In this document: piece by piece, positions 1-60,377 of the stretch
Layout of the letters: every line of letters starts with the position of its first letter
Position numbering within the stretch: position 1 is the first letter of the stretch
Origin: Rhizobium sp. NFR03
GTDB taxonomy: Bacteria; Pseudomonadota; Alphaproteobacteria; Rhizobiales; Rhizobiaceae
Length of the DNA stretch: 60,377 bases
Reading direction: 5' to 3'
NCBI RefSeq assembly: GCF_900111275.1
Contig: NZ_FOGR01000014.1
Location: forward strand, 1-60,377
The notes under the pieces: model-generated
Seen by the model: only the letters and a program-made list of their open reading frames with translations
What the model was told of the DNA's origin: nothing
Databases searched by the model: none
Position numbers and translations under genes: made by a program

Positions 1-191
1 CGAGATCGCTTCTTTGAAACAAGACCAGCTGCACCATAAAGGTCATAGGCCTGCAAAAGCCGATGGACCTGACTTCGACTGAGATCAAGCTGCTCGGCAG
101 CCTGGACGACGCTCAGGCGGTCGTCACGGATCTTCTGAATGACTTCGAGGCGATGCAATTCTTTCTGCGACATGGTGATCAAACAGGACAT
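1..191 (-). CDS. ISNCY-like transposase, N-terminal fragment cut by the window edge
   Basis: Only the first 63 or so residues are visible. They begin MSCLITMSQKELHRLE and continue into a helix-turn-helix (VVQAAEQLDLSRSQVHRLLQAY) followed by GAAGLVSKKR, the usual start of ISNCY-type rhizobial transposases, where this region binds the element's ends. The start at 191 was chosen because GGAG lies five bases upstream; the internal ATG at 173 lacks such a site. The catalytic domain lies outside the window, so integrity cannot be judged. Confidence 0.7.
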   Translation of the reverse strand, partial: MSCLITMSQKELHRLEVIQKIRDDRLSVVQAAEQLDLSRSQVHRLLQAYDLYGAAGLVSKKRS

Positions 192-282
192 GACGACTCC
201 AACCGCTCATGGTCTCGACCAAGCTCGAAGTCGTCATCCTTGCTCCCGACGTTGGCTTTGACCAGTGCATCAAGAGGCGAGG

Positions 283-321
283 CTGTCGCATCTCTAACTG
301 GCCCGACTGTCGCATTACTAA
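283..321. repeat. Two direct repeats near the insertion-sequence end
   Basis: CTGTCGCATCTCTAA (283-297) and CTGTCGCATTACTAA (307-321) match at 13 of 15 positions and are offset by 24 bases. They lie between the transposase start and the presumed element tip, where transposase-binding sites are expected. Binding is an inference. Confidence 0.45.
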
Positions 322-410
322 ATAGCCGCTACAACTCTAGGATGCATAACCTTTATTATGGAACATGGTGGCATTCGCGATCTTAAAGACACCAAACTAA
401 AAAGCTTTTT

Positions 411-437
411 GGCTCGCGACCCGTAGCAACGCGAGCC
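411..437. repeat. Perfect 8-bp inverted repeat in the gap before the LysR gene
   Basis: GGCTCGCG (411-418) and CGCGAGCC (430-437) form an 8-bp stem with an 11-base loop. A palindromic AAAAAGCTTTTT abuts its left side. It is not followed by a clean T tract on either strand, so it is not a convincing terminator. The rest of the stretch 334-664 shows no gene; the LysR promoter must lie in it. Confidence 0.35.
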
Positions 438-664
438 TCAACCGGAACTTAGATGAGCCTGAAGACCGTTGAGATCCTCTGTCGTCGCCGACGGTTCAGA
501 TAACTTTGGGGGCCGTCGCGAAGTGGCTGTTCCGTGACCTTTTGTTGCACGTCGCCGATTTGATGGACTCGCCTTGATGAGTCATGATGACCTTGTTTTG
601 ATGGAAACTCGGCTGCCGCAAGAGTCCTAGACTTTAAGAACAAGGCAGGCTAATAATCAAATCG

Positions 665-1603
665 ATGAACGATATAGTCGCCATTGATCATTTCAATTTG
701 TGGTCTTTCGACCTTAATCTTCTTGTCGTTTTTGACGCTCTGATGCGCGACAGGAGCGTGACGCAAGCTGCTGGGCGACTAAAGATCCAACAGCCTGCAA
801 TGAGCCACAATCTATCAACTCTAAGAGCATTATTTCAGGATGAGCTGTTTGTCCGAGTAGGTCAGGTGATGCAGCCCACACCGAGGGCGCATGCTCTCGC
901 CCCGACCATCCAGCAAATTCTTGCGCAGGCGCACAATGCACTGATTATCTCGGAAAGCTTCGATCCGTCGAAGGAGTCGCGGATATTTCGCATTGGGTTT
1001 TCGAGTGAGCTCGAGGTAATCTTGATGCCAGAGCTCACTGCTAAGTTACGGAAGGAAGCACCGGGGGTTAAACTACTTGCTCGCGCAGTTTCTCCCGAGC
1101 AGGTCCATCGTTTGCTGGACGAGGGCGTCGTTGATCTCGGCGTCGGCTGCTACGGGAAAGGAAACAGTCGCCACCGTCACCGAAAGTTGTTCGAACAATC
1201 ATTGACGTGTTGCTACAATGAAAATCTCCTTCCAATTCGGGGCCCAATCAGCCGAGATGCGTATCTGAGAGCCGAACACGTTATGGTGTCGCAAAAAGAT
1301 GCCATTGAAGGATGCTTAGACGAGGCCCTTGATAAAATCGGCGTTCGGTTGAACGTAGCGATGGCAGCGCCCGAGTTTCTCACCGTTCTGTCTACTGCAA
1401 AAGTCGCGCCGCTTCTTGCTACGCTACCGACACGAATTGTCAAACGGTACGCCTCATTGTTCGGATTAGCCGAGAGCCCTGTGCCGCTTGAACTTACGGT
1501 AAGTCCTATCGCTATGGTATGGTCAGCCCACCTAGATCGTGAGCCTGCCACAGAATGGATTCGTTCGCAGGTAGCAGGTCTGGTTCAGGCGGTGATAGAA
1601 TAG
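665..1603 (+). CDS. LysR-family transcriptional regulator (NodD-like layout)
   Basis: A 312-residue cytoplasmic DNA-binding regulator of normal LysR length. The N-terminal winged helix (about residues 14-72) has the LysR core DLNLLVVFDALMRDRSVTQAAGRLKIQQPAMSHNL, and the rest resembles a periplasmic-binding-protein-type effector domain. The N-terminus (FDLNLLVVFDAL) resembles NodD/SyrM-type rhizobial regulators, but no target can be named. It faces a decayed paralogue on the opposite strand a few bases downstream, so the two arose by duplication or by insertion beside a relative. Start ATG 665; no strong ribosome-binding site is visible. Confidence 0.85.
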   Translation: MNDIVAIDHFNLWSFDLNLLVVFDALMRDRSVTQAAGRLKIQQPAMSHNLSTLRALFQDELFVRVGQVMQPTPRAHALAPTIQQILAQAHNALIISESFDPSKESRIFRIGFSSELEVILMPELTAKLRKEAPGVKLLARAVSPEQVHRLLDEGVVDLGVGCYGKGNSRHRHRKLFEQSLTCCYNENLLPIRGPISRDAYLRAEHVMVSQKDAIEGCLDEALDKIGVRLNVAMAAPEFLTVLSTAKVAPLLATLPTRIVKRYASLFGLAESPVPLELTVSPIAMVWSAHLDREPATEWIRSQVAGLVQAVIE

Positions 1604-1605
1604 AC

Positions 1606-2200
1606 TTCGCAAAAATGCTCGGATCATACAAAAAGCTGAAGATCCAGTGCGATCTTCGACGGGCCGTCCGCGACATGGGAAGCGCTCAGGTGGTGCGATC
1701 GCGTGAGCGGTGGTTTGATCGGAAGCTGGTCCGGGGGCCAGACGCAGCGTAGTTCCTGCTGATATATGATCCGGATGAGAAGCCGGTTGCCACGAGGGTT
1801 GAAGCAGCCGAGCGCCAGGTCTAGCCGTCCCTCATCTAGGGCGTTCTCAACGTCGCGTGGATCGGCCAAATGACCGACCACTCGCACGCCCGGTGCTTCG
1901 GATCGAAGCACAGCAATCAGTTGTGGCATCAGCGTCAGCTCCAAGTCACTTGCAAAGCCGAGCCGGAACATGCGTTTCTCAATCGCACGTTCAGCTTGGG
2001 CGACCCATTCGTGAAGCGGAAGCGAATGGGGTGTGGGCTCACGCTATGGCCAACGAGCACCAGCAGTTCGTCTCGCAGAAGAACGCTTAGCGTCGCCAGT
2101 AAATGGCCCCATGGAGGGCTGGCCTACCTCACGCGCTTCGCCGCCTTGGTGACCGACCGCTCGCATATGAGCGCGTCGAACGCCATTGAAATAGTTATAA
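1606..2200 (-). pseudogene. Decayed LysR-family regulator
   Basis: Pieces of a second LysR protein appear in different minus-strand frames. The helix-turn-helix piece FDALICERSVTKAAKRVR is near 2130-2190. A piece in a shifted frame, HLLATLSVLLRDELLVLVGH, is near 2040-2110. Then comes an effector-domain piece, MFRLGFASDLELTLMPQLIAVLRSEAPGVRV onward, at 1624-1971. The same elements occur in order in the intact regulator to the left. At least one frameshift and loss of the C-terminus make it non-functional. It is divergent from the MBL-fold gene and was probably that operon's former regulator (inference). Confidence 0.75.
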
Positions 2201-2305
2201 AAATCAGCGTAAATCGAAGCTGTCGATAGGCTACATTGTTTCCATCGATTTGATTGATGAATGTTATTCGGCGTACCTTCGCCAAGGTAACAGCAAGGAG
2301 CCGCA

Positions 2306-3247
2306 ATGCGACATTTTCAGGTGGGTGACGCCAGAATCACCCGTATAAGCGAACTCGATCTCACCGGTGTTGACCCAGCCTTTCTCTACCCCGGTGTCGA
2401 TCCCGAACAGGTTCGTATCGGCGCAAGGCCTTTTTCGGCCGGCTCCTTTGACCCAGCCACAGGCACGCTGCGGCAGAGCATCCACACTTGGCTTGTCGAG
2501 ATCGGTGGGCTGACGGTCCTAATTGATACGGCGACGGGCAACGACAAGCAGCGCCCCACGATACCCCCGCTCCACCTGTTGAACGAGCCCTACCTTGAGC
2601 GGCTGGCGCAGGCCGGTATCCAGCCGGACGATGTGAATGCCGTGCTAATGACTCACATTCACGTCGATCACGTTGGTTGGAACACACGCCTCCAGGACGG
2701 CGCTTGGGTCCCGACCTTCCCCCATGCCCGCTACCTTGCTTCCGGCGTGGAACTGGACTACGGCGCGGCCGTGGATGCGGACGACGAAGCCAAGGTGAAC
2801 GCCTTGCAGCAAGTCGCTGATTTGGGCCGCATGAGCCATCTTCCGGCCGCTGGCATTTATACCGACAGCATCGCGCCGTTGTCCTCGGTCGGTTTGCTCG
2901 AGCGTGTCAAGGTGGGCGATGGCGAGGTGTTGCCGGGCTTCAGCTACCATGCCCTGCCCGGGCACAGCATCGACCACGCCGCGATCTTGCTAAACTCGAA
3001 AGGACACCACGCACTGTTCTGGGGTGATGTCCTCCACCACCCTGTCCAGGTGAAGGCCACTGAATGGAACTCCATCTACTGCGAGTTCCCGGACGCTGCG
3101 GTGACGGCCCGGCGGAAGGCGTTGGCCTGGGCTGCTGACACCGGCGCTACAGTGTTCACGACGCATTTCGCGGAGAGTTCGGCGGGCCGCGTGACGCGCG
3201 ACGGTGACGCCTTTGTTTGGACCTTTGTCGAAGGAGATGTCGCATGA
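2306..3247 (+). CDS. MBL-fold metallo-hydrolase
   Basis: A 313-residue metallo-beta-lactamase-fold enzyme. The metal-binding signature HIHVDH is at residues 117-122, with later ligands in a GHSIDH segment, GDVLHH and a C-terminal TTHF. The family includes lactonases, thiolesterases and hydrolases of small esters; the sequence does not tell which. There is no signal peptide, so it is cytoplasmic. It overlaps the next gene by four bases (ATGA), and an exporter gene follows, so the three probably form an operon that processes and exports one compound. Confidence 0.85.
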   Translation: MRHFQVGDARITRISELDLTGVDPAFLYPGVDPEQVRIGARPFSAGSFDPATGTLRQSIHTWLVEIGGLTVLIDTATGNDKQRPTIPPLHLLNEPYLERLAQAGIQPDDVNAVLMTHIHVDHVGWNTRLQDGAWVPTFPHARYLASGVELDYGAAVDADDEAKVNALQQVADLGRMSHLPAAGIYTDSIAPLSSVGLLERVKVGDGEVLPGFSYHALPGHSIDHAAILLNSKGHHALFWGDVLHHPVQVKATEWNSIYCEFPDAAVTARRKALAWAADTGATVFTTHFAESSAGRVTRDGDAFVWTFVEGDVA

Positions 3248-4227
3248 GCCAGCAGCCGCAGACGGCACACCACGTTGGTGTCACAAGAACCGATACGCTG
3301 ATTCCCGGCAAGACCGATGGGATCGAGCTGTTCCTGCGCAACAAGGCACCGGCCAACCGCGACGTGATCGGTTCCATTCTTCTCGTGCACGGGGCCACGT
3401 TTCCCTCCGTCAGCCTGTTCGACGTAGACGTCGGCGGCCAATCGCTGATGGACGCCCTGGCGTTGGCGGGGATCGACGCCTGGGCGCTCGACGTGCGGGG
3501 TTATGGCGGCTCGACCCGGCCACAGCGGATGGCTGAAGATCCCGGCACTGAGGAGCCCCTGGTGCGAGCGGTTGAGGCCGTTGACGATGTCGCAACGGCC
3601 CTCGACCATATCCGAACCAACCACGGACCTGTCCGTCTCGGGTTGTTCGGCATGTCGTGGGGTGCGTCCATTGCCGGACTTTACGCGAGCCGCCAGGCTC
3701 CGCTTGATGCGCTGGTGCTGGCCGCTCCGCTCTGGCTGTCGGCGACACCGCTGCGCTTCGATTCCGGTGCCCCGATCGCTACGCATCGCAATGTCGAGGT
3801 GGCCGCCTATCGGCAGGCGTGGCTTGCCCCCGTTCCCGAGGATCGTCGCGCCACGTTCCTGCCGGACGGATGGTTCGACCGGTGGGAGGCGGTAACGGAG
3901 GCGACCGACCCGCAGGCACCTCACGGGTTCATTCGCGCGCCCAGCGGCGCAGTAGCTGACGTGCGTGAACATTGGACCGCCGGAAAGCCCCTCTACGATC
4001 CGTCCACAATCACCGCGCCGACGCTGATCCTGCGCGGGACCCTGGACGTGGACGTGCGCCGGGACATGGCGCTCGACCTGTTCGACCGTCTGACGGGCAC
4101 CAGCGAGCGCGTCTATAACGAGATCGCGGACAGCACGCACATGCTTCTGATGGAGCCCACACGCCAGCTCGCGTTCAAGCAGATCGTCGGCTTCCTTACC
4201 AAGGTGTTCACCGAGCCATCACTTTAG
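3244..4227 (+). CDS. Alpha/beta-fold hydrolase
   Basis: A 327-residue serine hydrolase. The nucleophile elbow G-M-S-W-G is at residues 136-140 (Ser138), an oxyanion-type LLVHG motif is near residue 47, the likely acid is in LRGTLDVDV and the catalytic His in DSTHMLL. Start ATG 3244 was chosen over an in-frame ATG at 3217 because it overlaps the upstream stop (ATGA) and has AAGGAG at the right distance. Substrate unknown; ester or lactone cleavage is the generic expectation. Confidence 0.85.
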   Translation: MSQQPQTAHHVGVTRTDTLIPGKTDGIELFLRNKAPANRDVIGSILLVHGATFPSVSLFDVDVGGQSLMDALALAGIDAWALDVRGYGGSTRPQRMAEDPGTEEPLVRAVEAVDDVATALDHIRTNHGPVRLGLFGMSWGASIAGLYASRQAPLDALVLAAPLWLSATPLRFDSGAPIATHRNVEVAAYRQAWLAPVPEDRRATFLPDGWFDRWEAVTEATDPQAPHGFIRAPSGAVADVREHWTAGKPLYDPSTITAPTLILRGTLDVDVRRDMALDLFDRLTGTSERVYNEIADSTHMLLMEPTRQLAFKQIVGFLTKVFTEPSL

Positions 4228-4238
4228 ACGGTGCGGTA

Positions 4239-5129
4239 ATGTTACCACGCGCTCAACTAAGCGGGCGGGCAGCGATCCTGCTGTCCGCCGTCCTGCAAGC
4301 CTTTGGTCAGGTGGCCTACAGCACGTTCCTAGCTGCCATTCCTTCACCGGCATTCGTTGCCTATTGCTTCCTCGCCGCAGCCATCCTGTTTCTCGCGCTT
4401 TCGGGACGGGGCGTACGTCTTGCAGCATGGAAGCCGCTTCTGGTGCTCAACATTGGCACGGTTTTAACCTTCGTGCCGTTCTTTTACGCCTTGCAGCTCA
4501 TAGAGTCGGCGGCAGCCAGCGCGATCAACGTCGGCGTGGGGCCGCTTGCTGCAACGCTGATCGGCACTGCTATGACCGGATCAGTTCCCAGCTTTCGCCG
4601 ACTTGCGGTTTGCCTCGGCGTCCTTGTGGGTGGAACGGTGCTAGCGGTTGCCGCGACGCATAGTGGTCCCCTGACCGAGGCAGCAGTCGCTTTGCGTTGG
4701 TTGGGGGTGCTGGCGAGCGTCGTGACGGGGTGCGGCGTGGTGATCGTCACCCTGTCGTCCAGGACGCTACTCGATCGCGGTTGGAGGTCCGGCACGGTCC
4801 TGGCGCATCGGTTCTATCTAATCGTACCCCTTTCCCTGGCGATGGCTCACGGGACTTATGATCTGGCGACCGTTCATTGGAGTTGGACAATTATTTTAGT
4901 CGGCGTCGCTATCGCCGCTTTGGGCGTGATCCTGCCTCTCTACCTTAACCAAATCGGCATCAAGCGCACCGACACGCACACAGTCACCGTTCTATTCGCC
5001 ATGATACCTGTCTTCGCCTTCGCCATACAAAGCGCGTTGCCCTACAATTCCGTACATTGGCAAACAGCACTTGGCATCGGGATCATCTCTCTTGCGGTGA
5101 TGGCCGATCTGTCCAAGAGACGCTGTTGA
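4239..5129 (+). CDS. EamA/DMT-superfamily transporter
   Basis: A 296-residue, strongly hydrophobic inner-membrane protein with about ten predicted transmembrane segments in two repeated halves, as in EamA drug/metabolite transporters. Its start lies 11 bases after the hydrolase stop, so it is the last gene of the three-gene unit. It probably exports a small metabolite; the substrate cannot be read from the sequence. Confidence 0.8.
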   Translation: MLPRAQLSGRAAILLSAVLQAFGQVAYSTFLAAIPSPAFVAYCFLAAAILFLALSGRGVRLAAWKPLLVLNIGTVLTFVPFFYALQLIESAAASAINVGVGPLAATLIGTAMTGSVPSFRRLAVCLGVLVGGTVLAVAATHSGPLTEAAVALRWLGVLASVVTGCGVVIVTLSSRTLLDRGWRSGTVLAHRFYLIVPLSLAMAHGTYDLATVHWSWTIILVGVAIAALGVILPLYLNQIGIKRTDTHTVTVLFAMIPVFAFAIQSALPYNSVHWQTALGIGIISLAVMADLSKRRC

Positions 5130-5218
5130 GAACGACGTTCGTGTCTCTCTGACGAATTCGCAACCGTTTTGAATATGAAGCAGTTATCGCAATGGCAAAG
5201 TAGCCGTCGCGCCCTATC

Positions 5219-5271
5219 CGAGCCGGTTTGAAGGACGGGCCTTCCTGAGAAGTGCGCTGGCTACCGGCTCG
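5219..5271 (+). repeat. Long-range 9-bp inverted repeat upstream of marR
   Basis: CGAGCCGGT (5219-5227) and ACCGGCTCG (5263-5271) are perfectly complementary. The intervening bases contain a smaller possible hairpin around GGACGGGCC. It may be the leader structure or terminator between the transporter gene and marR; no T tract follows. Role unproven. Confidence 0.35.
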
Positions 5272-5272
5272 T

Positions 5273-5301
5273 TTTTGGCATAGTAGAGTTTTATGCCAAA
5301 A
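5273..5301 (+). promoter_or_regulatory. Putative MarR operator overlapping the marR start codon
   Basis: TTTTGGCAT (5273-5281) and ATGCCAAAA (5293-5301) form a perfect 9-bp inverted repeat with an 11-bp spacer. The right arm contains the marR initiation codon. MarR proteins are dimers that typically bind such palindromes at their own promoters, so autoregulation is the likely role (inference). Confidence 0.5.
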
Positions 5302-5742
5302 CACGAGCACCAAATTCATCCGGAGGCGGCAGTTGCACCGGGCTATCTAGCAAATCATGCCGCTCGGGTCTTCAACCGGTTGGTGGATGCGGATCTTCGA
5401 CCGCACGGGCTCTCGCTTTCGCTCATTGGTCCTATCATGCTTTTGTCGTGGAAGGGACCAATGTTGCAGCGCGATCTGGTGCGGTCATCGGCGGTTAAAC
5501 AACCCGCGATGGTCGCACTTCTCGATAAATTAGAAGCCATGAACATGGTTCAGCGCTCGCCTTCAGTGACCGATGGAAGAGCCGCTATGGTGGAACTGAC
5601 ACGTGAGGGCCACGACGCCGCTGCGCGTGGACGCGATGCGCTTCTTGCCGCCAATGCGAAAGGAACCGCAGGCTTTTCGTCGCAAGAAGCAGCGATGATG
5701 GTCCAGCTATTTCAGCGACTAATTGAAAATTTCGAGCGCTGA
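5293..5742 (+). CDS. MarR-family transcriptional regulator
   Basis: A 149-residue winged-helix regulator of typical MarR length. The recognition region is LQRDLVRSSAVKQPAMVALLDKLEAMNMVQRSPSVTDGRAAMVELT, with the family's DGR wing motif near residue 97. It probably represses itself through the palindrome at its start codon, and possibly the FAD monooxygenase gene 52 bases downstream. The ligand is unknown. Confidence 0.85.
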   Translation: MPKHEHQIHPEAAVAPGYLANHAARVFNRLVDADLRPHGLSLSLIGPIMLLSWKGPMLQRDLVRSSAVKQPAMVALLDKLEAMNMVQRSPSVTDGRAAMVELTREGHDAAARGRDALLAANAKGTAGFSSQEAAMMVQLFQRLIENFER

Positions 5743-5794
5743 CACGGAACAAATACATCACGTCTGATGTTTCTGGGGCAAAGGAGATCTATCC

Positions 5795-6994
5795 ATGTCC
5801 CGACGTATTCTTATCTCCGGCGCCAGCGTCGCCGGTAACGCTGCTGCTTGGTGGCTCGGCCGCTACGGCCATGACGTAACGGTCATTGAAAGTGCCGCCG
5901 AATTTCGAGACGGTGGGCAAAACATCGATGTGCGCGGCGTCGGCCGAGACGTTTTGAAGCGAATGGGTCTGGACAGTGAGGCGCTTGAACGCGGGACCGG
6001 CGAGGAAGGGACCGCTTGGGTAAACTCCGACAACAGCATCGCCGCCGAATTTGCCAATAAGGAACTGGAAAGTGATGGGCCAACGGCAGAGCTGGAGATC
6101 CTGCGCGGGGATCTTGCAAAGCTGCTGTACGAGTCCGCCAGCGCACATGTCAAATATCGTTTTGGCATGACAATCGAGAATGTCGAGGATGGTGCTGACA
6201 GTGCTGCGGTGACGTTTTCCAACGGTGAGACTGAATCTTTCGATCTGGTGGTCATCGCTGAGGGTGTCGGGTCTGCAACCCGCGAACTGGTGTTCAAAGG
6301 AGAAAACGATCCTCGCTGGATGGACCTTACGATTGCCTATTTCACTATCCCGCGTTCGCCGCAGGATGATCGGCTATGGCGTTGGTACAATGCACCAGGT
6401 GGTCGTAGCATTTCGCTTCGACCCGACACACACGGCACCACCCGTGCAAACTTTGCCATTCAAGAAGTCGCCAATGGCGAGCAGAAATGGGATCAAGCAC
6501 GACAGAAGGCCTATATGCGTAACCGCTTTTTGGACGCAGGCTGGCAAGCCGACCGCATCATCGCCGGGATGGAAGAGACAGAAGACTTCTATTTCGACGT
6601 ACTACGGCAAGTTCGAATGAAAAGCTGGTCGAAAGGACGTGTTGTCCTTACCGGCGACGCTGCTTGGTGCGCCACCCCGCTGGCAGGCATTGGTGCGACA
6701 CTGTCTCTGACAGGCGCATGCGTGCTGGCCGGTGAACTAGAACTCAATCGCGATACGGCAGAGGCGCTCTCTTCCTATGAACAGGCGTTAAGGCCCATGA
6801 TTGAAGATGGTCAAGGCGTTCCCAAGATTGGAACACGTCTGATGCATCCCCGCAGCCGTCTCGGAATCCATCTGCTTCACAGCACGCTCAACGTCGCCAG
6901 CAAGCCGACCATTCGCGACTTCTTCGCATCGAAGTTCCTTTCCAACCAGCCGAAGTCGCCTGACCTTGCAAGCTATCCGATGCCAGCGAATTGA
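5795..6994 (+). CDS. FAD-dependent monooxygenase
   Basis: A 399-residue flavoprotein of the aromatic-hydroxylase class. An N-terminal dinucleotide-binding motif (ILISGASVAGNAAAW, glycines about residues 9-15) is followed by an acidic residue at the end of strand two (VIE). The conserved GDAAW(C) FAD-ribityl motif is near residue 287. It would use NAD(P)H and O2 to hydroxylate a small molecule, possibly a drug or aromatic. AAAGGAGA lies upstream of the ATG. Co-location with marR suggests inducible detoxification (inference). Confidence 0.85.
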   Translation: MSRRILISGASVAGNAAAWWLGRYGHDVTVIESAAEFRDGGQNIDVRGVGRDVLKRMGLDSEALERGTGEEGTAWVNSDNSIAAEFANKELESDGPTAELEILRGDLAKLLYESASAHVKYRFGMTIENVEDGADSAAVTFSNGETESFDLVVIAEGVGSATRELVFKGENDPRWMDLTIAYFTIPRSPQDDRLWRWYNAPGGRSISLRPDTHGTTRANFAIQEVANGEQKWDQARQKAYMRNRFLDAGWQADRIIAGMEETEDFYFDVLRQVRMKSWSKGRVVLTGDAAWCATPLAGIGATLSLTGACVLAGELELNRDTAEALSSYEQALRPMIEDGQGVPKIGTRLMHPRSRLGIHLLHSTLNVASKPTIRDFFASKFLSNQPKSPDLASYPMPAN

Positions 6995-7132
6995 CGTGGA
7001 AGACATGGCTTGGATTCCATCTGGCCGTCGGCGGCTGCATTGTTTTGAGCAGGGTAAAGCGTCCGCTGGCCGCTAGCTATTGCCCAGACCGAACGACCGT
7101 TGAGAATGTCATCAATCGGGCCTGCAACCTTC

Positions 7133-7873
7133 CTACCATCGGTGGCGCACCAGCGTGGATGAGGTGCCATCGTGGAAAAAACCGCCCGTCGGGCCGAGAG
7201 CATCTAACGTAGCGAGCTGAACTGCAATCGCCGCCGCCTGAGCCGGTGTCCGCTCACCCATGTGTCCCGTGAGATCGGTGGCTGTCAGCCCCGGATCGGC
7301 AGCATTCACCTTGATGCCCTCGTTCATGAGATCCTTCGCAAACTTCAGCATGAACATATTGAGCGCTGCCTTAGACGCGCAGTAGCCCGCAAACCCGACC
7401 GTCCAGTTCTCACTGGTCATGTCGGCAGTCCCATCGATTGAGCCCAGGCCACTCGACATCATAACGATACGCGCACTTTGAGCTTTGCGCAAAAGCGGCA
7501 AGAACGCTTGTGTGATACGCACAGGACCGAGCGCGTTAACGTCTAGCATAGCGCGCATCTGTTCAATCGGCTCCTCGCTTGCCGGTGGCGGATAACCAAA
7601 GTGCATACCGGCGTTGTTCACAAGAACGTCGAGAGATGCAACCGTTCTTCCAATTTTCTCAGCCGCAGCTCGAACGCTCTCGTCATCCACAACATCCAAC
7701 ACGATGGATTGTGCGTCATGACCAAGATCACGCAGCATCTGCGCAGCCAATTCGCCGCGCTTCTCATCGCGGCATCCAAGCCATACTGAAAATCCTCTTT
7801 CTGCGAGTTGCCGCGCGATGGCGAAACCGATGCCTTTATTGGCACCTGTGATAAGGGCTGTCTGCCGAGCCAT
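7133..7873 (-). CDS. Short-chain dehydrogenase/reductase
   Basis: A 246-residue classical SDR. The cofactor motif TGANKGIG is at residues 9-16, NNAG is near 86-89 and the catalytic Y-x3-K is in YCASK. It would reduce or oxidise a carbonyl or alcohol using NADP(H) in the cytoplasm. It is transcribed divergently from the AraC gene, which probably controls it. The 138 bases separating it from the convergent monooxygenase gene hold nothing recognisable. Confidence 0.85.
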   Translation of the reverse strand: MARQTALITGANKGIGFAIARQLAERGFSVWLGCRDEKRGELAAQMLRDLGHDAQSIVLDVVDDESVRAAAEKIGRTVASLDVLVNNAGMHFGYPPPASEEPIEQMRAMLDVNALGPVRITQAFLPLLRKAQSARIVMMSSGLGSIDGTADMTSENWTVGFAGYCASKAALNMFMLKFAKDLMNEGIKVNAADPGLTATDLTGHMGERTPAQAAAIAVQLATLDALGPTGGFFHDGTSSTLVRHRW

Positions 7874-8008
7874 GTCTCTCGTCTCCTACATTTCAGCATG
7901 CATCTGCATTCTAGAATGTGCTGGAAATTGCCCAGCGGCTTCAGCGATCCTGCCAGAGACTTGCCTGATCCTTCCATTTCGTTATCAATACATTTGAGGG
8001 AGGTAACG

Positions 8009-8926
8009 ATGATAAGCGAACAGATGACTGCCGATGCAAGGAGTATCGCGAACCTGAATTGCGTCTGCTTATCCACGCAAAGCGCCATTCCAGGTTTAAC
8101 AATCTACAGCGGATGCCAGCCGGCTGGCTTAGTGCCGGCGCTTTTCGAACCGCGTTTCTATCTGCTCCTTCAAGGCGCAAAACGTATGGTCATCGCGAGG
8201 CAGGACATTGTCATACGCCCAGGGGACTATGCAATGTCATCGCTCGGCCTTCCATTCCAAACGGAGGTGATCGAGGCCTCGCTGGAGAAACCCTACCTGG
8301 GTGTCGCGTTCACTCTGGATCAGGCGATGGTCGCCGAAATCCTGCTTGCCTGTCCGAATTTCTACGATGTTGACGGTTCGGCTTTCTCATCTGGTCGAGC
8401 TGACCGTGACGTTGTCGATCCAGTTGCTCGCTTGCTTGCCCTCTCGCGCTCACCCTCCGACATCGAGGTTATGGCCCCTTTGCTGGGCCGTGAACTTGTC
8501 TATCGTCTGGCAAAGGGACCTATGAGATCTACGCTGCATATGGCAGCGAAAGGCCACAGGCGCTTTGACCAGGTCCGAGCCGCAGCAGAATGGATCCGCA
8601 ACCATTGCTACGAACCGATGCGTGTCAGCGATCTGGCGTCACGGGTTGGGATGAGTGTGACATCGCTTCACAGAAATTTTCGATCGATTACTGGGAAAAG
8701 CCCCTTGGCCTACCAACGCCATATCCGACTTCTCGCCGCTCGCGAGCGTGTTGTCACGCAAGGCGACACGATCACAACGATTGCGTTTGACAGCGGCTAT
8801 GCCAGCGCCTCGCAGTTCAGTCGAGAGTATAAGCAGATGTTTGGCGTTACGCCCCGGCACGATAGCACGAGACACGATCGATCCCGGAGAGCGGAATGGT
8901 GTAGTCGCGAAACAGAGGATTCGTAA
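8009..8926 (+). CDS. AraC-family transcriptional regulator
   Basis: A 305-residue regulator with an N-terminal AraC-type ligand domain and a C-terminal pair of helix-turn-helix motifs (RVSDLASRVGMSVTSLHRNFRSITGKSPLAYQRHIRL and the ASQFSREYKQMFGVTP signature). ATG 8009 was chosen because GAGGGAGG precedes it; a longer in-frame extension from 7808 would overlap the divergent SDR gene. It is the obvious candidate regulator of that SDR. Confidence 0.85.
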   Translation: MISEQMTADARSIANLNCVCLSTQSAIPGLTIYSGCQPAGLVPALFEPRFYLLLQGAKRMVIARQDIVIRPGDYAMSSLGLPFQTEVIEASLEKPYLGVAFTLDQAMVAEILLACPNFYDVDGSAFSSGRADRDVVDPVARLLALSRSPSDIEVMAPLLGRELVYRLAKGPMRSTLHMAAKGHRRFDQVRAAAEWIRNHCYEPMRVSDLASRVGMSVTSLHRNFRSITGKSPLAYQRHIRLLAARERVVTQGDTITTIAFDSGYASASQFSREYKQMFGVTPRHDSTRHDRSRRAEWCSRETEDS

Positions 8927-9249
8927 CCATTTCACTAATAGGAGCTTCGTCGACGTTTGCGCCGATAAAGGGTTCGACGCGATCGAGTTTGACAACCTCG
9001 ACTCTTATCCGCTCACGCGGCCATATCGATCAAGCAGATGCATCATGCGTCGTGAAGCTATTGGTTGACGGTGCGATCGTGTCCCACGACGTGGTGTAGC
9101 TTAGACGACCACGGTTCATCCCAGAGGGCCGGATGAGTGTCAGCTTGCTACTGCAGCGGACAATCAGATCATCTACACCTTCGCCAGAAAAATACAGGCA
9201 ACAATTGGAAGGCGGTAAGTCGAATATTTTCCTATCGACGCGATTGCGG
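8927..9249. other. Intergenic stretch without a recognised gene
   Basis: This 323-base stretch separates the AraC gene from the 3' end of trbI. Open frames here read through into antisense trbI and resemble no family. In some Ti-type plasmids traR and traM lie near trbI; neither is here. No clear terminator for the trb operon was found. Confidence 0.5.
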
Positions 9250-10572
9250 TCAGTTTCGATACTGACCCGGGAAAATAATGTCCTGATCGACAAGGACATT
9301 GAACCTGTAGCCCGGGCGAATTTCGAGGGTTGGCTGAACATCCATATTCCGCTGGATAGTCCGGTCGGCAACCCGCCCAAACGTCTCTGCGAAATTCCGC
9401 CGCGTCGCATCCGAGGCCGTGTCCTGGGTCGCAAGCGTCGAGCTTTCCGGGACGGCCATGTCGATCCCTGTTCCGATCAGGGCAATCAGCACGGCCGAGC
9501 CGAACGTTTTCAAATAATGGTTGTTCACCTTGTCGTCGAAACCGCCATACCCTTGCGCGTCCGTCCCCGACATTCCGCCGATTTGCAGTGTAGATCCATC
9601 AGGGAAAATGATGTCGGTCCACACGACGAGAACGCGTTTCTGTCCGAAGGACACCTTGCTGTCATAGCGACCGAACAGTTTCGTACCTTGCGGGATCAGC
9701 AGACGATGCCCGGTGGCGCTGTCGTAAACGCTCTGGCTCACCTGGGCGGTGATCCGGCCCGGAAGATCGGAATTGATGCCCGTGATCAGAGTTGCCGGAA
9801 TCACCGAACCGCGCTTCAGTTCGAAGGGCGATTGTTGAGGCACGACACGGTTCGGCAGGTAGCCAAGCTCTTTCAGATCGGCGTTAAAAAAGTCCTCCTT
9901 GGCGCCTTGGGTATTGGGATCAACGTTTTGACCACTGAGCCCGGCGCGCAACGCGACCGCATAGAGATCGGGACCACTTGCCGTGTTCGCTGAAGTCGTT
10001 GCGGCTCTTGCCGCCGTGTCTGCGGTCGCATCATGCGTTTCAGCACGCCCGTCCAATTTGCCGCGATCGATGGCAAGCGGCGCATCATAGGCAGCGTTGT
10101 TTGCCTGCAGGCGGGCCATCCGCTGGCGCTGCTGCTCACGGAGAAGCTGTTCCTGTTGTTCTCGCTGAAGACGAGCCCGCCAGACCGCTTCCGCTTCGAG
10201 GTCCTGACCGCGCTGCTGCACCTCGCGTTGCCCCGGCTGCGGCGTGAAGGGATTGTTCGTCTTTTCTTCTACCTGCTTGGTCTCGACCGGCGTCGGTTGG
10301 AAGGTGGTCTGCTGCTGCGGTTCGCCGATAATACCGTCGGTAACGCCCCGTTTGATCTGGTCGGCATAGGTTGAGGCCGGATTGCCCGAACTTGTTTCCG
10401 GGCCGGTGTCCTTGCCGAAGTACAGTCCGCGGGATGCAAGCCCGTAGAAGATGACGCCAAGGAACGCGAGCGCCAAGACGATAATGACGATAATCGGCAG
10501 GCGGTTGATCCGCTTGATGCCGGATTGCGCCTGGCTATTCTGCGCGCCGCCAAGATTGAGGGATTGCACCAT
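9250..10572 (-). CDS. trbI: TrbI, VirB10-type conjugation channel protein
   Basis: A 440-residue VirB10/TrbI protein, last gene of the trb operon. It has a short cytoplasmic N-terminus, one transmembrane segment (about residues 29-49, IIVIVLALAFLGVIFYG), a Pro/Gln-rich periplasmic linker, and a C-terminal VirB10 domain with GSVIPATLITGINSDLPG and a YGGFDD segment. VirB10 proteins span the envelope and link the inner-membrane ATPases to the outer-membrane pore. Length and order after trbH are as in Ti plasmids. Confidence 0.95.
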   Translation of the reverse strand: MVQSLNLGGAQNSQAQSGIKRINRLPIIVIIVLALAFLGVIFYGLASRGLYFGKDTGPETSSGNPASTYADQIKRGVTDGIIGEPQQQTTFQPTPVETKQVEEKTNNPFTPQPGQREVQQRGQDLEAEAVWRARLQREQQEQLLREQQRQRMARLQANNAAYDAPLAIDRGKLDGRAETHDATADTAARAATTSANTASGPDLYAVALRAGLSGQNVDPNTQGAKEDFFNADLKELGYLPNRVVPQQSPFELKRGSVIPATLITGINSDLPGRITAQVSQSVYDSATGHRLLIPQGTKLFGRYDSKVSFGQKRVLVVWTDIIFPDGSTLQIGGMSGTDAQGYGGFDDKVNNHYLKTFGSAVLIALIGTGIDMAVPESSTLATQDTASDATRRNFAETFGRVADRTIQRNMDVQPTLEIRPGYRFNVLVDQDIIFPGQYRN

Positions 10573-10583
10573 TGGATCCTCCC

Positions 10584-11060
10584 TTATCCGCGCCGCATGA
10601 GCGACAGGGCGCTTGCTGGCGTCGCGCCGTTGGCTGTGACCGTGTATGCACGTCCGAGTTCAACGCTGTTTGTCGAAAGACACGCCAGCACCTGACCATC
10701 TATGGCCAGGATCACATAGGCCAGCGGGATGACGGTTGCGCCGCTATCGATCTTCTGATCGGTGACGACGGCATAACCCCATCCCTTCAGCGCCGCTTCC
10801 ATCGCCTGTCCGAAGGGCGAAGTATCCGTCTTGAGCGCAACGGTCGCCTTTCCCGGCCTAATCTGTTCGGCAAGGCGGCTCACCATATCGCCGGCGATTG
10901 CGCTGGCCGCAGGACCGGAGATTTCCGGCGGCGCGCTGCTGGCCACGACACTGTCAGTCCCTATCGACTGGCACCCGGAAAGAAGGGCGGCTAGGGCGCA
11001 GGCTGCGGCAAAATTGCGGAGGCGTTGCAAGGCGCGCGAATGGGAGAGAGGGATGTTCAT
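10584..11060 (-). CDS. trbH: TrbH conjugal-transfer lipoprotein
   Basis: A 158-residue protein with a signal peptide ending in a lipobox (LLSGC near residue 29), so a predicted lipoprotein. Its ATG overlaps the trbG stop (TAATG), giving translational coupling. TrbH is a small component of Ti-type mating-pair formation whose biochemical role is poorly defined. Identity rests on lipobox, size and position between trbG and trbI. Confidence 0.85.
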
Positions 11061-11911
11061 TACCGCCCTCCCCGCTTGATGGTGATCTTTTCCTGTTTCC
11101 AGCCGACCCCCGACACGAGCACCGCGCGATCGACATGGTAATCGACGACCATCACGTCGCCCTTCATCCGGTAGTTGACGATCCGGTTTTGCCCACCGGA
11201 TGTGACGAATAGAACCGGAGCGTCCTGACCGGAGATGGAGCGCGGAAACTGGATGTAAGTCTTGAGCCCATCGGAATAGACCCGTGTCGGCCGCCAGCCG
11301 GCGTTGCCCGAGACGGAATAGGAAAAGTTCAGCTGCTCGGCGGGGACGCCTGCGCCTGGGATGGTGGTCGCCTCGATCCGGGCATTGACGTCGGCAAGCT
11401 TTGCCGAGACATCCTCCGCATATTCGAAACCGACACGAGCCATATATTGAGTCGAATGCGATTTGAGCTGGATGTGGTAGGTGCGCCGCGACGTCGTCAC
11501 CACCATCGAGGTCACAAGACCTGGCTCCGACGGCTTGACGATCAGATGGATCGCTTGACCGCCAGCAGCCCCTGAAGTCGCCGGCTCGACCTTCCAGCGT
11601 ACGGTGTCACCGACCAGCACGTCTCTGACCACCTCGCCGCCTTGCAGTTCGATATCGCAAACCTGCAGCGGCGAGCAGACGACGGATGGCTGCACCTCGC
11701 CGTAAAGGAAGATCACCTTGCCGTCGGCGCCCTTGGTGACCAGACCGCGCGAGCCGCGCCACTGTGTGGAAATCCCCATGCCTTTTGCTTCGTTGGCGGT
11801 GACGCCATCGGCAGCAAAAGCATGGACAGGAACGACCAGTGAATACGCCAACGTCGCCGAGGCGAGAGCGCTTGTCAGCGTGGCCCGTGTTCTTTTGCGT
11901 GGGATGATCAT
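11060..11911 (-). CDS. trbG: TrbG, VirB9-type outer-membrane complex protein
   Basis: A 283-residue VirB9/TrbG/CagX-family protein with a signal peptide (about residues 1-33). The VirB9 C-terminal domain contains [19 protein letters not shown] and ends with [21 protein letters not shown]. With TrbH and TrbI it would form the outer-membrane core of the transfer channel. It starts 16 bases after the trbF stop. Confidence 0.95.
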
Positions 11912-11927
11912 GTTCGGGCCATGCCTT

Positions 11928-12605
11928 TCAAAGCTGTGCAGTCCACTCGAAGTCGCGGAGATAGAGGCCGATGGGGTTCAGGCGGATGACGCCCTCGTCC
12001 TGTGGTGGGGTGAGTGTCACCGTGGCAATTCCGCGGAAGCGGCGGACGGCGGTTTCCTTGCCGCGCCGGTCGCGCTCGAATTCGGTCCAGTCCACCTGGT
12101 AGCTCTGGTTCGACAGCGCGACGATGTTGTTTACCTCGATGGCCACCGTCGAATTCTTCGCTTTCTCGAACGGTGAGTTGGAGCGAAACCAGGCATTGAC
12201 CTTTTCGGTCGCCGGATCGGATGTCCTGAGCAGCCCATAGGTTCGGTCGATATACTGCTTCTGCACGACCGCATCCGGCGTCACACTGCGAAAGTTCGAG
12301 ACGAAGCTGCCGAGGGTCGCACGCACCACACGAGGATCGGCATACTCGATCTGCTGCGGGAAGCCGGCATTGACTGATGTGCCGAGCTTGTCGACCTCGA
12401 CGATATAGGGAACGAGCTTGACCTGCGCGCTTTGATACAGCGCGTAGCCAAAGCCGATCACGGCCATGGTCATGCCGGCAATGCCGACGATACGCCAAGC
12501 GGCAGCGGATCTGACGTAGGAGCCATAACGCTCGTTCCATTCGTTGCGGGCGGCGATATACGGATTGGCAAGATCGGGATTATCGAGCGGATTGTGTCCG
12601 GCCAT
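11928..12605 (-). CDS. trbF: TrbF, VirB8-type inner-membrane protein
   Basis: A 225-residue bitopic inner-membrane protein with one transmembrane segment (about residues 35-57) and a VirB8-like periplasmic domain beginning [13 protein letters not shown]. VirB8 proteins are assembly nucleators of the secretion channel. Start and length match Ti-plasmid TrbF. Confidence 0.93.
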
Positions 12606-12622
12606 GGCTGATCGGCCTCCAG

Positions 12623-13810
12623 TTATTTGGTCTCGTTAAGTGGCGGTGGTGGAGGCGATGCGGTCCGACCCGATTGCTGGTCGAGTTTGGCATTGGCAAG
12701 CCCCAGCAGCGATCCGGCATAGGCGCCGGGTGATCCGACTGCCTTGTCCTTCGCGGCTGAGCCGACAGCGCCCGCAGCACCACCGATGCCGGCCTCCATG
12801 CCGCGCATGGCGGCACTGCCAAGGGATGCTCCGCCTGCCCTTGCCGCGCCTGCTGCCTGAAAACCTCGGCTTGCTGCTGCCGTCGCCAGAAAGCCTGCGC
12901 CGGCCGCAAAGGATGCGGCCTGTCCACCGTGACGGATCGATTCCATACCGCCGGAAACGGAGGCACCCTGGACCACGCCTTGAAGGATCGGCGGTACATA
13001 CATGGCGATGACGAAGACCACGACCGATATGCCGGCGATCGCGAGCGTCGTGATGAACTGCTCCGAGGATGCGGTTGGTGCCTCGGCCAGGCCCAGCAGG
13101 ATGTCGGAGCCGATCTTGGCGATCATCACCAGCGCCATCAGCTTCAAGCCGACCGAGAAAGCGTAGACCAGATATTTGATGGCGAAATCCTTGGTGTAGG
13201 ACGTGCCGCCCAACCCGAGCATGATCATGCCCGCGAGGAGGCCGACATACATCTCCACCATGACCGAGACGAAGATGGCGGCAACGAGCGAGAAGCAGAC
13301 GACGACCACGACCATGGCGAAGACGGCGGCGATCGCTAGGGAGTTATCCTCGAAGAGGCCAAACTTCGCCTGTTCCGACATCTTGGTCGCGACACGAATG
13401 CCGGCGTCAAAAATATTGGCCGGCGAGGCCGAGCCACCGCCGGCGCCGATTTGGTAGAGGCTATCGACCACGGCTTTTGCAAATGCGGGGCCCTCATTGA
13501 GAATGAAGGCGAACAATCCGATAAACATGATGCGTTTCACCAACTCGGCAAACCAGCTGTCGAGCGAGGCAGCATTGATCGCCAACCATACAGCGGCGAT
13601 GCCGACCTCGATGCCGGCGAGGATCCAGAACAAAGACCGCGCCGCATTCATGACCGTCGTTTCCCAGCCCTTGGCCGCCGCTACGACGGAGTTCTCCAGC
13701 GTGGTCAGCACTTGACCCTGCTGCGCCAGAGCCGACGTGCTCGCGATCAGGACCATGCCGATCGCGACTAAGGCAAGGTTGGGCTTTTGGAAACGAGGAA
13801 CGATCACCAT
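12623..13810 (-). CDS. trbL: TrbL, VirB6-type polytopic membrane protein
   Basis: A 395-residue polytopic inner-membrane protein of the TrbL/VirB6 family, with a signal-like N-terminus, six or so hydrophobic segments between about residues 40 and 270, and an Ala/Gly-rich C-terminal tail. It forms part of the DNA-translocating inner-membrane channel. The ATG at 13810 overlaps the trbK stop (ATGGTGA), which decides the start over a much longer in-frame extension. Confidence 0.92.
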
Positions 13811-14031
13811 CTCGGCTCCATCTCCTGGCCGCCGCGAATGTCGCGCTCGGCATTTCCACCAAAGAACTTTTCCCGGTGAGCACGGCGGTCGTCGTCGGAT
13901 GCAGCTTGCGGTGACGCTTCGCCCGCTCCGGACAGGTGTGCCGCAGACGGCTGGAACGCCCACCTGGCGACGACGACGCCGGACGCGATGATCCCCACGA
14001 CGGCAAGGATAATGACAAGGCGCGGGCTCAC
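13804..14031 (-). CDS. trbK: TrbK, entry-exclusion protein
   Basis: A 75-residue protein with one N-terminal hydrophobic segment (LVIILAVVGIIASGVVVARWAF). TrbK of IncP and Ti plasmids mediates entry exclusion, stopping a donor from receiving the same plasmid. The start is GTG overlapping the trbJ TGA (GTGA). Its last 12 residues, [12 protein letters not shown], nearly duplicate the end of TrbJ. Confidence 0.88.
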   Translation of the reverse strand: MSPRLVIILAVVGIIASGVVVARWAFQPSAAHLSGAGEASPQAASDDDRRAHREKFFGGNAERDIRGGQEMEPRW

Positions 14032-14837
14032 CAGCGGGGCTCCATCGTCTGCCCGCCGCGGATGTCATGCTCGCTTCCGCTGAAGAACTGTTCCCGGCGC
14101 GCCTGGGCGAGATCCTTTTGCGCCTGTTCAGACTGGAACCAGGTGCCCATCATCGTCATCTGTTGGGAGACGAGGCCCCGCAGCTTTTGCATCTGCGCGA
14201 CTTGCTGGGCGGCGATCTGGTGTCCGACCTGCAGCGCCTTCATCTGCCCGTCGGCCGATTCCGACATGGAGCGTAGCGACGACATCGTGCTCTCCTCGCT
14301 CGAGAACTGGTCGGCCGTCAGGTTTGCGGCCTTCAGGGAACCGGCGATCGTGTCGCGGTTGGTGTCGGACCAGTTCTGATAGGTGGACGAGAAGCCCGCA
14401 CCGTCGGGCAGGTTGCTTTTCATCTCGGCAAAGCTCTGGAAACGCTGATTGAGCACGTCGTCGATATTGCCCATTGAGAAGGCGACGCCTTGGCCTTGCG
14501 CCACGACGTTCTGAAGGGTCTTGAGGTCGCTCTCGACCTGGCCCCAGATGTGGTTTGGCAATTGCGCCGTGTTCTGCAGCATGTTGTTGTAGATGTTGAT
14601 CTGGTTCTGGATCTGCTCGGCAAGCTGCGAGATCTGGGTAATCTGGTTGTTGACCTGCTCGGCCGACTTGCCGACCAGCGAGATCAGTTCGGTATTGTTG
14701 GCGATCTGGGTCCATTCGGTCGCCTGGCCCGTCACGCCGCCGGCCTGAACTGAAGCCGGAAACACGACGGGGAGAATGATGGCCGCTATGGCAGTTGCGC
14801 GCGCGATGCTATTCGGCCGGGAAAAGTGTCTCGGCAT
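14028..14837 (-). CDS. trbJ: TrbJ, VirB5-type conjugal transfer protein
   Basis: A 269-residue secreted protein. A signal peptide ends near PASVQAGG and is followed by a long, Gln/Asn-rich helical region (about residues 50-110), as in TrbJ/VirB5 pilus-tip proteins. The ATG at 14837 gives the correct signal peptide and lies inside the 3' end of trbE (29-base overlap). The C-terminal tail DIRGGQTMEPRW is shared with TrbK. Confidence 0.92.
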   Translation of the reverse strand: MPRHFSRPNSIARATAIAAIILPVVFPASVQAGGVTGQATEWTQIANNTELISLVGKSAEQVNNQITQISQLAEQIQNQINIYNNMLQNTAQLPNHIWGQVESDLKTLQNVVAQGQGVAFSMGNIDDVLNQRFQSFAEMKSNLPDGAGFSSTYQNWSDTNRDTIAGSLKAANLTADQFSSEESTMSSLRSMSESADGQMKALQVGHQIAAQQVAQMQKLRGLVSQQMTMMGTWFQSEQAQKDLAQARREQFFSGSEHDIRGGQTMEPRW

Positions 14838-17283
14838 GGGCGATCCCCCTTTGCTGGAGCCAAGGACGAGGCCATGCGGCCCCGTGTTCGGAATGAAGGG
14901 TTCGAATGCGCTTGAGGTCTTCCTTGCCGGTCGCCCCGAAAAACGAGAGCGCGACCGGACCAAGCGCCATGTTGAAGAGCCTTCGGCCCTCCGGTGAGAC
15001 GACGTAATATTCGCGCTTGGGAATGGCGGTTGCGACGATCTCGATCTGCCGCTCGTTGAAGCCGATGCGCTCATAGAACTCGCGCGTGCGCGGTTCGCGT
15101 GCCGCCCCGTTCGGCAGGCAGATTTTCGTCGGGCAGCTTTCCTTCAGGACATCCATGATGCCGGAGCGCTCCGCATCCGAGATTGACTGGGTGGCGAGCA
15201 CAACAGCACAGTTGGCCTTTCTCAGCACCTTCAGCCATTCGCGGATCTTGTCGCGAAACACTGGATGACCGAGCATCAGCCAGGCCTCGTCGAGGATGAT
15301 TAGGCTAGGCGCGCCGGTCAGGCGTTTCTCGATGCGACGAAACAGGTAGGTGAGAACGGGGACGAGATTGCGCTCGCCCATGTTCATCAGTTCCTCGATC
15401 TCGAAGCACTGGAACGCGCCAAGCGCCAGACTGTCCTCTTCGGCGTCGAGCAACTGGCCCATCGGGCCGTCGACGGTGTAGTGGTGCAGCGCGTCCTTGA
15501 TCTCGCGCATCTGCACGCCCGAAACGAAGTCCGACAGCGAGCGACCGCGGGATTCTGACATCAGCGCCAGCTGCCTGGAGATAGCGTTGCGATAGTCCGG
15601 AGTGATGGTCACACCTTGCAGCGCCACCAGCATCTCGATCCACTCGGAGGCCCAGGCGCGGTCGCCATCAGTCGACAGTTCAGCGAGCGGGCAAAATGCA
15701 AGCGCCTTCACCTCACCACCAGGCGACGGGCCGATATCGCCGCCGATCTGGTAGTGATCGCCGTTGAGACCGAGCGTCAGCGGCAGCATCGAGCCGCCCT
15801 TGTCGAAGGCGAACACCTGCGCGCCTGCATATCGGCGGAATTGCGCGGCAATCAGAGCCAGCAGCGTCGACTTGCCCGATCCGGTTGGGCCGAAAATCAG
15901 AGTATGTCCAACATCATCGACATGCAGGTTCAGTCGAAACGGCGTCGAACCGGATGCCACCTGCATCAAGGGCGGCGAGGCCGGCGGATAAAATGGGCAA
16001 GGCGCGGTCGGACTTCCGGACCAGACGGAGTTCAGCGGGATAAGATCGGCGAGATTGCGAGTGTTGATCAGCGGCTCGCGGATATTGGCGTAGGAAACTC
16101 CAGGCAGGCTGCCGAGGAAAGCGTCCGTGGCATTCAACGTCTCGATGCGTGCGCCAAAACCTTCGGCCTGGATCAGGCGGCGGATCGCTTCGCATTTTTC
16201 CTGGAGCTGGATCGCATCTGCTTCGAAGATGACGATGACCGGCGTGTAATAGCCATAGGCGACGAGCTGCGACGACGCTTCGGCGATGGCGTGCTCTGTC
16301 TCCGCCACCATCAGCATGGCGTCCTGATCGACCGCGCGGCTCTGGGTTTGGAAAAGCTGATCGAAGAACGGCCGCACCTTCTGCTGCCACTTCTTGCGGG
16401 TGCGTTCGAGCCTTGCCCGTGCTTCCTCAGTATCGAGAAAGACGAAGCGGGACGACCAGCGATACGTGAGCGGCATCCGGTCGAGCGTGTTGAGAATGCC
16501 CGGCCAGCTTTCCGCCGGCAGGCCGTCGATTGCCACCACACCGAGAAAGCGGTTCTCGACCATTGGGGTCAAGCCATGCTGCAACTCGGCCGTCACCAGC
16601 CAGTCGAGATACATCGGGATGTCTGGCAGGCGAACCGGATGGTTCTCTCCGGTCACGCAGAAGCGAATGAACTGGAACAGCTCGTCGTAGCGCCCGACGC
16701 GGTAGCCGCCGCGCTCCGAGGTTTCCCGCGTCATCATCCGACGGATCGACAAGACATTGGCGAGATACTGCTCGACCTCCCGGATCGAGGTCAGGAAACT
16801 CTCGAGTGCCTTGTCGGCATAGGAGGCCGAGCGGCTCGCCGCGTCGGAATAGATATACCGCGTCAGGCCGGAGCGCCTCGGCTCCGGCGGCCGCCAGGTC
16901 AGGATCAGAGCATGCCGGCTCTCGAAATGCCCCCTTTCCGTCTGAAAGTGCGCCCGCCGCTCGTCGTCGATGGCGCGCGTGACCGGATCAGGAAAGTGGG
17001 ATTCAGCCTCTGTGGGATAATCGCCAGTCGGCACTCGCACCGCCTCGACCTGGATCATCCATCCCGAGCCCAGCCGCGACAGGATGGCATTGATCTGTCG
17101 CGATACCTCGTTGCGCTCGGCGTCGGTCGAGCTCTCGCTATCCGGCCCGGCAAAATACCAGCCGGCCATCAGGGAGCCGTCTTTCAGCAGAATGACCCCA
17201 TTATCGACGAGTCCCGCATAAGGCACCAGATCGGCGAATGACGGTCCGGAATGGCGGAATGATTTGAGGGCGACCATCTCCAA
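14809..17283 (-). CDS. trbE: TrbE, VirB4-type ATPase
   Basis: An 824-residue VirB4/TrbE/CagE ATPase that powers substrate transfer and pilus assembly at the inner membrane. The CagE/TrbE N-terminal domain occupies roughly the first 400 residues. A Walker A motif (FGPTGSGKSTLL) follows near residue 460, with Walker B LIILDEAWLML near 660 and a later RxN-type VLATQS motif. Full length and intact. A long opposite-strand open frame over this gene is an artefact of coding bias. Confidence 0.96.
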   Translation of the reverse strand: MEMVALKSFRHSGPSFADLVPYAGLVDNGVILLKDGSLMAGWYFAGPDSESSTDAERNEVSRQINAILSRLGSGWMIQVEAVRVPTGDYPTEAESHFPDPVTRAIDDERRAHFQTERGHFESRHALILTWRPPEPRRSGLTRYIYSDAASRSASYADKALESFLTSIREVEQYLANVLSIRRMMTRETSERGGYRVGRYDELFQFIRFCVTGENHPVRLPDIPMYLDWLVTAELQHGLTPMVENRFLGVVAIDGLPAESWPGILNTLDRMPLTYRWSSRFVFLDTEEARARLERTRKKWQQKVRPFFDQLFQTQSRAVDQDAMLMVAETEHAIAEASSQLVAYGYYTPVIVIFEADAIQLQEKCEAIRRLIQAEGFGARIETLNATDAFLGSLPGVSYANIREPLINTRNLADLIPLNSVWSGSPTAPCPFYPPASPPLMQVASGSTPFRLNLHVDDVGHTLIFGPTGSGKSTLLALIAAQFRRYAGAQVFAFDKGGSMLPLTLGLNGDHYQIGGDIGPSPGGEVKALAFCPLAELSTDGDRAWASEWIEMLVALQGVTITPDYRNAISRQLALMSESRGRSLSDFVSGVQMREIKDALHHYTVDGPMGQLLDAEEDSLALGAFQCFEIEELMNMGERNLVPVLTYLFRRIEKRLTGAPSLIILDEAWLMLGHPVFRDKIREWLKVLRKANCAVVLATQSISDAERSGIMDVLKESCPTKICLPNGAAREPRTREFYERIGFNERQIEIVATAIPKREYYVVSPEGRRLFNMALGPVALSFFGATGKEDLKRIRTLHSEHGAAWPRPWLQQRGIAHAETLFPAE

Positions 17284-17288
17284 TCACC

Positions 17289-17588
17289 TCAGAACTTGCG
17301 CCACGGCGACGACGTCGCGCGGTAAAAGTTCTTGTAGGAAATATGCCGGAGATAGACTCGGCGCATCAGTGGATCGGATTTGGCCATCATGCGCAGCGCC
17401 GCGACGGCTACCAGCCAGACCGCGATGCCGAACAGTGCCGCATACCAGGTCAGGACGACGAAGATCAGTATGATAGCGGCAAGCGCCGTCAGCAGCACAA
17501 GCTCGCGGTCGGCGCCCATCAACAGGTTCGGACGCGATAACGCCCTGTGTACACGCGAGCGTGCCAGAGAAGAGCCGGCCTCAGCCAT
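17289..17588 (-). CDS. trbD: TrbD, VirB3-type protein
   Basis: A 99-residue inner-membrane protein with a hydrophobic hairpin ([37 protein letters not shown]), as in TrbD/VirB3, which partner the VirB4 ATPase. ATG 17588 overlaps the end of trbC by eight bases; the longer open frame upstream is antisense noise. Confidence 0.92.
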
Positions 17589-17985
17589 GAGCCCCCTCCC
17601 CCACTGTGGGCGGCGTCGCCTTCGGTTCGGGAGTACCTTGCTCGGCCTGTGCGTGGCCCTCGCCGATCGAGGCTCCGGTCGCACCGAAGAGAGCGACGAT
17701 CTGGGTGGCTCCAAGCAGCACACCGCCCACCAGCGCGACATAGCAAAGCCGTCTCGCAAAATCATTCAGCTCGCCTCCGAAGATCAGCATGGCGCCGGCG
17801 ATCGCGACCGCGGCCAGTGCGATGAACCCTGCGACTGGCCCCGTGATTGATTGCTGGATCTGTTGCAGCGGCGATTCCCAGGGAAGACCGCCGCCGCCCG
17901 AGGATGCGAGTGCAGAATCCGTAAAGCCGATAGAAATGGCAACAAGCGTCGCGCCGGTGAGAAGAATGGAGAGTTTACGCGACAT
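17581..17985 (-). CDS. trbC: TrbC, VirB2-type conjugative pilin
   Basis: A 134-residue pilin precursor with a long signal peptide ending near DSALA, then two hydrophobic stretches ([23 protein letters not shown] and [19 protein letters not shown]) separated by a short polar loop, as in TrbC/VirB2 pilins. ATG 17985 was chosen because GAGGA lies five bases upstream; in-frame ATGs at 17997 and 18009 lie within trbB coding sequence. Confidence 0.92.
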
Positions 17986-18946
17986 GGCTGTCCTCATCGA
18001 TTCGAGCATAATGTTCGGTCTGGTAGCGGCCGTTGCGGTATCCTCCGAGGTGGATCACCTCACGGACCCGCCTCCCCTTCCCCGTTCGCTCGATAGAGAC
18101 GACGAGATCGACGGCTTCGCCGATCACCTCCTGCATCGGCTGCTGGCTGGCTTCCGCCGTCAGTTGCTCGAGCCGGCGCAAGGCTGACGTCGCCGTGTTG
18201 GAATGGATCGTGGTGACGCCGCCGGGGTGGCCGGTGTTCCAGGCCTTGAGCAGTGTTAGCGCCGCGCCGTCGCGGACCTCGCCTAGAATGATGCGGTCGG
18301 GACGCAAGCGCATCGTGCTTTTCAGCAGACGAGCCATGTCGATGGTGTCGCTGGTGTGCAGCGACACGGCATTCTCGGCCGCGCATTGGATCTCTGCCGT
18401 GTCTTCGAGGATAACCATTCGGTCGTCCGGGGCCGCCGCCACGATCTCGGCGATGATGGCATTGGCGAGTGTGGTCTTGCCCGACCCCGTGCCCCCTGAG
18501 ATGACGATGTTCATCCGCGCATCGATCGCGCTTCGAATGGCGGACGCTTGTGCTTGCGTCATCACCTTCGACTTCACATACTCTGTCAGTGGAATGAGAC
18601 GCGAGGCACGACGGCGAATGGTGAATGCCGGTCCGGAGACCACCGGCGGCAACAGCCCCTCGAAGCGGTGTCCACCAATCGGCAGTTCGCCAGAGATGAT
18701 TGGCCGCTCGTCGTCGGCCTCCGACTGCAGCGCATGCGCAACGCTGCCGATGACAACTTCGGCTGCAGCAGAGCTCATCGCGCCAGCCGGTGCCACGCCG
18801 TGCCCAAGCCGCTCGATGAAAATGCGGCCGTCGGGGTTGAGCATGATCTCGACGACGGTGGCGTCATCGAGGGCAGTGCACAGTTGGTCGCCGAGTGCGT
18901 CCTGCAGTTTGCGGACGAGGCGAGGATGCGAGCGGGATTGGGTCAC
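17975..18946 (-). CDS. trbB: TrbB, VirB11-type ATPase
   Basis: A 323-residue VirB11/GspE-family hexameric ATPase of the secretion channel. Walker [12 protein letters not shown] is near residue 150, the Asp box VILEDT follows, and Walker B/His box [23 protein letters not shown] follows that. The start is a GTG overlapping the traI TGA (GTGA) with AGGAG upstream; this gives 323 residues, the usual Ti-plasmid length. An in-frame ATG at 19006 would lie well inside traI. Confidence 0.95.
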
Positions 18947-19578
18947 GCAGCGCTCCTGAGCAATGACCCATCGATCTGCGGGGTCGAATGGTAACCGTGT
19001 GGGCAAACCTGCTCAAAGCTGCCACGGTCGGCCGGCAGGCTTCCGGCGATAGCGATGGTGTTACCGATTGGAGCCGGTTCGCCGAGACGCTGCATCGGCC
19101 ATCCCGCTCGCTTCAGGATGCGCTCGAAGCGGAGATCGGTGGCCGTGACGATCTCGCTGTAGCCGTTCGCCATCGACCATTCGATGATACCGGCGAACAA
19201 GGTGAGCGTCGCAAGATGCAGTTGGCTAGCCTTCCTCTGCGAGACAAGTGAGGTATCGACGCAGAAGCGCGAACTCTCGACCATCCCCGCGTGGGGGCGA
19301 AGCGAACCTGCATCGAGAAGCTGGGGGAAGGTCTGCTCCAGCATTGTGGGACCCGAAGCTGGAAGGAGACGAACGCAACCTGCGACCTTCCCACCGTCGG
19401 CAATTGCCAGAAGATAAGTCGGTCTGCACTCATCGTACTGGTCACGCTCTTCTCCCGCGGCGATGGAGACGTCCCAGGCGAGACGTCCGCCGAATACCGC
19501 CGCGCGAAGACGGTGCATTTGTCTCAGGAAGTCGCGATGGCGCTCGTATTTTTCGGGCGCGATGGTCAATATCCGCAT
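18943..19578 (-). CDS. traI: TraI, N-acyl-homoserine-lactone synthase
   Basis: A 211-residue LuxI-family enzyme, first gene of the trb operon. Conserved autoinducer-synthase residues are visible: R-x2-F-x2-R near residues 24-33 (RLRAAVFGGRLAWD), then E-x-D-QYD, CVRLLP, and MVESSRFCVD. It makes an acyl-homoserine lactone from S-adenosylmethionine and acyl-ACP. In Ti plasmids this is 3-oxo-octanoyl-HSL, read by TraR, which activates traI-trb and rep through tra boxes; two such sites lie upstream here. traR itself is not in the window. Confidence 0.95.
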   Translation of the reverse strand: MRILTIAPEKYERHRDFLRQMHRLRAAVFGGRLAWDVSIAAGEERDQYDECRPTYLLAIADGGKVAGCVRLLPASGPTMLEQTFPQLLDAGSLRPHAGMVESSRFCVDTSLVSQRKASQLHLATLTLFAGIIEWSMANGYSEIVTATDLRFERILKRAGWPMQRLGEPAPIGNTIAIAGSLPADRGSFEQVCPHGYHSTPQIDGSLLRSAA

Positions 19579-19637
19579 GATGATCTCCGCTTGAACAAGG
19601 TCATGCGGACAGAAATCATCTCCTTCAGCGTGTGCCT

Positions 19638-19655
19638 ATGTGCAGATCTGCACCT
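19638..19655 (-). promoter_or_regulatory. tra-box-like palindrome upstream of traI
   Basis: ATGTGCAGATCTGCACCT, with perfect core GTGCAGATCTGCAC, is very close to the 18-bp TraR binding site of Ti plasmids. It lies 60 bases before the traI start, the position for TraR activation of the trb operon. Confidence 0.8.
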
Positions 19656-19727
19656 CAGGTGATTCTAGCGAGTCGCTGGTCCGGCTCTCAGAAAGTGAGC
19701 GTGTGGTGGGCCAGGCTGAGGAGATTC

Positions 19728-19745
19728 ATGTGCAAATCTGCATTT
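19728..19745 (+). promoter_or_regulatory. Second tra-box-like site in the traI-repA region
   Basis: ATGTGCAAATCTGCATTT keeps the dyad TGCA-N4-TGCA of a tra box but is less symmetric than the first. In Ti plasmids, TraR sites in this region also raise repABC transcription and copy number. The rest of the traI-repA gap (19746-19955) must hold repA promoters; the ATG of repA follows an AT-rich tract. Confidence 0.6.
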
Positions 19746-19955
19746 TGCAATGACTAGGCGAAAGGGAGTAAATCTGACTAACTCACGGTAAATGATCGCA
19801 GATTCGCCTTGGGAGATGGAATCGGGAAATATCCGTTAACTCCTTGTTAACCTTAAATCCCTTGCTCAGAGTTGGGAATCGCGGGATAGTTTCGCAAATG
19901 ATGGCTTTGTGGCCATTTTTTCGAAAATGAGGCCCTCCGGGATATAGTTTGCAAA

Positions 19956-21146
19956 ATGAGCGATCCGCAGCCCAACAGATTTGATATCGAGATTGCCCAG
20001 CAGGGAGCGAAGATCTCAAATGCGTTGCATATGCTCCGCAGCCAACAATATCCCCCGGACGCCAAGAAGGGACTGCGCAAGTTCCAGCTGGGAGAAGTCG
20101 CCGACTTCATAGGGGTCACCCAGAGCCATCTGCGGCAAATCCATTTGGAGGGCAAGGGGCCGGAGGTTGAGTCCGTTGGTGGCCGACGCTACTATACAGC
20201 TGATCAGATGTTAGAGCTTCGAGACTATCTCGAATCCAACAAAAAATCGGACAAGCGATACTACGTTCCCCGGCGCCGTGAGGGCGAGCCTATGCAGGTC
20301 GTGTCGGTGGTGAATTTCAAGGGCGGAAGCGGAAAGACGACGACCGCTGCGCACCTTGCACAATATCTCGCCCTCACCGGTCATCGCGTACTGGCGGTCG
20401 ATCTCGATCCACAGGCGTCACTGACGTCCCTCTTTGGAATCCAGCCCGAACTTGATGATACCGCGTCGCTGTACGAAGCGCTTCGTTTCGACGACGAGCG
20501 GAAATTCATCTCGGAGGTTATCCAGCCGACAAACATTCCCGGTCTTGATGTGGTTCCTGCAAATCTGGTCCTGCAGGAATACGAGTATGATGTGCCCTTG
20601 GCGATCTCCTCCAAGAAGGGAGAGGACGGTCGGTTATTCTACATGCGCATCTTCAATGCGCTGAAGCAGGTGGACGACAAATACGACGTGGTCGTTATCG
20701 ATTGCCCGCCACAGCTGGGATACCTGACGATCACCGCGCTTATGGCTTCGACAGGCATTTTGATCACTATCCATCCCCAGATGCTGGATATCATGTCGAT
20801 GAGCCAGTTCCTTATGATGTTGGGCGGCATAATGGGTCCGGTCGCCGAGGCCGGTGCCGAGATGCGCGTCGAATGGTTCCGGTATCTCGTAACTCGCTTC
20901 GAGCCGACGGACATCCCGCAGGCGCAGATGGTCGGGTTTATGCAATCGATGTTCGCCCAGCAAATGTTGCGAAATCATGTGCTCAAATCGACAGCCATTT
21001 CTGATGCTTCGATAAAGAAGCAGACTTTGTACGAGGTAGAGCGAGGCGATTTCGTCCGTTCTACCTATGACCGGGCGATGGAAAGCCTGAACGCAGCCAA
21101 CGGCGAAATCATGGAACTAATCCACGGCGCATGGGGGCGAAAATGA
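19956..21146 (+). CDS. repA: RepA, ParA-type partition ATPase and repABC autorepressor
   Basis: A 396-residue RepA. The N-terminal region (about 40-110) contains a helix-turn-helix (GEVADFIGVTQSHLRQIHLEGKGPEVESVGGRRYYT), and the deviant Walker A motif FKGGSGKTTTAAHLAQY is near residue 119. Asp residues of the ParA switch follow (LAVDLDPQ, VVIDCPPQLGYLT). It drives plasmid segregation and represses the operon with RepB. Full length. Confidence 0.96.
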   Translation: MSDPQPNRFDIEIAQQGAKISNALHMLRSQQYPPDAKKGLRKFQLGEVADFIGVTQSHLRQIHLEGKGPEVESVGGRRYYTADQMLELRDYLESNKKSDKRYYVPRRREGEPMQVVSVVNFKGGSGKTTTAAHLAQYLALTGHRVLAVDLDPQASLTSLFGIQPELDDTASLYEALRFDDERKFISEVIQPTNIPGLDVVPANLVLQEYEYDVPLAISSKKGEDGRLFYMRIFNALKQVDDKYDVVVIDCPPQLGYLTITALMASTGILITIHPQMLDIMSMSQFLMMLGGIMGPVAEAGAEMRVEWFRYLVTRFEPTDIPQAQMVGFMQSMFAQQMLRNHVLKSTAISDASIKKQTLYEVERGDFVRSTYDRAMESLNAANGEIMELIHGAWGRK

Positions 21147-21149
21147 GAT

Positions 21150-21167
21150 ACTTGTCAGCCGTTTTTT
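21150..21167 (+). repeat. repA-repB intergenic copy of an 18-bp repeat (parS half-site-like)
   Basis: ACTTGTCAGCCGTTTTTT occurs here and, identically, downstream of repC. Its TTGTCAGC-G part matches one half of the repABC parS consensus GTTNNCNGCNGNNAAC. Nearby is a perfect TCAACGTTGA palindrome (21200-21209). Both are candidate RepB-binding elements (inference). Confidence 0.5.
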
Positions 21168-21230
21168 CGCGGGATTTGATAAACCATATCAATTGCTTGT
21201 CAACGTTGAGAGCGAGCGAGGAGGCCGGCT

Positions 21231-22226
21231 ATGGCACGTGAAAATCCTTTTTCTAAACTGGACATGGCTTCCATCGCGTCTAACCAGACACCGACAAAGC
21301 CTGGCTACGGCATGACTGGGGCAGCCAAGACTGTCGTACGGTCCATCGAGGATCTCGCGGAGAACACAAAGAAGCTGATGGATGGCGAGGTGATCGTGGA
21401 TCTGGATCCACGGTTAATTGACGTCTCCTTTGTCGCCGATCGCCTTTCCGACGATGGCGAGGAGTACCAAGAGCTCAAGCAGGCGATCGCATCGTCCAGC
21501 CAGACGACACCGATTCTGGTTCGACCCAGTTCGTCGGATAATCAACGCTTCATGGTCGTCTTCGGTCACCGCCGTCTCAAAGTCGCTAAGGAGCTTGGAA
21601 TTCCGGTAAAGGCAGTTGTCAAGAAGCTTGATGACATCACGTCCGCAATTGCCCAGGGGCAGGAAAATTCCGCACGCTCCAACCTGTCGTTCATAGAGCG
21701 TGCATACTTCGCACAGAACCTGCTTACGTCTGGAATGACAAAGGATGTGGTTCGGTCGTCGCTCGCGATCGATGAGGCGATGCTTTCGAAAATGCTCGGT
21801 GTCGTGGAGACCGTCCCGGCGTCGATCCTCAAGGTGCTCGGGGCCTCCAAGAAGATCGGGCGCGACCGGTGGCTTAGCCTCCGTCAATTGCTTCTTGCTC
21901 CTGCCCTCCTGAAGGTTGCCATGGAGCATGTCGAAACGGCAGGCTTCGTTGAGCTAACTGAAGACAAGCGGTTCGATGAGCTCCATGACTACCTGAAGCG
22001 CTACAAGGCCAAATCGTCTGCAAGGAAGCCCAAGGCCAGTGTGTCCGGGAGGGATTGGACTTCAAGCGATACGTCACTGAATTTCGTGATGAATGCCAAA
22101 TCGAAGAAGGTTGCGATCGAGCTTTCGAATGTCGAAGCGAAGCCCTTCAGCGAGTGGCTGTCAGCCCACATGGATCGTTTGTACGATGAGTACAAAGGAT
22201 CGAAGCAGGAAAACAACGGAGACTAA
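21231..22226 (+). CDS. repB: RepB, ParB-type partition protein
   Basis: A 331-residue ParB-like centromere-binding protein. The N-terminal ParB/Srx domain contains SSQTTPILVRPSSSDNQRFMVVFGHRRLKVAKELG and ENSARSNLSFIERAYFAQNL, followed by a helix-turn-helix (DVVRSSLAIDEAMLSKMLGVVETVP). It binds parS and cooperates with RepA. GAGGAGG precedes the ATG. Full length. Confidence 0.95.
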   Translation: MARENPFSKLDMASIASNQTPTKPGYGMTGAAKTVVRSIEDLAENTKKLMDGEVIVDLDPRLIDVSFVADRLSDDGEEYQELKQAIASSSQTTPILVRPSSSDNQRFMVVFGHRRLKVAKELGIPVKAVVKKLDDITSAIAQGQENSARSNLSFIERAYFAQNLLTSGMTKDVVRSSLAIDEAMLSKMLGVVETVPASILKVLGASKKIGRDRWLSLRQLLLAPALLKVAMEHVETAGFVELTEDKRFDELHDYLKRYKAKSSARKPKASVSGRDWTSSDTSLNFVMNAKSKKVAIELSNVEAKPFSEWLSAHMDRLYDEYKGSKQENNGD

Positions 22227-22234
22227 ACCGCAAA

Positions 22235-22288
22235 AGAAAAAGGCCCCCAAACGGTAAACCGTGGAAGCCTCTCTCGTATCTCTCGCAG
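22235..22288 (-). ncRNA. Counter-transcribed RNA (RepE-type) between repB and repC
   Basis: The minus strand of the repB-repC gap has a promoter-like TTGACT (22317-22322) and GATTCT (22294-22299) spaced by 17 bases. Downstream is a strong hairpin (22241-22270; outer AGGC/GCCT, inner ACGG-TTTA-CCGT) followed by a T-rich run, an intrinsic terminator. repABC plasmids encode such an antisense RNA here; it inhibits repC expression and determines copy number and incompatibility. End points are approximate. Confidence 0.75.
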
Positions 22289-22381
22289 GATTGAGAATCG
22301 CATTTCCCGGAATCACAGTCAAGAGTCTTGGCACCGATTTGGTGAGCGGATTTCCTTTGCCTGAAGAAAGGTGAGAGAAAA

Positions 22382-23626
22382 ATGCAGACGGGACATGTAA
22401 CGACGCCCTTTGGGCGGCGGCCGACGACGCTTGCCTTGGTGAAACGGCAATTGGCGATCGCGGCACCAGCACCAGGCACGCGTGTCGAAAAGTGGAAAGT
22501 ATTTCGCGATGTGTGCGAAACGAGGGAACGCTTTGGCCTGCAAGATCGAGCGCTTGCCGTTCTCGATGCCCTTCTGACATTCTACCCTAATCCGCAGCTA
22601 GACGCCGAGAACGGGCTTGTTGTATTTCCATCCAATGCGCAGCTGTCCGTCCGCGCCCATGGGATTACAGAAAGTACACTGCGCCGCCAGCTCGGTGCGC
22701 TCGTCGATGCGGGACTTATACAGCGTCGTGATAGTCCCAACGGCAAACGTTACGCACATCGCGATCGAGCTGGTGAAATCGAACACGCTTACGGCTTCGA
22801 TCTGAGCCCGCTACTTGCGCGTGCCACCGAGCTCGCCTTGCTGGCGCAGGACGTGGCCGCGGAGCGTATGCGCTTTCGCCGGGCCAAAGAAGCACTCACG
22901 ATCTGCCGCCGAGATGTCCGTAAGCTGATTACAGCCGCGATTGAGGAAGGCGCTCCCGGCAATTGGGCGCATGTCGAAACGATATTTGTTGGAATTCTCG
23001 GGCGGCATCCTCGCTATGCGGACAGAAGCCAAGTCGAAGCAACACTCGATGAGATGGAGCTCTTGCGTACGGAGGTACTCAACCTTCTGGAAATGCAGGC
23101 AGAAACTAAAAATATGCATGGCAATGCCAGTCTAGATGACCGTCACATACAGAGTTCAAAAACCGAATCTATAAATGAACTTGAACCTAGCTCTGGAAAA
23201 GAGCAGGGCGAAAGGGTGTCGGAGAAACCGCATGTGAAGAGCGTGACCATTGGAGGAACAAAGGCAAAGCTCGAACAGATCAAGGCGTTCCCGCTGGGAA
23301 TGGTTCTTCGAGCTTGCCCGCAGATTGCTGACTATGGGCCGGGTGGCGGCATTGCACATTGGCGGGAGCTCATGACCGCAGCTGTAGTAGTCCGCTCGAT
23401 GTTAGGTGTCAGCCCGTCAGCCTATGAGGAAGCCTGCAATGCGATGGGGCCAGAAAACGCCGCAGTTGCTATGGCTTGCATTCTCGAGCGCTCGAATTTC
23501 ATAACGTCCGCCGGCGGCTATCTGCGCGATCTGACCAGACGCGCCGAGCGCGGCGAGTTTTCGCTCGGGCCGATGCTAATGGCTCTCGTGAAGGCAAATG
23601 ATCATGGAAGTCAAAGATCTGCGTGA
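22382..23626 (+). CDS. repC: RepC, replication initiator
   Basis: A 414-residue RepC, the initiator of alphaproteobacterial repABC replicons. The N-terminal DNA-binding region includes FGLQDRALAVLDALLTFYP, the segment SNAQLSVRAHGITESTLRRQLGALVDAGLIQRRDSPNGKRYAHR and the family-typical YGFDLSPLLAR. The C-terminal conserved block is YEEACNAMGPENAAVAMACILER. An AT-rich patch at about 23100-23190 inside the gene is where repABC origins usually lie. AAAGGTGAGAG precedes the ATG. Confidence 0.95.
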   Translation: MQTGHVTTPFGRRPTTLALVKRQLAIAAPAPGTRVEKWKVFRDVCETRERFGLQDRALAVLDALLTFYPNPQLDAENGLVVFPSNAQLSVRAHGITESTLRRQLGALVDAGLIQRRDSPNGKRYAHRDRAGEIEHAYGFDLSPLLARATELALLAQDVAAERMRFRRAKEALTICRRDVRKLITAAIEEGAPGNWAHVETIFVGILGRHPRYADRSQVEATLDEMELLRTEVLNLLEMQAETKNMHGNASLDDRHIQSSKTESINELEPSSGKEQGERVSEKPHVKSVTIGGTKAKLEQIKAFPLGMVLRACPQIADYGPGGGIAHWRELMTAAVVVRSMLGVSPSAYEEACNAMGPENAAVAMACILERSNFITSAGGYLRDLTRRAERGEFSLGPMLMALVKANDHGSQRSA

Positions 23627-23689
23627 TGTCACAGCCGACGATGGGCAAAAAAGTCCGCCGTGGCTTCGGGCCCTTTAGGGCAGGAGATC

Positions 23690-23707
23690 ACTTGTCAGCC
23701 GTTTTTT
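23690..23707 (+). repeat. Downstream-of-repC copy of the 18-bp repeat
   Basis: ACTTGTCAGCCGTTTTTT is identical to the copy between repA and repB, 2540 bases away. A long T-rich tract follows it. Confidence 0.55.
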
Positions 23708-23735
23708 TTCGTGTTTTTCTCTTTTTATACAAACG

Positions 23736-23751
23736 GTTGTCAGCTTTGAAC
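23736..23751 (+). promoter_or_regulatory. parS: Putative parS centromere site
   Basis: GTTGTCAGCTTTGAAC agrees with the repABC parS consensus GTTNNCNGCNGNNAAC at nine of its ten fixed positions. Some repABC plasmids carry parS downstream of repC, as here. It would be the main RepB-binding site. The 199-base gap up to the next gene otherwise holds only the 18-bp repeat and the next promoter. Confidence 0.55.
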
Positions 23752-23864
23752 GTACATCCCAAACTTAGACAATATAGAGTGCGAAAGTTGAGCGGATTAA
23801 TGGTCATGTCGCGGAGAAGCATAGCTTGATCGTTCGTCGGGGAGGGGACTTGGGGATCTCGAAA

Positions 23865-24689
23865 ATGACTGCGGTGCTATCTGAAGAAGTTGAGGTCGAC
23901 GAAGACGTCACCGGGCAACTGTGGACGGTGGAAGACACGACGACGCTGGCGCAACTGATCGCGGTGATCGCACTCGGTCAAGCACAGCACGCCGCGAGAA
24001 TAATCGACGAGCTCGAGCCCCTCACCCCTGCCCTGTCAGCCGCAGAGCTTTTTCGGGGAGCCAGGGGCCAAATGCTTATCAGGGGGACGACCGAGGAACA
24101 GAGAGACACATCGCGCTACCATCGAGATGGCTTCCTATTCGAGTGCATCTCATGGATCGTCGCGCGCCAGTCGAGCTCAGCGCGCACTTTCATGAAAGAT
24201 CCGCATATCGCAGCGACGACGCAAGGTCTGGATGGCCTGGCGATAGAAATGGACTCCGAGAAAGACGTGATGATCGGGGCAACCATATTCGAGGACAAAT
24301 GCACGGATAACCCTAGGAAGAAGTTCCATAGCGAGGTGATGGTGACCTTCGGGGAGCATCATACGAGCAAACGGGTCCGAGACTTGGTTGCCAATGCGGT
24401 GTCTCTCATAAGGGAGAGCGGACTCAACGGATCAGAAGCGACTAAGGCGGCGGCAAGAGTGCTTGATCGGTCGTTTCGAACCTATAGGGCATCGCTCACT
24501 GTAGGTTCTGAAATCTCGACCACGCAGAGGCGGAAGAGGCTGTTTAAAGGGTACAATGACCTTGATGAGATCAAAAAAGGGCAACGTATTGGAGCAACCT
24601 TGATCGTGGAAGAACTCCGGGAATGGTTTCAGGGGTTGGCCGATGAGGTCATCGTCGCCCTCAATGAATACGAGGATGCCGATGTTTGA
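23865..24689 (+). CDS. hamA: HamA-like nuclease (DUF1837), Hachiman defence system
   Basis: A 274-residue HamA/DUF1837 protein. Visible core: a helical region FLFECISWIVARQ, then GLDGLAIEM (about 120-128), and FEDKCTDN (about 141-148). The Asp and the E-D-K triad fit a PD-(D/E)XK-type nuclease site. In Hachiman, HamA is the nuclease restrained by the helicase HamB until phage damage is sensed. ATG 23865 was chosen; in-frame TTG codons at 23850 (with GGAGGGG upstream) and 23826 are alternatives. It overlaps hamB by eight bases, the classic operon arrangement. AbpA of AbpAB is a related possibility. Confidence 0.78.
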   Translation: MTAVLSEEVEVDEDVTGQLWTVEDTTTLAQLIAVIALGQAQHAARIIDELEPLTPALSAAELFRGARGQMLIRGTTEEQRDTSRYHRDGFLFECISWIVARQSSSARTFMKDPHIAATTQGLDGLAIEMDSEKDVMIGATIFEDKCTDNPRKKFHSEVMVTFGEHHTSKRVRDLVANAVSLIRESGLNGSEATKAAARVLDRSFRTYRASLTVGSEISTTQRRKRLFKGYNDLDEIKKGQRIGATLIVEELREWFQGLADEVIVALNEYEDADV

Positions 24690-27600
24690 CGTACGGACCG
24701 CGGAACTGCTTCGCTCAGCTCCTAACCTGCCGGAACTTGAGGCGGATAAACTCCCTGAGATGCTAACTCGGCACTATGCAGAATTGGTATCGACGAGGCT
24801 CCGGGGCGATGTCGACGAGCCAGCCATCGAAGGAAAATGGACGCTCGACCGAATCGCGGATGCGTACGAGATAGTTGCGTCAATCGAAAGCGATGTTGAC
24901 TTGCGGCGAGCTGCAGCCTTCGTCGCCGGAACAGCTCAGCAAATCCTCGCGCGGCGAGCGCCGCCTGCAGAGGGGATCGAGCGACAAATTCCTCTTAGTC
25001 GAGACGGGCTTGATCCTACCGCTGCTGCTGCTGTTCTTTTCCTGGGGGCCGAACAATATGCGGACGCTTACGAGGCGGGTAGCTCCATTCCGCGCGCGCG
25101 GGGTCCCTACGAGAATAGAATCCTCGGAGACCATCTACGCGATCTGGCACAAGGAAGGCTGGTAGCGATCCTAACGCGAGCCGAGCGCTGGCGCCGCGAT
25201 GAACCAATACTAGGCACCATCCAGACGCGTGCCTTTCGTAACCTCGTTTCGGCTTTGATCGAGGGTGTGGAAAGGTTGGCGGCAAACATGATGTCCGTCG
25301 ATGTCCCAGCGGCAACACCTTCTCGTTTCGATTCCGCCAGGCACGCGTTTGCAACTGTCATCGAACTTGCATCGTACACTGACGGTGGTAGCGCCGAGAT
25401 GTTAGGAGGGCCTCTGCGGACAAACTATCCGGGGCCAGCGCATCTGGCTTCGCTGCTCCTTTCGGCTTCTGAAGGAATCGAAGAGGCTGCCCTCTCCAGG
25501 CTGCCGCCCCCCAATGGAGCGAAAGCCGAGTTCTGGGGAGATTGGCTAAGGTTTCGTGCGGAAGAAGCGCCGTACGTGTGGCGAAATCACAGAGAGGCTA
25601 TAGGCAAAGGGTTTCATCAGACCGGTAATTCCGCGGTCCTGGTGTTGCCGACTGGCGCTGGGAAGACGACAGTTAGCGTTCTAAAAATTGCGGCATGCCT
25701 CTCGAGCGGCAAGAAAGTGGTGTTTCTTGCGCCAACGCATGCGCTCGTGGAGCAGCTCACCGAAGATCTGCAGAAGCTTTTTCCGAAGGACAAGTTCGGG
25801 TTGGAAGTTTCAAGCGACTTCGATTCACTGCTTCTTGAAGAGGCGCAGTTGCAAGACATCGAGGTCATGACACCCGAGCGATGTCTTGCGATGTTGTCCT
25901 ATTCGCCCGCCTCTTTCCAAAAGGTCGGGTTGCTGGTTTTTGACGAGTGTCACCTACTGAGTCCGGAGTCGGGCAAAATCGGCCGAGCGCTCGATGGAAT
26001 GCTGTGCCTTCTGGCGTTCCATGCAGCTGCACCTAAGGCGGACATGCTCTTTCTTTCTGCGATGCTTGAGAACGGCCCAAAGTTTGCAGAATGGATCGAG
26101 GATCTAACCGGACGGACTTGCGTCCCCGTCGACCTTCTCTGGAAACCGAGCCGGCAAGCACGTGGCGTCATCGCGTTTGAAAAGAGCGAGATCAACCAGG
26201 CTATTCAGCGCGCCAAGGACACGCAAACCGAGCTGGATGACCAGAAAGGGAAGGTTTCTGCGACGCTCCGTGCAGCCTCGAAACGCGAGTTGGTGGCCCA
26301 GCCTTATGTGGTGTGGGGCCTCCAGCACAATTGGCACAAGTCGACAAGATCGCATGCATTCACGACCATTTCGGACGGTGAGTTTCAACTGGCCGGAGGG
26401 TTTGAAGATGGGAGAATTTGGGCAACCCCAAACGCAAATGACGTCGCGGCCTCAATCGCTATCAAGGCATACAGCACCGGCCTCAAGACAATTATCTTCG
26501 TGAATACCAAGGCCGACGCTGTCGGGACCGCTGCAAGCGTCTCTGAACGGCTGGGTAAAACGGTCGTCCTAAACGAAAGCGAGGGATGGCTATGGGACGC
26601 TCTCGTGCTGGAGCTTGGGGACGCCAAGCATGCGATCTTCCCTGACGGAAATTTCGGGGCTGTCCCTCATAATTCGGCAATGCTTCGCCTTGAGCGCAGT
26701 CTTTCCGAGAGGCTCTTTCGGCGCCCCGATGGCGCGCAAGTCATCGTCGCGACACCTACCCTCGCTCAAGGTCTCAATTTGCCGGCACATCTCGCAATTC
26801 TGGCTGGAGACAAACGCTCCGGTAAGAAGAAGGGAGCAAGAGAGCCGCTTGAAGCCCACGAGCTGTTAAATGCTGCCGCGCGAGCCGGCAGGGCAGGGCA
26901 TTTGGCAAATGGCGTGGTCATCCTGATCCCGGAGCCGATTATGACATTCAAGCCCGGAGTAGCACTAAGTACCAAGCTCAAGGACAAGCTGAAGTCAGTT
27001 CTCCCGGAAGATGATCGATGCGTCACGATCACCGACCCACTGGAAATGGTGCTCGACAGGGTCATGGCCGGGGCAATCGATGACCGTCAGGTAAACTACA
27101 CGATAAACCGACTTGTCTCGCTCAACATCACGGATACGGACACGGGGTCAGCACACAGTCTCATGTCCCGATCGTTCGGCGCCTTTCTCGCCCGGAAGCG
27201 AGATGAACAGAAGGACTACGAGAAGAAGGTAGAGCAGCTCTGGGCCGTTGTGAAAGAAGCGGTTGACGCTGAGCCCGATGCTGTTGTGATTCTACTAGCG
27301 ACGCAAAGTGGGCTTCCTGTTGACCTGCTGGAAGCATTGCGGGCGCGGATCGCCAAGTCCCTGGGAGACTTGCCGACCACCGTTAAAGCATGGGTGGAGT
27401 GGGCATTCTTGTGGTTAAAGAGCGATGCTCGCGCACGGGAATATTTACTGGGTGACGTCGAAAGAACCGCTCTGGCAGCAGCTGGCAAAGCGGCAGACCA
27501 GCCGATTGATAACAGTGTTCTGGATCGCCTTTGCTCGGGAACGCTAGCTTGGATCGAGGGTAAGCCGCTCAATGAAATTGAACGTGCCTTAGGCGGTGAT

Positions 27601-27918
27601 CCGAATGGGGGGCAGAAGAACTCGCGAATTTGTCTGCGGGCGAGGGAGCTGATCTCTTCGTTCATCCCGAGAGGCCTCTCTTTTGCGATCGGCGTCGTTG
27701 GCAGGATGGCTGAGGAATTGGCCGCCGCGGACGCCCAGGCAACATTAAATTTGGAACTTCTGCAAAGCCTTTCTGGGACCGTTCGTCGAGGATTTGACAC
27801 CGCCGAGAAGCTTCAGTTTGCAAACGCACATCGGGAGATCTTAGGACGAGTTCAGCTGCATCGATTCTATCATGAGACCTATTCCTTCCCTGAGCTGGAC
27901 CTTGACGACGAGCTGTAG
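24682..27918 (+). CDS. hamB: HamB-like superfamily 2 helicase, Hachiman defence system
   Basis: A 1078-residue SF2 helicase with an N-terminal extension of about 310 residues. Motif I VLPTGAGKT is near 320, motif Ia FLAPTHAL follows, motif II DECH is near 420, motif III SAM near 460, and motif VI NAAARAGRAGH near 730, with a long C-terminal region. Its partner is the HamA nuclease upstream. ATG 24682 was chosen for GAGG six bases upstream and its position over the hamA stop; in-frame ATGs at 24643, 24664 and 24676 are less well placed. Confidence 0.82.
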   Translation: MFDVRTAELLRSAPNLPELEADKLPEMLTRHYAELVSTRLRGDVDEPAIEGKWTLDRIADAYEIVASIESDVDLRRAAAFVAGTAQQILARRAPPAEGIERQIPLSRDGLDPTAAAAVLFLGAEQYADAYEAGSSIPRARGPYENRILGDHLRDLAQGRLVAILTRAERWRRDEPILGTIQTRAFRNLVSALIEGVERLAANMMSVDVPAATPSRFDSARHAFATVIELASYTDGGSAEMLGGPLRTNYPGPAHLASLLLSASEGIEEAALSRLPPPNGAKAEFWGDWLRFRAEEAPYVWRNHREAIGKGFHQTGNSAVLVLPTGAGKTTVSVLKIAACLSSGKKVVFLAPTHALVEQLTEDLQKLFPKDKFGLEVSSDFDSLLLEEAQLQDIEVMTPERCLAMLSYSPASFQKVGLLVFDECHLLSPESGKIGRALDGMLCLLAFHAAAPKADMLFLSAMLENGPKFAEWIEDLTGRTCVPVDLLWKPSRQARGVIAFEKSEINQAIQRAKDTQTELDDQKGKVSATLRAASKRELVAQPYVVWGLQHNWHKSTRSHAFTTISDGEFQLAGGFEDGRIWATPNANDVAASIAIKAYSTGLKTIIFVNTKADAVGTAASVSERLGKTVVLNESEGWLWDALVLELGDAKHAIFPDGNFGAVPHNSAMLRLERSLSERLFRRPDGAQVIVATPTLAQGLNLPAHLAILAGDKRSGKKKGAREPLEAHELLNAAARAGRAGHLANGVVILIPEPIMTFKPGVALSTKLKDKLKSVLPEDDRCVTITDPLEMVLDRVMAGAIDDRQVNYTINRLVSLNITDTDTGSAHSLMSRSFGAFLARKRDEQKDYEKKVEQLWAVVKEAVDAEPDAVVILLATQSGLPVDLLEALRARIAKSLGDLPTTVKAWVEWAFLWLKSDARAREYLLGDVERTALAAAGKAADQPIDNSVLDRLCSGTLAWIEGKPLNEIERALGGDPNGGQKNSRICLRARELISSFIPRGLSFAIGVVGRMAEELAAADAQATLNLELLQSLSGTVRRGFDTAEKLQFANAHREILGRVQLHRFYHETYSFPELDLDDEL

Positions 27919-28094
27919 TGGCCGGGGTCCTCCACACAGCCCTAGAAGCAATGAGATGAAGAACCGCGTAGCTCAGCAGCCTGTGATATCGTCCAGTAAA
28001 AACGTTATCTTATCTTCAGCCGTCTTTTTCCGCGCCCTTGTTGGTCTCTCGTAGTGTCTTTTCATCGCCTTAAGCTTACCGAACGCTGGCGTCA

Positions 28095-29243
28095 TTACAA
28101 CATGCGAGCGGCACGCCCGGTTCGTCGGCTGGCGTTGTTGTAGTAGCTGGATGCCTGTTGCACCGATCGATGACGCGACTGCTCCATGGCCTCTGGGAGG
28201 GGGATGCCGCGGTTGGCAGCTTCAGTCAAATATCCCGATCGCAGCCCATGCGCAGATAACTCCGCAGGCTTTAACCCAGCCATCTCGGCACGCTGCTTCA
28301 GAATTGCATTGACCGACTGCGGATCAATCGCCCGCTTCGAAACAGTGCCCCATCGCCCGATACCCCGAAACACACTGCCTTTCTCGATCTTTGCGGCCGT
28401 TATCCAGCCGTTGAGAGCATCAACAGGTCGGCCGGTGAGATAGACGGTATCATCCTGCTCGCCGCTTGTGGTTTTCGTCCGTCCGAGATGAATGGCAAGA
28501 GAGGGGAGGGGAGGGCCGTCAGGCATCTCGATCGGCGGCTCAACAGTCAACTGTTCCACCCGAAGTCCGGCAATCTCGCTACGTCGACGGCCCCCGGAGG
28601 CAAAGGCGACCATCAGGATTGCCCGGTCGCGCAGATCGCGCAGGCTTTCTGTGGCGCAGGTGGCCAGCAGCTTTGCCAGGATATCACCGGTGACTGCCTT
28701 GGCGCTCTTGCGTTGCCGCGTCCGCGGAACAGCACGCACGGCGTGGCGTATGGCCGACTTGAGGGCAGGAGAGGCGAAAGAACCATGGAAACCGCGCCAT
28801 TTCGTCAGGGTCGACCAATTGGCCAGACGCCGACGCACGGTGGCTGGCGCGTGCGGGCCGATGGATTTAAGGAACCCTTGGATACGGAGGTTTTCATCGA
28901 TAGCAGTTGGCATGCCGTGATCAGGATCGGCCGCACGCTTTTCCGGATCCCAAAGGTGATGGGCGACGAATTTCAAAAGCAGCGCTTCGGGCGCCGGCCA
29001 GGGCAGGGATTTCCCGGTCGCAGCCAATCCCCAGGCTTCGAGATAGGCGAGATCCGAGGTCAGCGCCCGCAGCGTGTTGTCGCCCATCCCCTGGTTGACG
29101 AGATGGCGCAGCGTTTCGACGTCGTGGTCGGTGAGCAGTTCGGCAAGTTCGTTGCGCCGCTCCATCGGCAGCACGGCGGCGATCGTGTCGAGCTCTTCGG
29201 CGCGCCGCTCGACGGCGGACAGTGATGTCTTGGGTATAGCCAC
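28095..29243 (-). CDS. Tyrosine recombinase (phage-type integrase)
   Basis: A 382-residue site-specific recombinase. The N-terminal core-binding domain occupies about residues 60-190. The catalytic domain shows Arg in SGGRRRSEIAGLR, Lys in LGRTKT, the H-x-x-R box SAHGLRSGYL, a later SRHRS and the nucleophile Tyr in SSYYN. The GTG start at 29243 is supported by GGAG six bases upstream; an in-frame ATG at 29324 lacks one and would enter the divergent promoter region. It is divergent from an RHE_PE00001-family gene, a pairing I recall from rhizobial plasmids. It may have mobilised the adjoining defence genes (inference). Confidence 0.88.
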   Translation of the reverse strand: MAIPKTSLSAVERRAEELDTIAAVLPMERRNELAELLTDHDVETLRHLVNQGMGDNTLRALTSDLAYLEAWGLAATGKSLPWPAPEALLLKFVAHHLWDPEKRAADPDHGMPTAIDENLRIQGFLKSIGPHAPATVRRRLANWSTLTKWRGFHGSFASPALKSAIRHAVRAVPRTRQRKSAKAVTGDILAKLLATCATESLRDLRDRAILMVAFASGGRRRSEIAGLRVEQLTVEPPIEMPDGPPLPSLAIHLGRTKTTSGEQDDTVYLTGRPVDALNGWITAAKIEKGSVFRGIGRWGTVSKRAIDPQSVNAILKQRAEMAGLKPAELSAHGLRSGYLTEAANRGIPLPEAMEQSRHRSVQQASSYYNNASRRTGRAARML

Positions 29244-29326
29244 GGACGCTCCAAAAGGACGGTTTCGGCGGGCTCTAAGACCGTGATTTGCCCCGATTCT
29301 ATCTGATTCGCGACTCCAGATCAACT

Positions 29327-29355
29327 ACCATCGATAAGCATTACTTATCGATGGT
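29327..29355. promoter_or_regulatory. Perfect 12-bp inverted repeat between integrase and RHE_PE00001 gene
   Basis: ACCATCGATAAG (29327-29338) and CTTATCGATGGT (29344-29355) are perfect complements separated by CATTA. The form, two arms and a 5-base centre, fits either a dimeric repressor operator in the shared promoter or a tyrosine-recombinase core site. The sequence cannot decide between them. Confidence 0.55.
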
Positions 29356-29440
29356 TAGACCGCTATTTAGCAAGTATACCATGTGAGGAATAGCAATATA
29401 GAGATAGAGTTCTTATAAGAAATCATTTACAATGATTTCA

Positions 29441-30571
29441 ATGGCCTACGATCTCGCGAAAATCAGCATATCTACCTTGATGCGGCCGGCATTCGACGCC
29501 GGCCTCGCTCTCACGCGTCTGGACGAGCGCATCGCCCGTTCACCGGTTGGCGAGGGCTTTGTCGAACGCTCTCACTTCACCGACGCCTGCGCGTCTCTCT
29601 GGATCGACGGCGAATTGGTACATCTCGAAGACCTCGTTCTCCACGACCATGTCAGAGATATTCGCACACCCACCCACGAGCTGACCATCGCCCGCGACGT
29701 CCTGCGCACCCGCCGGCGCATTGCCGCCCAACTTCCCGGCTGGGCATTGTCGGCAGACGGACTTCGCACACTGCGAAAAACCTCGGAGATCACGGCGGTC
29801 GACGCTGACGAGGCGACGCCCGCCGACGCCATCCGGCGCGCGGTCGCGAACGATCCGGACGGCGAGGGGGACGACGCCGACGACATCGAACATCTCCCCG
29901 GCATCGATTATGCCGCCATCGATGCGGTTCTCGCCCGATCGGAGGGGGCAATCGAGAACGCTACGCGGCCGGGCCGGAGGGACGACCCAGAGAAAGATCC
30001 GATGATCTACGATCTCGACTGGGACGAGGACGCCCGGCTCGACGAATGGCGTGCGGTGTTGCGCCAAGTCGAAAATCTACCCGCAGTGCTGCAGGCCATC
30101 GTTGCTCTCGATGCCTGGAACGAAATTTCGGTACTGCAACATGCGCCCTGGCTCGGCCGGCTATTGGCCGCCTCCATCCTGCGCCAGGCAGGCGTCACGA
30201 CCGGCGCCCATCTCGCCGCCATAAACCTCGGACTGAAAACCATTCCCGTCGATCGGCGCCGGCATCGTGATCGGGAGACCCGGTTGCTCGCCATCGCCCA
30301 CGGGGTGATCGCGGCCGCCGAGATCGGACTAAAAGAACATGACCGGCTGGCGTTGGCCCGGACACTGTTCGAGCGAAAGCTGGAGGGACGCCGAACGTCT
30401 TCAAAATTGCCCGAGCTGGTCGAGTTGGTGATGGCGAAGCCATTGGTGTCGGCTGGGATGGTGGCGAAGGCGCTGGAGGTCACGCCGCAGGCGGCGCGGC
30501 GGATCGTGGCGGAGCTCGGACTCAGAGAGATGACGGGGAGGGGGAGGTTTCGCGCATGGGGGATCGTATAG
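29441..30571 (+). CDS. RHE_PE00001-family (DUF1612) putative DNA-binding protein
   Basis: A 376-residue protein beginning [21 protein letters not shown] and containing [29 protein letters not shown], the hallmark of the RHE_PE00001/DUF1612 family common on rhizobial plasmids. The C-terminus ([42 protein letters not shown]) is a helix-turn-helix. An Asp/Glu-rich linker lies near residues 140-155. ATG 29441 is chosen; ATG 29432 is possible. Its role is unknown; the context suggests regulation of, or partnership with, the divergent recombinase. Confidence 0.78.
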
Positions 30572-30706
30572 TGCAGAGGGCAGGCTCGCATAAAACATCT
30601 GCGAGTGTCTTCGAACGATTTCAAGAAATAGTTTTGGGCAAGTTATCTTTTCTATCGATGCGTGCGTTGCATGCTGCTAAGTATGCTGAAATGCATGGGG
30701 AAAACT

Positions 30707-32527
30707 ATGGGTCAAGTCGCAATCGATCTCTATTCCGGCTGCGGTGGGATGTCAGCCGGAGCCGCGGCGGCCGTTCCCGATCTGCAGGTCAAGTGGGCAC
30801 TCGACATCGACGTCAACGCCACCAAGACATTCGCAAATGCTCACCCTGAAGCTGTGGTTGACTGTTGCGACGTTTCTCTCGTGTCGGCGGCCGAGGTCGT
30901 GGAGCGGGCTGGGATCGAGAAGATCGACTGGTTCTTCGCGGGGCCGACCTGCCAGGCAGTGAGCACGATGGGTGTCTTCCATCTCGATGATCCGCGGAAC
31001 GCCCTCTTCGTCCACTTCATCCGGCTGCTCGACGGCTTCACCGCCGCCGGAAGGAAGCCGCGCCATGTCGTGATGGAGAACGTGCCCGGTGTGGTTTACG
31101 GCCAGAACCTTGTGATAGTCAAAGAACTGTTCAAGATCTTCAAGGAGCGCGGCTATTATGTGTTCGCCGACGTCGTGAACATGGCGGACTACGGGCTTCC
31201 GCAGCTCCGAAACCGCTTCATCTTGATCGCGACTGTCAACGAGGTGCCGCCGACTTTCCCACGGCGCACGCATGCTCCGGTGAAGAAGGGCGAACTCAGG
31301 GAATACGTTTCCGTCAGCGAGGCCATCGCCGATCTCGCAGTCGGTCAGGCCGACGACAAGGCTGTCGTCAAGCTGGCGTACCGCGGGCGCCCGACGCGGT
31401 TCCAGTCTTATGTTCGCGACGGCAACGGTTTCGCGCCGAACCATCACGGCAACCACTTGTCGGAGGTCAACAGGAAGCGGGTCGCCACCGTGCCGCAGGG
31501 CGGCTGCTGGAAGGACATTCCACCGGAGCTTCTCCCAGATCGGTTCCGCCGCGTCCGCCTGACCGACTACGCGACCCTGTATGGCCGCCTTCACGAGGCT
31601 TCGCCTTCCTACACGATCTCGGCCGGCTTCAACAACGTCACGTCCGGCTGCTTCACGCATCCCATACACGACCGCGCGCTGACGGTGCGCGAGGGTGCCC
31701 GCCTGCAGGGCTTCAGAGACTCCTTCGAATTCCTTGGCCCCAAGGAGGCGCAATACCGTCAAGTAGGCAACGCAGTTCCTCCATTCTTCATGATGCAACT
31801 GGTCCAGCACCTGATGTCCGGTGAAAAGGGGGTGCCCGCACGCATCACTGCCGCGGCCCTCGAAGGAGGCAAGAAGCTGCCGAGCATGGTGAAGCGCTTC
31901 ACGGCAAAGAGAAACGATTCCGAGCGCTCGCGGGACGGATACGGCGGCGGTACCTACTGGCCAGCGGGCTGGGGCGAGCCGATTGCCGCAGATGCCGTGG
32001 CCGCGAACGGCTACCGCCTCAAGGAGGACATGCCGCTTCGCTATCGGCGCCGTGACGAATGGCGAGCCAACCGGGACCGGTTCATCGACCAGGACATCGT
32101 CAAGGTCTACGATGCCCAGCGCCAGCAGCACGTGGCGGCAGGGTCAGTCGCATTTCCACTCGTCAAGCAGGACGACGTCGACGCTATCGATCGGGCAATT
32201 GTTCAGATACTTGCAGTCGTCGGCACTCGTCCCGGATCGCTGGAAGTCGATGCCCCGGTTCGATACCTGCGCGCCCGGACCAAGCTGCTGCACGAACAGC
32301 TGCGGGAGAAGCAGGCCGCCGACCTACCCGCCATGGAAATCGCTGACGACGAGGAGGTCATCAGGTTCGGCAAATCCGACGCCCTCTCACAGTTTGCGCG
32401 GCTCGCATTCGAGGATTCCGACCTGGCGGACACTGACGCTGTCCGGGGGCCACACCTTGTTCTCCACTGGCGGCACATGGAGGCCGACACCATTCGGATT
32501 GGACAAGACCTTCACGCGGAGCAATGA
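30707..32527 (+). CDS. druM: DruM-like C5-cytosine DNA methyltransferase, Druantia type II
   Basis: A 606-residue C5-cytosine methyltransferase. Motif I DLYSGCGGMSAG is at about 6-17, motif IV GPTCQAVS near 79-86 with the catalytic Cys, ENVPG near 124, QLRNRF near 165, TVREGARLQGF near 325 and GNAVPPFF near 354, then an extra 230-residue C-terminal region. The residue before the catalytic Cys is Thr instead of the usual Pro. It would methylate cytosine in host DNA, as self-marking or as part of the defence mechanism. ATG 30707 has GGGGA upstream; in-frame ATGs from 30662 do not. First gene of the operon. Confidence 0.88.
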   Translation: MGQVAIDLYSGCGGMSAGAAAAVPDLQVKWALDIDVNATKTFANAHPEAVVDCCDVSLVSAAEVVERAGIEKIDWFFAGPTCQAVSTMGVFHLDDPRNALFVHFIRLLDGFTAAGRKPRHVVMENVPGVVYGQNLVIVKELFKIFKERGYYVFADVVNMADYGLPQLRNRFILIATVNEVPPTFPRRTHAPVKKGELREYVSVSEAIADLAVGQADDKAVVKLAYRGRPTRFQSYVRDGNGFAPNHHGNHLSEVNRKRVATVPQGGCWKDIPPELLPDRFRRVRLTDYATLYGRLHEASPSYTISAGFNNVTSGCFTHPIHDRALTVREGARLQGFRDSFEFLGPKEAQYRQVGNAVPPFFMMQLVQHLMSGEKGVPARITAAALEGGKKLPSMVKRFTAKRNDSERSRDGYGGGTYWPAGWGEPIAADAVAANGYRLKEDMPLRYRRRDEWRANRDRFIDQDIVKVYDAQRQQHVAAGSVAFPLVKQDDVDAIDRAIVQILAVVGTRPGSLEVDAPVRYLRARTKLLHEQLREKQAADLPAMEIADDEEVIRFGKSDALSQFARLAFEDSDLADTDAVRGPHLVLHWRHMEADTIRIGQDLHAEQ

Positions 32528-32595
32528 TTTCGGTTGCGCCGATAAAGAAGCTGTTCGACTTTAGGTAAGTGGGGACGAGACGGGGTAGGGGGATC

Positions 32596-35037
32596 TTGGC
32601 TAGCTTCGAGGAGGAATGTATCGAGAGGTACTTTCTCGCGCCCGGTAACGCTGGGCCGATCGGGAGCGTGTACCTGTCGGATGAAGATCTCCTGGAGATC
32701 CTCGGAGTCAACGACATCGAAGAGGCGCGCCGCCGATTCATAAAGCTTTTGCCAGCTGGATCCAATCTTCGAGATTATCTTTCGGGTGAGCTTCAGCCGA
32801 CCCGCGCCAGTGTCCCGTCCTACATCCGGCTGCTGATGTTTCTGTGCTGGATGCAGACTACGGAGACACGCTGGGGCGGCACTCGCCAATTTCACGAAAT
32901 ATTCGAGGGTCACATCGGCTTTCGCCCTTGGAGTATGAGCGGGCTCAACGGGCTGTGGGAGCATTTCCGGGACTTCTTGAAAAAGGAACATGGAGTTATT
33001 CTCGTCCTGCCGGACATCCACCGCGTATACACGCAAATCGGTCGAACTCTGCAGTTGGCATTCCCGACCTGGCGGGACCGGGAGGCTTTGCGGAAGCTTA
33101 AGAGGCAGATTTCCGAACAGCACTTGCTCGACCCACTGGTCGTTGCAAACACTGTTCGAACTTCGCGAGGCTCGCTTGGTGAGACCATGCAGTCGTTCGT
33201 CTATAACTTCGAGGAATTCGATCAGGCTCGAAAGCGTGGCTTCAGAGAGTTTGAGAAAACGCCCTTCTGGAAGGCATGGTACGCGATTGTCGCCACGCAA
33301 GCTGCCGCCGAGTACATCGAGGTGATCGAAAGCGATTTTGGTGGTTACGAACTCTACCGCGTACCTCCGGTCGGGGATCGCGTTCTGATCTCGGCGCCGG
33401 AAGAGGCACTGAGGCTGGTCCCCAAGCCAATCGCGAAGTTGATTTCAAAAGGTTTGGTCTGCCTGGAGAGTCTGGGCTATGGACGATACCGGGCGCAGGC
33501 GAAGGCGACTTCCAATATTCTTCTGATGCACGCGACTAAGTTTGCACAATGCGACAGGTCGAACATCCGCTCTTCGGCGTCAATCAATTCAAAGTGGGTC
33601 GTGGCGACCCTTCGCGGGAAGCTGGGCGAGGCCGAGATCAGTGCCTCCGGTCAGAGGGAGTTCGGGTGGCATGATGGCATTAGAGTCGGTGCTGGAGCCT
33701 ACCTCGGAAGATCACCACTTACGCCGACCGTCTCCGGGCCTGTGCCTGAAGCGATCAAGGTAGAGGTGGGTGGAAAATCAGTTGGACTGATTAGGGTCGC
33801 AGACGACATGGCCCTACCGCCAGGTGTCTACACTGGTGCTGCGGTCGCTCGTAGTCTTGGGGCGTCGCACGAAGTGCTCCTGGTTGCTCGCGCGAACGAG
33901 GTCAGTTCGGTGCGGCGGATGCCAGTGGAGTTAGCGAAGGATATTCCTGAAGACGACTTCCACTATGGCACAGCTCCATCGGTCGCTCTCGACACAGAAG
34001 TCTGGTCGGGCGTTCGCATGGCGCCTGGCGACGAACTGCTGACGATCGGAGAAGCCCTCTACGAACGAACGGCTCGCGGTCTGCCGCTGTCTGAAGCTGT
34101 TGACATCGTCCGGCGTGGGGTTACTCTTCTCGAAGATCGCCCGTCCGAGTGGGATATCGTTCGATTGTTTGCGGATGCCGGGTGGCTCGAGCCAACCTTC
34201 CTTAGACATTTCCCGGCGCGACGTCTCCTTCAATTGCAACTGTCAGCGTATCCTGTCGACGAGACCACAGTAGTTATCTGCGGCCCAACGCCCCTGGCGG
34301 TCGTTGATAGGCTGACAGTTGCGGCAAGAGCCGCCGGCGGAGCGATCGAGACAAGAAATGGCGCCTCCTCATGGTCGCTTCCTCGGTATGTGTTCCGCGC
34401 GCAGAGCAGCGGCGGTGTCCAGGAGTTTCTGCGAAGAGCAGAACTAAGCTTGGCGCCGAAAAGCGCCCCGGCGGTGGCTGATCGCGCAGACCATGGCGAT
34501 CCCCACGGCTTCCGCGTCGTCGGCAAACTGTCACTCGACCGCGGGTTCTTTGCGACAGCCTTCGACAAAGAGATGACCGACGGTCTGTACCGCATCGAAC
34601 GGCCAGAAGGTCGAATGCACTTCTACTATCGTTCGGTAATCCCCGGAAAGCCTGATCAGAATTACGTTTCTCCATCCGTGGCGTTGTTGTCTCATCATCT
34701 ACGGCTCGGCGGGGAGGTGTTCGAGTTCAAGGACGGCATCGCCTTCGCTCGCGCGGCGAGGGTAAAGCTCCCGTCCAGCTGGGCAAGATGGGCTTCTGAC
34801 CTCTCACTGTGTAATCCCGGCCTGTCGAACGCTTCAGGTGTCTGGCGCTATGAGTATCCCGTGGGAGAAGCAGCGGTAGCCGCGATATCGAAACTGGTTC
34901 CAGTTTCGATGGACACGGGACTGACCAAGAGCTGGCGGGATGGGTTCGTCCTGTCTGCATCCAATCGAGATCGAAAAATCTATGACAACCGCTCGCGGCT
35001 GGTTCGCTCGGCGGCACGCATGCGCGGGAAGAAGTAA
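32596..35037 (+). CDS. druF: DruF-like protein of Druantia type II
   Basis: An 813-residue protein without a motif I recognise. It is assigned as DruF from its place between the methyltransferase gene and the druG-druE pair and from its size. The N-terminal half is rich in aromatic and charged residues (for example HIGFRPWSMSGLNGLWEHFRDFLKKEH near 110). No Walker motif or transmembrane segment is seen. TTG 32596 was chosen because AGGGGG precedes it; an in-frame GTG at 32569 is the alternative. Its stop overlaps the druG ATG (TAATG). Confidence 0.68.
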   Translation: MASFEEECIERYFLAPGNAGPIGSVYLSDEDLLEILGVNDIEEARRRFIKLLPAGSNLRDYLSGELQPTRASVPSYIRLLMFLCWMQTTETRWGGTRQFHEIFEGHIGFRPWSMSGLNGLWEHFRDFLKKEHGVILVLPDIHRVYTQIGRTLQLAFPTWRDREALRKLKRQISEQHLLDPLVVANTVRTSRGSLGETMQSFVYNFEEFDQARKRGFREFEKTPFWKAWYAIVATQAAAEYIEVIESDFGGYELYRVPPVGDRVLISAPEEALRLVPKPIAKLISKGLVCLESLGYGRYRAQAKATSNILLMHATKFAQCDRSNIRSSASINSKWVVATLRGKLGEAEISASGQREFGWHDGIRVGAGAYLGRSPLTPTVSGPVPEAIKVEVGGKSVGLIRVADDMALPPGVYTGAAVARSLGASHEVLLVARANEVSSVRRMPVELAKDIPEDDFHYGTAPSVALDTEVWSGVRMAPGDELLTIGEALYERTARGLPLSEAVDIVRRGVTLLEDRPSEWDIVRLFADAGWLEPTFLRHFPARRLLQLQLSAYPVDETTVVICGPTPLAVVDRLTVAARAAGGAIETRNGASSWSLPRYVFRAQSSGGVQEFLRRAELSLAPKSAPAVADRADHGDPHGFRVVGKLSLDRGFFATAFDKEMTDGLYRIERPEGRMHFYYRSVIPGKPDQNYVSPSVALLSHHLRLGGEVFEFKDGIAFARAARVKLPSSWARWASDLSLCNPGLSNASGVWRYEYPVGEAAVAAISKLVPVSMDTGLTKSWRDGFVLSASNRDRKIYDNRSRLVRSAARMRGKK

Positions 35038-37082
35038 TGTCGGGTTCCAGCAAGACAGTATTCCAGGTCGTCAAGGTATTGAATCACTCCTCCGCCCTGG
35101 TCGTGGAGATAAGAGGGGGCAGCTCCCAGACTGGGAGGCTACGGGAAACCAAAGAGCCGCGGATGGTACTCGATGGCGTCGGCTCTCTCTGGCTGGTCAC
35201 TGGAGAGAAGGACGAGCCAAAACACGTATTGGAGGACCTTGAGGAGCTGCCAGATTTCAGCGTGCCGATGGTCTCGACGCTGTCGTCGACGATCCGTGCC
35301 AGCTCTGAATTCGAGCTTCCGGCGACCGTCGAAGCATTCAACCTCCCCGGACATTTCAAGACGACCACTTTCGTCACCGTGACGCGCATCCTTGCAGCCT
35401 ATAGCGCGCGAGACATCGACTTCGAAGAGGTCGTTCGCCGACTGCGGGAGGGCAGGCTCGAAATCCCATCGAGAGAGATCATTGCCATCGAGGTGTCCAA
35501 AGGCGACTGGCTCACTAGCCATTTCATTCGCCTTCCTTCCGGTTCGTACGGGCTTTCGCCTGATGCGGATCCGCGAGCACTTCCTGTCAAAACCATCGAG
35601 AACAAGCCTGATTCGATGAAATTGCCGTCGGGCCTGCTGATCTTCCTGTCCGAGCCTCGATGGAGCCTCGAGACAGAAAAGGATGTCCGCCCCGAACATG
35701 AGGTGCTGGAGTCTGCCGAGCGCTGGCTCGGTCGTTCAACGCTCGCAGTAGAAAGCGCGCCGGGCGACGCTAATGCTGTCGACTTGCTTCGGCACCACGT
35801 GGCGACGACAGTCAATGACGACGAGAAAGCGGATATCGCCGCCGCGGCTCGACTTCTTGCAGGTCGCCAATCGATACTCGACATCATGCCACAGATCCTC
35901 GCGAAGGATCCTGCCTTTCAGAAGCGGGTTCAGGAGTTCGAGCTTCAGGAGCAGGAACGTCTCAAGGAAAGGCTCCGGTCGAAAGTCGAGTCCGAGATCG
36001 AAGCGGAGAAGGCTCGTCTCGGGGAGATTCGAGCGGAAATCGCCGAAGCAGATGCTCGCCTTGCCGTCGCCGGGCAGCGCGAACTGCTTCTTCGGAACGA
36101 GGCCGAAAAGCACGACGAGGTCATGAAAGCGCGCATTGAGGAAGCTGCAAAACAGCTGCAGGGCGGCGCAATAGAACAGACCGACCATCTTCGTCGTGAA
36201 CTCGATGAGCTTCGAGACCTGGTACTGCAAATGCCCAGCCATCCCACAACCGTCGTCGTGTCGGCGGCTGAGGAAATTCCGGAACCGCAACGGCCGGACG
36301 TCAATGGCACGGCCGTCGGGCCGAAGGCTGACGAGGGCGCGCGAAAGAGTATTCTCGCGGGCTTGGCATCTGCAACCGGGATCTCGCAAGCCGATTTGAT
36401 GGCGATCCTACTCAAATCGACAGACGAGGTCCCATTGCTTGTCGGCGAACGGGCTTCCGGCGTGGCAGCCGATATCGTGGCTGCCATCGGTGGTGAGGAC
36501 AGTGCGGTCGCCTTCTGCGATCCATCGCGTATTTCGTGGCAGGATCTCATGCACGACGAGACTTCGGGCCTCGCCGCAGCGGTGGCGAAGGCCAAGGCCA
36601 ATCCGGACATCCTCGTCCCGATAGCGATATGCGGCATCACCAATGGCCCCTGCGAGTACTGGCTTCCCCAGTTCGTGGAATCCAGGCGCATCGGGCGTCT
36701 TCCGCGGAACCTCGCAATAGTGGCCAGTGCGGGCATCGATGGGTCGCGAGTTTCGATACCAGACTCTGTCCTTCGCTTCCTGATGCCTGTCGAGGTGACG
36801 AACAGCGCCAAGCCCGTTCGCAGGTTGTTTGCCGGATCGTGGCCCGCGGAGTTCGACGCCAACCGGTCGAACCTCGCCGATGCGATCGACGTGCTCACGC
36901 AGTCGGAAGCATTCGAGAACGGGTCGCTCCAACGTGCCGCCAAGACGCTGTCGAGAACGCCACAGGGCATGGCGATGGCTGAGGTCGCCCAGGCACTCGT
37001 CCGGCAGGCCCAGTGGCTGGCGAGCGTCTCCGGCGGCGGACAATACGAATTCAAAAATCGCTTCAAGAATATTGAGGGCTGA
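35037..37082 (+). CDS. druG: DruG-like coiled-coil protein of Druantia type II
   Basis: A 681-residue protein. Residues about 300-400 form a long charged coiled coil (QEFELQEQERLKERLRSKVE and onward), suggesting a scaffold or oligomerisation role. The C-terminal third resembles no catalytic family I know, though a stretch around AGLASATGISQADLMAILLKSTDEVPLLVGERASG may begin a nucleotide-binding-like fold. Identity rests on gene order and on the start overlapping druF. It ends two bases before druE, so F, G and E are tightly coupled. Confidence 0.68.
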   Translation: MSGSSKTVFQVVKVLNHSSALVVEIRGGSSQTGRLRETKEPRMVLDGVGSLWLVTGEKDEPKHVLEDLEELPDFSVPMVSTLSSTIRASSEFELPATVEAFNLPGHFKTTTFVTVTRILAAYSARDIDFEEVVRRLREGRLEIPSREIIAIEVSKGDWLTSHFIRLPSGSYGLSPDADPRALPVKTIENKPDSMKLPSGLLIFLSEPRWSLETEKDVRPEHEVLESAERWLGRSTLAVESAPGDANAVDLLRHHVATTVNDDEKADIAAAARLLAGRQSILDIMPQILAKDPAFQKRVQEFELQEQERLKERLRSKVESEIEAEKARLGEIRAEIAEADARLAVAGQRELLLRNEAEKHDEVMKARIEEAAKQLQGGAIEQTDHLRRELDELRDLVLQMPSHPTTVVVSAAEEIPEPQRPDVNGTAVGPKADEGARKSILAGLASATGISQADLMAILLKSTDEVPLLVGERASGVAADIVAAIGGEDSAVAFCDPSRISWQDLMHDETSGLAAAVAKAKANPDILVPIAICGITNGPCEYWLPQFVESRRIGRLPRNLAIVASAGIDGSRVSIPDSVLRFLMPVEVTNSAKPVRRLFAGSWPAEFDANRSNLADAIDVLTQSEAFENGSLQRAAKTLSRTPQGMAMAEVAQALVRQAQWLASVSGGGQYEFKNRFKNIEG

Positions 37083-37084
37083 AC

Positions 37085-40000
37085 ATGTTCGATCCGATTG
37101 GTGGCTTCAACAGAATGATCGAACAGTTCCTGTCGTATCTCGATACGGCATATCGCATCGATAACCAGAATGTATCTGCGATGCGCAGGGAGCTGCTGTC
37201 GACGCCCGGCGAGCTTGCTCTCGATCCCATATTCGAGGCCGTTCCTCGCTACGAGACTGCAGGCTACGGCTTGGAGGCCCTTATTGAGGACAAGGACGGC
37301 GAGTTGCCGGGCTTCTTGAAGGCGGAGCGCCAGGCATTCGTGGAACTTGCCGTGTCAGGCCTGTTCGACCGCGACACGAAGAGCGCCGAAATCAAGGGCG
37401 CCTACCAACCGTATCTTCATCAGGTGCAGATGCTGTCGAAGGGCGTACAGGACGGGACGCCTGGGATCGTCACCTCGGGTACCGGTTCGGGCAAGACGGA
37501 ATCGTTCATGCTTCCTATCCTTGCCCAACTGGCCAAGGAGGCTACGAGTTGGCCTGCACCATTGCGGCCTGTAGACGACGACTGGCTGGAAGACGGCAAG
37601 AGCTTCCAGATCCATCGCCGCAACGAGCATCCTGACCGTCCCAAAGCGGTCCGGGCGATGATCCTCTATCCTCTCAACGCCCTCGTTGAAGACCAGATGG
37701 TGCGATTGCGCAAGGCGCTCGATTCCCCGGCGGCACAGGCAGTGATGCAGAAGCACTTCAGGGGCAACCGCCTCTTCTTTGGCCGCTACACGGGAAAGTC
37801 TCCCGTGACCGGGTTTCTCGATCATCCACGCAGAAGCAAGGACAAGACCTGGAAGAAGCGCAACAGCCGCGCGCGGCGCGATCTCAAGGTGGAGCTGCAG
37901 CGATACCAGTCGATCCATTCCCGGCTCGATGCAGATGCCGATCCAGATCTACACTATATCTTCCCGACGACCGACGGCAGCGAGCTGATCTCCCGTTGGG
38001 ACATGCAGAAGACGCCTCCGGATATTCTGGTCACCAACCAGTCGATACTGAACGCGATGTTGGTTCGCGAGGTCGAGGACTGCATCCTGAAGGAAACTCG
38101 CGAATGGCTGATCGGGAACGAGGACGCCAGGTTCTACCTCGTCCTCGATGAACTCCATCTCGTCCGCGGCTCCTCCGGCGCCGAAATGGCGGGGCTTCTC
38201 AAGGTGTTCCTCGAGCGTATCGGGCTCGCAGATCCCGCTCATGCTCACAAGCTCCGGATTCTCTCGTCGTCGGCATCGCTTCCGATGGACGAGAAAAACG
38301 CGTCGGCAAGTATCGAGTATCTCCGCAACATGTTCGGTGCCGCGGGAACCGCAGGTGCCTCCGACGTCGATGCTGCGTGGAAGGCCAGTGTCGTGACGGG
38401 CAAGCCGATCGTCGTCGAGCGGCCCGAGCGCACGCCGTCACGTGACAGCCTTGTCGCTCTGGCGAAGGCTTTGGACGACCTAGACTATAGAAAGCAGCCG
38501 GAGAAACTGCGTCAGCGATTTTTCGAAGCTGCTTTGAGCCTGCCAGGAGCGGCAGGCCAGGATTTGCGGTCGGTAATGCTGCACGCGACAGCCGCAGCGG
38601 CCGCCATGCTCGACTTCGCCATGCAGGACAGAGACAAGCCGGGAGCAAAGACACCGCGATCAATCGCACAGATCGGCGAGGTACTCTTTGACGAAGCAGA
38701 TAGGGAAGCAGTTCGCGGACTGCTTGCATTGCGAGCGATCCCAGATCTCCCGGACGACGTCCTAGCCGACGATCTCCGGCCATCCCGTGGCGACATCGCA
38801 AGCCTGCCGGGCTTCAGAATGCACAGCTTTGTCCGCAATATCGAAGGCTTGTTCGCTTCGGTCGGCCGCGACGACAGCGGCTCCGTGGCCTGGGGTTGCC
38901 CGAGTATCGAGCGCGGTCAGGACTATGACGAGAAGGCTGCTTCCGAAGGCCGTAGACGCATGTTCGAGATGCTGTACTGTGAAGCATGCGGTGACCTCTA
39001 TCTCGGAGGAAAGCGCGGGGAGAACGATCCGGGCTCGTCGCGCCGGGTATCGCTCTTGCCAGCGCCACAGGAACTCGAAAAGCTTCCGGAAAGCGCCTCG
39101 TCACTCCGCTTCGAGGATGCGAGCTTCCGCGAGTTCGCATTGTTCTGGCCGCAGGGGCGCACTCCCGAGCGTGAAATCCGTGTCGACAACACGCCGTACG
39201 AATGGATCGTCGGTTACCTGAATCCGCGTACAGGAGTCGTAGGAGAGGAGGAGAGCGAAGAGAGCGTTAAAGGATACCTTCTGCGGTGGCGTGGTGACGA
39301 CAAGTTCCACAAGCGCACGATCGAGGACGACGGCACTGCCGTTCCCTATTGCTGCGCGAAGTGTGGCACCGATTACTCCGGCCGATATCGGCAGGCTAAC
39401 TCGAAGCGAAGGGAAGGCCGCCTCTCTCCTATCAGAAGCTTCAGGACTGGTTTCGGCAAGACCTCGCAGCTGCTGGCGACTGAACTCGTCGCGGCTCTGA
39501 AATCGCAGGGCGGCGACGGAAAGCTCGTAGCCTTCTCCGACAGTCGCGAAGACGCGGCGACCCTGGTGCTCGACGTCGAAGTTCAGCATCAGCGCGACCT
39601 GAGGCGCGAGATCCTGATCGCTGCTGCCACACGTCTCGCCGCGGATCTCACCTACACCGACGAAGACAAGATGGAGCTCGCCGACCTCAACGCAGAAATT
39701 GCCGCCCTTATGGGGGAAGGGCATGAGTTCGACCATCTCATGCCCCGCCAACGAGTGCTCAACCGTAAGCGGAACGCCGACGGCAAGGAGCCGAGCGTAC
39801 CATTGAGCGACCTCTTCGAGTTCGCTCGACAGAACGTTCGGTACGACACTCGACCGATCCTCAACGAACTCATGAAGCTTGGCTCGACCCCCGTCGAGGG
39901 AGCTGACACCTACAAGAACCGCGTCTCCAACAAGTCGTGGTACGAGTTCTTCGATCGCGACGACAGCGGAGACATCACCTGGAAACGGGAAGAGCTCAAC

Positions 40001-42958
40001 GAAAAGGTCGATCTGCTCGCGAGGGCGAGAAAGAAGGTGCAGGACGAGCAGCCGCCGGATGCGACCGACCTTCTGTTCAGCAAGACCTATTTCGCCCTTG
40101 AAGAGACGGGCCTGGGATGGCCGAGCTTTTACGGGTCAGAGGAGTACACTCCCGAGAAGTCGAAGGACGATGCGATGCTCCGCATTTTTGCGGACGCATA
40201 TCGCATCACGCCTAATCCCTACATGGACGAGGTGAAGACAGTCTGGTCGACAGCTCACGAGATGCTCGGCCGCGGTGACAACCGCATGCGTCGTTTGATG
40301 TCGAAGCTGTTTCCTTTGCAGACAGAGGCGGAGTGCAATCTTTTCCTTGAAAAGCTCAGGACTAAGCTCCGGCAGACTCGTCTGGCCGGATCTATCGACA
40401 TCAGTCTTCTCTTCTTCAGGGCCGCGAAGCCGACCGGGGCGGCTTGGCGATGCGACCGCTGTGGACGAGTTCACCTGCACGAGGGCTTCGGGAAGTGCAC
40501 GCGCTGCGGCGAGGAGCTGAAGCGTCCGGACGATCTGACGGCCGAGGTCATTGCCAAGGGCAACTTCCTCGGGCGCCGCGTTAAGCGCACGATCGAGGCT
40601 GACGAGCCGCTCTTCCGCTTGAAGTGCGAGGAGCTGACGGGTCAGACGAGCGATCCGGCGGAACGGCTCCAGCAGTTCAAAGGCGTCTTTGTTAAGGGCG
40701 CGAAAGAGAACGACGCCGACTTTGCGTGGCGCAAGCTTTTCGACACCGTGGACCTGCTTTCGGTCACGACCACGATGGAAGTCGGTGTCGACATCGGCTC
40801 CCTTCAGGCCGTTTACCAGGCCAACATGCCGCCGCAGCGGTTCAACTACCAGCAGCGCGTGGGTCGTGCAGGTCGGCGAGGACAGGCGTTCTCGACCGTC
40901 CTCACCGTCTGCCGCAGCAAAAGCCACGACATCCACTACTTCCATAATCCGATCGAAATTACTGGATCGGCACCGCCTCCGCCCTTCATCACGACGGGGC
41001 TGACAGATATTCCGTCCCGCCTGCTTCGCAAGTTCTGGCTGGTGAAGGCATTTGGCCTGATGAGAGAGAAAGCCGATCAGGATTGGCCGGGCGACGACAT
41101 GGTGCCGGGAGACATCCACGGCGAGTTCCTCTATTGCAGCGAATACTTCCGCACGGACCGGAACTGGTCCGGAAAGCTTGCGGAAGCTCTGGACGAGACA
41201 GACGATCAGCGCAGGAAACTCGCGCAGGTGCTTGCCGACGTTTCGAAGTGCGACGTCGACCGGATCCTGTCCGCGGTCACTGCCGAAAAAGTGCTCGAAG
41301 CCATCGATGGCCTATTCGATGAACTGGGCCTGCAACCTATCGGCATTGCATCCGCGCTGGCGGAGCGCGGGCTGCTTCCTCTCTATGGCATGCCGACACG
41401 CACCCGAAACCTTTACGTCGATTTGGCCAAGGCAAAGGCTAAGGAGGACTTCGATGCAGACTGGGACACTATCGACCGTGACCAGGACATGGCGATCTTC
41501 GATTTCGCGCCCGGCAGCGTCCGCACGCGCGAGAAGCTCCGCCACCGTTGCATCGGCTTCACGGGAACGCTTCCCAAACCGAATGAGCACATCACGGACT
41601 TCGGCACCCCGATAAAGCCGTTCGGCGAGTGGTGGAAGGACGACTTTCAGCTTCGCTTCTGCGGAACCTGCGGTGCGTGGAGCCGAGGTTGCAACGAAAC
41701 GTCTGAATGCCCAGCCTGCGGCGCAGCGACGACGGATCCGGGTATCCGGTGCATAACGCCCGCGGGCTATCGCACCGAGTTCCGTCCGACGGACGAGAAT
41801 TTGGCTTCGAAGGTTGGTCAGCGGATGACGCTTGCCAGTATCGGCAAGGTCGACAAGGAGAAGACTGAGGCTAACCTGCAGGTGAACTTCGCCGAGCAGT
41901 CAGAGATCTTCCTCGTCAATCCCGGTCAGCGTGACGAAACGGACTTCACTGGCTTCCAGTTGCAGGAAGCGGTCGATCAGGACGCGAAGCGGATCTCTTG
42001 GTGGGCGAGCACGAAACCCGTCGTGAAGCTTGCGAATCAAGCCATCAGCGCCGAAGTCGTGGCCGAAGACCAAGGTGTTCGTTACCGTGCGGACGAGACG
42101 GTGATCAAGGCGTGGCTGGCGTCAACGAAGATCACCAACTCGCTCCAGATCAGCCCGATCCGGATGAACCCGAACCTGCGACTGCTCGACATGGACGTCG
42201 GGCTGTCGATGGGACGTCGCGAGCCTACAAGAACCAGTGTCCGCGCAGCGGCGATTTCGGCAACCGAGATCCTCGTGCAGCGCGCTGCTTTGGATCTCGA
42301 CATCGCACCGGAAGAGTTCGACGCCCTCGCGCCGAACATCATGATGACAGCTACGGGCGAGCGGCTTCCATATCTCCAGATATCAGACGCGTTGCCGAAC
42401 GGCTCCGGGTTCTGCCGTCACCTTCTCGGCGACAGCACTATTCCTGTTTCCGGTCTCATCAAGAGCATTCTTGACGATACCGAAGAATGGCCACGGCAGG
42501 ACGTTGCCGTGGAGGCTCACAGGAAGAGCTGCGGGTCCTCTTGCTACCGCTGCCTCCAGCGGTACAACAATCGAAACTTCCACGGGTTGCTCGATTGGCG
42601 GCTGGGGCTAGCCTATCTCAGGGCGATTGCAGATCCGTCCTATCAAGCTGGGGTCGATGGCGACTTCGGTTGTTTCGAGGTTTCGGACTGGAAGGCATCT
42701 GCGGCCGATCTTGCGGAGCAGACGAAGACGTTCATCCCCGGCAACACGGTCGCCCATGCCAAGGACAGACCGGATATCCCCACGTTTTCTCTGGACAACA
42801 GCGGTAGCCGTTGGGGTGTCGTGGTCCATCCACTGTGGGATGCAAGGAAGCTCTTCGACCGGATCGGGCTGGATCGCTCACACATCGCGATCGACAGCTT
42901 CGAACTTGCCCGGCGACCGCTGCACGTCTTGCAGCGTGCTCGCGCCGCGGTGAGGTGA
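37085..42958 (+). CDS. druE: DruE-like giant DUF1998 helicase, Druantia hallmark
   Basis: A 1957-residue SF2 helicase, in the expected size range for DruE. Motif I TSGTGSGKTE is near 131, motif II LDELH near 353, motif V MEVGVDIGSL near 1232 and motif VI QRVGRAGRRGQ near 1257. Several Cys clusters look zinc-binding: CEACG near 632, CCAKCG near 756, CDRCG...CTRCG near 1122, CGTCG...CPACG near 1526. A C-terminal DUF1998 block, KSCGSSCYRCLQRYNN, starts near 1813. The spacer between helicase motifs II and V is unusually long. Its 3' end overlaps the convergent vsr gene by 81 bases. Confidence 0.9.
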   Translation: MFDPIGGFNRMIEQFLSYLDTAYRIDNQNVSAMRRELLSTPGELALDPIFEAVPRYETAGYGLEALIEDKDGELPGFLKAERQAFVELAVSGLFDRDTKSAEIKGAYQPYLHQVQMLSKGVQDGTPGIVTSGTGSGKTESFMLPILAQLAKEATSWPAPLRPVDDDWLEDGKSFQIHRRNEHPDRPKAVRAMILYPLNALVEDQMVRLRKALDSPAAQAVMQKHFRGNRLFFGRYTGKSPVTGFLDHPRRSKDKTWKKRNSRARRDLKVELQRYQSIHSRLDADADPDLHYIFPTTDGSELISRWDMQKTPPDILVTNQSILNAMLVREVEDCILKETREWLIGNEDARFYLVLDELHLVRGSSGAEMAGLLKVFLERIGLADPAHAHKLRILSSSASLPMDEKNASASIEYLRNMFGAAGTAGASDVDAAWKASVVTGKPIVVERPERTPSRDSLVALAKALDDLDYRKQPEKLRQRFFEAALSLPGAAGQDLRSVMLHATAAAAAMLDFAMQDRDKPGAKTPRSIAQIGEVLFDEADREAVRGLLALRAIPDLPDDVLADDLRPSRGDIASLPGFRMHSFVRNIEGLFASVGRDDSGSVAWGCPSIERGQDYDEKAASEGRRRMFEMLYCEACGDLYLGGKRGENDPGSSRRVSLLPAPQELEKLPESASSLRFEDASFREFALFWPQGRTPEREIRVDNTPYEWIVGYLNPRTGVVGEEESEESVKGYLLRWRGDDKFHKRTIEDDGTAVPYCCAKCGTDYSGRYRQANSKRREGRLSPIRSFRTGFGKTSQLLATELVAALKSQGGDGKLVAFSDSREDAATLVLDVEVQHQRDLRREILIAAATRLAADLTYTDEDKMELADLNAEIAALMGEGHEFDHLMPRQRVLNRKRNADGKEPSVPLSDLFEFARQNVRYDTRPILNELMKLGSTPVEGADTYKNRVSNKSWYEFFDRDDSGDITWKREELNEKVDLLARARKKVQDEQPPDATDLLFSKTYFALEETGLGWPSFYGSEEYTPEKSKDDAMLRIFADAYRITPNPYMDEVKTVWSTAHEMLGRGDNRMRRLMSKLFPLQTEAECNLFLEKLRTKLRQTRLAGSIDISLLFFRAAKPTGAAWRCDRCGRVHLHEGFGKCTRCGEELKRPDDLTAEVIAKGNFLGRRVKRTIEADEPLFRLKCEELTGQTSDPAERLQQFKGVFVKGAKENDADFAWRKLFDTVDLLSVTTTMEVGVDIGSLQAVYQANMPPQRFNYQQRVGRAGRRGQAFSTVLTVCRSKSHDIHYFHNPIEITGSAPPPPFITTGLTDIPSRLLRKFWLVKAFGLMREKADQDWPGDDMVPGDIHGEFLYCSEYFRTDRNWSGKLAEALDETDDQRRKLAQVLADVSKCDVDRILSAVTAEKVLEAIDGLFDELGLQPIGIASALAERGLLPLYGMPTRTRNLYVDLAKAKAKEDFDADWDTIDRDQDMAIFDFAPGSVRTREKLRHRCIGFTGTLPKPNEHITDFGTPIKPFGEWWKDDFQLRFCGTCGAWSRGCNETSECPACGAATTDPGIRCITPAGYRTEFRPTDENLASKVGQRMTLASIGKVDKEKTEANLQVNFAEQSEIFLVNPGQRDETDFTGFQLQEAVDQDAKRISWWASTKPVVKLANQAISAEVVAEDQGVRYRADETVIKAWLASTKITNSLQISPIRMNPNLRLLDMDVGLSMGRREPTRTSVRAAAISATEILVQRAALDLDIAPEEFDALAPNIMMTATGERLPYLQISDALPNGSGFCRHLLGDSTIPVSGLIKSILDDTEEWPRQDVAVEAHRKSCGSSCYRCLQRYNNRNFHGLLDWRLGLAYLRAIADPSYQAGVDGDFGCFEVSDWKASAADLAEQTKTFIPGNTVAHAKDRPDIPTFSLDNSGSRWGVVVHPLWDARKLFDRIGLDRSHIAIDSFELARRPLHVLQRARAAVR

Positions 42959-43381
42959 CGCGGACGCCTTCTTGGCTTCGACCGTGGCGGCGATGCTCTC
43001 AACGATCGTCGCCACGTCCCCATGCTCCCAGAATCTGAGCACCGTCCAACCAATTTCCGTCAGATGCGCCGTCGCACGCGCATCCCTTGCCCGGTTGCGA
43101 GCGATCTTCGATAGCCAGAAGTCTGTATTCTTTTTTACCGATGGCGGGTGAAGTTCGCACCCATGCCAGAAGCAACCATCGAGGAAGATCGCGATTTTCA
43201 AGCCCGGAAAGGCGAAGTCACATGAGGTCCGTTTCAAGCCCGGGATCTTGTGATGGATCCGATAGCGAAACCTGCGCGCATAGAGCTGCGATCGAACAGC
43301 CCGCTCGAAGGGGTTATCCTTGCGCGCAGTGCGCTGCATTCGGCGGCGTACCGCTTCAGTGGCTTGCAAATTCTGAGACAT
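42878..43381 (-). CDS. vsr: Vsr-type very-short-patch / T:G mismatch endonuclease
   Basis: A 167-residue Vsr endonuclease with the full signature: NPFERAVRSQLYARRFRYR near 23-41, SCDFAFP (Asp55), IFLDGCFWHGCELHPP (His73, His78) and NTDFWLSKIARNRARD (about 85-100). Vsr nicks T:G mismatches that arise when 5-methylcytosine deaminates next to C5 methyltransferases, and so fits the druM gene nearby. It starts two bases after the EVE-HNH stop, forming a two-gene operon opposite to Druantia. Length is somewhat above the E. coli enzyme. Confidence 0.92.
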   Translation of the reverse strand: MSQNLQATEAVRRRMQRTARKDNPFERAVRSQLYARRFRYRIHHKIPGLKRTSCDFAFPGLKIAIFLDGCFWHGCELHPPSVKKNTDFWLSKIARNRARDARATAHLTEIGWTVLRFWEHGDVATIVESIAATVEAKKASASPHRGASTLQDVQRSPGKFEAVDRDV

Positions 43382-43383
43382 TG

Positions 43384-44334
43384 CTAAGGGATAAAGACAT
43401 TCATGCGGTGATGGTCCAGGTAGCTCCGGCTATCGTTATGTAACGGTCTCGGTGGTGGTCGCTGCACAACATGCATTCCTAGCTTGTCAGCGTCGGCATC
43501 TGTCAGCTGCGAGGAGAATATTGGTCTTCCATCGCTCTCGAAACCAAGCAGGCCGCGATCAAACAGAAAGTCTGCGTGAGGGGCCAACATCAAACCATTC
43601 GCTCCATCAAGCCTCTCGGCCGCGGTGCCGCATGCGCGCCAGGGTTTGATGTGACTGGCGATCAGAAGGGTTGGTGTGGCGAGGCCGGTGATTCGACAGA
43701 CAGGCTCGAAATCGAGCACCCGCTTCCTAAACACGCCCTGTCCCCTTCGTGCTCGCACCAACTGCTCGCGTACCGTCTCATCTAGCGAAATGTCGCGCTG
43801 GATGTTGCGTTCAACGACATCATCAAGCGTGGTGGCGAAATCAGCTGCCGTGCCGGTGGGCGCAGCGAGCAGATTCGCGGTAGGCAGCCGTGCGGCGGCC
43901 AAAACCAGATCAACTACGCGGCGATCGACCTCGGCCAGATATGCTTTCTGATTGCCATTTCCACTCTGCGGTTGGATTGGAGAGTGCTTCGTTGGAAGTA
44001 GCGGGGCGAGATCACTTATGAGTTCTTTAGGGCTGACTGCGAAAACCGCTTCAAGCCATTGCACCGGGAGAAGCCAGCCGGTGTCGCTCCAGTATACCCC
44101 GATGTTCCCAAACTCCTCCGGCTTTGGCGCGCTTATAACATAGTCGGAGACTATACCAACTCGTCCCACTTTCCCCGCGGCATAGGATAACACCACATCA
44201 CCCGGCGCTGCGCGGCGCATATTGTCGTAGAACTGGCTCCGGGCACCATGGGCTTCTCTAACCGGCGACCATAGGTAACCGCCGTCAACCTCCTGGCGCA
44301 TTGTCTGCGCGTGATTTACCCACCAATATCGCAC
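43384..44334 (-). CDS. EVE-like domain plus HNH endonuclease
   Basis: A 316-residue two-domain protein. Residues 1-95 (MRYWWVNHAQTM, YLWSPV, PGDVVLSYAAGKVGRVGIVSDYV, YWSDTGWLLPVQW) look like an EVE/PUA-type domain, a fold known to bind modified bases. Residues about 200-300 form an HNH nuclease: CRITG (Cys213), ASHIKPW (His228), LDGANGLML (Asn246), APHADFLFDRG (His253). The likely role is restriction of DNA carrying modified cytosine. It precedes vsr in the same operon. The start ATG is clear. Confidence 0.82.
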   Translation of the reverse strand: MRYWWVNHAQTMRQEVDGGYLWSPVREAHGARSQFYDNMRRAAPGDVVLSYAAGKVGRVGIVSDYVISAPKPEEFGNIGVYWSDTGWLLPVQWLEAVFAVSPKELISDLAPLLPTKHSPIQPQSGNGNQKAYLAEVDRRVVDLVLAAARLPTANLLAAPTGTAADFATTLDDVVERNIQRDISLDETVREQLVRARRGQGVFRKRVLDFEPVCRITGLATPTLLIASHIKPWRACGTAAERLDGANGLMLAPHADFLFDRGLLGFESDGRPIFSSQLTDADADKLGMHVVQRPPPRPLHNDSRSYLDHHRMNVFIP

Positions 44335-44531
44335 AGAGCTACTATGACCTTTCCATCTTCACAATTGAAGCAACTTTTGCTCGGCAACTCATCTCCGTTG
44401 CCGCTTACCAGCGCCAGATATCCGCCGTCGCTCGGCGCGCTTCTCCAAGTACGGTCACTCACCGATCGCGCATCAGTCCTTCTACCGCCGCTCTTCATCT
44501 CCCCCATCATACGCAGTCACTCGGTTGCGAC

Positions 44532-46973
44532 TTAGACCGCGACCACGGCCGCTGCCATGTTGTCAATAGCGACCTGTACCTCGGCATAAAGCTCGGCCGG
44601 GACAGTGCCGGCGTCGATTTCAACGACCAGCGCAAAGCGAGCATTAAGGTTATGGGGATTGGAGATGCTCTTCGCTTTCCACCATCCGGTCACGGGATGG
44701 ACTGCAATCAGATTGCGGCGTGCAAGGTCAGAGGCAGCACATGTCAGCTGATCGATCTGCAGCGATCCGACATCGCGCCGGTTCGGCCCAAACATCCAGC
44801 CATCCGGTTCCTCGATCGTTCCTTCATCTGTTTGCTCCGCAATCTTGCTGATCCTCTTAATAAAGGCGCCCGGCTTTTCATTAGGCCTGTTCAACTTGAA
44901 GCGCAGATTGTGCGACGCATAACGGTATTTGTTGCCGCGGGCCGGTTCTGACGGGTTTGGCAACATAAAGGTGCTGAGGCTGATACGCAGCTTGACCTCG
45001 GATGCGCCAAGCCGGCGCAGCTCTTGGACCGGCCAAGGAAGCTCGAACAGCTTCAGCTCGTTATGGATGTGCTCGGCATTCTTCGTGGCGCTCTTCTTGT
45101 AGGGCTGGATCGCGTCCTCGACTATCAGCGTCAAGGCATTCGATGCGCTGCGCCGTGCCCGCTCCATATCCGGAACGCCATAGCCATAGCGCCTGAAGAG
45201 GATTCCGAGATCCGTCTTCGACGGCTGCTGAGGAACGTGGCTGAGCATCCGGTTGGTCCATCGGGCCGACGACACGAAGATTGCCCGCACGGTTTCCGGC
45301 CAGAGCTCTGGATAGTCCGACCACAGCGCGGTGATGTCGCGCGAGGCAAGCGCTGTCGCCGCACTGGTCTCGCCGCAAGTCGTGAACGCCCGCGCCGGAT
45401 ATTGGTGATCGGTGGTGAGCGGCGCAAGGGCCGGATGTTTCATCGGCGGCGGCGCGCCGTGCATAAACCAGTTGCCACCCTCGTAGACGACGTCTGGCTT
45501 GATCGGCCAGTAGGATTGCCAGCTTGCGGTCCGCGATGATGGCGCCAGATCGCCCAAGGGCGCAACGCAAACGCCGGGCTCCCCCGGCGGCAGCGTGACC
45601 TTCTGCGTATAGGCGCCAACACTGATTGCATTCCATGCTTGCGCTGGCGATTCCAGCTCGTTGTCGGGGTGATCGGAGACGGCGAGATAATTGCCACCGG
45701 TGAAAGCGTTCTGGTCGCTGTTGCCCGCCGAGACCAGTATAAGTCTCTGGCGTCTTTGCAGCCCTGATGCGCCGGACGCGAGCTGATCGATTTCACTCGA
45801 CCAGGACGTCGGCGCGCCGTCATGTGGTGTGTCGTCTTCCGTGGTGCTCGCCAGGCAGAAGGTCCGCCGCCGGACCGCAGCCGCCTCCGCCGCATTGATG
45901 CCCTTGCGGGTCACGGTTCCGAGCAGATGATGGGGATTGTGACCGGCATCCGGCATGATCTTTGCTGATTCCAGCCGGTGACCGATGGTGATCGGCAAGG
46001 TGGTCTGCAAGGCCGTGCTCAGATCGCCGAACAGCGCCAGGCCGGCCAGCTGCGTGCCATGCCCGACGAAATCGTTGACGTCCCATGCCGCCTCCGCGGC
46101 ATGCCGGTCGGCTGCCGCCAGTGCGGGCTGGATCAGAGGATGGGCCCGGGTCACGCCGCGATCGAGGAGCGTGATGTAGTTCGGATCGGCATCGACGGAA
46201 AATGTCGTGCGGCCGACGAGATCACCGACCCACTCATGCTGTTCCTCGATCGGCATGGCATCGAAATCGTCCGCGGTGCGGGTCGGCGTCGCAAGCGCCC
46301 GGACACCGCCAAGATTTCGGACTGCGGCTGCCAGTTCGACGGCAGTCGCAACCGCGATCACCACCACATCTTCCGGAAATTCCAGCCTGTCGGTTCCGAC
46401 CGCAACACCGTAGTCCGCGGCACTGGCGAGAAAGCCAGGGGCGTCCGACCTTCCAAGCCAAACTTCCCAAGCCTGCTTGCCGGGCTGCGTCGGAAACCGG
46501 CCACCGGGACTGCGCCATAAGGCCCGGAGCCCGGCCTCGGAAATCGCGCTGATGCTTTGCACCAAATCGGCGTTCTTCGGCGGTTTGAAGCTTCCGTCTT
46601 CGTTGACCGGTAGATCGCCGCCAAAATCCTCGATCTTCTTGCGAAGCTTCTCGATGCCTTTTTCGGTCGCAAATACCGTCGCCGCCGCCGTCGCGCCGGG
46701 CTGCTTCTCGACTTTAAGAAGCGTCAGCCCGCTGGCGTTCAGGCTCTTGGTGACCATCACCTCATGCGCCCGTCCCTCGATCGCGAGGTAGACGCCCGGT
46801 AGATTGTTCTCGGTGATGTTCGGGAGGTGGTCGAGGGCAGTCAGCAGCGCCTGCGCATGCGCCTCACGGTGGTTGACGTCACTTGGATGTTTTGACGATC
46901 CGCCGGTTTTTGCTGCGAACGGGCGCGTCTTTCCGATCCCGCTCAGTGTGAAGTGGCGCCGATCTCGAGCCAT
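44532..46973 (-). CDS. ietS: IetS-like subtilisin-family serine protease
   Basis: An 813-residue S8 peptidase. The catalytic triad is visible as Asp271 (ITLLDRGV), His305 (FVGHGTQLAG) and Ser537 (CGETSAATALA), with the oxyanion Asn near 418 (VSAGNSD). No signal peptide, so cytoplasmic. Paired with an AAA ATPase, it matches the IetA-IetS system first described on an Agrobacterium Ti plasmid as an incompatibility-enhancing toxin-antitoxin and later listed among anti-phage systems. Its start lies 95 bases inside the ietA 3' end. Confidence 0.85.
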   Translation of the reverse strand: MARDRRHFTLSGIGKTRPFAAKTGGSSKHPSDVNHREAHAQALLTALDHLPNITENNLPGVYLAIEGRAHEVMVTKSLNASGLTLLKVEKQPGATAAATVFATEKGIEKLRKKIEDFGGDLPVNEDGSFKPPKNADLVQSISAISEAGLRALWRSPGGRFPTQPGKQAWEVWLGRSDAPGFLASAADYGVAVGTDRLEFPEDVVVIAVATAVELAAAVRNLGGVRALATPTRTADDFDAMPIEEQHEWVGDLVGRTTFSVDADPNYITLLDRGVTRAHPLIQPALAAADRHAAEAAWDVNDFVGHGTQLAGLALFGDLSTALQTTLPITIGHRLESAKIMPDAGHNPHHLLGTVTRKGINAAEAAAVRRRTFCLASTTEDDTPHDGAPTSWSSEIDQLASGASGLQRRQRLILVSAGNSDQNAFTGGNYLAVSDHPDNELESPAQAWNAISVGAYTQKVTLPPGEPGVCVAPLGDLAPSSRTASWQSYWPIKPDVVYEGGNWFMHGAPPPMKHPALAPLTTDHQYPARAFTTCGETSAATALASRDITALWSDYPELWPETVRAIFVSSARWTNRMLSHVPQQPSKTDLGILFRRYGYGVPDMERARRSASNALTLIVEDAIQPYKKSATKNAEHIHNELKLFELPWPVQELRRLGASEVKLRISLSTFMLPNPSEPARGNKYRYASHNLRFKLNRPNEKPGAFIKRISKIAEQTDEGTIEEPDGWMFGPNRRDVGSLQIDQLTCAASDLARRNLIAVHPVTGWWKAKSISNPHNLNARFALVVEIDAGTVPAELYAEVQVAIDNMAAAVVAV

Positions 46974-47961
46974 GCTTGTCTGTTCCTATGCCTTGCAGCG
47001 AACGCCTACGCTCCAGCGATGCCACCACGGCTGAAGTCTCGACGGCACCCGAATCGAGAATGACAGCACGGCGCGCCGCGTCTTCAGCAGCCGCGATCAC
47101 GTCGGCCGTCGACAGACCATCGGCGCAGCCGGTGATCTGACTCCAGTTGATCGCACCGACGTCGAAGCCGTTCAGCCGGCGGCGCATCGCCTTTTCGATC
47201 GCGTCCTCGTTCGGCAGATCGTAAGACAGGACCAGATCGAAGCGGCGCAAAACCGCGCGGTCGAGCAGTTCGGGAAGATTTGTGGTTGCGATGATGATCG
47301 ACGGACCAGTGTCTTCGTCGAGGAACTGCAGGAACGAGTTCAGGACGCGTCTTGCCTCGCCGATATCGTTCTCGTTGCCGCGGCTTGAGGCCAGCGCATC
47401 GATTTCGTCGAAGAGGTAGACACCGCGCGTCGTCTTGATCGCGTCGAAAACCATGCGAAGCTTCTGGGCAGTCTCGCCCATGAACTTCGTGATTAGCCCG
47501 TGCAGAAGAACGGTAAAGAGTGGATAGCGAAGTTCGGCGGACAATGCCGCGGCCGTCAGGGTCTTGCCGGTCCCAGGCGGGCCGGCCAGAAGCACCCGCC
47601 GCCGTGGCCGCAGGCCGCGCTCTTCGAGCTTTTCGGCATGGTGTATCTCGACGACCAGATGCCGGAGTTCGTCTTCGATAACAGGCGGCACGATCACATC
47701 GGCCATCCGGGCCGTCGGATAGCTGGCGCCGAGGAAACCCGACAGTTCACCGCGCGGGGCAGCAAGGGGCGTCAGGTTGGGCCGTTTCTGTTCCGGCGCA
47801 CTGGCGCCGGCCTCGGCCCACTGGCGAAGCTGTTCGGCAAGACGGCTGTGGCCCTTCTGGGATTCGGCGGCAGCCAGCTGCATCGCAAGGTCGTAGAAAC
47901 GATCCTTGTCGCCTTCAGCATGGCTCTTGACGAGCCCTATGATCTGTTGTGCCGATGCCAT
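46879..47961 (-). CDS. ietA: IetA-like AAA+ ATPase
   Basis: A 360-residue AAA+ ATPase. Walker A GPPGTGKT is at 127-134, Walker B LFDEID at 183-188, sensor 1 ATTN near 225-228 and a candidate Arg finger at RR 239-240. The first 100 residues are helical and probably contact the partner. In the IetAS pair the ATPase is thought to act with, or restrain, the subtilase. It is first in the operon; its C-terminal tail is basic and shares DNA with the start of ietS. Confidence 0.85.
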   Translation of the reverse strand: MASAQQIIGLVKSHAEGDKDRFYDLAMQLAAAESQKGHSRLAEQLRQWAEAGASAPEQKRPNLTPLAAPRGELSGFLGASYPTARMADVIVPPVIEDELRHLVVEIHHAEKLEERGLRPRRRVLLAGPPGTGKTLTAAALSAELRYPLFTVLLHGLITKFMGETAQKLRMVFDAIKTTRGVYLFDEIDALASSRGNENDIGEARRVLNSFLQFLDEDTGPSIIIATTNLPELLDRAVLRRFDLVLSYDLPNEDAIEKAMRRRLNGFDVGAINWSQITGCADGLSTADVIAAAEDAARRAVILDSGAVETSAVVASLERRRSLQGIGTDKHGSRSAPLHTERDRKDAPVRSKNRRIVKTSK

Positions 47962-48520
47962 CGTCTTAACTCTAAGCGTGTTGCCGGATTTAGGAAGCCC
48001 GGAACGATTATACAGGAACTTTCTGAACAGATTTACTTGTATTCTGCCCGAATCGGCTCGCGCGGACCTTACGACTCGGAAGGAGCCACAGGCATAACGC
48101 TCCGCCCCGATAGTTGTTCGTAAGCTGATAGCAGTCGGGGTCGGCCGACACCACCCGATTGAGGGAGAATGAAAAGAGGCGGAGAACGGCGGGAAAGCAC
48201 ATGATCACAGGGCTTCCGCGTCGGCGTCGGTTGCGCTCCCCGATCACCCTGTGTTTGGGTGTATGTCTTCCAAGGACTGAAAAGAGAGGAAGAGTGGCTT
48301 TCCCGTCGTTCGGTGATCGGGTGCGCCGGGATAAACAAAAGCCTTTTAGTTTCAGTTGCCTGGTTGTCCTTGTTGAAAACGCCAACTTATAGGGTCGACG
48401 GTTCGATTCCTCTCAAGGCGCATCATGCGGGTGCAGACCGGATGCGGTCACAGATAGTGGTGAGTTGCTTTGCCGTTGTATCGTCCAGAACAGTCGACGG
48501 GCCGATAGGCGAGTCAGCAA
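47962..48520. other. Gene-free stretch with a tRNA-3'-end-like fragment
   Basis: 559 bases without a convincing gene. They must hold the ietAS promoter. Near 48391-48421 is GGGTCGACGGTTCGATTCC followed by TCTCAAGGCGCA, which resembles the T-arm and acceptor strand of a tRNA gene, but no D-arm or anticodon arm fits upstream. It may be a remnant left by an integration event at a tRNA gene (inference). Confidence 0.4.
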
Positions 48521-49462
48521 TCAGGAGTTAACAACCTCACTCCATGTCTTGTCGCGATACAGGCCACGATAACGTGCAGGTGACTGGCCGAGGACGCGCC
48601 GGAAGCTGGCGGCAAAAGCGCTGTCAGACGCGTAGCCGAGCGACTGGGCAATCCGTGGCAGTGGCTCGTTGCTACGCCGCAGCCGAGCGGCGGCAAGCCG
48701 CATCCTCCAGCTCGCGAGATAGTCGATCGGCGATGCCCCGACGGTGGCACGAAATCTTTCGGCAAATCCGGAGCGGGATTGGCCAGCAAGCCCCGCCAGT
48801 GCCTCTACCGTCCAGCGGCGTGACGGATCGGCGTGGATGGCCCGCAGTGCCGGCGCCAAGCGGACATCGGCAAGTCCGGCGAGCCAGCCGGGATGCTGTG
48901 ATGTCTGACGTGCCATATAGGCACGAAGGACATGGATAAACACCAGACGCAGCAGGTCGTTGCAGGCGATGCGAGCACCCGGCGCGGTGCTGTTCCACTC
49001 CAGGTCCAACTGTTCGAGCAGCCAGCCAATCGGTCCGGCCTCTTCGCGGTCGATCACCACGACAGGCGGCAGGGCGTCGGTGAGGAGTGATCCGTCGACG
49101 GTGTCGAGGTTGACGCTCCCGCCGAGGAGCACGAAATCCCGACCATCGCCCACTGAGACATCGAGATTGCCGCCTGCGAACACCTCTTCCGCCGCTATCG
49201 GCTTCACGTCGGGATCGCTGCAAAGCGTAAACGCCTTGCCGCTGACCACCAGACAATCGCCGGCTTCAATGCGCATCGGCGCCTCTCCCTCCGAGATCAG
49301 CCAGGCACCGCCTTCGCGGACCGCATTGAACTTCAGGTAGCCCGGTGGTGGAAAAGCAACAGACCACGAGCCTCCGGCGGCAAATCGCACGGAGAATAGC
49401 GCCCGCGCATCGATGGCGCTGAGCACGTCAGACAGGGGATCCTGGATGTTTTGGACGATCAC
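48521..49462 (-). CDS. AraC-family transcriptional regulator (cupin-type N-terminus)
   Basis: A 313-residue regulator. An N-terminal cupin-like ligand domain (DPLSDVLSAIDARALFSVRFAAGGSWSVAFP) is followed by a C-terminal AraC DNA-binding domain (WTVEALAGLAGQSRSGFAERFRATVGASPIDYLASWRM and SLGYASDSAFAASFRRVLGQSPARYR). GTG 49462 was chosen because upstream in-frame ATGs overlap the divergent SDR gene, which it probably controls; its own ribosome-binding site is weak. Confidence 0.85.
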   Translation of the reverse strand: MIVQNIQDPLSDVLSAIDARALFSVRFAAGGSWSVAFPPPGYLKFNAVREGGAWLISEGEAPMRIEAGDCLVVSGKAFTLCSDPDVKPIAAEEVFAGGNLDVSVGDGRDFVLLGGSVNLDTVDGSLLTDALPPVVVIDREEAGPIGWLLEQLDLEWNSTAPGARIACNDLLRLVFIHVLRAYMARQTSQHPGWLAGLADVRLAPALRAIHADPSRRWTVEALAGLAGQSRSGFAERFRATVGASPIDYLASWRMRLAAARLRRSNEPLPRIAQSLGYASDSAFAASFRRVLGQSPARYRGLYRDKTWSEVVNS

Positions 49463-49553
49463 GACAGAAATCCGGATCCCGCAGGCTGGGGGCTCCGCGA
49501 GGCTATCCAATATAGGGAGGGGACACCAGAGCCATAAATGAAGGAGTAACGAC

Positions 49554-50531
49554 ATGTCCGAACAGAAACCTATTGGATCTCGTTTCAGCGCATCCAGCAC
49601 GGCGCGCGAGGTCACCGAGGGCATCGATCTTTCCGGCAAGACGGCGATTGTCACCGGCGGCTATTCCGGTCTCGGCGTCGAGACGACGCGGGCGCTCGCT
49701 GGTGCCGGCGCTCGTGTCATCGTACCGGCCCGCAATCGCGAAAAGGCCGAACGCACACTTGCCGGTATCGACAATGTTCTCATCGAAGCGATGGATCTTG
49801 CGGATCCCTCATCGGTTGCCGCCTTTGCTGGCAGGATCGTTGTGGCGGGCATGCCGATCTCAATCCTGGTCAACAGCGCTGGCATCATGGCAACGCCGCT
49901 TGCCCGTGATCAGGCTGGGCACGAGAGCCAGTTCGCCACCAATCATCTCGGCCATTTCCGGCTGGTTGCAGGTCTGTGGCCAGCACTTGTCAAGGCAGGC
50001 AACGCGCGGGTGATCTCTGTATCGTCGCGCGGCCATCAGATCGGGCCGGTCGATTTCGACGACATTGATTTCAAGGCTCGCCCCTATGACAAGTGGCAGG
50101 CCTATGGCCAGGCGAAGACGGCGAATGCTCTGTTTGCGCTGGGGCTCGATCGGCGTGGAGCAGGGCGTGGCGTGCGGGCATTCTCACTGCACCCTGGCGT
50201 TATCCTGACCGATCTCGCCCGCCATCTCAGCGAAGACGAGATCAACTCTTTTGATGTCTATGACGAGAATGGCAATCGCCGGGTCGATCCCTCGCGCGAT
50301 CTCAAGACGCCGGAACAAGGGGCAGCAACGAGCGTCTGGGCAGCAACGCGGCCCGAACTCGACGGTATCGGCGGTGTGTATTGCGAAGATTGCGAGGTCG
50401 CCCTGCCACAAGCGGAGACGGACGGCACCAAAGGTGTGGCGTCTTGGGCCATGGATCCACAGGCGGCGGAACGGCTCTGGCTGCTTTCGGAGCAGTTGAC
50501 CGGCTTGTCGCTGGGTGGTCGTCCGGGCTGA
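49554..50531 (+). CDS. Short-chain dehydrogenase/reductase
   Basis: A 325-residue SDR of the oxidoreductase/retinol-dehydrogenase-like type. The cofactor motif TGGYSGLG is near 35-42, NSAG replaces NNAG near 107, and the catalytic Y-x3-K is in YGQAK near 184. AAGGAG sits seven bases before the ATG. It is divergent from the AraC gene. Substrate unknown. Confidence 0.87.
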   Translation: MSEQKPIGSRFSASSTAREVTEGIDLSGKTAIVTGGYSGLGVETTRALAGAGARVIVPARNREKAERTLAGIDNVLIEAMDLADPSSVAAFAGRIVVAGMPISILVNSAGIMATPLARDQAGHESQFATNHLGHFRLVAGLWPALVKAGNARVISVSSRGHQIGPVDFDDIDFKARPYDKWQAYGQAKTANALFALGLDRRGAGRGVRAFSLHPGVILTDLARHLSEDEINSFDVYDENGNRRVDPSRDLKTPEQGAATSVWAATRPELDGIGGVYCEDCEVALPQAETDGTKGVASWAMDPQAAERLWLLSEQLTGLSLGGRPG

Positions 50532-50772
50532 GCAGGCAACTTACGGCCATTCCCCTGGGGATGGCCGTATCTCCGAAAGATTGTCAGCTATTCGAAGATG
50601 CCATCAGTCAGTTCTGCCGCACCATTTCACCAATAAATTCGAGTACCGTTCCGACGCGGATCGGTGCAATGCACCCGACCGAAATCAATCGATAGCCGTA
50701 TAATGGACATTTGGCATGCCGGGCCAGATGGTCCGTCCAACAATCGACTGTATTTACAGCGATTCAAAATAG

Positions 50773-50787
50773 GGATATCATGTATCC
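50773..50787 (+). promoter_or_regulatory. Putative Rrf2 operator upstream of rrf2
   Basis: GGATA-TCATG-TATCC is a perfect 5-bp dyad with a 5-bp spacer, 29 bases before the rrf2 start. It is flanked by CTTAAT on the right, and the same layout recurs upstream of the ahpD-like gene. The remainder of the 284-base gap after the SDR gene holds no gene. Confidence 0.65.
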
Positions 50788-50815
50788 TTAATTCCGGTCC
50801 AAGGTCACCCACCGC

Positions 50816-51304
50816 ATGATTCTCAAAAGCCAAGTCGAATGGGCGCTCCACTGTTGCGCCATTCTCGCGGGCCTACCTGACGGGCGATATCTGTCGACCA
50901 AGGCGCTGGCAGAACTGCATGGGCTTCCGAAGGAATATCTTTCAAAGGCACTTCAGAGCCTGTCGCAGGCAGGCCTCGTCCATACGACGCTTGGCCCTTC
51001 GGGCGGCTATCGTCTGGCAAGGGCACCGGCAGAGCTGACCTTCCTTGATGTCGTCGAAGCAGTGGAGGGGAGCGGCCGGACCTTCGTTTGCCAGAACATC
51101 CGTGCCAACAATCCCTGCCGACCCAAGGACTATTGTGAGAGCGGTTCGTGTGCGATCGCACGGATCATGTGGGAGGCCGACGAAGCGTGGCGCACTGCGC
51201 TTCGCAAGGTCACGTTTGCCGACCTCGGGAAAACGCTGGAGCAGGAGATCGACCCGGGCATCTGGGCCGGAACGTTCGACTGGGTGCTAAAGCGCGCGGG
51301 GTAG
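50816..51304 (+). CDS. Rrf2-family transcriptional regulator with a four-Cys cluster
   Basis: A 162-residue Rrf2 winged-helix regulator (STKALAELHGLPKEYLSKALQSLSQAGLVHTTLGPSGGYRLAR). Four cysteines at 92, 101, 107 and 112 fit an Fe-S cluster or thiol sensor as in redox-sensing Rrf2 proteins; Cys13 and Cys14 are extra. It probably represses itself and the ahpD-nmrA-cupin-mscS genes through shared palindromes. It converges with mscS with an 18-base overlap. Confidence 0.87.
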   Translation: MILKSQVEWALHCCAILAGLPDGRYLSTKALAELHGLPKEYLSKALQSLSQAGLVHTTLGPSGGYRLARAPAELTFLDVVEAVEGSGRTFVCQNIRANNPCRPKDYCESGSCAIARIMWEADEAWRTALRKVTFADLGKTLEQEIDPGIWAGTFDWVLKRAG

Positions 51305-52312
51305 AGCGCGGACAGATTCAGATTTCTCCATCTTGTCGCCCAGGCTGGGCACGACGTGATAGGCTTGTGCCGGCATTGCAAAGCCAAGACCGTGGGTCGC
51401 GCATTGTTGGCTGACGACATTGATGATCTCGTTGCGCGCCTGCACTCGGTTGGCAGGGCTGGTCACGCGGAACAGCAATTCGACATCGATTGCGATCGCA
51501 TCAATGCCCTTGAACGCCACGACGGGCTTGGGCTCCTGAACAATGAACCGGCAATCCTCCAGTGCAGACACCAAAATTGCTTCAATGGCGGATGGCTGTC
51601 GGTCGGCTGCAATGCGGATGGCCAATTCGACGAGATGCGATTCATCCGGTCGCGTCATGTTGGTCAGACTGAGTTTGGCGAGTGCGCTGTTGGGGAGAAC
51701 AACAACATTATGTGCCGGCGTCAGGATCTGTGTCGAGCGCCAGTTGTTTTGGATGACGCGTCCCTCTGTGCCGTCGCCTAGCTGGATCCAGTCGCCGATC
51801 ATAAACGGGCGACCCAGTGTGAGGGCAATGCCAGAGAACAGGTCGCCCAAGGTGTTCTGGAGGGCAAGGCCGAGGATGATGGCAACCACGCCGGAGGTGG
51901 CGACGAGCGTTCCGATCGGTGCGCCGAACACGAAGCCGATAATGGAAAGCGCAACACCTAGATAAACGCCGGCGACGATCAGATCCTGGATCAGTCGTGC
52001 CTCCTGCGGCCGGCGGTCGAGCGCAATGTAGAGGCGTACGAAGCCGATTGTTGCCCAGGCAAGGTGGATCCACCAGAGAACGCGTGCGGATTTCCCGAGA
52101 TAGGCGGTCAGGCCTTCAAGCTCACCTGTTGTCACGCGAAAAGGAAGGATACTCTGCGACAGGAACGTCGCGGTCATTGCCGCAAAGAACAGGATCTGGA
52201 CGACGAGGCGCGCTGTTGGTCGATCCTTGCCCTGAACATGCCAGACAAGGATGCCGATCACGCCCATGATATCGACGATTGCGAATGCCAGTGCGGACAA
52301 TTCAACGGCCAT
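51287..52312 (-). CDS. MscS-family mechanosensitive ion channel
   Basis: A 341-residue inner-membrane channel with four or so N-terminal hydrophobic segments, then the MscS pore helix and beta domain: GTLVATSGVVAIILGLALQNTLGDLFSGIALTLGRPFMIGDWIQLG, the family's most conserved stretch. It would release osmolytes on membrane tension. Last gene in the minus-strand run from ahpD, 72 bases after the cupin gene. Confidence 0.87.
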   Translation of the reverse strand: MAVELSALAFAIVDIMGVIGILVWHVQGKDRPTARLVVQILFFAAMTATFLSQSILPFRVTTGELEGLTAYLGKSARVLWWIHLAWATIGFVRLYIALDRRPQEARLIQDLIVAGVYLGVALSIIGFVFGAPIGTLVATSGVVAIILGLALQNTLGDLFSGIALTLGRPFMIGDWIQLGDGTEGRVIQNNWRSTQILTPAHNVVVLPNSALAKLSLTNMTRPDESHLVELAIRIAADRQPSAIEAILVSALEDCRFIVQEPKPVVAFKGIDAIAIDVELLFRVTSPANRVQARNEIINVVSQQCATHGLGFAMPAQAYHVVPSLGDKMEKSESVRALPRAL

Positions 52313-52384
52313 GGCAGGTCACTCCAGACTCGAAGAACAACAAGGACCGGCTGCGGCGACGGCATCCGGTCCTTGTTGAGATCT

Positions 52385-52810
52385 CTACTTCTTGATCGGG
52401 TAGGTCAGTTCCTTTTGATTGGTATCGACCACGAAGACGGCGAGAAGTTTGGCGGGCTTCGTGTCGCTGCCGTTCTTGCTGACGCCGTGGCGATCGCCCG
52501 GGAGTTCAGAAAATTGTTCTCCAGCCCTGTATTCCCTGACCGGACCGTCGTTGACCTGGCTGAGGATCGATCCCTCCAGCACGGTGGCGTAGATGAAGGC
52601 GCTATCCGGGTGCTTATGCGCGTCGGAATACCCACCCGGACCGTACTCGACCAGAACGCCCTTGAGGCTTTTGCCCGGCACATTCGGCAGCTCGTGTTCA
52701 TAGACGAGGGTGACCTTCGATGCTGAACCGCCACCCGGTGCGTCATGCGCAATCGCGGTTACTGACGTGACGATGGCGATCGCCACCGCGGAAATGGTTC
52801 TTCTGATCAT
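52385..52810 (-). CDS. Secreted small cupin-domain protein
   Basis: A 141-residue protein with a signal peptide (cut near AIAHDAPG) and one cupin domain. Metal-binding His residues appear in YSDAHKHPDSAFIYATVLEGSI and the later His in PGDRHGVS. Probably a periplasmic metal-dependent enzyme or binding protein; substrate unknown. It sits 33 bases after the NmrA-like gene. Confidence 0.8.
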   Translation of the reverse strand: MIRRTISAVAIAIVTSVTAIAHDAPGGGSASKVTLVYEHELPNVPGKSLKGVLVEYGPGGYSDAHKHPDSAFIYATVLEGSILSQVNDGPVREYRAGEQFSELPGDRHGVSKNGSDTKPAKLLAVFVVDTNQKELTYPIKK

Positions 52811-52843
52811 GACATTCTTCCTTGGTGATTGCGGCGTGGGATT

Positions 52844-53596
52844 TCACTTGCGAGGAGCGGTGGCGAACCACTGTTCAAAACCGATCTTGCCGAGCCGCGG
52901 ATTGTTGTCGGAAACGAGCGTGCGGTCTTCCAGGCGCGCACCGAAGTATTTGGCCTCGGGATCGGCAACGACCTGTCGGGCGTCACCCGTCGCTTCCAGA
53001 TAGCGGGCGACCAGTTCATTGAGCCGGAAACGCTCCGGTCCAGCGATCTGGATCAAACCGTTGACCGGGGGGACAAGCGCCACGTCGGCCATCGCGTCGG
53101 CGACATCGTCGGAGGCGATGGGTTGCACGAAGGCCGGCGACAGATGCACCTTGCCTTCAACCAGGGCAGACTGCGCGATGCCACCAAGGAACTCCATGAA
53201 CTGACTGGAGTGGACGATTGTGTAGGGGATTCCGGCCTCGCGGATCAGCTTTTCCTGCGCAAGCTTTGCGCGGAAATATCCGCTTTCCTGGAGCTTTTCC
53301 GTTCCGACTACGGAGAGCGCGATGTGGTGCTTCACGCCAGCCACCTTTTCGGCAGCGAGCAGATTGCGGCCGGAGGTCTCGAAGAACTCCATCACTGCCT
53401 TGTCCTCGAAGGATGGGGAATTGGCGAGATCGAGAACCACGTCCGTTCCCGCCAGCGCCTCGGCCAGCCCTTCGCCGGTGATCGTGTTGACGCCTGTATT
53501 GGGAGACGCGGCGATCACCTCAACGCCTTTTGCCCGAAGGCGTTCGGTGGTCTTCGAACCGATCAGGCCGGTTCCGCCGATGATGACGATTTTCAT
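52844..53596 (-). CDS. NmrA-like NAD(P)-binding atypical SDR
   Basis: A 250-residue Rossmann protein. The N-terminal motif IGGTGLIGSKTTERL is at residues 6-20, AKLAQEKLIREAGIPYTIVHSSQFMEF follows in mid-protein, and no classical Y-x3-K centre is evident. Such proteins act as NAD(P)H sensors or quinone/isoflavone reductases. It sits in an Rrf2-controlled redox group. Confidence 0.85.
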   Translation of the reverse strand: MKIVIIGGTGLIGSKTTERLRAKGVEVIAASPNTGVNTITGEGLAEALAGTDVVLDLANSPSFEDKAVMEFFETSGRNLLAAEKVAGVKHHIALSVVGTEKLQESGYFRAKLAQEKLIREAGIPYTIVHSSQFMEFLGGIAQSALVEGKVHLSPAFVQPIASDDVADAMADVALVPPVNGLIQIAGPERFRLNELVARYLEATGDARQVVADPEAKYFGARLEDRTLVSDNNPRLGKIGFEQWFATAPRK

Positions 53597-53663
53597 GGTC
53601 GTTCCTCCGTCAGCCGTGCTGACATCGTGTGATTGTTGATGAGGTGCAGATGTCTGGCAGGCC

Positions 53664-54143
53664 TCAGCTTAGGCCAGCCTTGTCGAGGCCGTAGAGCTTG
53701 TCCGCCGAGCCAGGCACGGCCTTGAAGGCAATGCTGACGCGGTTCCAGGCGTTGATGGTCATGATGGAGAAGGTGAGGTCGGAGACTTCCTTCTCCGAGA
53801 GCTGGCCGCGGACACGTTCGTAAAGCTCGTCCGGAATGCCGCCTTCAGGCAGCTCGGTAACGGCTTCGGTCCAAGCAAGGGCTGCGCGTTCGCGGGGGGC
53901 GAACAGGTTGGATTCCCGCCAGATCGAAACGTGATAGAGGCGAAGTTCGCTCTCGCCGTGGATCTTGGCTTCCTTCACGTGCATGTCGAGGCAGAAGGCG
54001 CAGCCATTGATCTGCGAGGCACGGATATTGACGAGATCGCGGATCGACTGCTCGATGACGCTGTCCTGCAGCGACATGCTGAGGTCGGATATCTTCTTGA
54101 AAAACTCGGGGGACTGGGCGGCGTAGTTGAGGCGCTGTGTCAT
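53664..54143 (-). CDS. AhpD-like carboxymuconolactone-decarboxylase-family peroxidase
   Basis: A 159-residue all-helical protein with the AhpD active-site motif C48-x2-C51 and His55 (INGCAFCLDMHVKEA), giving a thiol-dependent peroxidase or disulfide reductase. It begins with MTQRLNYAAQSPEFFKKISDLS, typical of this subfamily. GGAGAAAGCC precedes the ATG. First gene of the redox run; two operator-like palindromes lie just upstream. Confidence 0.88.
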   Translation of the reverse strand: MTQRLNYAAQSPEFFKKISDLSMSLQDSVIEQSIRDLVNIRASQINGCAFCLDMHVKEAKIHGESELRLYHVSIWRESNLFAPRERAALAWTEAVTELPEGGIPDELYERVRGQLSEKEVSDLTFSIMTINAWNRVSIAFKAVPGSADKLYGLDKAGLS

Positions 54144-54161
54144 GGCTTTCTCCTTTATTAA

Positions 54162-54195
54162 GGATTCTAAATATCCTTATGGATAAGTAATATCC
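54162..54195 (-). promoter_or_regulatory. Tandem putative Rrf2 operators upstream of ahpD
   Basis: GGATT-CTAAA-TATCC (54162-54176) and GGATA-AGTAA-TATCC (54181-54195) are spaced 19 bases centre to centre, about two helical turns. The second is a perfect dyad; both share the form of the site before rrf2. They fit cooperative repression of the ahpD operon by two Rrf2 dimers (inference). Confidence 0.65.
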
Positions 54196-54281
54196 TTAAT
54201 TGCTGGACAGGCAACCAAAACCAGCCTAAGCTTTCGGCATAACGCCTATTCCAAATGTTATGGGGCAGAGGGGGGAGCAGG

Positions 54282-55196
54282 ATGGACGTCGTTTCAGCGC
54301 TGAGGACATTCTTGCGCGTGGCCGAGACACGGTCATTCTCGGCGGCGGCGCTGGATCGCGGCCTGACCCAGCCGGCGGTGTCGCGGCAGGTCTCGTCGCT
54401 TGAGGAACACTACAGCACACGGCTGTTCCACCGCTCGACCAATGCCCTTTCCCTCACCGTCGAGGGCGAGCAGATGATTTCGATGGCGCAGAAGGTTATC
54501 GATGCTGTGGAAGCGCTGGGCGAAACCGCGTCGGCGGATGGCGCCATCGCTTCTGGAAAAGTCAGGATTAGTCTGCCGGCAGCCCTCGGTCTCTACATCA
54601 GCGACCGGCTTCCTGCCTTGTTGAAGGATTGTCCTGACCTGTCCGTTGACGTCCTCTTTTGCGAACAGTCTTCGGACCTGATCGGCGAGGGGATTGATCT
54701 CGAAGTCCGCCTCGGCGAAGTGTCCGACAGCAGTCTGATCTGTCGCCGGATCGGCTGGACGACAGCCTTCCTTGTTGCAGCGCCCGGCTATATCCAGAGG
54801 CGGGGTATGCCCAGCCATCTGCTTGAGATCCCCGATCATGATTGCATCTGCTACCATCGTGGCGGTGAGGGCCGGTCCTGGAGTTTTTTGAATGGCGCCG
54901 ACATCGAAAGGGTCAAGGTCACCCCGAGGATGATCTTCCACAATACCGGAGCGGTGCATCGCGCCGCGCTCGCCGGCGGCGGACTGGCTGTGCTGTCTCA
55001 CATTCTTGCTGGCGATGACATCGCTGCGGGGCGCTTGGTCAAAGTGATGCCGGCCTTTCCGCCAGTGCGGTTGCCGATCACCATTGTCTACGCCTCACGC
55101 CGCAATCTTCCGCTGCGTGTCCGTGCTGTTCTGGATTTCCTGGTCGATGCCGTTGGTGAGGATGTATTGATGGGTACGACCGAGGCGGCTGCTTGA
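54282..55196 (+). CDS. LysR-family transcriptional regulator
   Basis: A 304-residue LysR protein starting MDVVSALRTFLRVAETRSFSAAALDRGLTQPAVSRQVSSLEEHY, with a normal effector domain. ATG 54282 was chosen because GGGGGAGCAGG immediately precedes it; an upstream in-frame ATG at 54255 adds only nine residues. It faces away from the ahpD operon and may share its promoter region, so it is a second candidate regulator of that group. Confidence 0.87.
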   Translation: MDVVSALRTFLRVAETRSFSAAALDRGLTQPAVSRQVSSLEEHYSTRLFHRSTNALSLTVEGEQMISMAQKVIDAVEALGETASADGAIASGKVRISLPAALGLYISDRLPALLKDCPDLSVDVLFCEQSSDLIGEGIDLEVRLGEVSDSSLICRRIGWTTAFLVAAPGYIQRRGMPSHLLEIPDHDCICYHRGGEGRSWSFLNGADIERVKVTPRMIFHNTGAVHRAALAGGGLAVLSHILAGDDIAAGRLVKVMPAFPPVRLPITIVYASRRNLPLRVRAVLDFLVDAVGEDVLMGTTEAAA

Positions 55197-55469
55197 CCTC
55201 ACGGCAGACCGGTCAAGGCTGACTAACCGCGATGTGGAATCAGCTTGACGCCGGGCCGTGGCGATACGTTTTTCCAAGACAAGGTGCGAAATTCGCCGAG
55301 GCCGAGTCTCCACCCGCGCGATGACTCTGGCACTAAAGATGCGCTGAAGATGAGAGCGTGGAATTCTCCTTGAAATCGCCTGAAACTGAGGTTTGCCGGT
55401 TCGTATCCCTTCAAGAGCACGCTCAAAGCTCGGGCCAATGGTAGAAGGCTATCCGACACTCCTAGCTAG

Positions 55470-56369
55470 TCAATTCCAAGCAAGGAGATTCTTCCAATTG
55501 GACGGGAAGCCCATCGCAGCCTGGTCTGCCAGCGGGCATGAATCCATCAGTCCTGCAATCTGTTCGCGCCATTGGTTGTTCGGTGCAACGATATCAATGA
55601 GATAGCCGAGAACTGCAATGGTATTGTAGATTCGCCCCTGCGCAATCCCATTCATGGCCAACTTTAAGCTCGCAGGAGAAGTCGGCACAATCATCTTCAC
55701 CGTCACCTGCTTGTTCCAAAGTCGGCCGTGATGGGCACAGATGTTACGGATATATGTCAGGTGATGGGCGAGCGATACCAAAACCGATTCATCCAACCCG
55801 TAAACCTTGGCGATCGCCTGTCGATCCGGTCGGTTCTTCAGATTGTTATACCACATCGAGAGTTGCCCCAACGATATCACTTCGGCTGTCATCCAGATCG
55901 GTGGGTGCTCTGGATCGTCGTATTTGTTCCTGTAGTGAAGTATGAACGTATCTTTCGACCTTGCCAGATCCTCGATCAATTTGGCGAAGGCTTGGGCATA
56001 TCGATCGGGCCGGTGATAGAGACCAGGATCGAGATAGCCGTGTGGCCCGTATTTCATGGCAAGGTGATGTGCCCAGCTGCCTCGCAGGGATACTTCAATC
56101 CTTTCGATCGCATCCATCACGAGGAGGCGCAGCCGCCTATCAAAAATGTAGAGCTCCAGGACTTGGTCGAAGGATGTTCCAGCTCGAAACCCATGCGCAC
56201 CGCTAGCCTGTGGCGCGTCCTCGAATGGCAACCAGTAGGCCCGTAGCCGATAGTAGCTTATATGCTGGAGGCAATGGGCAGCGTGGGCATAATCCGGCAC
56301 TGCCATTCCCCTTGCTTCCAGCAAGGCAATTTGGTCGGGAATGGGGACGGAGGGCTTTTCGAACTTCAT
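55470..56369 (-). CDS. Abi_2 (AbiD/AbiF-type) abortive-infection HEPN protein
   Basis: A 299-residue Abi_2-family protein. It begins MKFEKPSVPIPDQIALLEARGM, with the family block ISYYRLRAYWLPFE near 37-50, FDRRLRLLVMDAIERIEVSLR near 76-96, and a HEPN ribonuclease motif R208-x4-H213 (YIRNICAHHGRLWN). Such proteins are RNA-cleaving toxins or abortive-infection effectors. A small structured RNA with its own terminator lies directly upstream. The 273 bases between it and the convergent LysR gene hold nothing clear. Confidence 0.82.
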   Translation of the reverse strand: MKFEKPSVPIPDQIALLEARGMAVPDYAHAAHCLQHISYYRLRAYWLPFEDAPQASGAHGFRAGTSFDQVLELYIFDRRLRLLVMDAIERIEVSLRGSWAHHLAMKYGPHGYLDPGLYHRPDRYAQAFAKLIEDLARSKDTFILHYRNKYDDPEHPPIWMTAEVISLGQLSMWYNNLKNRPDRQAIAKVYGLDESVLVSLAHHLTYIRNICAHHGRLWNKQVTVKMIVPTSPASLKLAMNGIAQGRIYNTIAVLGYLIDIVAPNNQWREQIAGLMDSCPLADQAAMGFPSNWKNLLAWN

Positions 56370-56399
56370 GCCATTTCATAGGCGGATTCGAATAGCTAT

Positions 56400-56480
56400 A
56401 AAACAAAAAACCCGCCGGGGTGCGCAGTTTCGGAACCGAGGTTCCGTCCGAGGCGTGGCGGGTGTTGTTGAGCAACGATA
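56400..56480 (-). ncRNA. Putative small structured RNA with terminator upstream of the Abi gene
   Basis: Read on the minus strand: a small hairpin (56464-56476, GTTG/CAAC), then an outer stem ACCCGCC/GGCGGGT (56410-56416 with 56457-56463) enclosing a perfect inner hairpin CGGAAC-CTCG-GTTCCG (56431-56446), then a T-rich run. The terminator lies about 31 bases before the Abi start. This RNA-terminator-toxin layout is that of type III toxin-antitoxin loci. Ends are approximate and the function is inferred. Confidence 0.55.
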
Positions 56481-57051
56481 TGGAGCAATCCTGTTAAGAA
56501 AGCAACAATGGAAGGGTAAAAAATGTACCCATCTATGTGCGTTGCAGGCCAAGCCATTGATGCTGAATCAAGATTTCTTGCAAGGGGGTGATCTGACGAA
56601 AATCGAGCGTATCCTCGGGGTCTGGCCAACGACAGGCGGCTGCCAATTGTTCGATGGAACAGTTGTCGAGCGAGAAGCCGTCTGCCTGGCATGCCCTCGG
56701 CCGGCCGGGGCCATCATGAGCAGCAAAATCAAGCTGTGTGAGGTGCCGGCCGGCGACCACGACAATCCTTAGTAAGTATTTGTTTCAAGAGCACTCGTTC
56801 ACGATGAGCGAAGGCTGCATCAACGAGGTCGGCGGTTCGAGTCTTGTCAACGCGTGCGACTGAGATGGAGAACAAGCGGAAATTATTTCCGCTAAGACAA
56901 TGGCGGCGGTACGTACCCCAGCAAGGCGTCGGTTGGCCAAATTTCGGGGTCGGTGGATCACATGCCTTCATGACCTTGGCGTTCCAGCCAAGATTGCTCG
57001 GCGCGGAGAGCATCTTGCTAAACCTCTCGGCAATACGGTCAAGTCAGTGGG
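56481..57051. other. Gene-free stretch between the Abi RNA and the two-component genes
   Basis: Several short open frames occur on both strands, but none resembles a family or carries a convincing ribosome-binding site. The left part should hold the promoter of the small RNA. The rest may be decayed coding sequence. Confidence 0.4.
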
Positions 57052-57672
57052 TTAAAACAGACCACCAACGATCTTGACCAGATCAGCGACTGACGTCGCC
57101 TTCATCTTCCGCATCATGTGACCCCTATGAAGTTTCACGGTTGGCTCCGCGAGTTGTAGCTCAGCGGCGATCTGCTTGTTTAGCTTGCCGGCGACGACCA
57201 GGGTCAGGATCTGGCGTTCACGTTCGGTAAGCGATGTATATCTCAACTGGGCGGCGGTCTTCGAGGTTCTTTCCTCTCGGCGCGCTGCATCATTGGCAAT
57301 TGCGCGGTTTACGGCTTCCAGCAGATCCTGTTCACGGACTGGTTTCGTCAGTACGTCGATGGCACCAGCCTTCATTGCACGCACTGCCATCGCCACATCG
57401 ACGTGAGCGCTTATCAGGATGACAGACCGAGGAAGATCGCTCTGCGCCAGCGCTTCTTGGAACTCAAGTCCGCTTTGGCCGGGAAGGCGGATGTCGAGAA
57501 CGATGCAGCCGGCTTTTTCAGGATCGTCTGCGGCCATGAATTCTCTGACAGAGCCATGTGTTTCAGCAATTAGTCCTACGGATTCGAACAGCCCCTTGAG
57601 CGCTTCGCGGACGCTTTGATCGTCATCGATGACGATCACTGTTGGGCGCCTGTTCTTTCTGTCATCGACCAA
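57052..57672 (-). CDS. FixJ-like response regulator
   Basis: A 206-residue response regulator. A receiver domain with acidic pocket VIDDDQ, phosphoacceptor Asp60 (CIVLDIRLPGQSG) and the Lys in LTKPVRE is followed by a LuxR/FixJ helix-turn-helix (SLTERERQILTLVVAGKLNKQIAAELQLAEPTVKLHRGHMMRKM). The start is probably TTG 57672, with GAGGA eight bases upstream, overlapping the kinase stop by 11 bases. The longer ATG frame would lie deep in the kinase gene. Confidence 0.88.
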   Translation of the reverse strand: MVDDRKNRRPTVIVIDDDQSVREALKGLFESVGLIAETHGSVREFMAADDPEKAGCIVLDIRLPGQSGLEFQEALAQSDLPRSVILISAHVDVAMAVRAMKAGAIDVLTKPVREQDLLEAVNRAIANDAARREERTSKTAAQLRYTSLTERERQILTLVVAGKLNKQIAAELQLAEPTVKLHRGHMMRKMKATSVADLVKIVGGLF

Positions 57673-59563
57673 CGGCGGTGTCCTCGTAGGCGGAAAGCGT
57701 GAAGCTGAATGACGCTCCGGTAGGATAATTGCTCTCGGCCCAGATACGCCCCCCATGCGCCTCGACGATGGAGCGGCATATGGAAAGGCCCATTCCTATT
57801 CCGTCAGACTTGGTGGTGTAAAATGCCTCGAATACCCGGTCGATCTGGTCTGGTGCTATGCCTTGCCCCGTATCAGAAACATTGACTTCGACTTCACCCT
57901 CTTGGCGTTGCGTACAACGGATCATGATGGTGGCTTCTGCGCCATGATGTGTCGCTTCGGAACTATTAATGATCAGGTTGAGAAGAACCTGCTGCAACTG
58001 CGTGCGATCCCCCAGGACATAAAGAGGGTGCGGCGAAAGATTCGTGACGACCTCCAAACCTCGCGATTGCAGTTCTGCTCGCAGAAGAAAAAGCACGTCA
58101 CGAAGCGCGCTATTGAGGTCAGTCCTCTCCATCCGCACCGGAGCTCTCTGAGCCATTGAGCGTATGCTGGAGACAATCTCCCCGGCGCGATGGCCGTCAT
58201 GCACAACGCGATCCGCGGCGAGGCGTGCCTGTTCGAGATCCATCTGCCCCTCTTGCAGCCACCGAAGGCAGGTCCCGGCGTTGGTTACTATCGCCATGAG
58301 CGGCTGATTTATCTCGTGGGCTATGGAGACGGCTAGTTCGCCGATCGTGGTCAGGCGGGTAACGTGCGCCAGATCGCTTTGGCTCTGGCGAAGCGACTCT
58401 TCGGCTCGCTTGCGGTCCTCTATATCGACGACGACGCCATACCACCGAACGACGTTCCCATCCGCATCCAGCAACGGGTTTTGCCGTAGGTTAAACCACC
58501 TGTACTCGCCATCGAACCTTCTGATGCGAGCGTCAACCGGATTAGGCCGTTTGGTGGCAACGACTTCCTCCCAACTCGCTTGCATGCGCTCAACGTCATC
58601 AGGGTGAAACATCCGATAAAAGCCGAAATCGACAATTTCTTCGAATGGAAGGCCGACGAAATCGATGAGATTTTTATTCCAATACTCAAGCCGCCCGTCG
58701 GGGGTGCATGACCAAGCCATGGCAGGGATAGTATTGATGATCAGGGATAGCTTGTGCTCGCTCTCTCTGAGTGCCGTCTCGCTCGCGCGCAAGGCGTCCT
58801 CGGCGCATTGCAGATCTTCAATGTCGATGTTCACACCAAACCAGCGTACGATGCCGTTGGCATCCTCCAGCTTTCGACCAGAGAAGTAGAACCATCGATA
58901 CCGGCCATCCGCGCCGAGAATGCGACCCTTCAGCTGCGTGTGGTCTGAACTCTCAAGGTCTCTCTTCCAGATCTCGACCATCTCAGGGATGTCTTCAGGG
59001 TGGTATAGGTCCAAAAAGCCCCAATCTAGAATTCGCTCAGCCGGTAGCCCGGCATAATCAAGCCAGCTTTTGTTGACGAAGTCCGCGCTACCATCTGGCC
59101 GCGCCGACCAGACGAGAACTGGAAGCGAGTCGATAATGAGTCGAAGATTTTGCTCGCTCGCTGCAAGCGCGGCCTTCGTTTCCTTGAGCGCATCCTCTGC
59201 TTGCCTACGGTCCTCGATATCGAGGACCACGCCGTACCATCTGACGACGGTTCCCTCCGGATCGTACCGCGGCTTTTGCCGAAGACTACACCACCGGAAC
59301 ACACCGTCTGCACGCTTGATCCGCCCCTCGACTTCCTTGGCAATCTTGGAAGTCATGATGTTCCACCACGCAGCGGCGAGATGCTCGAGATCGTCGGGGT
59401 GGAAGAGGCGGTAAAAATTCTCGCCCGCAATGTCAGTAAGCGACAGGCCGACGTATTCGAGGAAATGCTGATTGGCGAAATCCAGCATTCCGTCGGATGT
59501 TGTCGACCAAGCCATTGCCGGGATCATGTCTATGATCGCGTCAGTATGCGTTGGGTGTTCCAA
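57662..59563 (-). CDS. Triple-PAS sensor histidine kinase
   Basis: A 633-residue FixL-like histidine kinase with three PAS/PAC repeats (about 5-120, 135-255 and 270-390; each ends with a VRWYGV or VRWFGV plus DIED motif). Then come a HisKA domain with the phospho-His in SIAHEINQPLMAIVTNA (near 414) and an HATPase domain (LNLIINSSEA, DTGQGIAPDQIDRVFEAFYTTKSDGIGMGLSI). There are no transmembrane segments, so it is a cytoplasmic sensor. No haem ligand was confirmed. Its partner is the overlapping response regulator. Confidence 0.9.
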   Translation of the reverse strand: MEHPTHTDAIIDMIPAMAWSTTSDGMLDFANQHFLEYVGLSLTDIAGENFYRLFHPDDLEHLAAAWWNIMTSKIAKEVEGRIKRADGVFRWCSLRQKPRYDPEGTVVRWYGVVLDIEDRRQAEDALKETKAALAASEQNLRLIIDSLPVLVWSARPDGSADFVNKSWLDYAGLPAERILDWGFLDLYHPEDIPEMVEIWKRDLESSDHTQLKGRILGADGRYRWFYFSGRKLEDANGIVRWFGVNIDIEDLQCAEDALRASETALRESEHKLSLIINTIPAMAWSCTPDGRLEYWNKNLIDFVGLPFEEIVDFGFYRMFHPDDVERMQASWEEVVATKRPNPVDARIRRFDGEYRWFNLRQNPLLDADGNVVRWYGVVVDIEDRKRAEESLRQSQSDLAHVTRLTTIGELAVSIAHEINQPLMAIVTNAGTCLRWLQEGQMDLEQARLAADRVVHDGHRAGEIVSSIRSMAQRAPVRMERTDLNSALRDVLFLLRAELQSRGLEVVTNLSPHPLYVLGDRTQLQQVLLNLIINSSEATHHGAEATIMIRCTQRQEGEVEVNVSDTGQGIAPDQIDRVFEAFYTTKSDGIGMGLSICRSIVEAHGGRIWAESNYPTGASFSFTLSAYEDTAVGR

Positions 59564-59870
59564 GTCTGCTCTCCGGCTGCTTGCAACGCTGATGCGCGGC
59601 TAAAAATACGCTGTTCTGCGATTTTAGGTTAGCTGAGATTTATAGACCAAGGTCTATTTCTGCAGTCCCTTCGTCTAGTCCGAAGAGATCATGGTCTCAA
59701 TTGAGAGTTGGCCCAATCACCCCTACAGATATCAGTCAAGCGAGAAGGGAACGCCCCTCCTAGCAACACCACCATACTCATTGACGGCAATGCATATCCG
59801 CCCAAACCTCAACGAGGTTGGGCATTCGCGTTCAGAACAGTCAAGAATGATGTCACCGGGAGATCGCGTA
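59564..59870. other. Promoter region between kinase and hydrolase genes
   Basis: 307 bases between the divergently transcribed kinase and hydrolase genes. A short plus-strand open frame here runs through the hydrolase start in another frame and is not convincing. No clear operator was found. Confidence 0.4.
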
Positions 59871-60377
59871 ATGACCCTAGATCGTTCGAACCAATCATCC
59901 AAACCTGTTTCGGTTGTGCTCGTGCATGGTGCATTTGTCGATGCTTCCGGTTGGCGGAAGGTCTACGAGAACTTGTCGCAAGACGGTTATGAAGTCCTCG
60001 TCGTGCAAAATTCCGCAGTCACCTTTGCCCAAGATGTTGAGTGCACGAAGGGTGTGATCGCAGAGGCTTCACACCCGGTTGTGCTCGTCGGGCATTCTTA
60101 TGGTGGTGCCGTCATTACGGAGGCAGGGAGCGAAGAAAAGGTCGTGAGTCTCGTTTATCTGGCAGCCTTCGTTCCGAAAGCCGGGGAATCCGTCTTCGAC
60201 CTTGCTTCGCAAGAGGTCCCTGGTGCGGAGAAAGCCCCACTCCTTCCGCCGAAGGATGGCTTCATCAAAATCGATCCGCAGAAGTTTGCGGCCGCATTCT
60301 CGGCCGACATAGATCCCGCCGAAGCGCAGTTCATGGCTGCCGCCCAGAGGCCTTGGGGCCTTGAAGCGGTCCAGGGC
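59871..60377 (+). CDS. Alpha/beta hydrolase, cut by the right window edge
   Basis: 169 residues are visible, starting MTLDRSNQSSKPVSVVLVHGAFVDASGWRKVYENLSQDGY. The oxyanion VLVHGAF motif and nucleophile elbow G-H-S-Y-G (Ser76) are present, followed by VSLVYLAAFVPKAGES, typical of small esterase/haloperoxidase-like hydrolases. The catalytic Asp and His lie beyond the window. GGGAGA lies seven bases upstream of the ATG. It is divergent from the sensor kinase, which might regulate it. Confidence 0.85.
   Translation, partial: MTLDRSNQSSKPVSVVLVHGAFVDASGWRKVYENLSQDGYEVLVVQNSAVTFAQDVECTKGVIAEASHPVVLVGHSYGGAVITEAGSEEKVVSLVYLAAFVPKAGESVFDLASQEVPGAEKAPLLPPKDGFIKIDPQKFAAAFSADIDPAEAQFMAAAQRPWGLEAVQG

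Follow-up and report, generated by a model that had tools for sequence, protein, structure and literature searches.

The analysed window, 60,377 nucleotides of contig NZ_FOGR01000014.1 from Rhizobium sp. NFR03, carries the genes druMFGE of a type II Druantia system, which meet tail to tail a vsr gene and a gene for an EVE-HNH endonuclease. What is new here is that this endonuclease belongs to a supported clade, observed at no loci other than Druantia II or C5-methyltransferase/Vsr ones, and carries a lysine in the wedge loop. The region is apparently a mobile defence block in which type II Druantia carries two add-ons, vsr and the EVE-HNH gene. The genes of the block and its border are as follows.

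28095-29324, minus strand: phage-integrase-family gene (PF00589), at the border of the block
29432-30571, plus strand: DUF1612/HTH_13 gene directly 5' of druM, a border gene outside the core
30662-32527, plus strand: druM, C5-cytosine DNA methyltransferase of 621 residues, with a C-terminal extension that has no Pfam match
32569-35037, plus strand: druF, matched by PADLOC DruF2 (PDLC00019) at 3.2e-32
35037-37082, plus strand: druG, divergent, homologous to the DruG of locus L057
37085-42958, plus strand: druE, type II helicase of 1957 residues, matched by PADLOC DruE2 (PDLC00014) with 2111.5 bits over residues 1-1954
42878-43381, minus strand: vsr, 167 residues, above the TIGR00632 cut-off and matching E. 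coli Vsr (1cw0) with an E value of 3.8e-14
43384-44334, minus strand: EVE-HNH endonuclease of the VcaM4I type, 316 residues, homologous to VcaM4I (6yex)

The initial annotation had described druE as meeting an opposite-strand vsr and EVE-HNH pair two bases apart. This arrangement was confirmed, with a two-base gap between the EVE-HNH stop and the vsr start; in addition, vsr and druE share 81 nt at their converging 3' ends. The druM gene of that annotation also stands, but not its start at 30707, which is one of several later in-frame ATGs; the gene begins with a GTG at 30662. In A. pusense and S. medicae a RHE_PE00001-family gene occupies the same position as the DUF1612/HTH_13 gene of the window (the likeness being one of position), and an integrase is annotated at the corresponding end of the block in three other EVE-HNH loci, these two included. 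Plasmid-type replication genes adjoin the defence block of the window, and further defence genes flank it (PADLOC: IetAS and a HamB-like helicase).

The proposal that the locus is Druantia II was borne out by matches to DruE2, DruF2 and DruM and, for DruG2, by homology through L057. The PADLOC DruG model gave no match to the window protein; the gene is assigned as druG through the DruG of L057, a homologue of its product (27% over 329 positions, E value of 1e-25) that the PADLOC DruG2 model does recognise (1.9e-11). The order druM, druF, druG, druE is that of type II Druantia, from which the window differs in its divergent DruG and in the opposite-strand vsr and EVE-HNH genes that follow. DruM matches PF00145 (157.5 bits), TIGR00675 (135.7 bits) and PADLOC DruM2 (1.1e-75); general models for type II methyltransferases score slightly above the last of these. 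Its sequence contains GPTCQ, ENV and GNAVPP, which we take to be C5-methyltransferase motifs, and the earlier reading of DruM as a C5 methyltransferase can thus be followed in the sequence itself; the enzyme would be expected to make 5mC. A DruM cytosine methyltransferase is given as a requisite of type II Druantia (PMC8565338), a system that is also known as Type IV CoCoNuT (PMC12458937). The available portions of the literature offered no mechanism for the type-specific partners of Druantia II.

The endonuclease had been called EVE-like, which its homology to VcaM4I, its fold and its conserved pocket and catalytic residues all support. It aligns with residues 2-314 of VcaM4I (E value of 1.6e-70), a 5mC/5hmC-dependent EVE-HNH nuclease of solved structure (PDB 6yex; PMC7897488), and 6yex is likewise its best Foldseek match (approximately 40% identity in the fold alignment). 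The AlphaFold model has a mean pLDDT of 61 and is good for the EVE half only. The Pfam scan of the protein returned HNH (PF13391) for the C-terminal half and reported no EVE family; the EVE assignment is drawn from the VcaM4I homology and the fold match. The two proteins are homologous over their full length and have in common the base pocket (P24, W82 and Y130 in VcaM4I; P24, W82 and Y132 in the window), the wedge residues and the catalytic HNH histidine (His224 and H228, respectively); the contacts described for VcaM4I match Q10, T11, E15, W22, S23, P24, W82, Q129 and Y132 (PMC7897488). The window protein differs in having an extra wedge-loop residue, Lys130, between the intercalating glutamine and the pocket tyrosine. 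Its membership of the family of modified-base-sensing nucleases is supported by these residues, and by analogy with VcaM4I it may cut foreign modified DNA. A phosphorothioate-binding HNH protein (NCBIfam NF045808) was rejected as an identification, with 22.1 bits against a cut-off of 180 and a match to the HNH half alone.

The second difference from VcaM4I lies in the gene context. Modification-dependent nucleases, having modified DNA as their target, are for that reason reported to lack a companion methyltransferase (PMC7897488); this trait is typical rather than defining of VcaM4I-type enzymes, and in the window DruM shares the locus. VcaM4I restricts T4gt approximately 34-fold and cuts 5hmC DNA faster than 5mC DNA, and because its binding to 5mC is roughly as good as that to 5hmC (PMC7897488), a C5 methyltransferase in the same cell is a risk: the DruM mark next door could turn host DNA into a target.

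The initial annotation had proposed a co-occurrence survey in which a lack of enrichment would speak against the association; both EVE-HNH and Vsr proved to be enriched at Druantia II. EVE-HNH, counted when it exceeded 300 bits within the fetched stretch, is present in eight of the best 80 of at least 541 DruE2 loci. Across the genome background, an EVE-containing relative was found in 19 of 976 non-own genome searches (three of the 19 being partial matches), in which three samples were pooled, some genomes were drawn twice and a copy anywhere in the genome was counted. The difference has a P value of 1.7e-4 with loci that are not independent of each other. The pairing is more than chance, since Druantia II loci from other genera carry the same EVE-HNH subfamily. 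The endonuclease nevertheless looks like an occasional, dispensable add-on, because 72 of these best 80 loci are without it. The changed third HNH residue in L060, the insert that interrupts the gene in L119 and the broken frame of the S. medicae copy fit an accessory gene under weak selection. The notion that other HNH proteins at L049, L055, L064, L069, L072, L075, L078 and L091 are modification-dependent was dropped, the seven that were scanned (all except L069) matching Pfam HNH_2 only.

The suggestion that the six genes form one extended system is only partly supported. A single co-evolving unit is not supported, given the low frequency of EVE-HNH in this set, its occurrence in L080 and L098, where the sequence covered shows no Vsr, and the presence of at least four unrelated DruM groups beside it. 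L074 and L080 have similar DruE (79%) and DruM (72%), but their HNH proteins are just 37% identical; conversely, HNH proteins that are 67-80% identical adjoin DruMs that are mostly about 25% identical.

The clade that includes the window protein comprises ten rows (support 100/97). All ten rows have a C5 methyltransferase in the locus, and every locus in which the clade was seen is either Druantia II or of the C5-methyltransferase/Vsr kind, whereas related lineages mostly lie elsewhere. Five non-window members came from HNH-directed searches (G101, in which the vsr frame is apparently broken, G945 and three plasmids); each shares its locus with a C5 methyltransferase and vsr, and four of the five are at Druantia II or a remnant of it. 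The DruM groups beside the clade have mutual identities of 22-38%. One pair counts against free exchange: G945 and L060 agree in EVE-HNH lineage and also in methyltransferase (86% over 165 residues), and a methyltransferase-vsr-HNH cassette may thus at times move as a unit without Druantia.

The wedge-loop lysine is present in 14 of 14 EVE-HNH proteins from Druantia II or C5-methyltransferase/Vsr loci and in one of 15 others, a count from which four long branches (L035, L037, L038 and L173) and two partial sequences (L169 and L172) were left out; L172 has the lysine, contrary to the trend. A C5 methyltransferase was found in one of 11 searched genomes with an EVE-HNH lacking Lys130 compared with 52 of 141 genomes of the class, a weak depletion (binomial 0.047, Fisher 0.098). 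G333 was left out of the 11 as it was not named in the class-genome methyltransferase search, and G387 and G333 are possibly among the genomes without a match in that search (142 genomes). We know of no description of a modification-dependent nuclease lineage that has adapted to coexistence with a methyltransferase acting on the base it targets, and Lys130 is a candidate adaptation that would let a recruited lineage tolerate host 5mC.

The reading that we favour, and to which we give about an even chance, is that a type IV nuclease was recruited against cytosine-modified phages and complements a 5mC-making Druantia II, with Vsr accompanying the methyltransferase. DruM, to judge by its motifs, would place 5mC, which probably marks self or serves regulation in Druantia. 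The likeliest role of Vsr is to nick T:G mismatches arising from deaminated 5mC, and it would for that reason belong with the methyltransferase. The EVE domain would flip a cytosine modified at position 5 and hold it, and the HNH dimer, otherwise autoinhibited, would cut; base flipping and autoinhibition have been shown for VcaM4I. Its targets would be phages whose modified (5hmC-like) cytosines would evade or imitate the DruM mark. Such a recruited nuclease would have to tolerate DruM 5mC, whether by preferring 5hmC to 5mC, by context or through its expression. A stronger version, which we hold only tentatively, is that the lineage became a dedicated partner of 5mC-making defence, the Lys130 change causing it to ignore host 5mC and cut other modified cytosines; the two tiers would then leave unmarked DNA to Druantia and over-modified DNA to EVE-HNH.

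It is possible to a similar, limited degree that Druantia II, Vsr and EVE-HNH are independent passengers of a mobile defence island and that EVE-HNH has no functional link to Druantia. The unrelated DruM groups, the occasional lack of Vsr in view, the defence genes flanking the block and the location of relatives outside the clade, mostly elsewhere, all agree with this. An island effect alone, however, leaves unexplained both why this clade, unlike most related lineages, has been seen at such loci only and the recurrent opposite-strand position of EVE-HNH at the druE 3' end (the window, L050, L057, L080, L098 and L119).

A managed conflict, in which EVE-HNH can cut DruM-methylated DNA, DruM keeps it silent or in check and loss or inhibition of DruM activates it as a stabilising or abortive switch, appears improbable. 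VcaM4I does cut 5mC DNA, if more slowly than 5hmC DNA (PMC7897488), and in the PcaRCI/PcaRCII pair a resident methyltransferase silences a 5mC-dependent HNH nuclease (PMC8989522); the weak methyltransferase depletion in genomes lacking Lys130 points the same way. As in the window, a C5-methyltransferase system and a modification-dependent HNH nuclease there share one genome, but the published account places no methyltransferase gene near the PcaRC nuclease gene, does not describe the nuclease N-terminus as EVE and presents the pair as in conflict, resolved by silencing (PMC8989522). Against a managed conflict, a single promoter-methylation logic would need to be re-invented beside at least four DruM groups.

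The window Vsr scores 104.9 bits with TIGR00632 (cut-off 97.85) and retains the Asp51 and His69 positions of E. coli Vsr, but Asp stands where the E. coli enzyme has His64 (DGCFWHG type), as in its near relatives in L049-L052, L055 and L061. One Vsr and one C5 methyltransferase were found in the genome, both within the Druantia II locus. Among the best 80 of at least 541 loci, Vsr is present in 45 of 69 that bear a C5 methyltransferase, compared with 24 of 84 C5-methyltransferase hits generally (pieces merged by hand, with fragments included, one of which, G365:C157, is below the cut-off; two Vsr hits below the cut-off were left out); for the 64 strongest methyltransferase hits the figure is 22.

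This excess raises another reading, in which Vsr serves Druantia II as an active nuclease component, not in repair, and replaces the C-terminal Vsr domain of type II DruE, which is predicted to be inactivated (PMC12458937); we consider it unlikely. In a partial Mantel analysis, Vsr distance tracks DruE (0.38, p = 0.001) over DruM (0.04, p = 0.204), with DruM distances largely saturated. Median Vsr identity is 0.52 in 17 locus pairs with similar DruE only (11 of which involve L090), 0.46 in 34 with similar DruM only, 0.57 in 73 with both similar and 0.43 in 767 background pairs. These pairwise contrasts do not separate the two partners, and covariation did not tie Vsr to DruM in particular. Against a nuclease role, among the best 80 of at least 541 loci Vsr occurs in just one of 11 without a DruM hit (several being cut contigs or distant types), and of 46 loci, 27 have it no more than 1 kb from DruM and 24 no more than 1 kb from DruE. 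Finally, EVE-HNH is very unlikely to form a restriction-modification pair with DruM as the enzyme that cuts DNA lacking the DruM mark: a C5 methyltransferase does accompany every clade row, but the same HNH type stands beside unrelated methyltransferases and its EVE pocket is of the modified-base-reader type.

The proposed recruitment of a type IV nuclease beside a 5mC-making system suggests a possible backup of Druantia II against modified-cytosine phages. A lineage linked to C5 methyltransferases, with a candidate residue in the loop that reads DNA, allows a direct test of how type IV restriction tolerates self DNA.

The four Druantia genes of the window (druM, druF, druG and druE) lie on the + strand, and vsr and the EVE-HNH gene lie on the - strand, convergent with druE. 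The initial annotation placed these genes correctly overall but missed an 81-nt overlap between vsr and druE; an overlap of the same kind is also present in the relatives' loci L049, L050, L052 and L055. PADLOC assigns druE to DruE2 (2111.5 bits) and druF to DruF2. The window DruG has no match to the PADLOC DruG model and was tied to DruG2 by homology, with the DruG of locus L057 as an intermediate. DruM is a C5 methyltransferase by family profiles, and what we take to be the catalytic motifs of this family are legible in its sequence. The window vsr exceeds the NCBIfam cut-off, and the one Vsr and one C5 methyltransferase found in the genome are both in this locus. The block and its surroundings also contain the following features.

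19956-23626: plasmid replication and partition genes of repABC-like type, close to the defence block
24643-27918: a 1091-aa helicase partly like Hachiman HamB (PADLOC 1.5e-31, best stretch 312-518)
28095-30571: an integrase and a DUF1612/HTH_13 gene, at the border of the Druantia block
30662-32527, + strand: DruM, extended at its C-terminus by more than 200 residues that have no Pfam match; DruM frames are shorter in many other loci
44532-47961, EVE-HNH (-) strand: an IetS-like subtilase and an IetA-like AAA ATPase, a second defence pair directly upstream of EVE-HNH

The 287-aa gene preceding the HamB-like helicase has no family match and is therefore possibly a divergent HamA partner. A DruE 99.7% identical to that of the window is located on an A. 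tumefaciens F2 plasmid typed as conjugative. On other plasmids the same end of the block carries an integrase, accompanied by an RHE_PE00001-family gene in A. pusense and S. medicae and unaccompanied in R. phaseoli. The recurrence of an integrase at this end suggests that the Druantia block is a recombinase-carried element.

The sole Pfam match of the window HNH protein is HNH_2. A nine-relative profile retrieved a single strong solved structure, 6yex with its companions, in a match spanning almost the whole length (E 3.1e-102), and the protein by itself matched 6yex with an E of 1.6e-70. A Foldseek search with the predicted model, which is reliable in the EVE half only, also returned 6yex, titled VcaM4I restriction endonuclease, with 2eve, an EVE domain (PMC7897488), and YTH structures ranked lower. 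In the pocket described for VcaM4I, Y130, W82 and P24 clasp the flipped modified base (5mC or 5hmC), with further contacts from Q10, T11, W22 and E15, while Q128 plugs the gap; both modified DNAs are bound, 5hmC DNA is cleaved faster than 5mC DNA and T4gt, a 5hmC phage, is restricted ~34-fold (PMC7897488). EVE-HNH nucleases have also been described as putative type IV enzymes (PMC7641849). At the corresponding positions the window protein has Q10, T11, E15, W22, S23, P24, W82, Q129 and Y132, and H228 aligns at the catalytic H224 of VcaM4I.

An alignment-based DruE scan of the species-genome collection gave at least 541 confirmed relatives, and the gene content of the best 80 was analysed by HMM searches of open frames of at least 60 aa. 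Among these best 80 of at least 541 loci, a DruM-type C5 methyltransferase is present in 69, Vsr in 46 and an EVE-HNH above 300 bits in eight (L050, L057, L060, L074, L080, L098, L119 and L126); seven of the 51 loci that also have druF and druG carry EVE-HNH. Vsr accompanies 45 of the 69 loci with DruM and one of the 11 without. In 141 class genomes (own left out), a Vsr gene was found within 6 or 12 kb of 24 of 84 C5 methyltransferase matches, and 24 of 31 Vsr matches have a C5 methyltransferase. The proposed enrichment of vsr beside Druantia II is thus borne out (45/69 versus 24/84, Fisher 8e-6): the pairing is common, and commoner at Druantia II. Across the 46 loci with Vsr and DruM (window included), Vsr lies less than 1 kb from DruM only in 19, from DruE only in 16, from both in eight and from neither in three. 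In L057 (4837-5217) vsr lies between druM and druF and its frame seems broken after ~73 residues; in L045 (11798-13422; genome G630, another DruE2 locus) the gene after druE encodes a PDDEXK_1 nuclease, and vsr comes next. In Caulobacter, a Vsr-like protein is described as possibly stabilizing a methyltransferase gene, methyltransferase loss leading to a Vsr-dependent damage response (PMC12907096).

EVE-HNH is enriched as well, as had been anticipated. An EVE-containing relative was found in 19 genomes, three with partial matches (G599, G622 and G898), in 976 non-own searches of three whole-genome samples (some genomes drawn in two; E cut-offs of 1e-3 for the first sample and 1e-18 for the other two). 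Against this rate, which counts any copy anywhere in a genome, 8/80 gives a P of 1.7e-4, to be taken as a guide because the loci are non-independent. Closeness to the window does not explain the excess, since only L050 has EVE-HNH among the nine loci with a DruE 62-80% identical to that of the window (L049-L056 and L061).

The suggestion that the six genes form one extended system was not supported in the sense of a single co-evolving unit. Among the window, L057, L060, L080 and L098, the EVE-HNHs are 67-80% identical, beside DruMs that are mostly ~25% (window versus L057, 53%), DruFs that are mostly 23-30% and DruEs that are 39-51% identical; in the fetched stretches of L080 and L098, which have EVE-HNH, Vsr was not found. 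L074 and L080 share 79% identity in DruE and 72% in DruM, yet their HNHs are 37% identical. From these comparisons, EVE-HNH looks like the product of repeated recruitment, its usual position being the 3' end of druE, on the opposite strand. The L060 copy (3850-5034) is placed on the opposite strand between druM/vsr and druF, and Gln replaces its third HNH residue.

The 33-row EVE-HNH tree contains a supported ten-row clade (100/97). Nine of its rows come from Druantia II loci, a remnant among them, and the tenth is genome G945, where a C5 methyltransferase and Vsr are present and DruE was not found in the fetched stretch. Five rows come solely from DruE-based or window sampling, and five from HNH-directed searches (G101, G945 and the R. 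phaseoli, S. medicae and A. pusense plasmids); in each of the latter five, EVE-HNH shares its locus with a C5 methyltransferase gene and vsr, the G101 vsr frame seeming broken. The compared methyltransferases of the clade fall into at least four groups, 22-38% identical to one another, often across short stretches.

Window, L050 and R. phaseoli, with L057 at 53%
L060 and G945 (86% over 165 aa)
L080 and A. pusense (69%)
L098

Counter to free exchange, L060 and G945 have both HNH lineage and methyltransferase in common, so a methyltransferase-vsr-HNH cassette may at times travel as one. The G945 stretch (L161, 2540-9776), with its clade EVE-HNH, is possibly such a cassette. The R. phaseoli plasmid retains druM, vsr and EVE-HNH, and its druE is a remnant. 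Outside the clade are L126, L119 and L074, which are Druantia II loci whose EVE-HNHs are more distant, and G738, in which vsr adjoins EVE-HNH and both a C5 methyltransferase and an SNF2-type helicase lie close by. L162 (5311-10826) brings together a C5 methyltransferase, a ZorD/DpdE-related SNF2-type helicase, vsr and EVE-HNH, and is possibly a second 5mC system carrying the same two add-ons. The 19 tree rows scored as neither had no methyltransferase or Vsr in the fetched stretch, several stretches ending at contig ends.

Position 130 of the window EVE-HNH, located after the intercalating Gln and before the pocket Tyr, has no counterpart in VcaM4I. All 14 EVE-HNHs from loci with Druantia II or with a C5 methyltransferase/Vsr have Lys there (including L119, where a contig end puts the methyltransferase out of view), as does one of 15 others (G387); six further rows are not part of this count, and a partial one among them carries Lys too. 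Kinship is not accounted for in the plain Fisher value of 2e-7, the 14 being mostly members of a single clade. Close relatives differ in line with the trend: Lys in G738 versus Ser in G917 and Gly in G654, and Lys in L074 versus Gly in L178 and Ser in L185. Ten of 11 genomes with an EVE-HNH lacking Lys130 have no C5 methyltransferase match, a weak depletion given that 52 of 141 class genomes have one. Lys130 is a candidate for an adaptation to the 5mC that DruM is predicted to make.

Among the open-licence papers listed, no description was found of type II Druantia accompanied by EVE-HNH or by a vsr gene of its own. In an account of Druantia III, DruE is given a helicase-nuclease role, and its activation mode is suggested to be set by subtype-specific partners (PMC13192584). 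The main mechanistic rival is coexistence through silencing, as described for the methyltransferase and the 5mC-dependent HNH nuclease in the PcaRCI/PcaRCII case (PMC8989522). Most likely, DruM would place a 5mC mark on host DNA, Vsr would limit the mutational cost of this mark and EVE-HNH would cut incoming DNA bearing other cytosine modifications.
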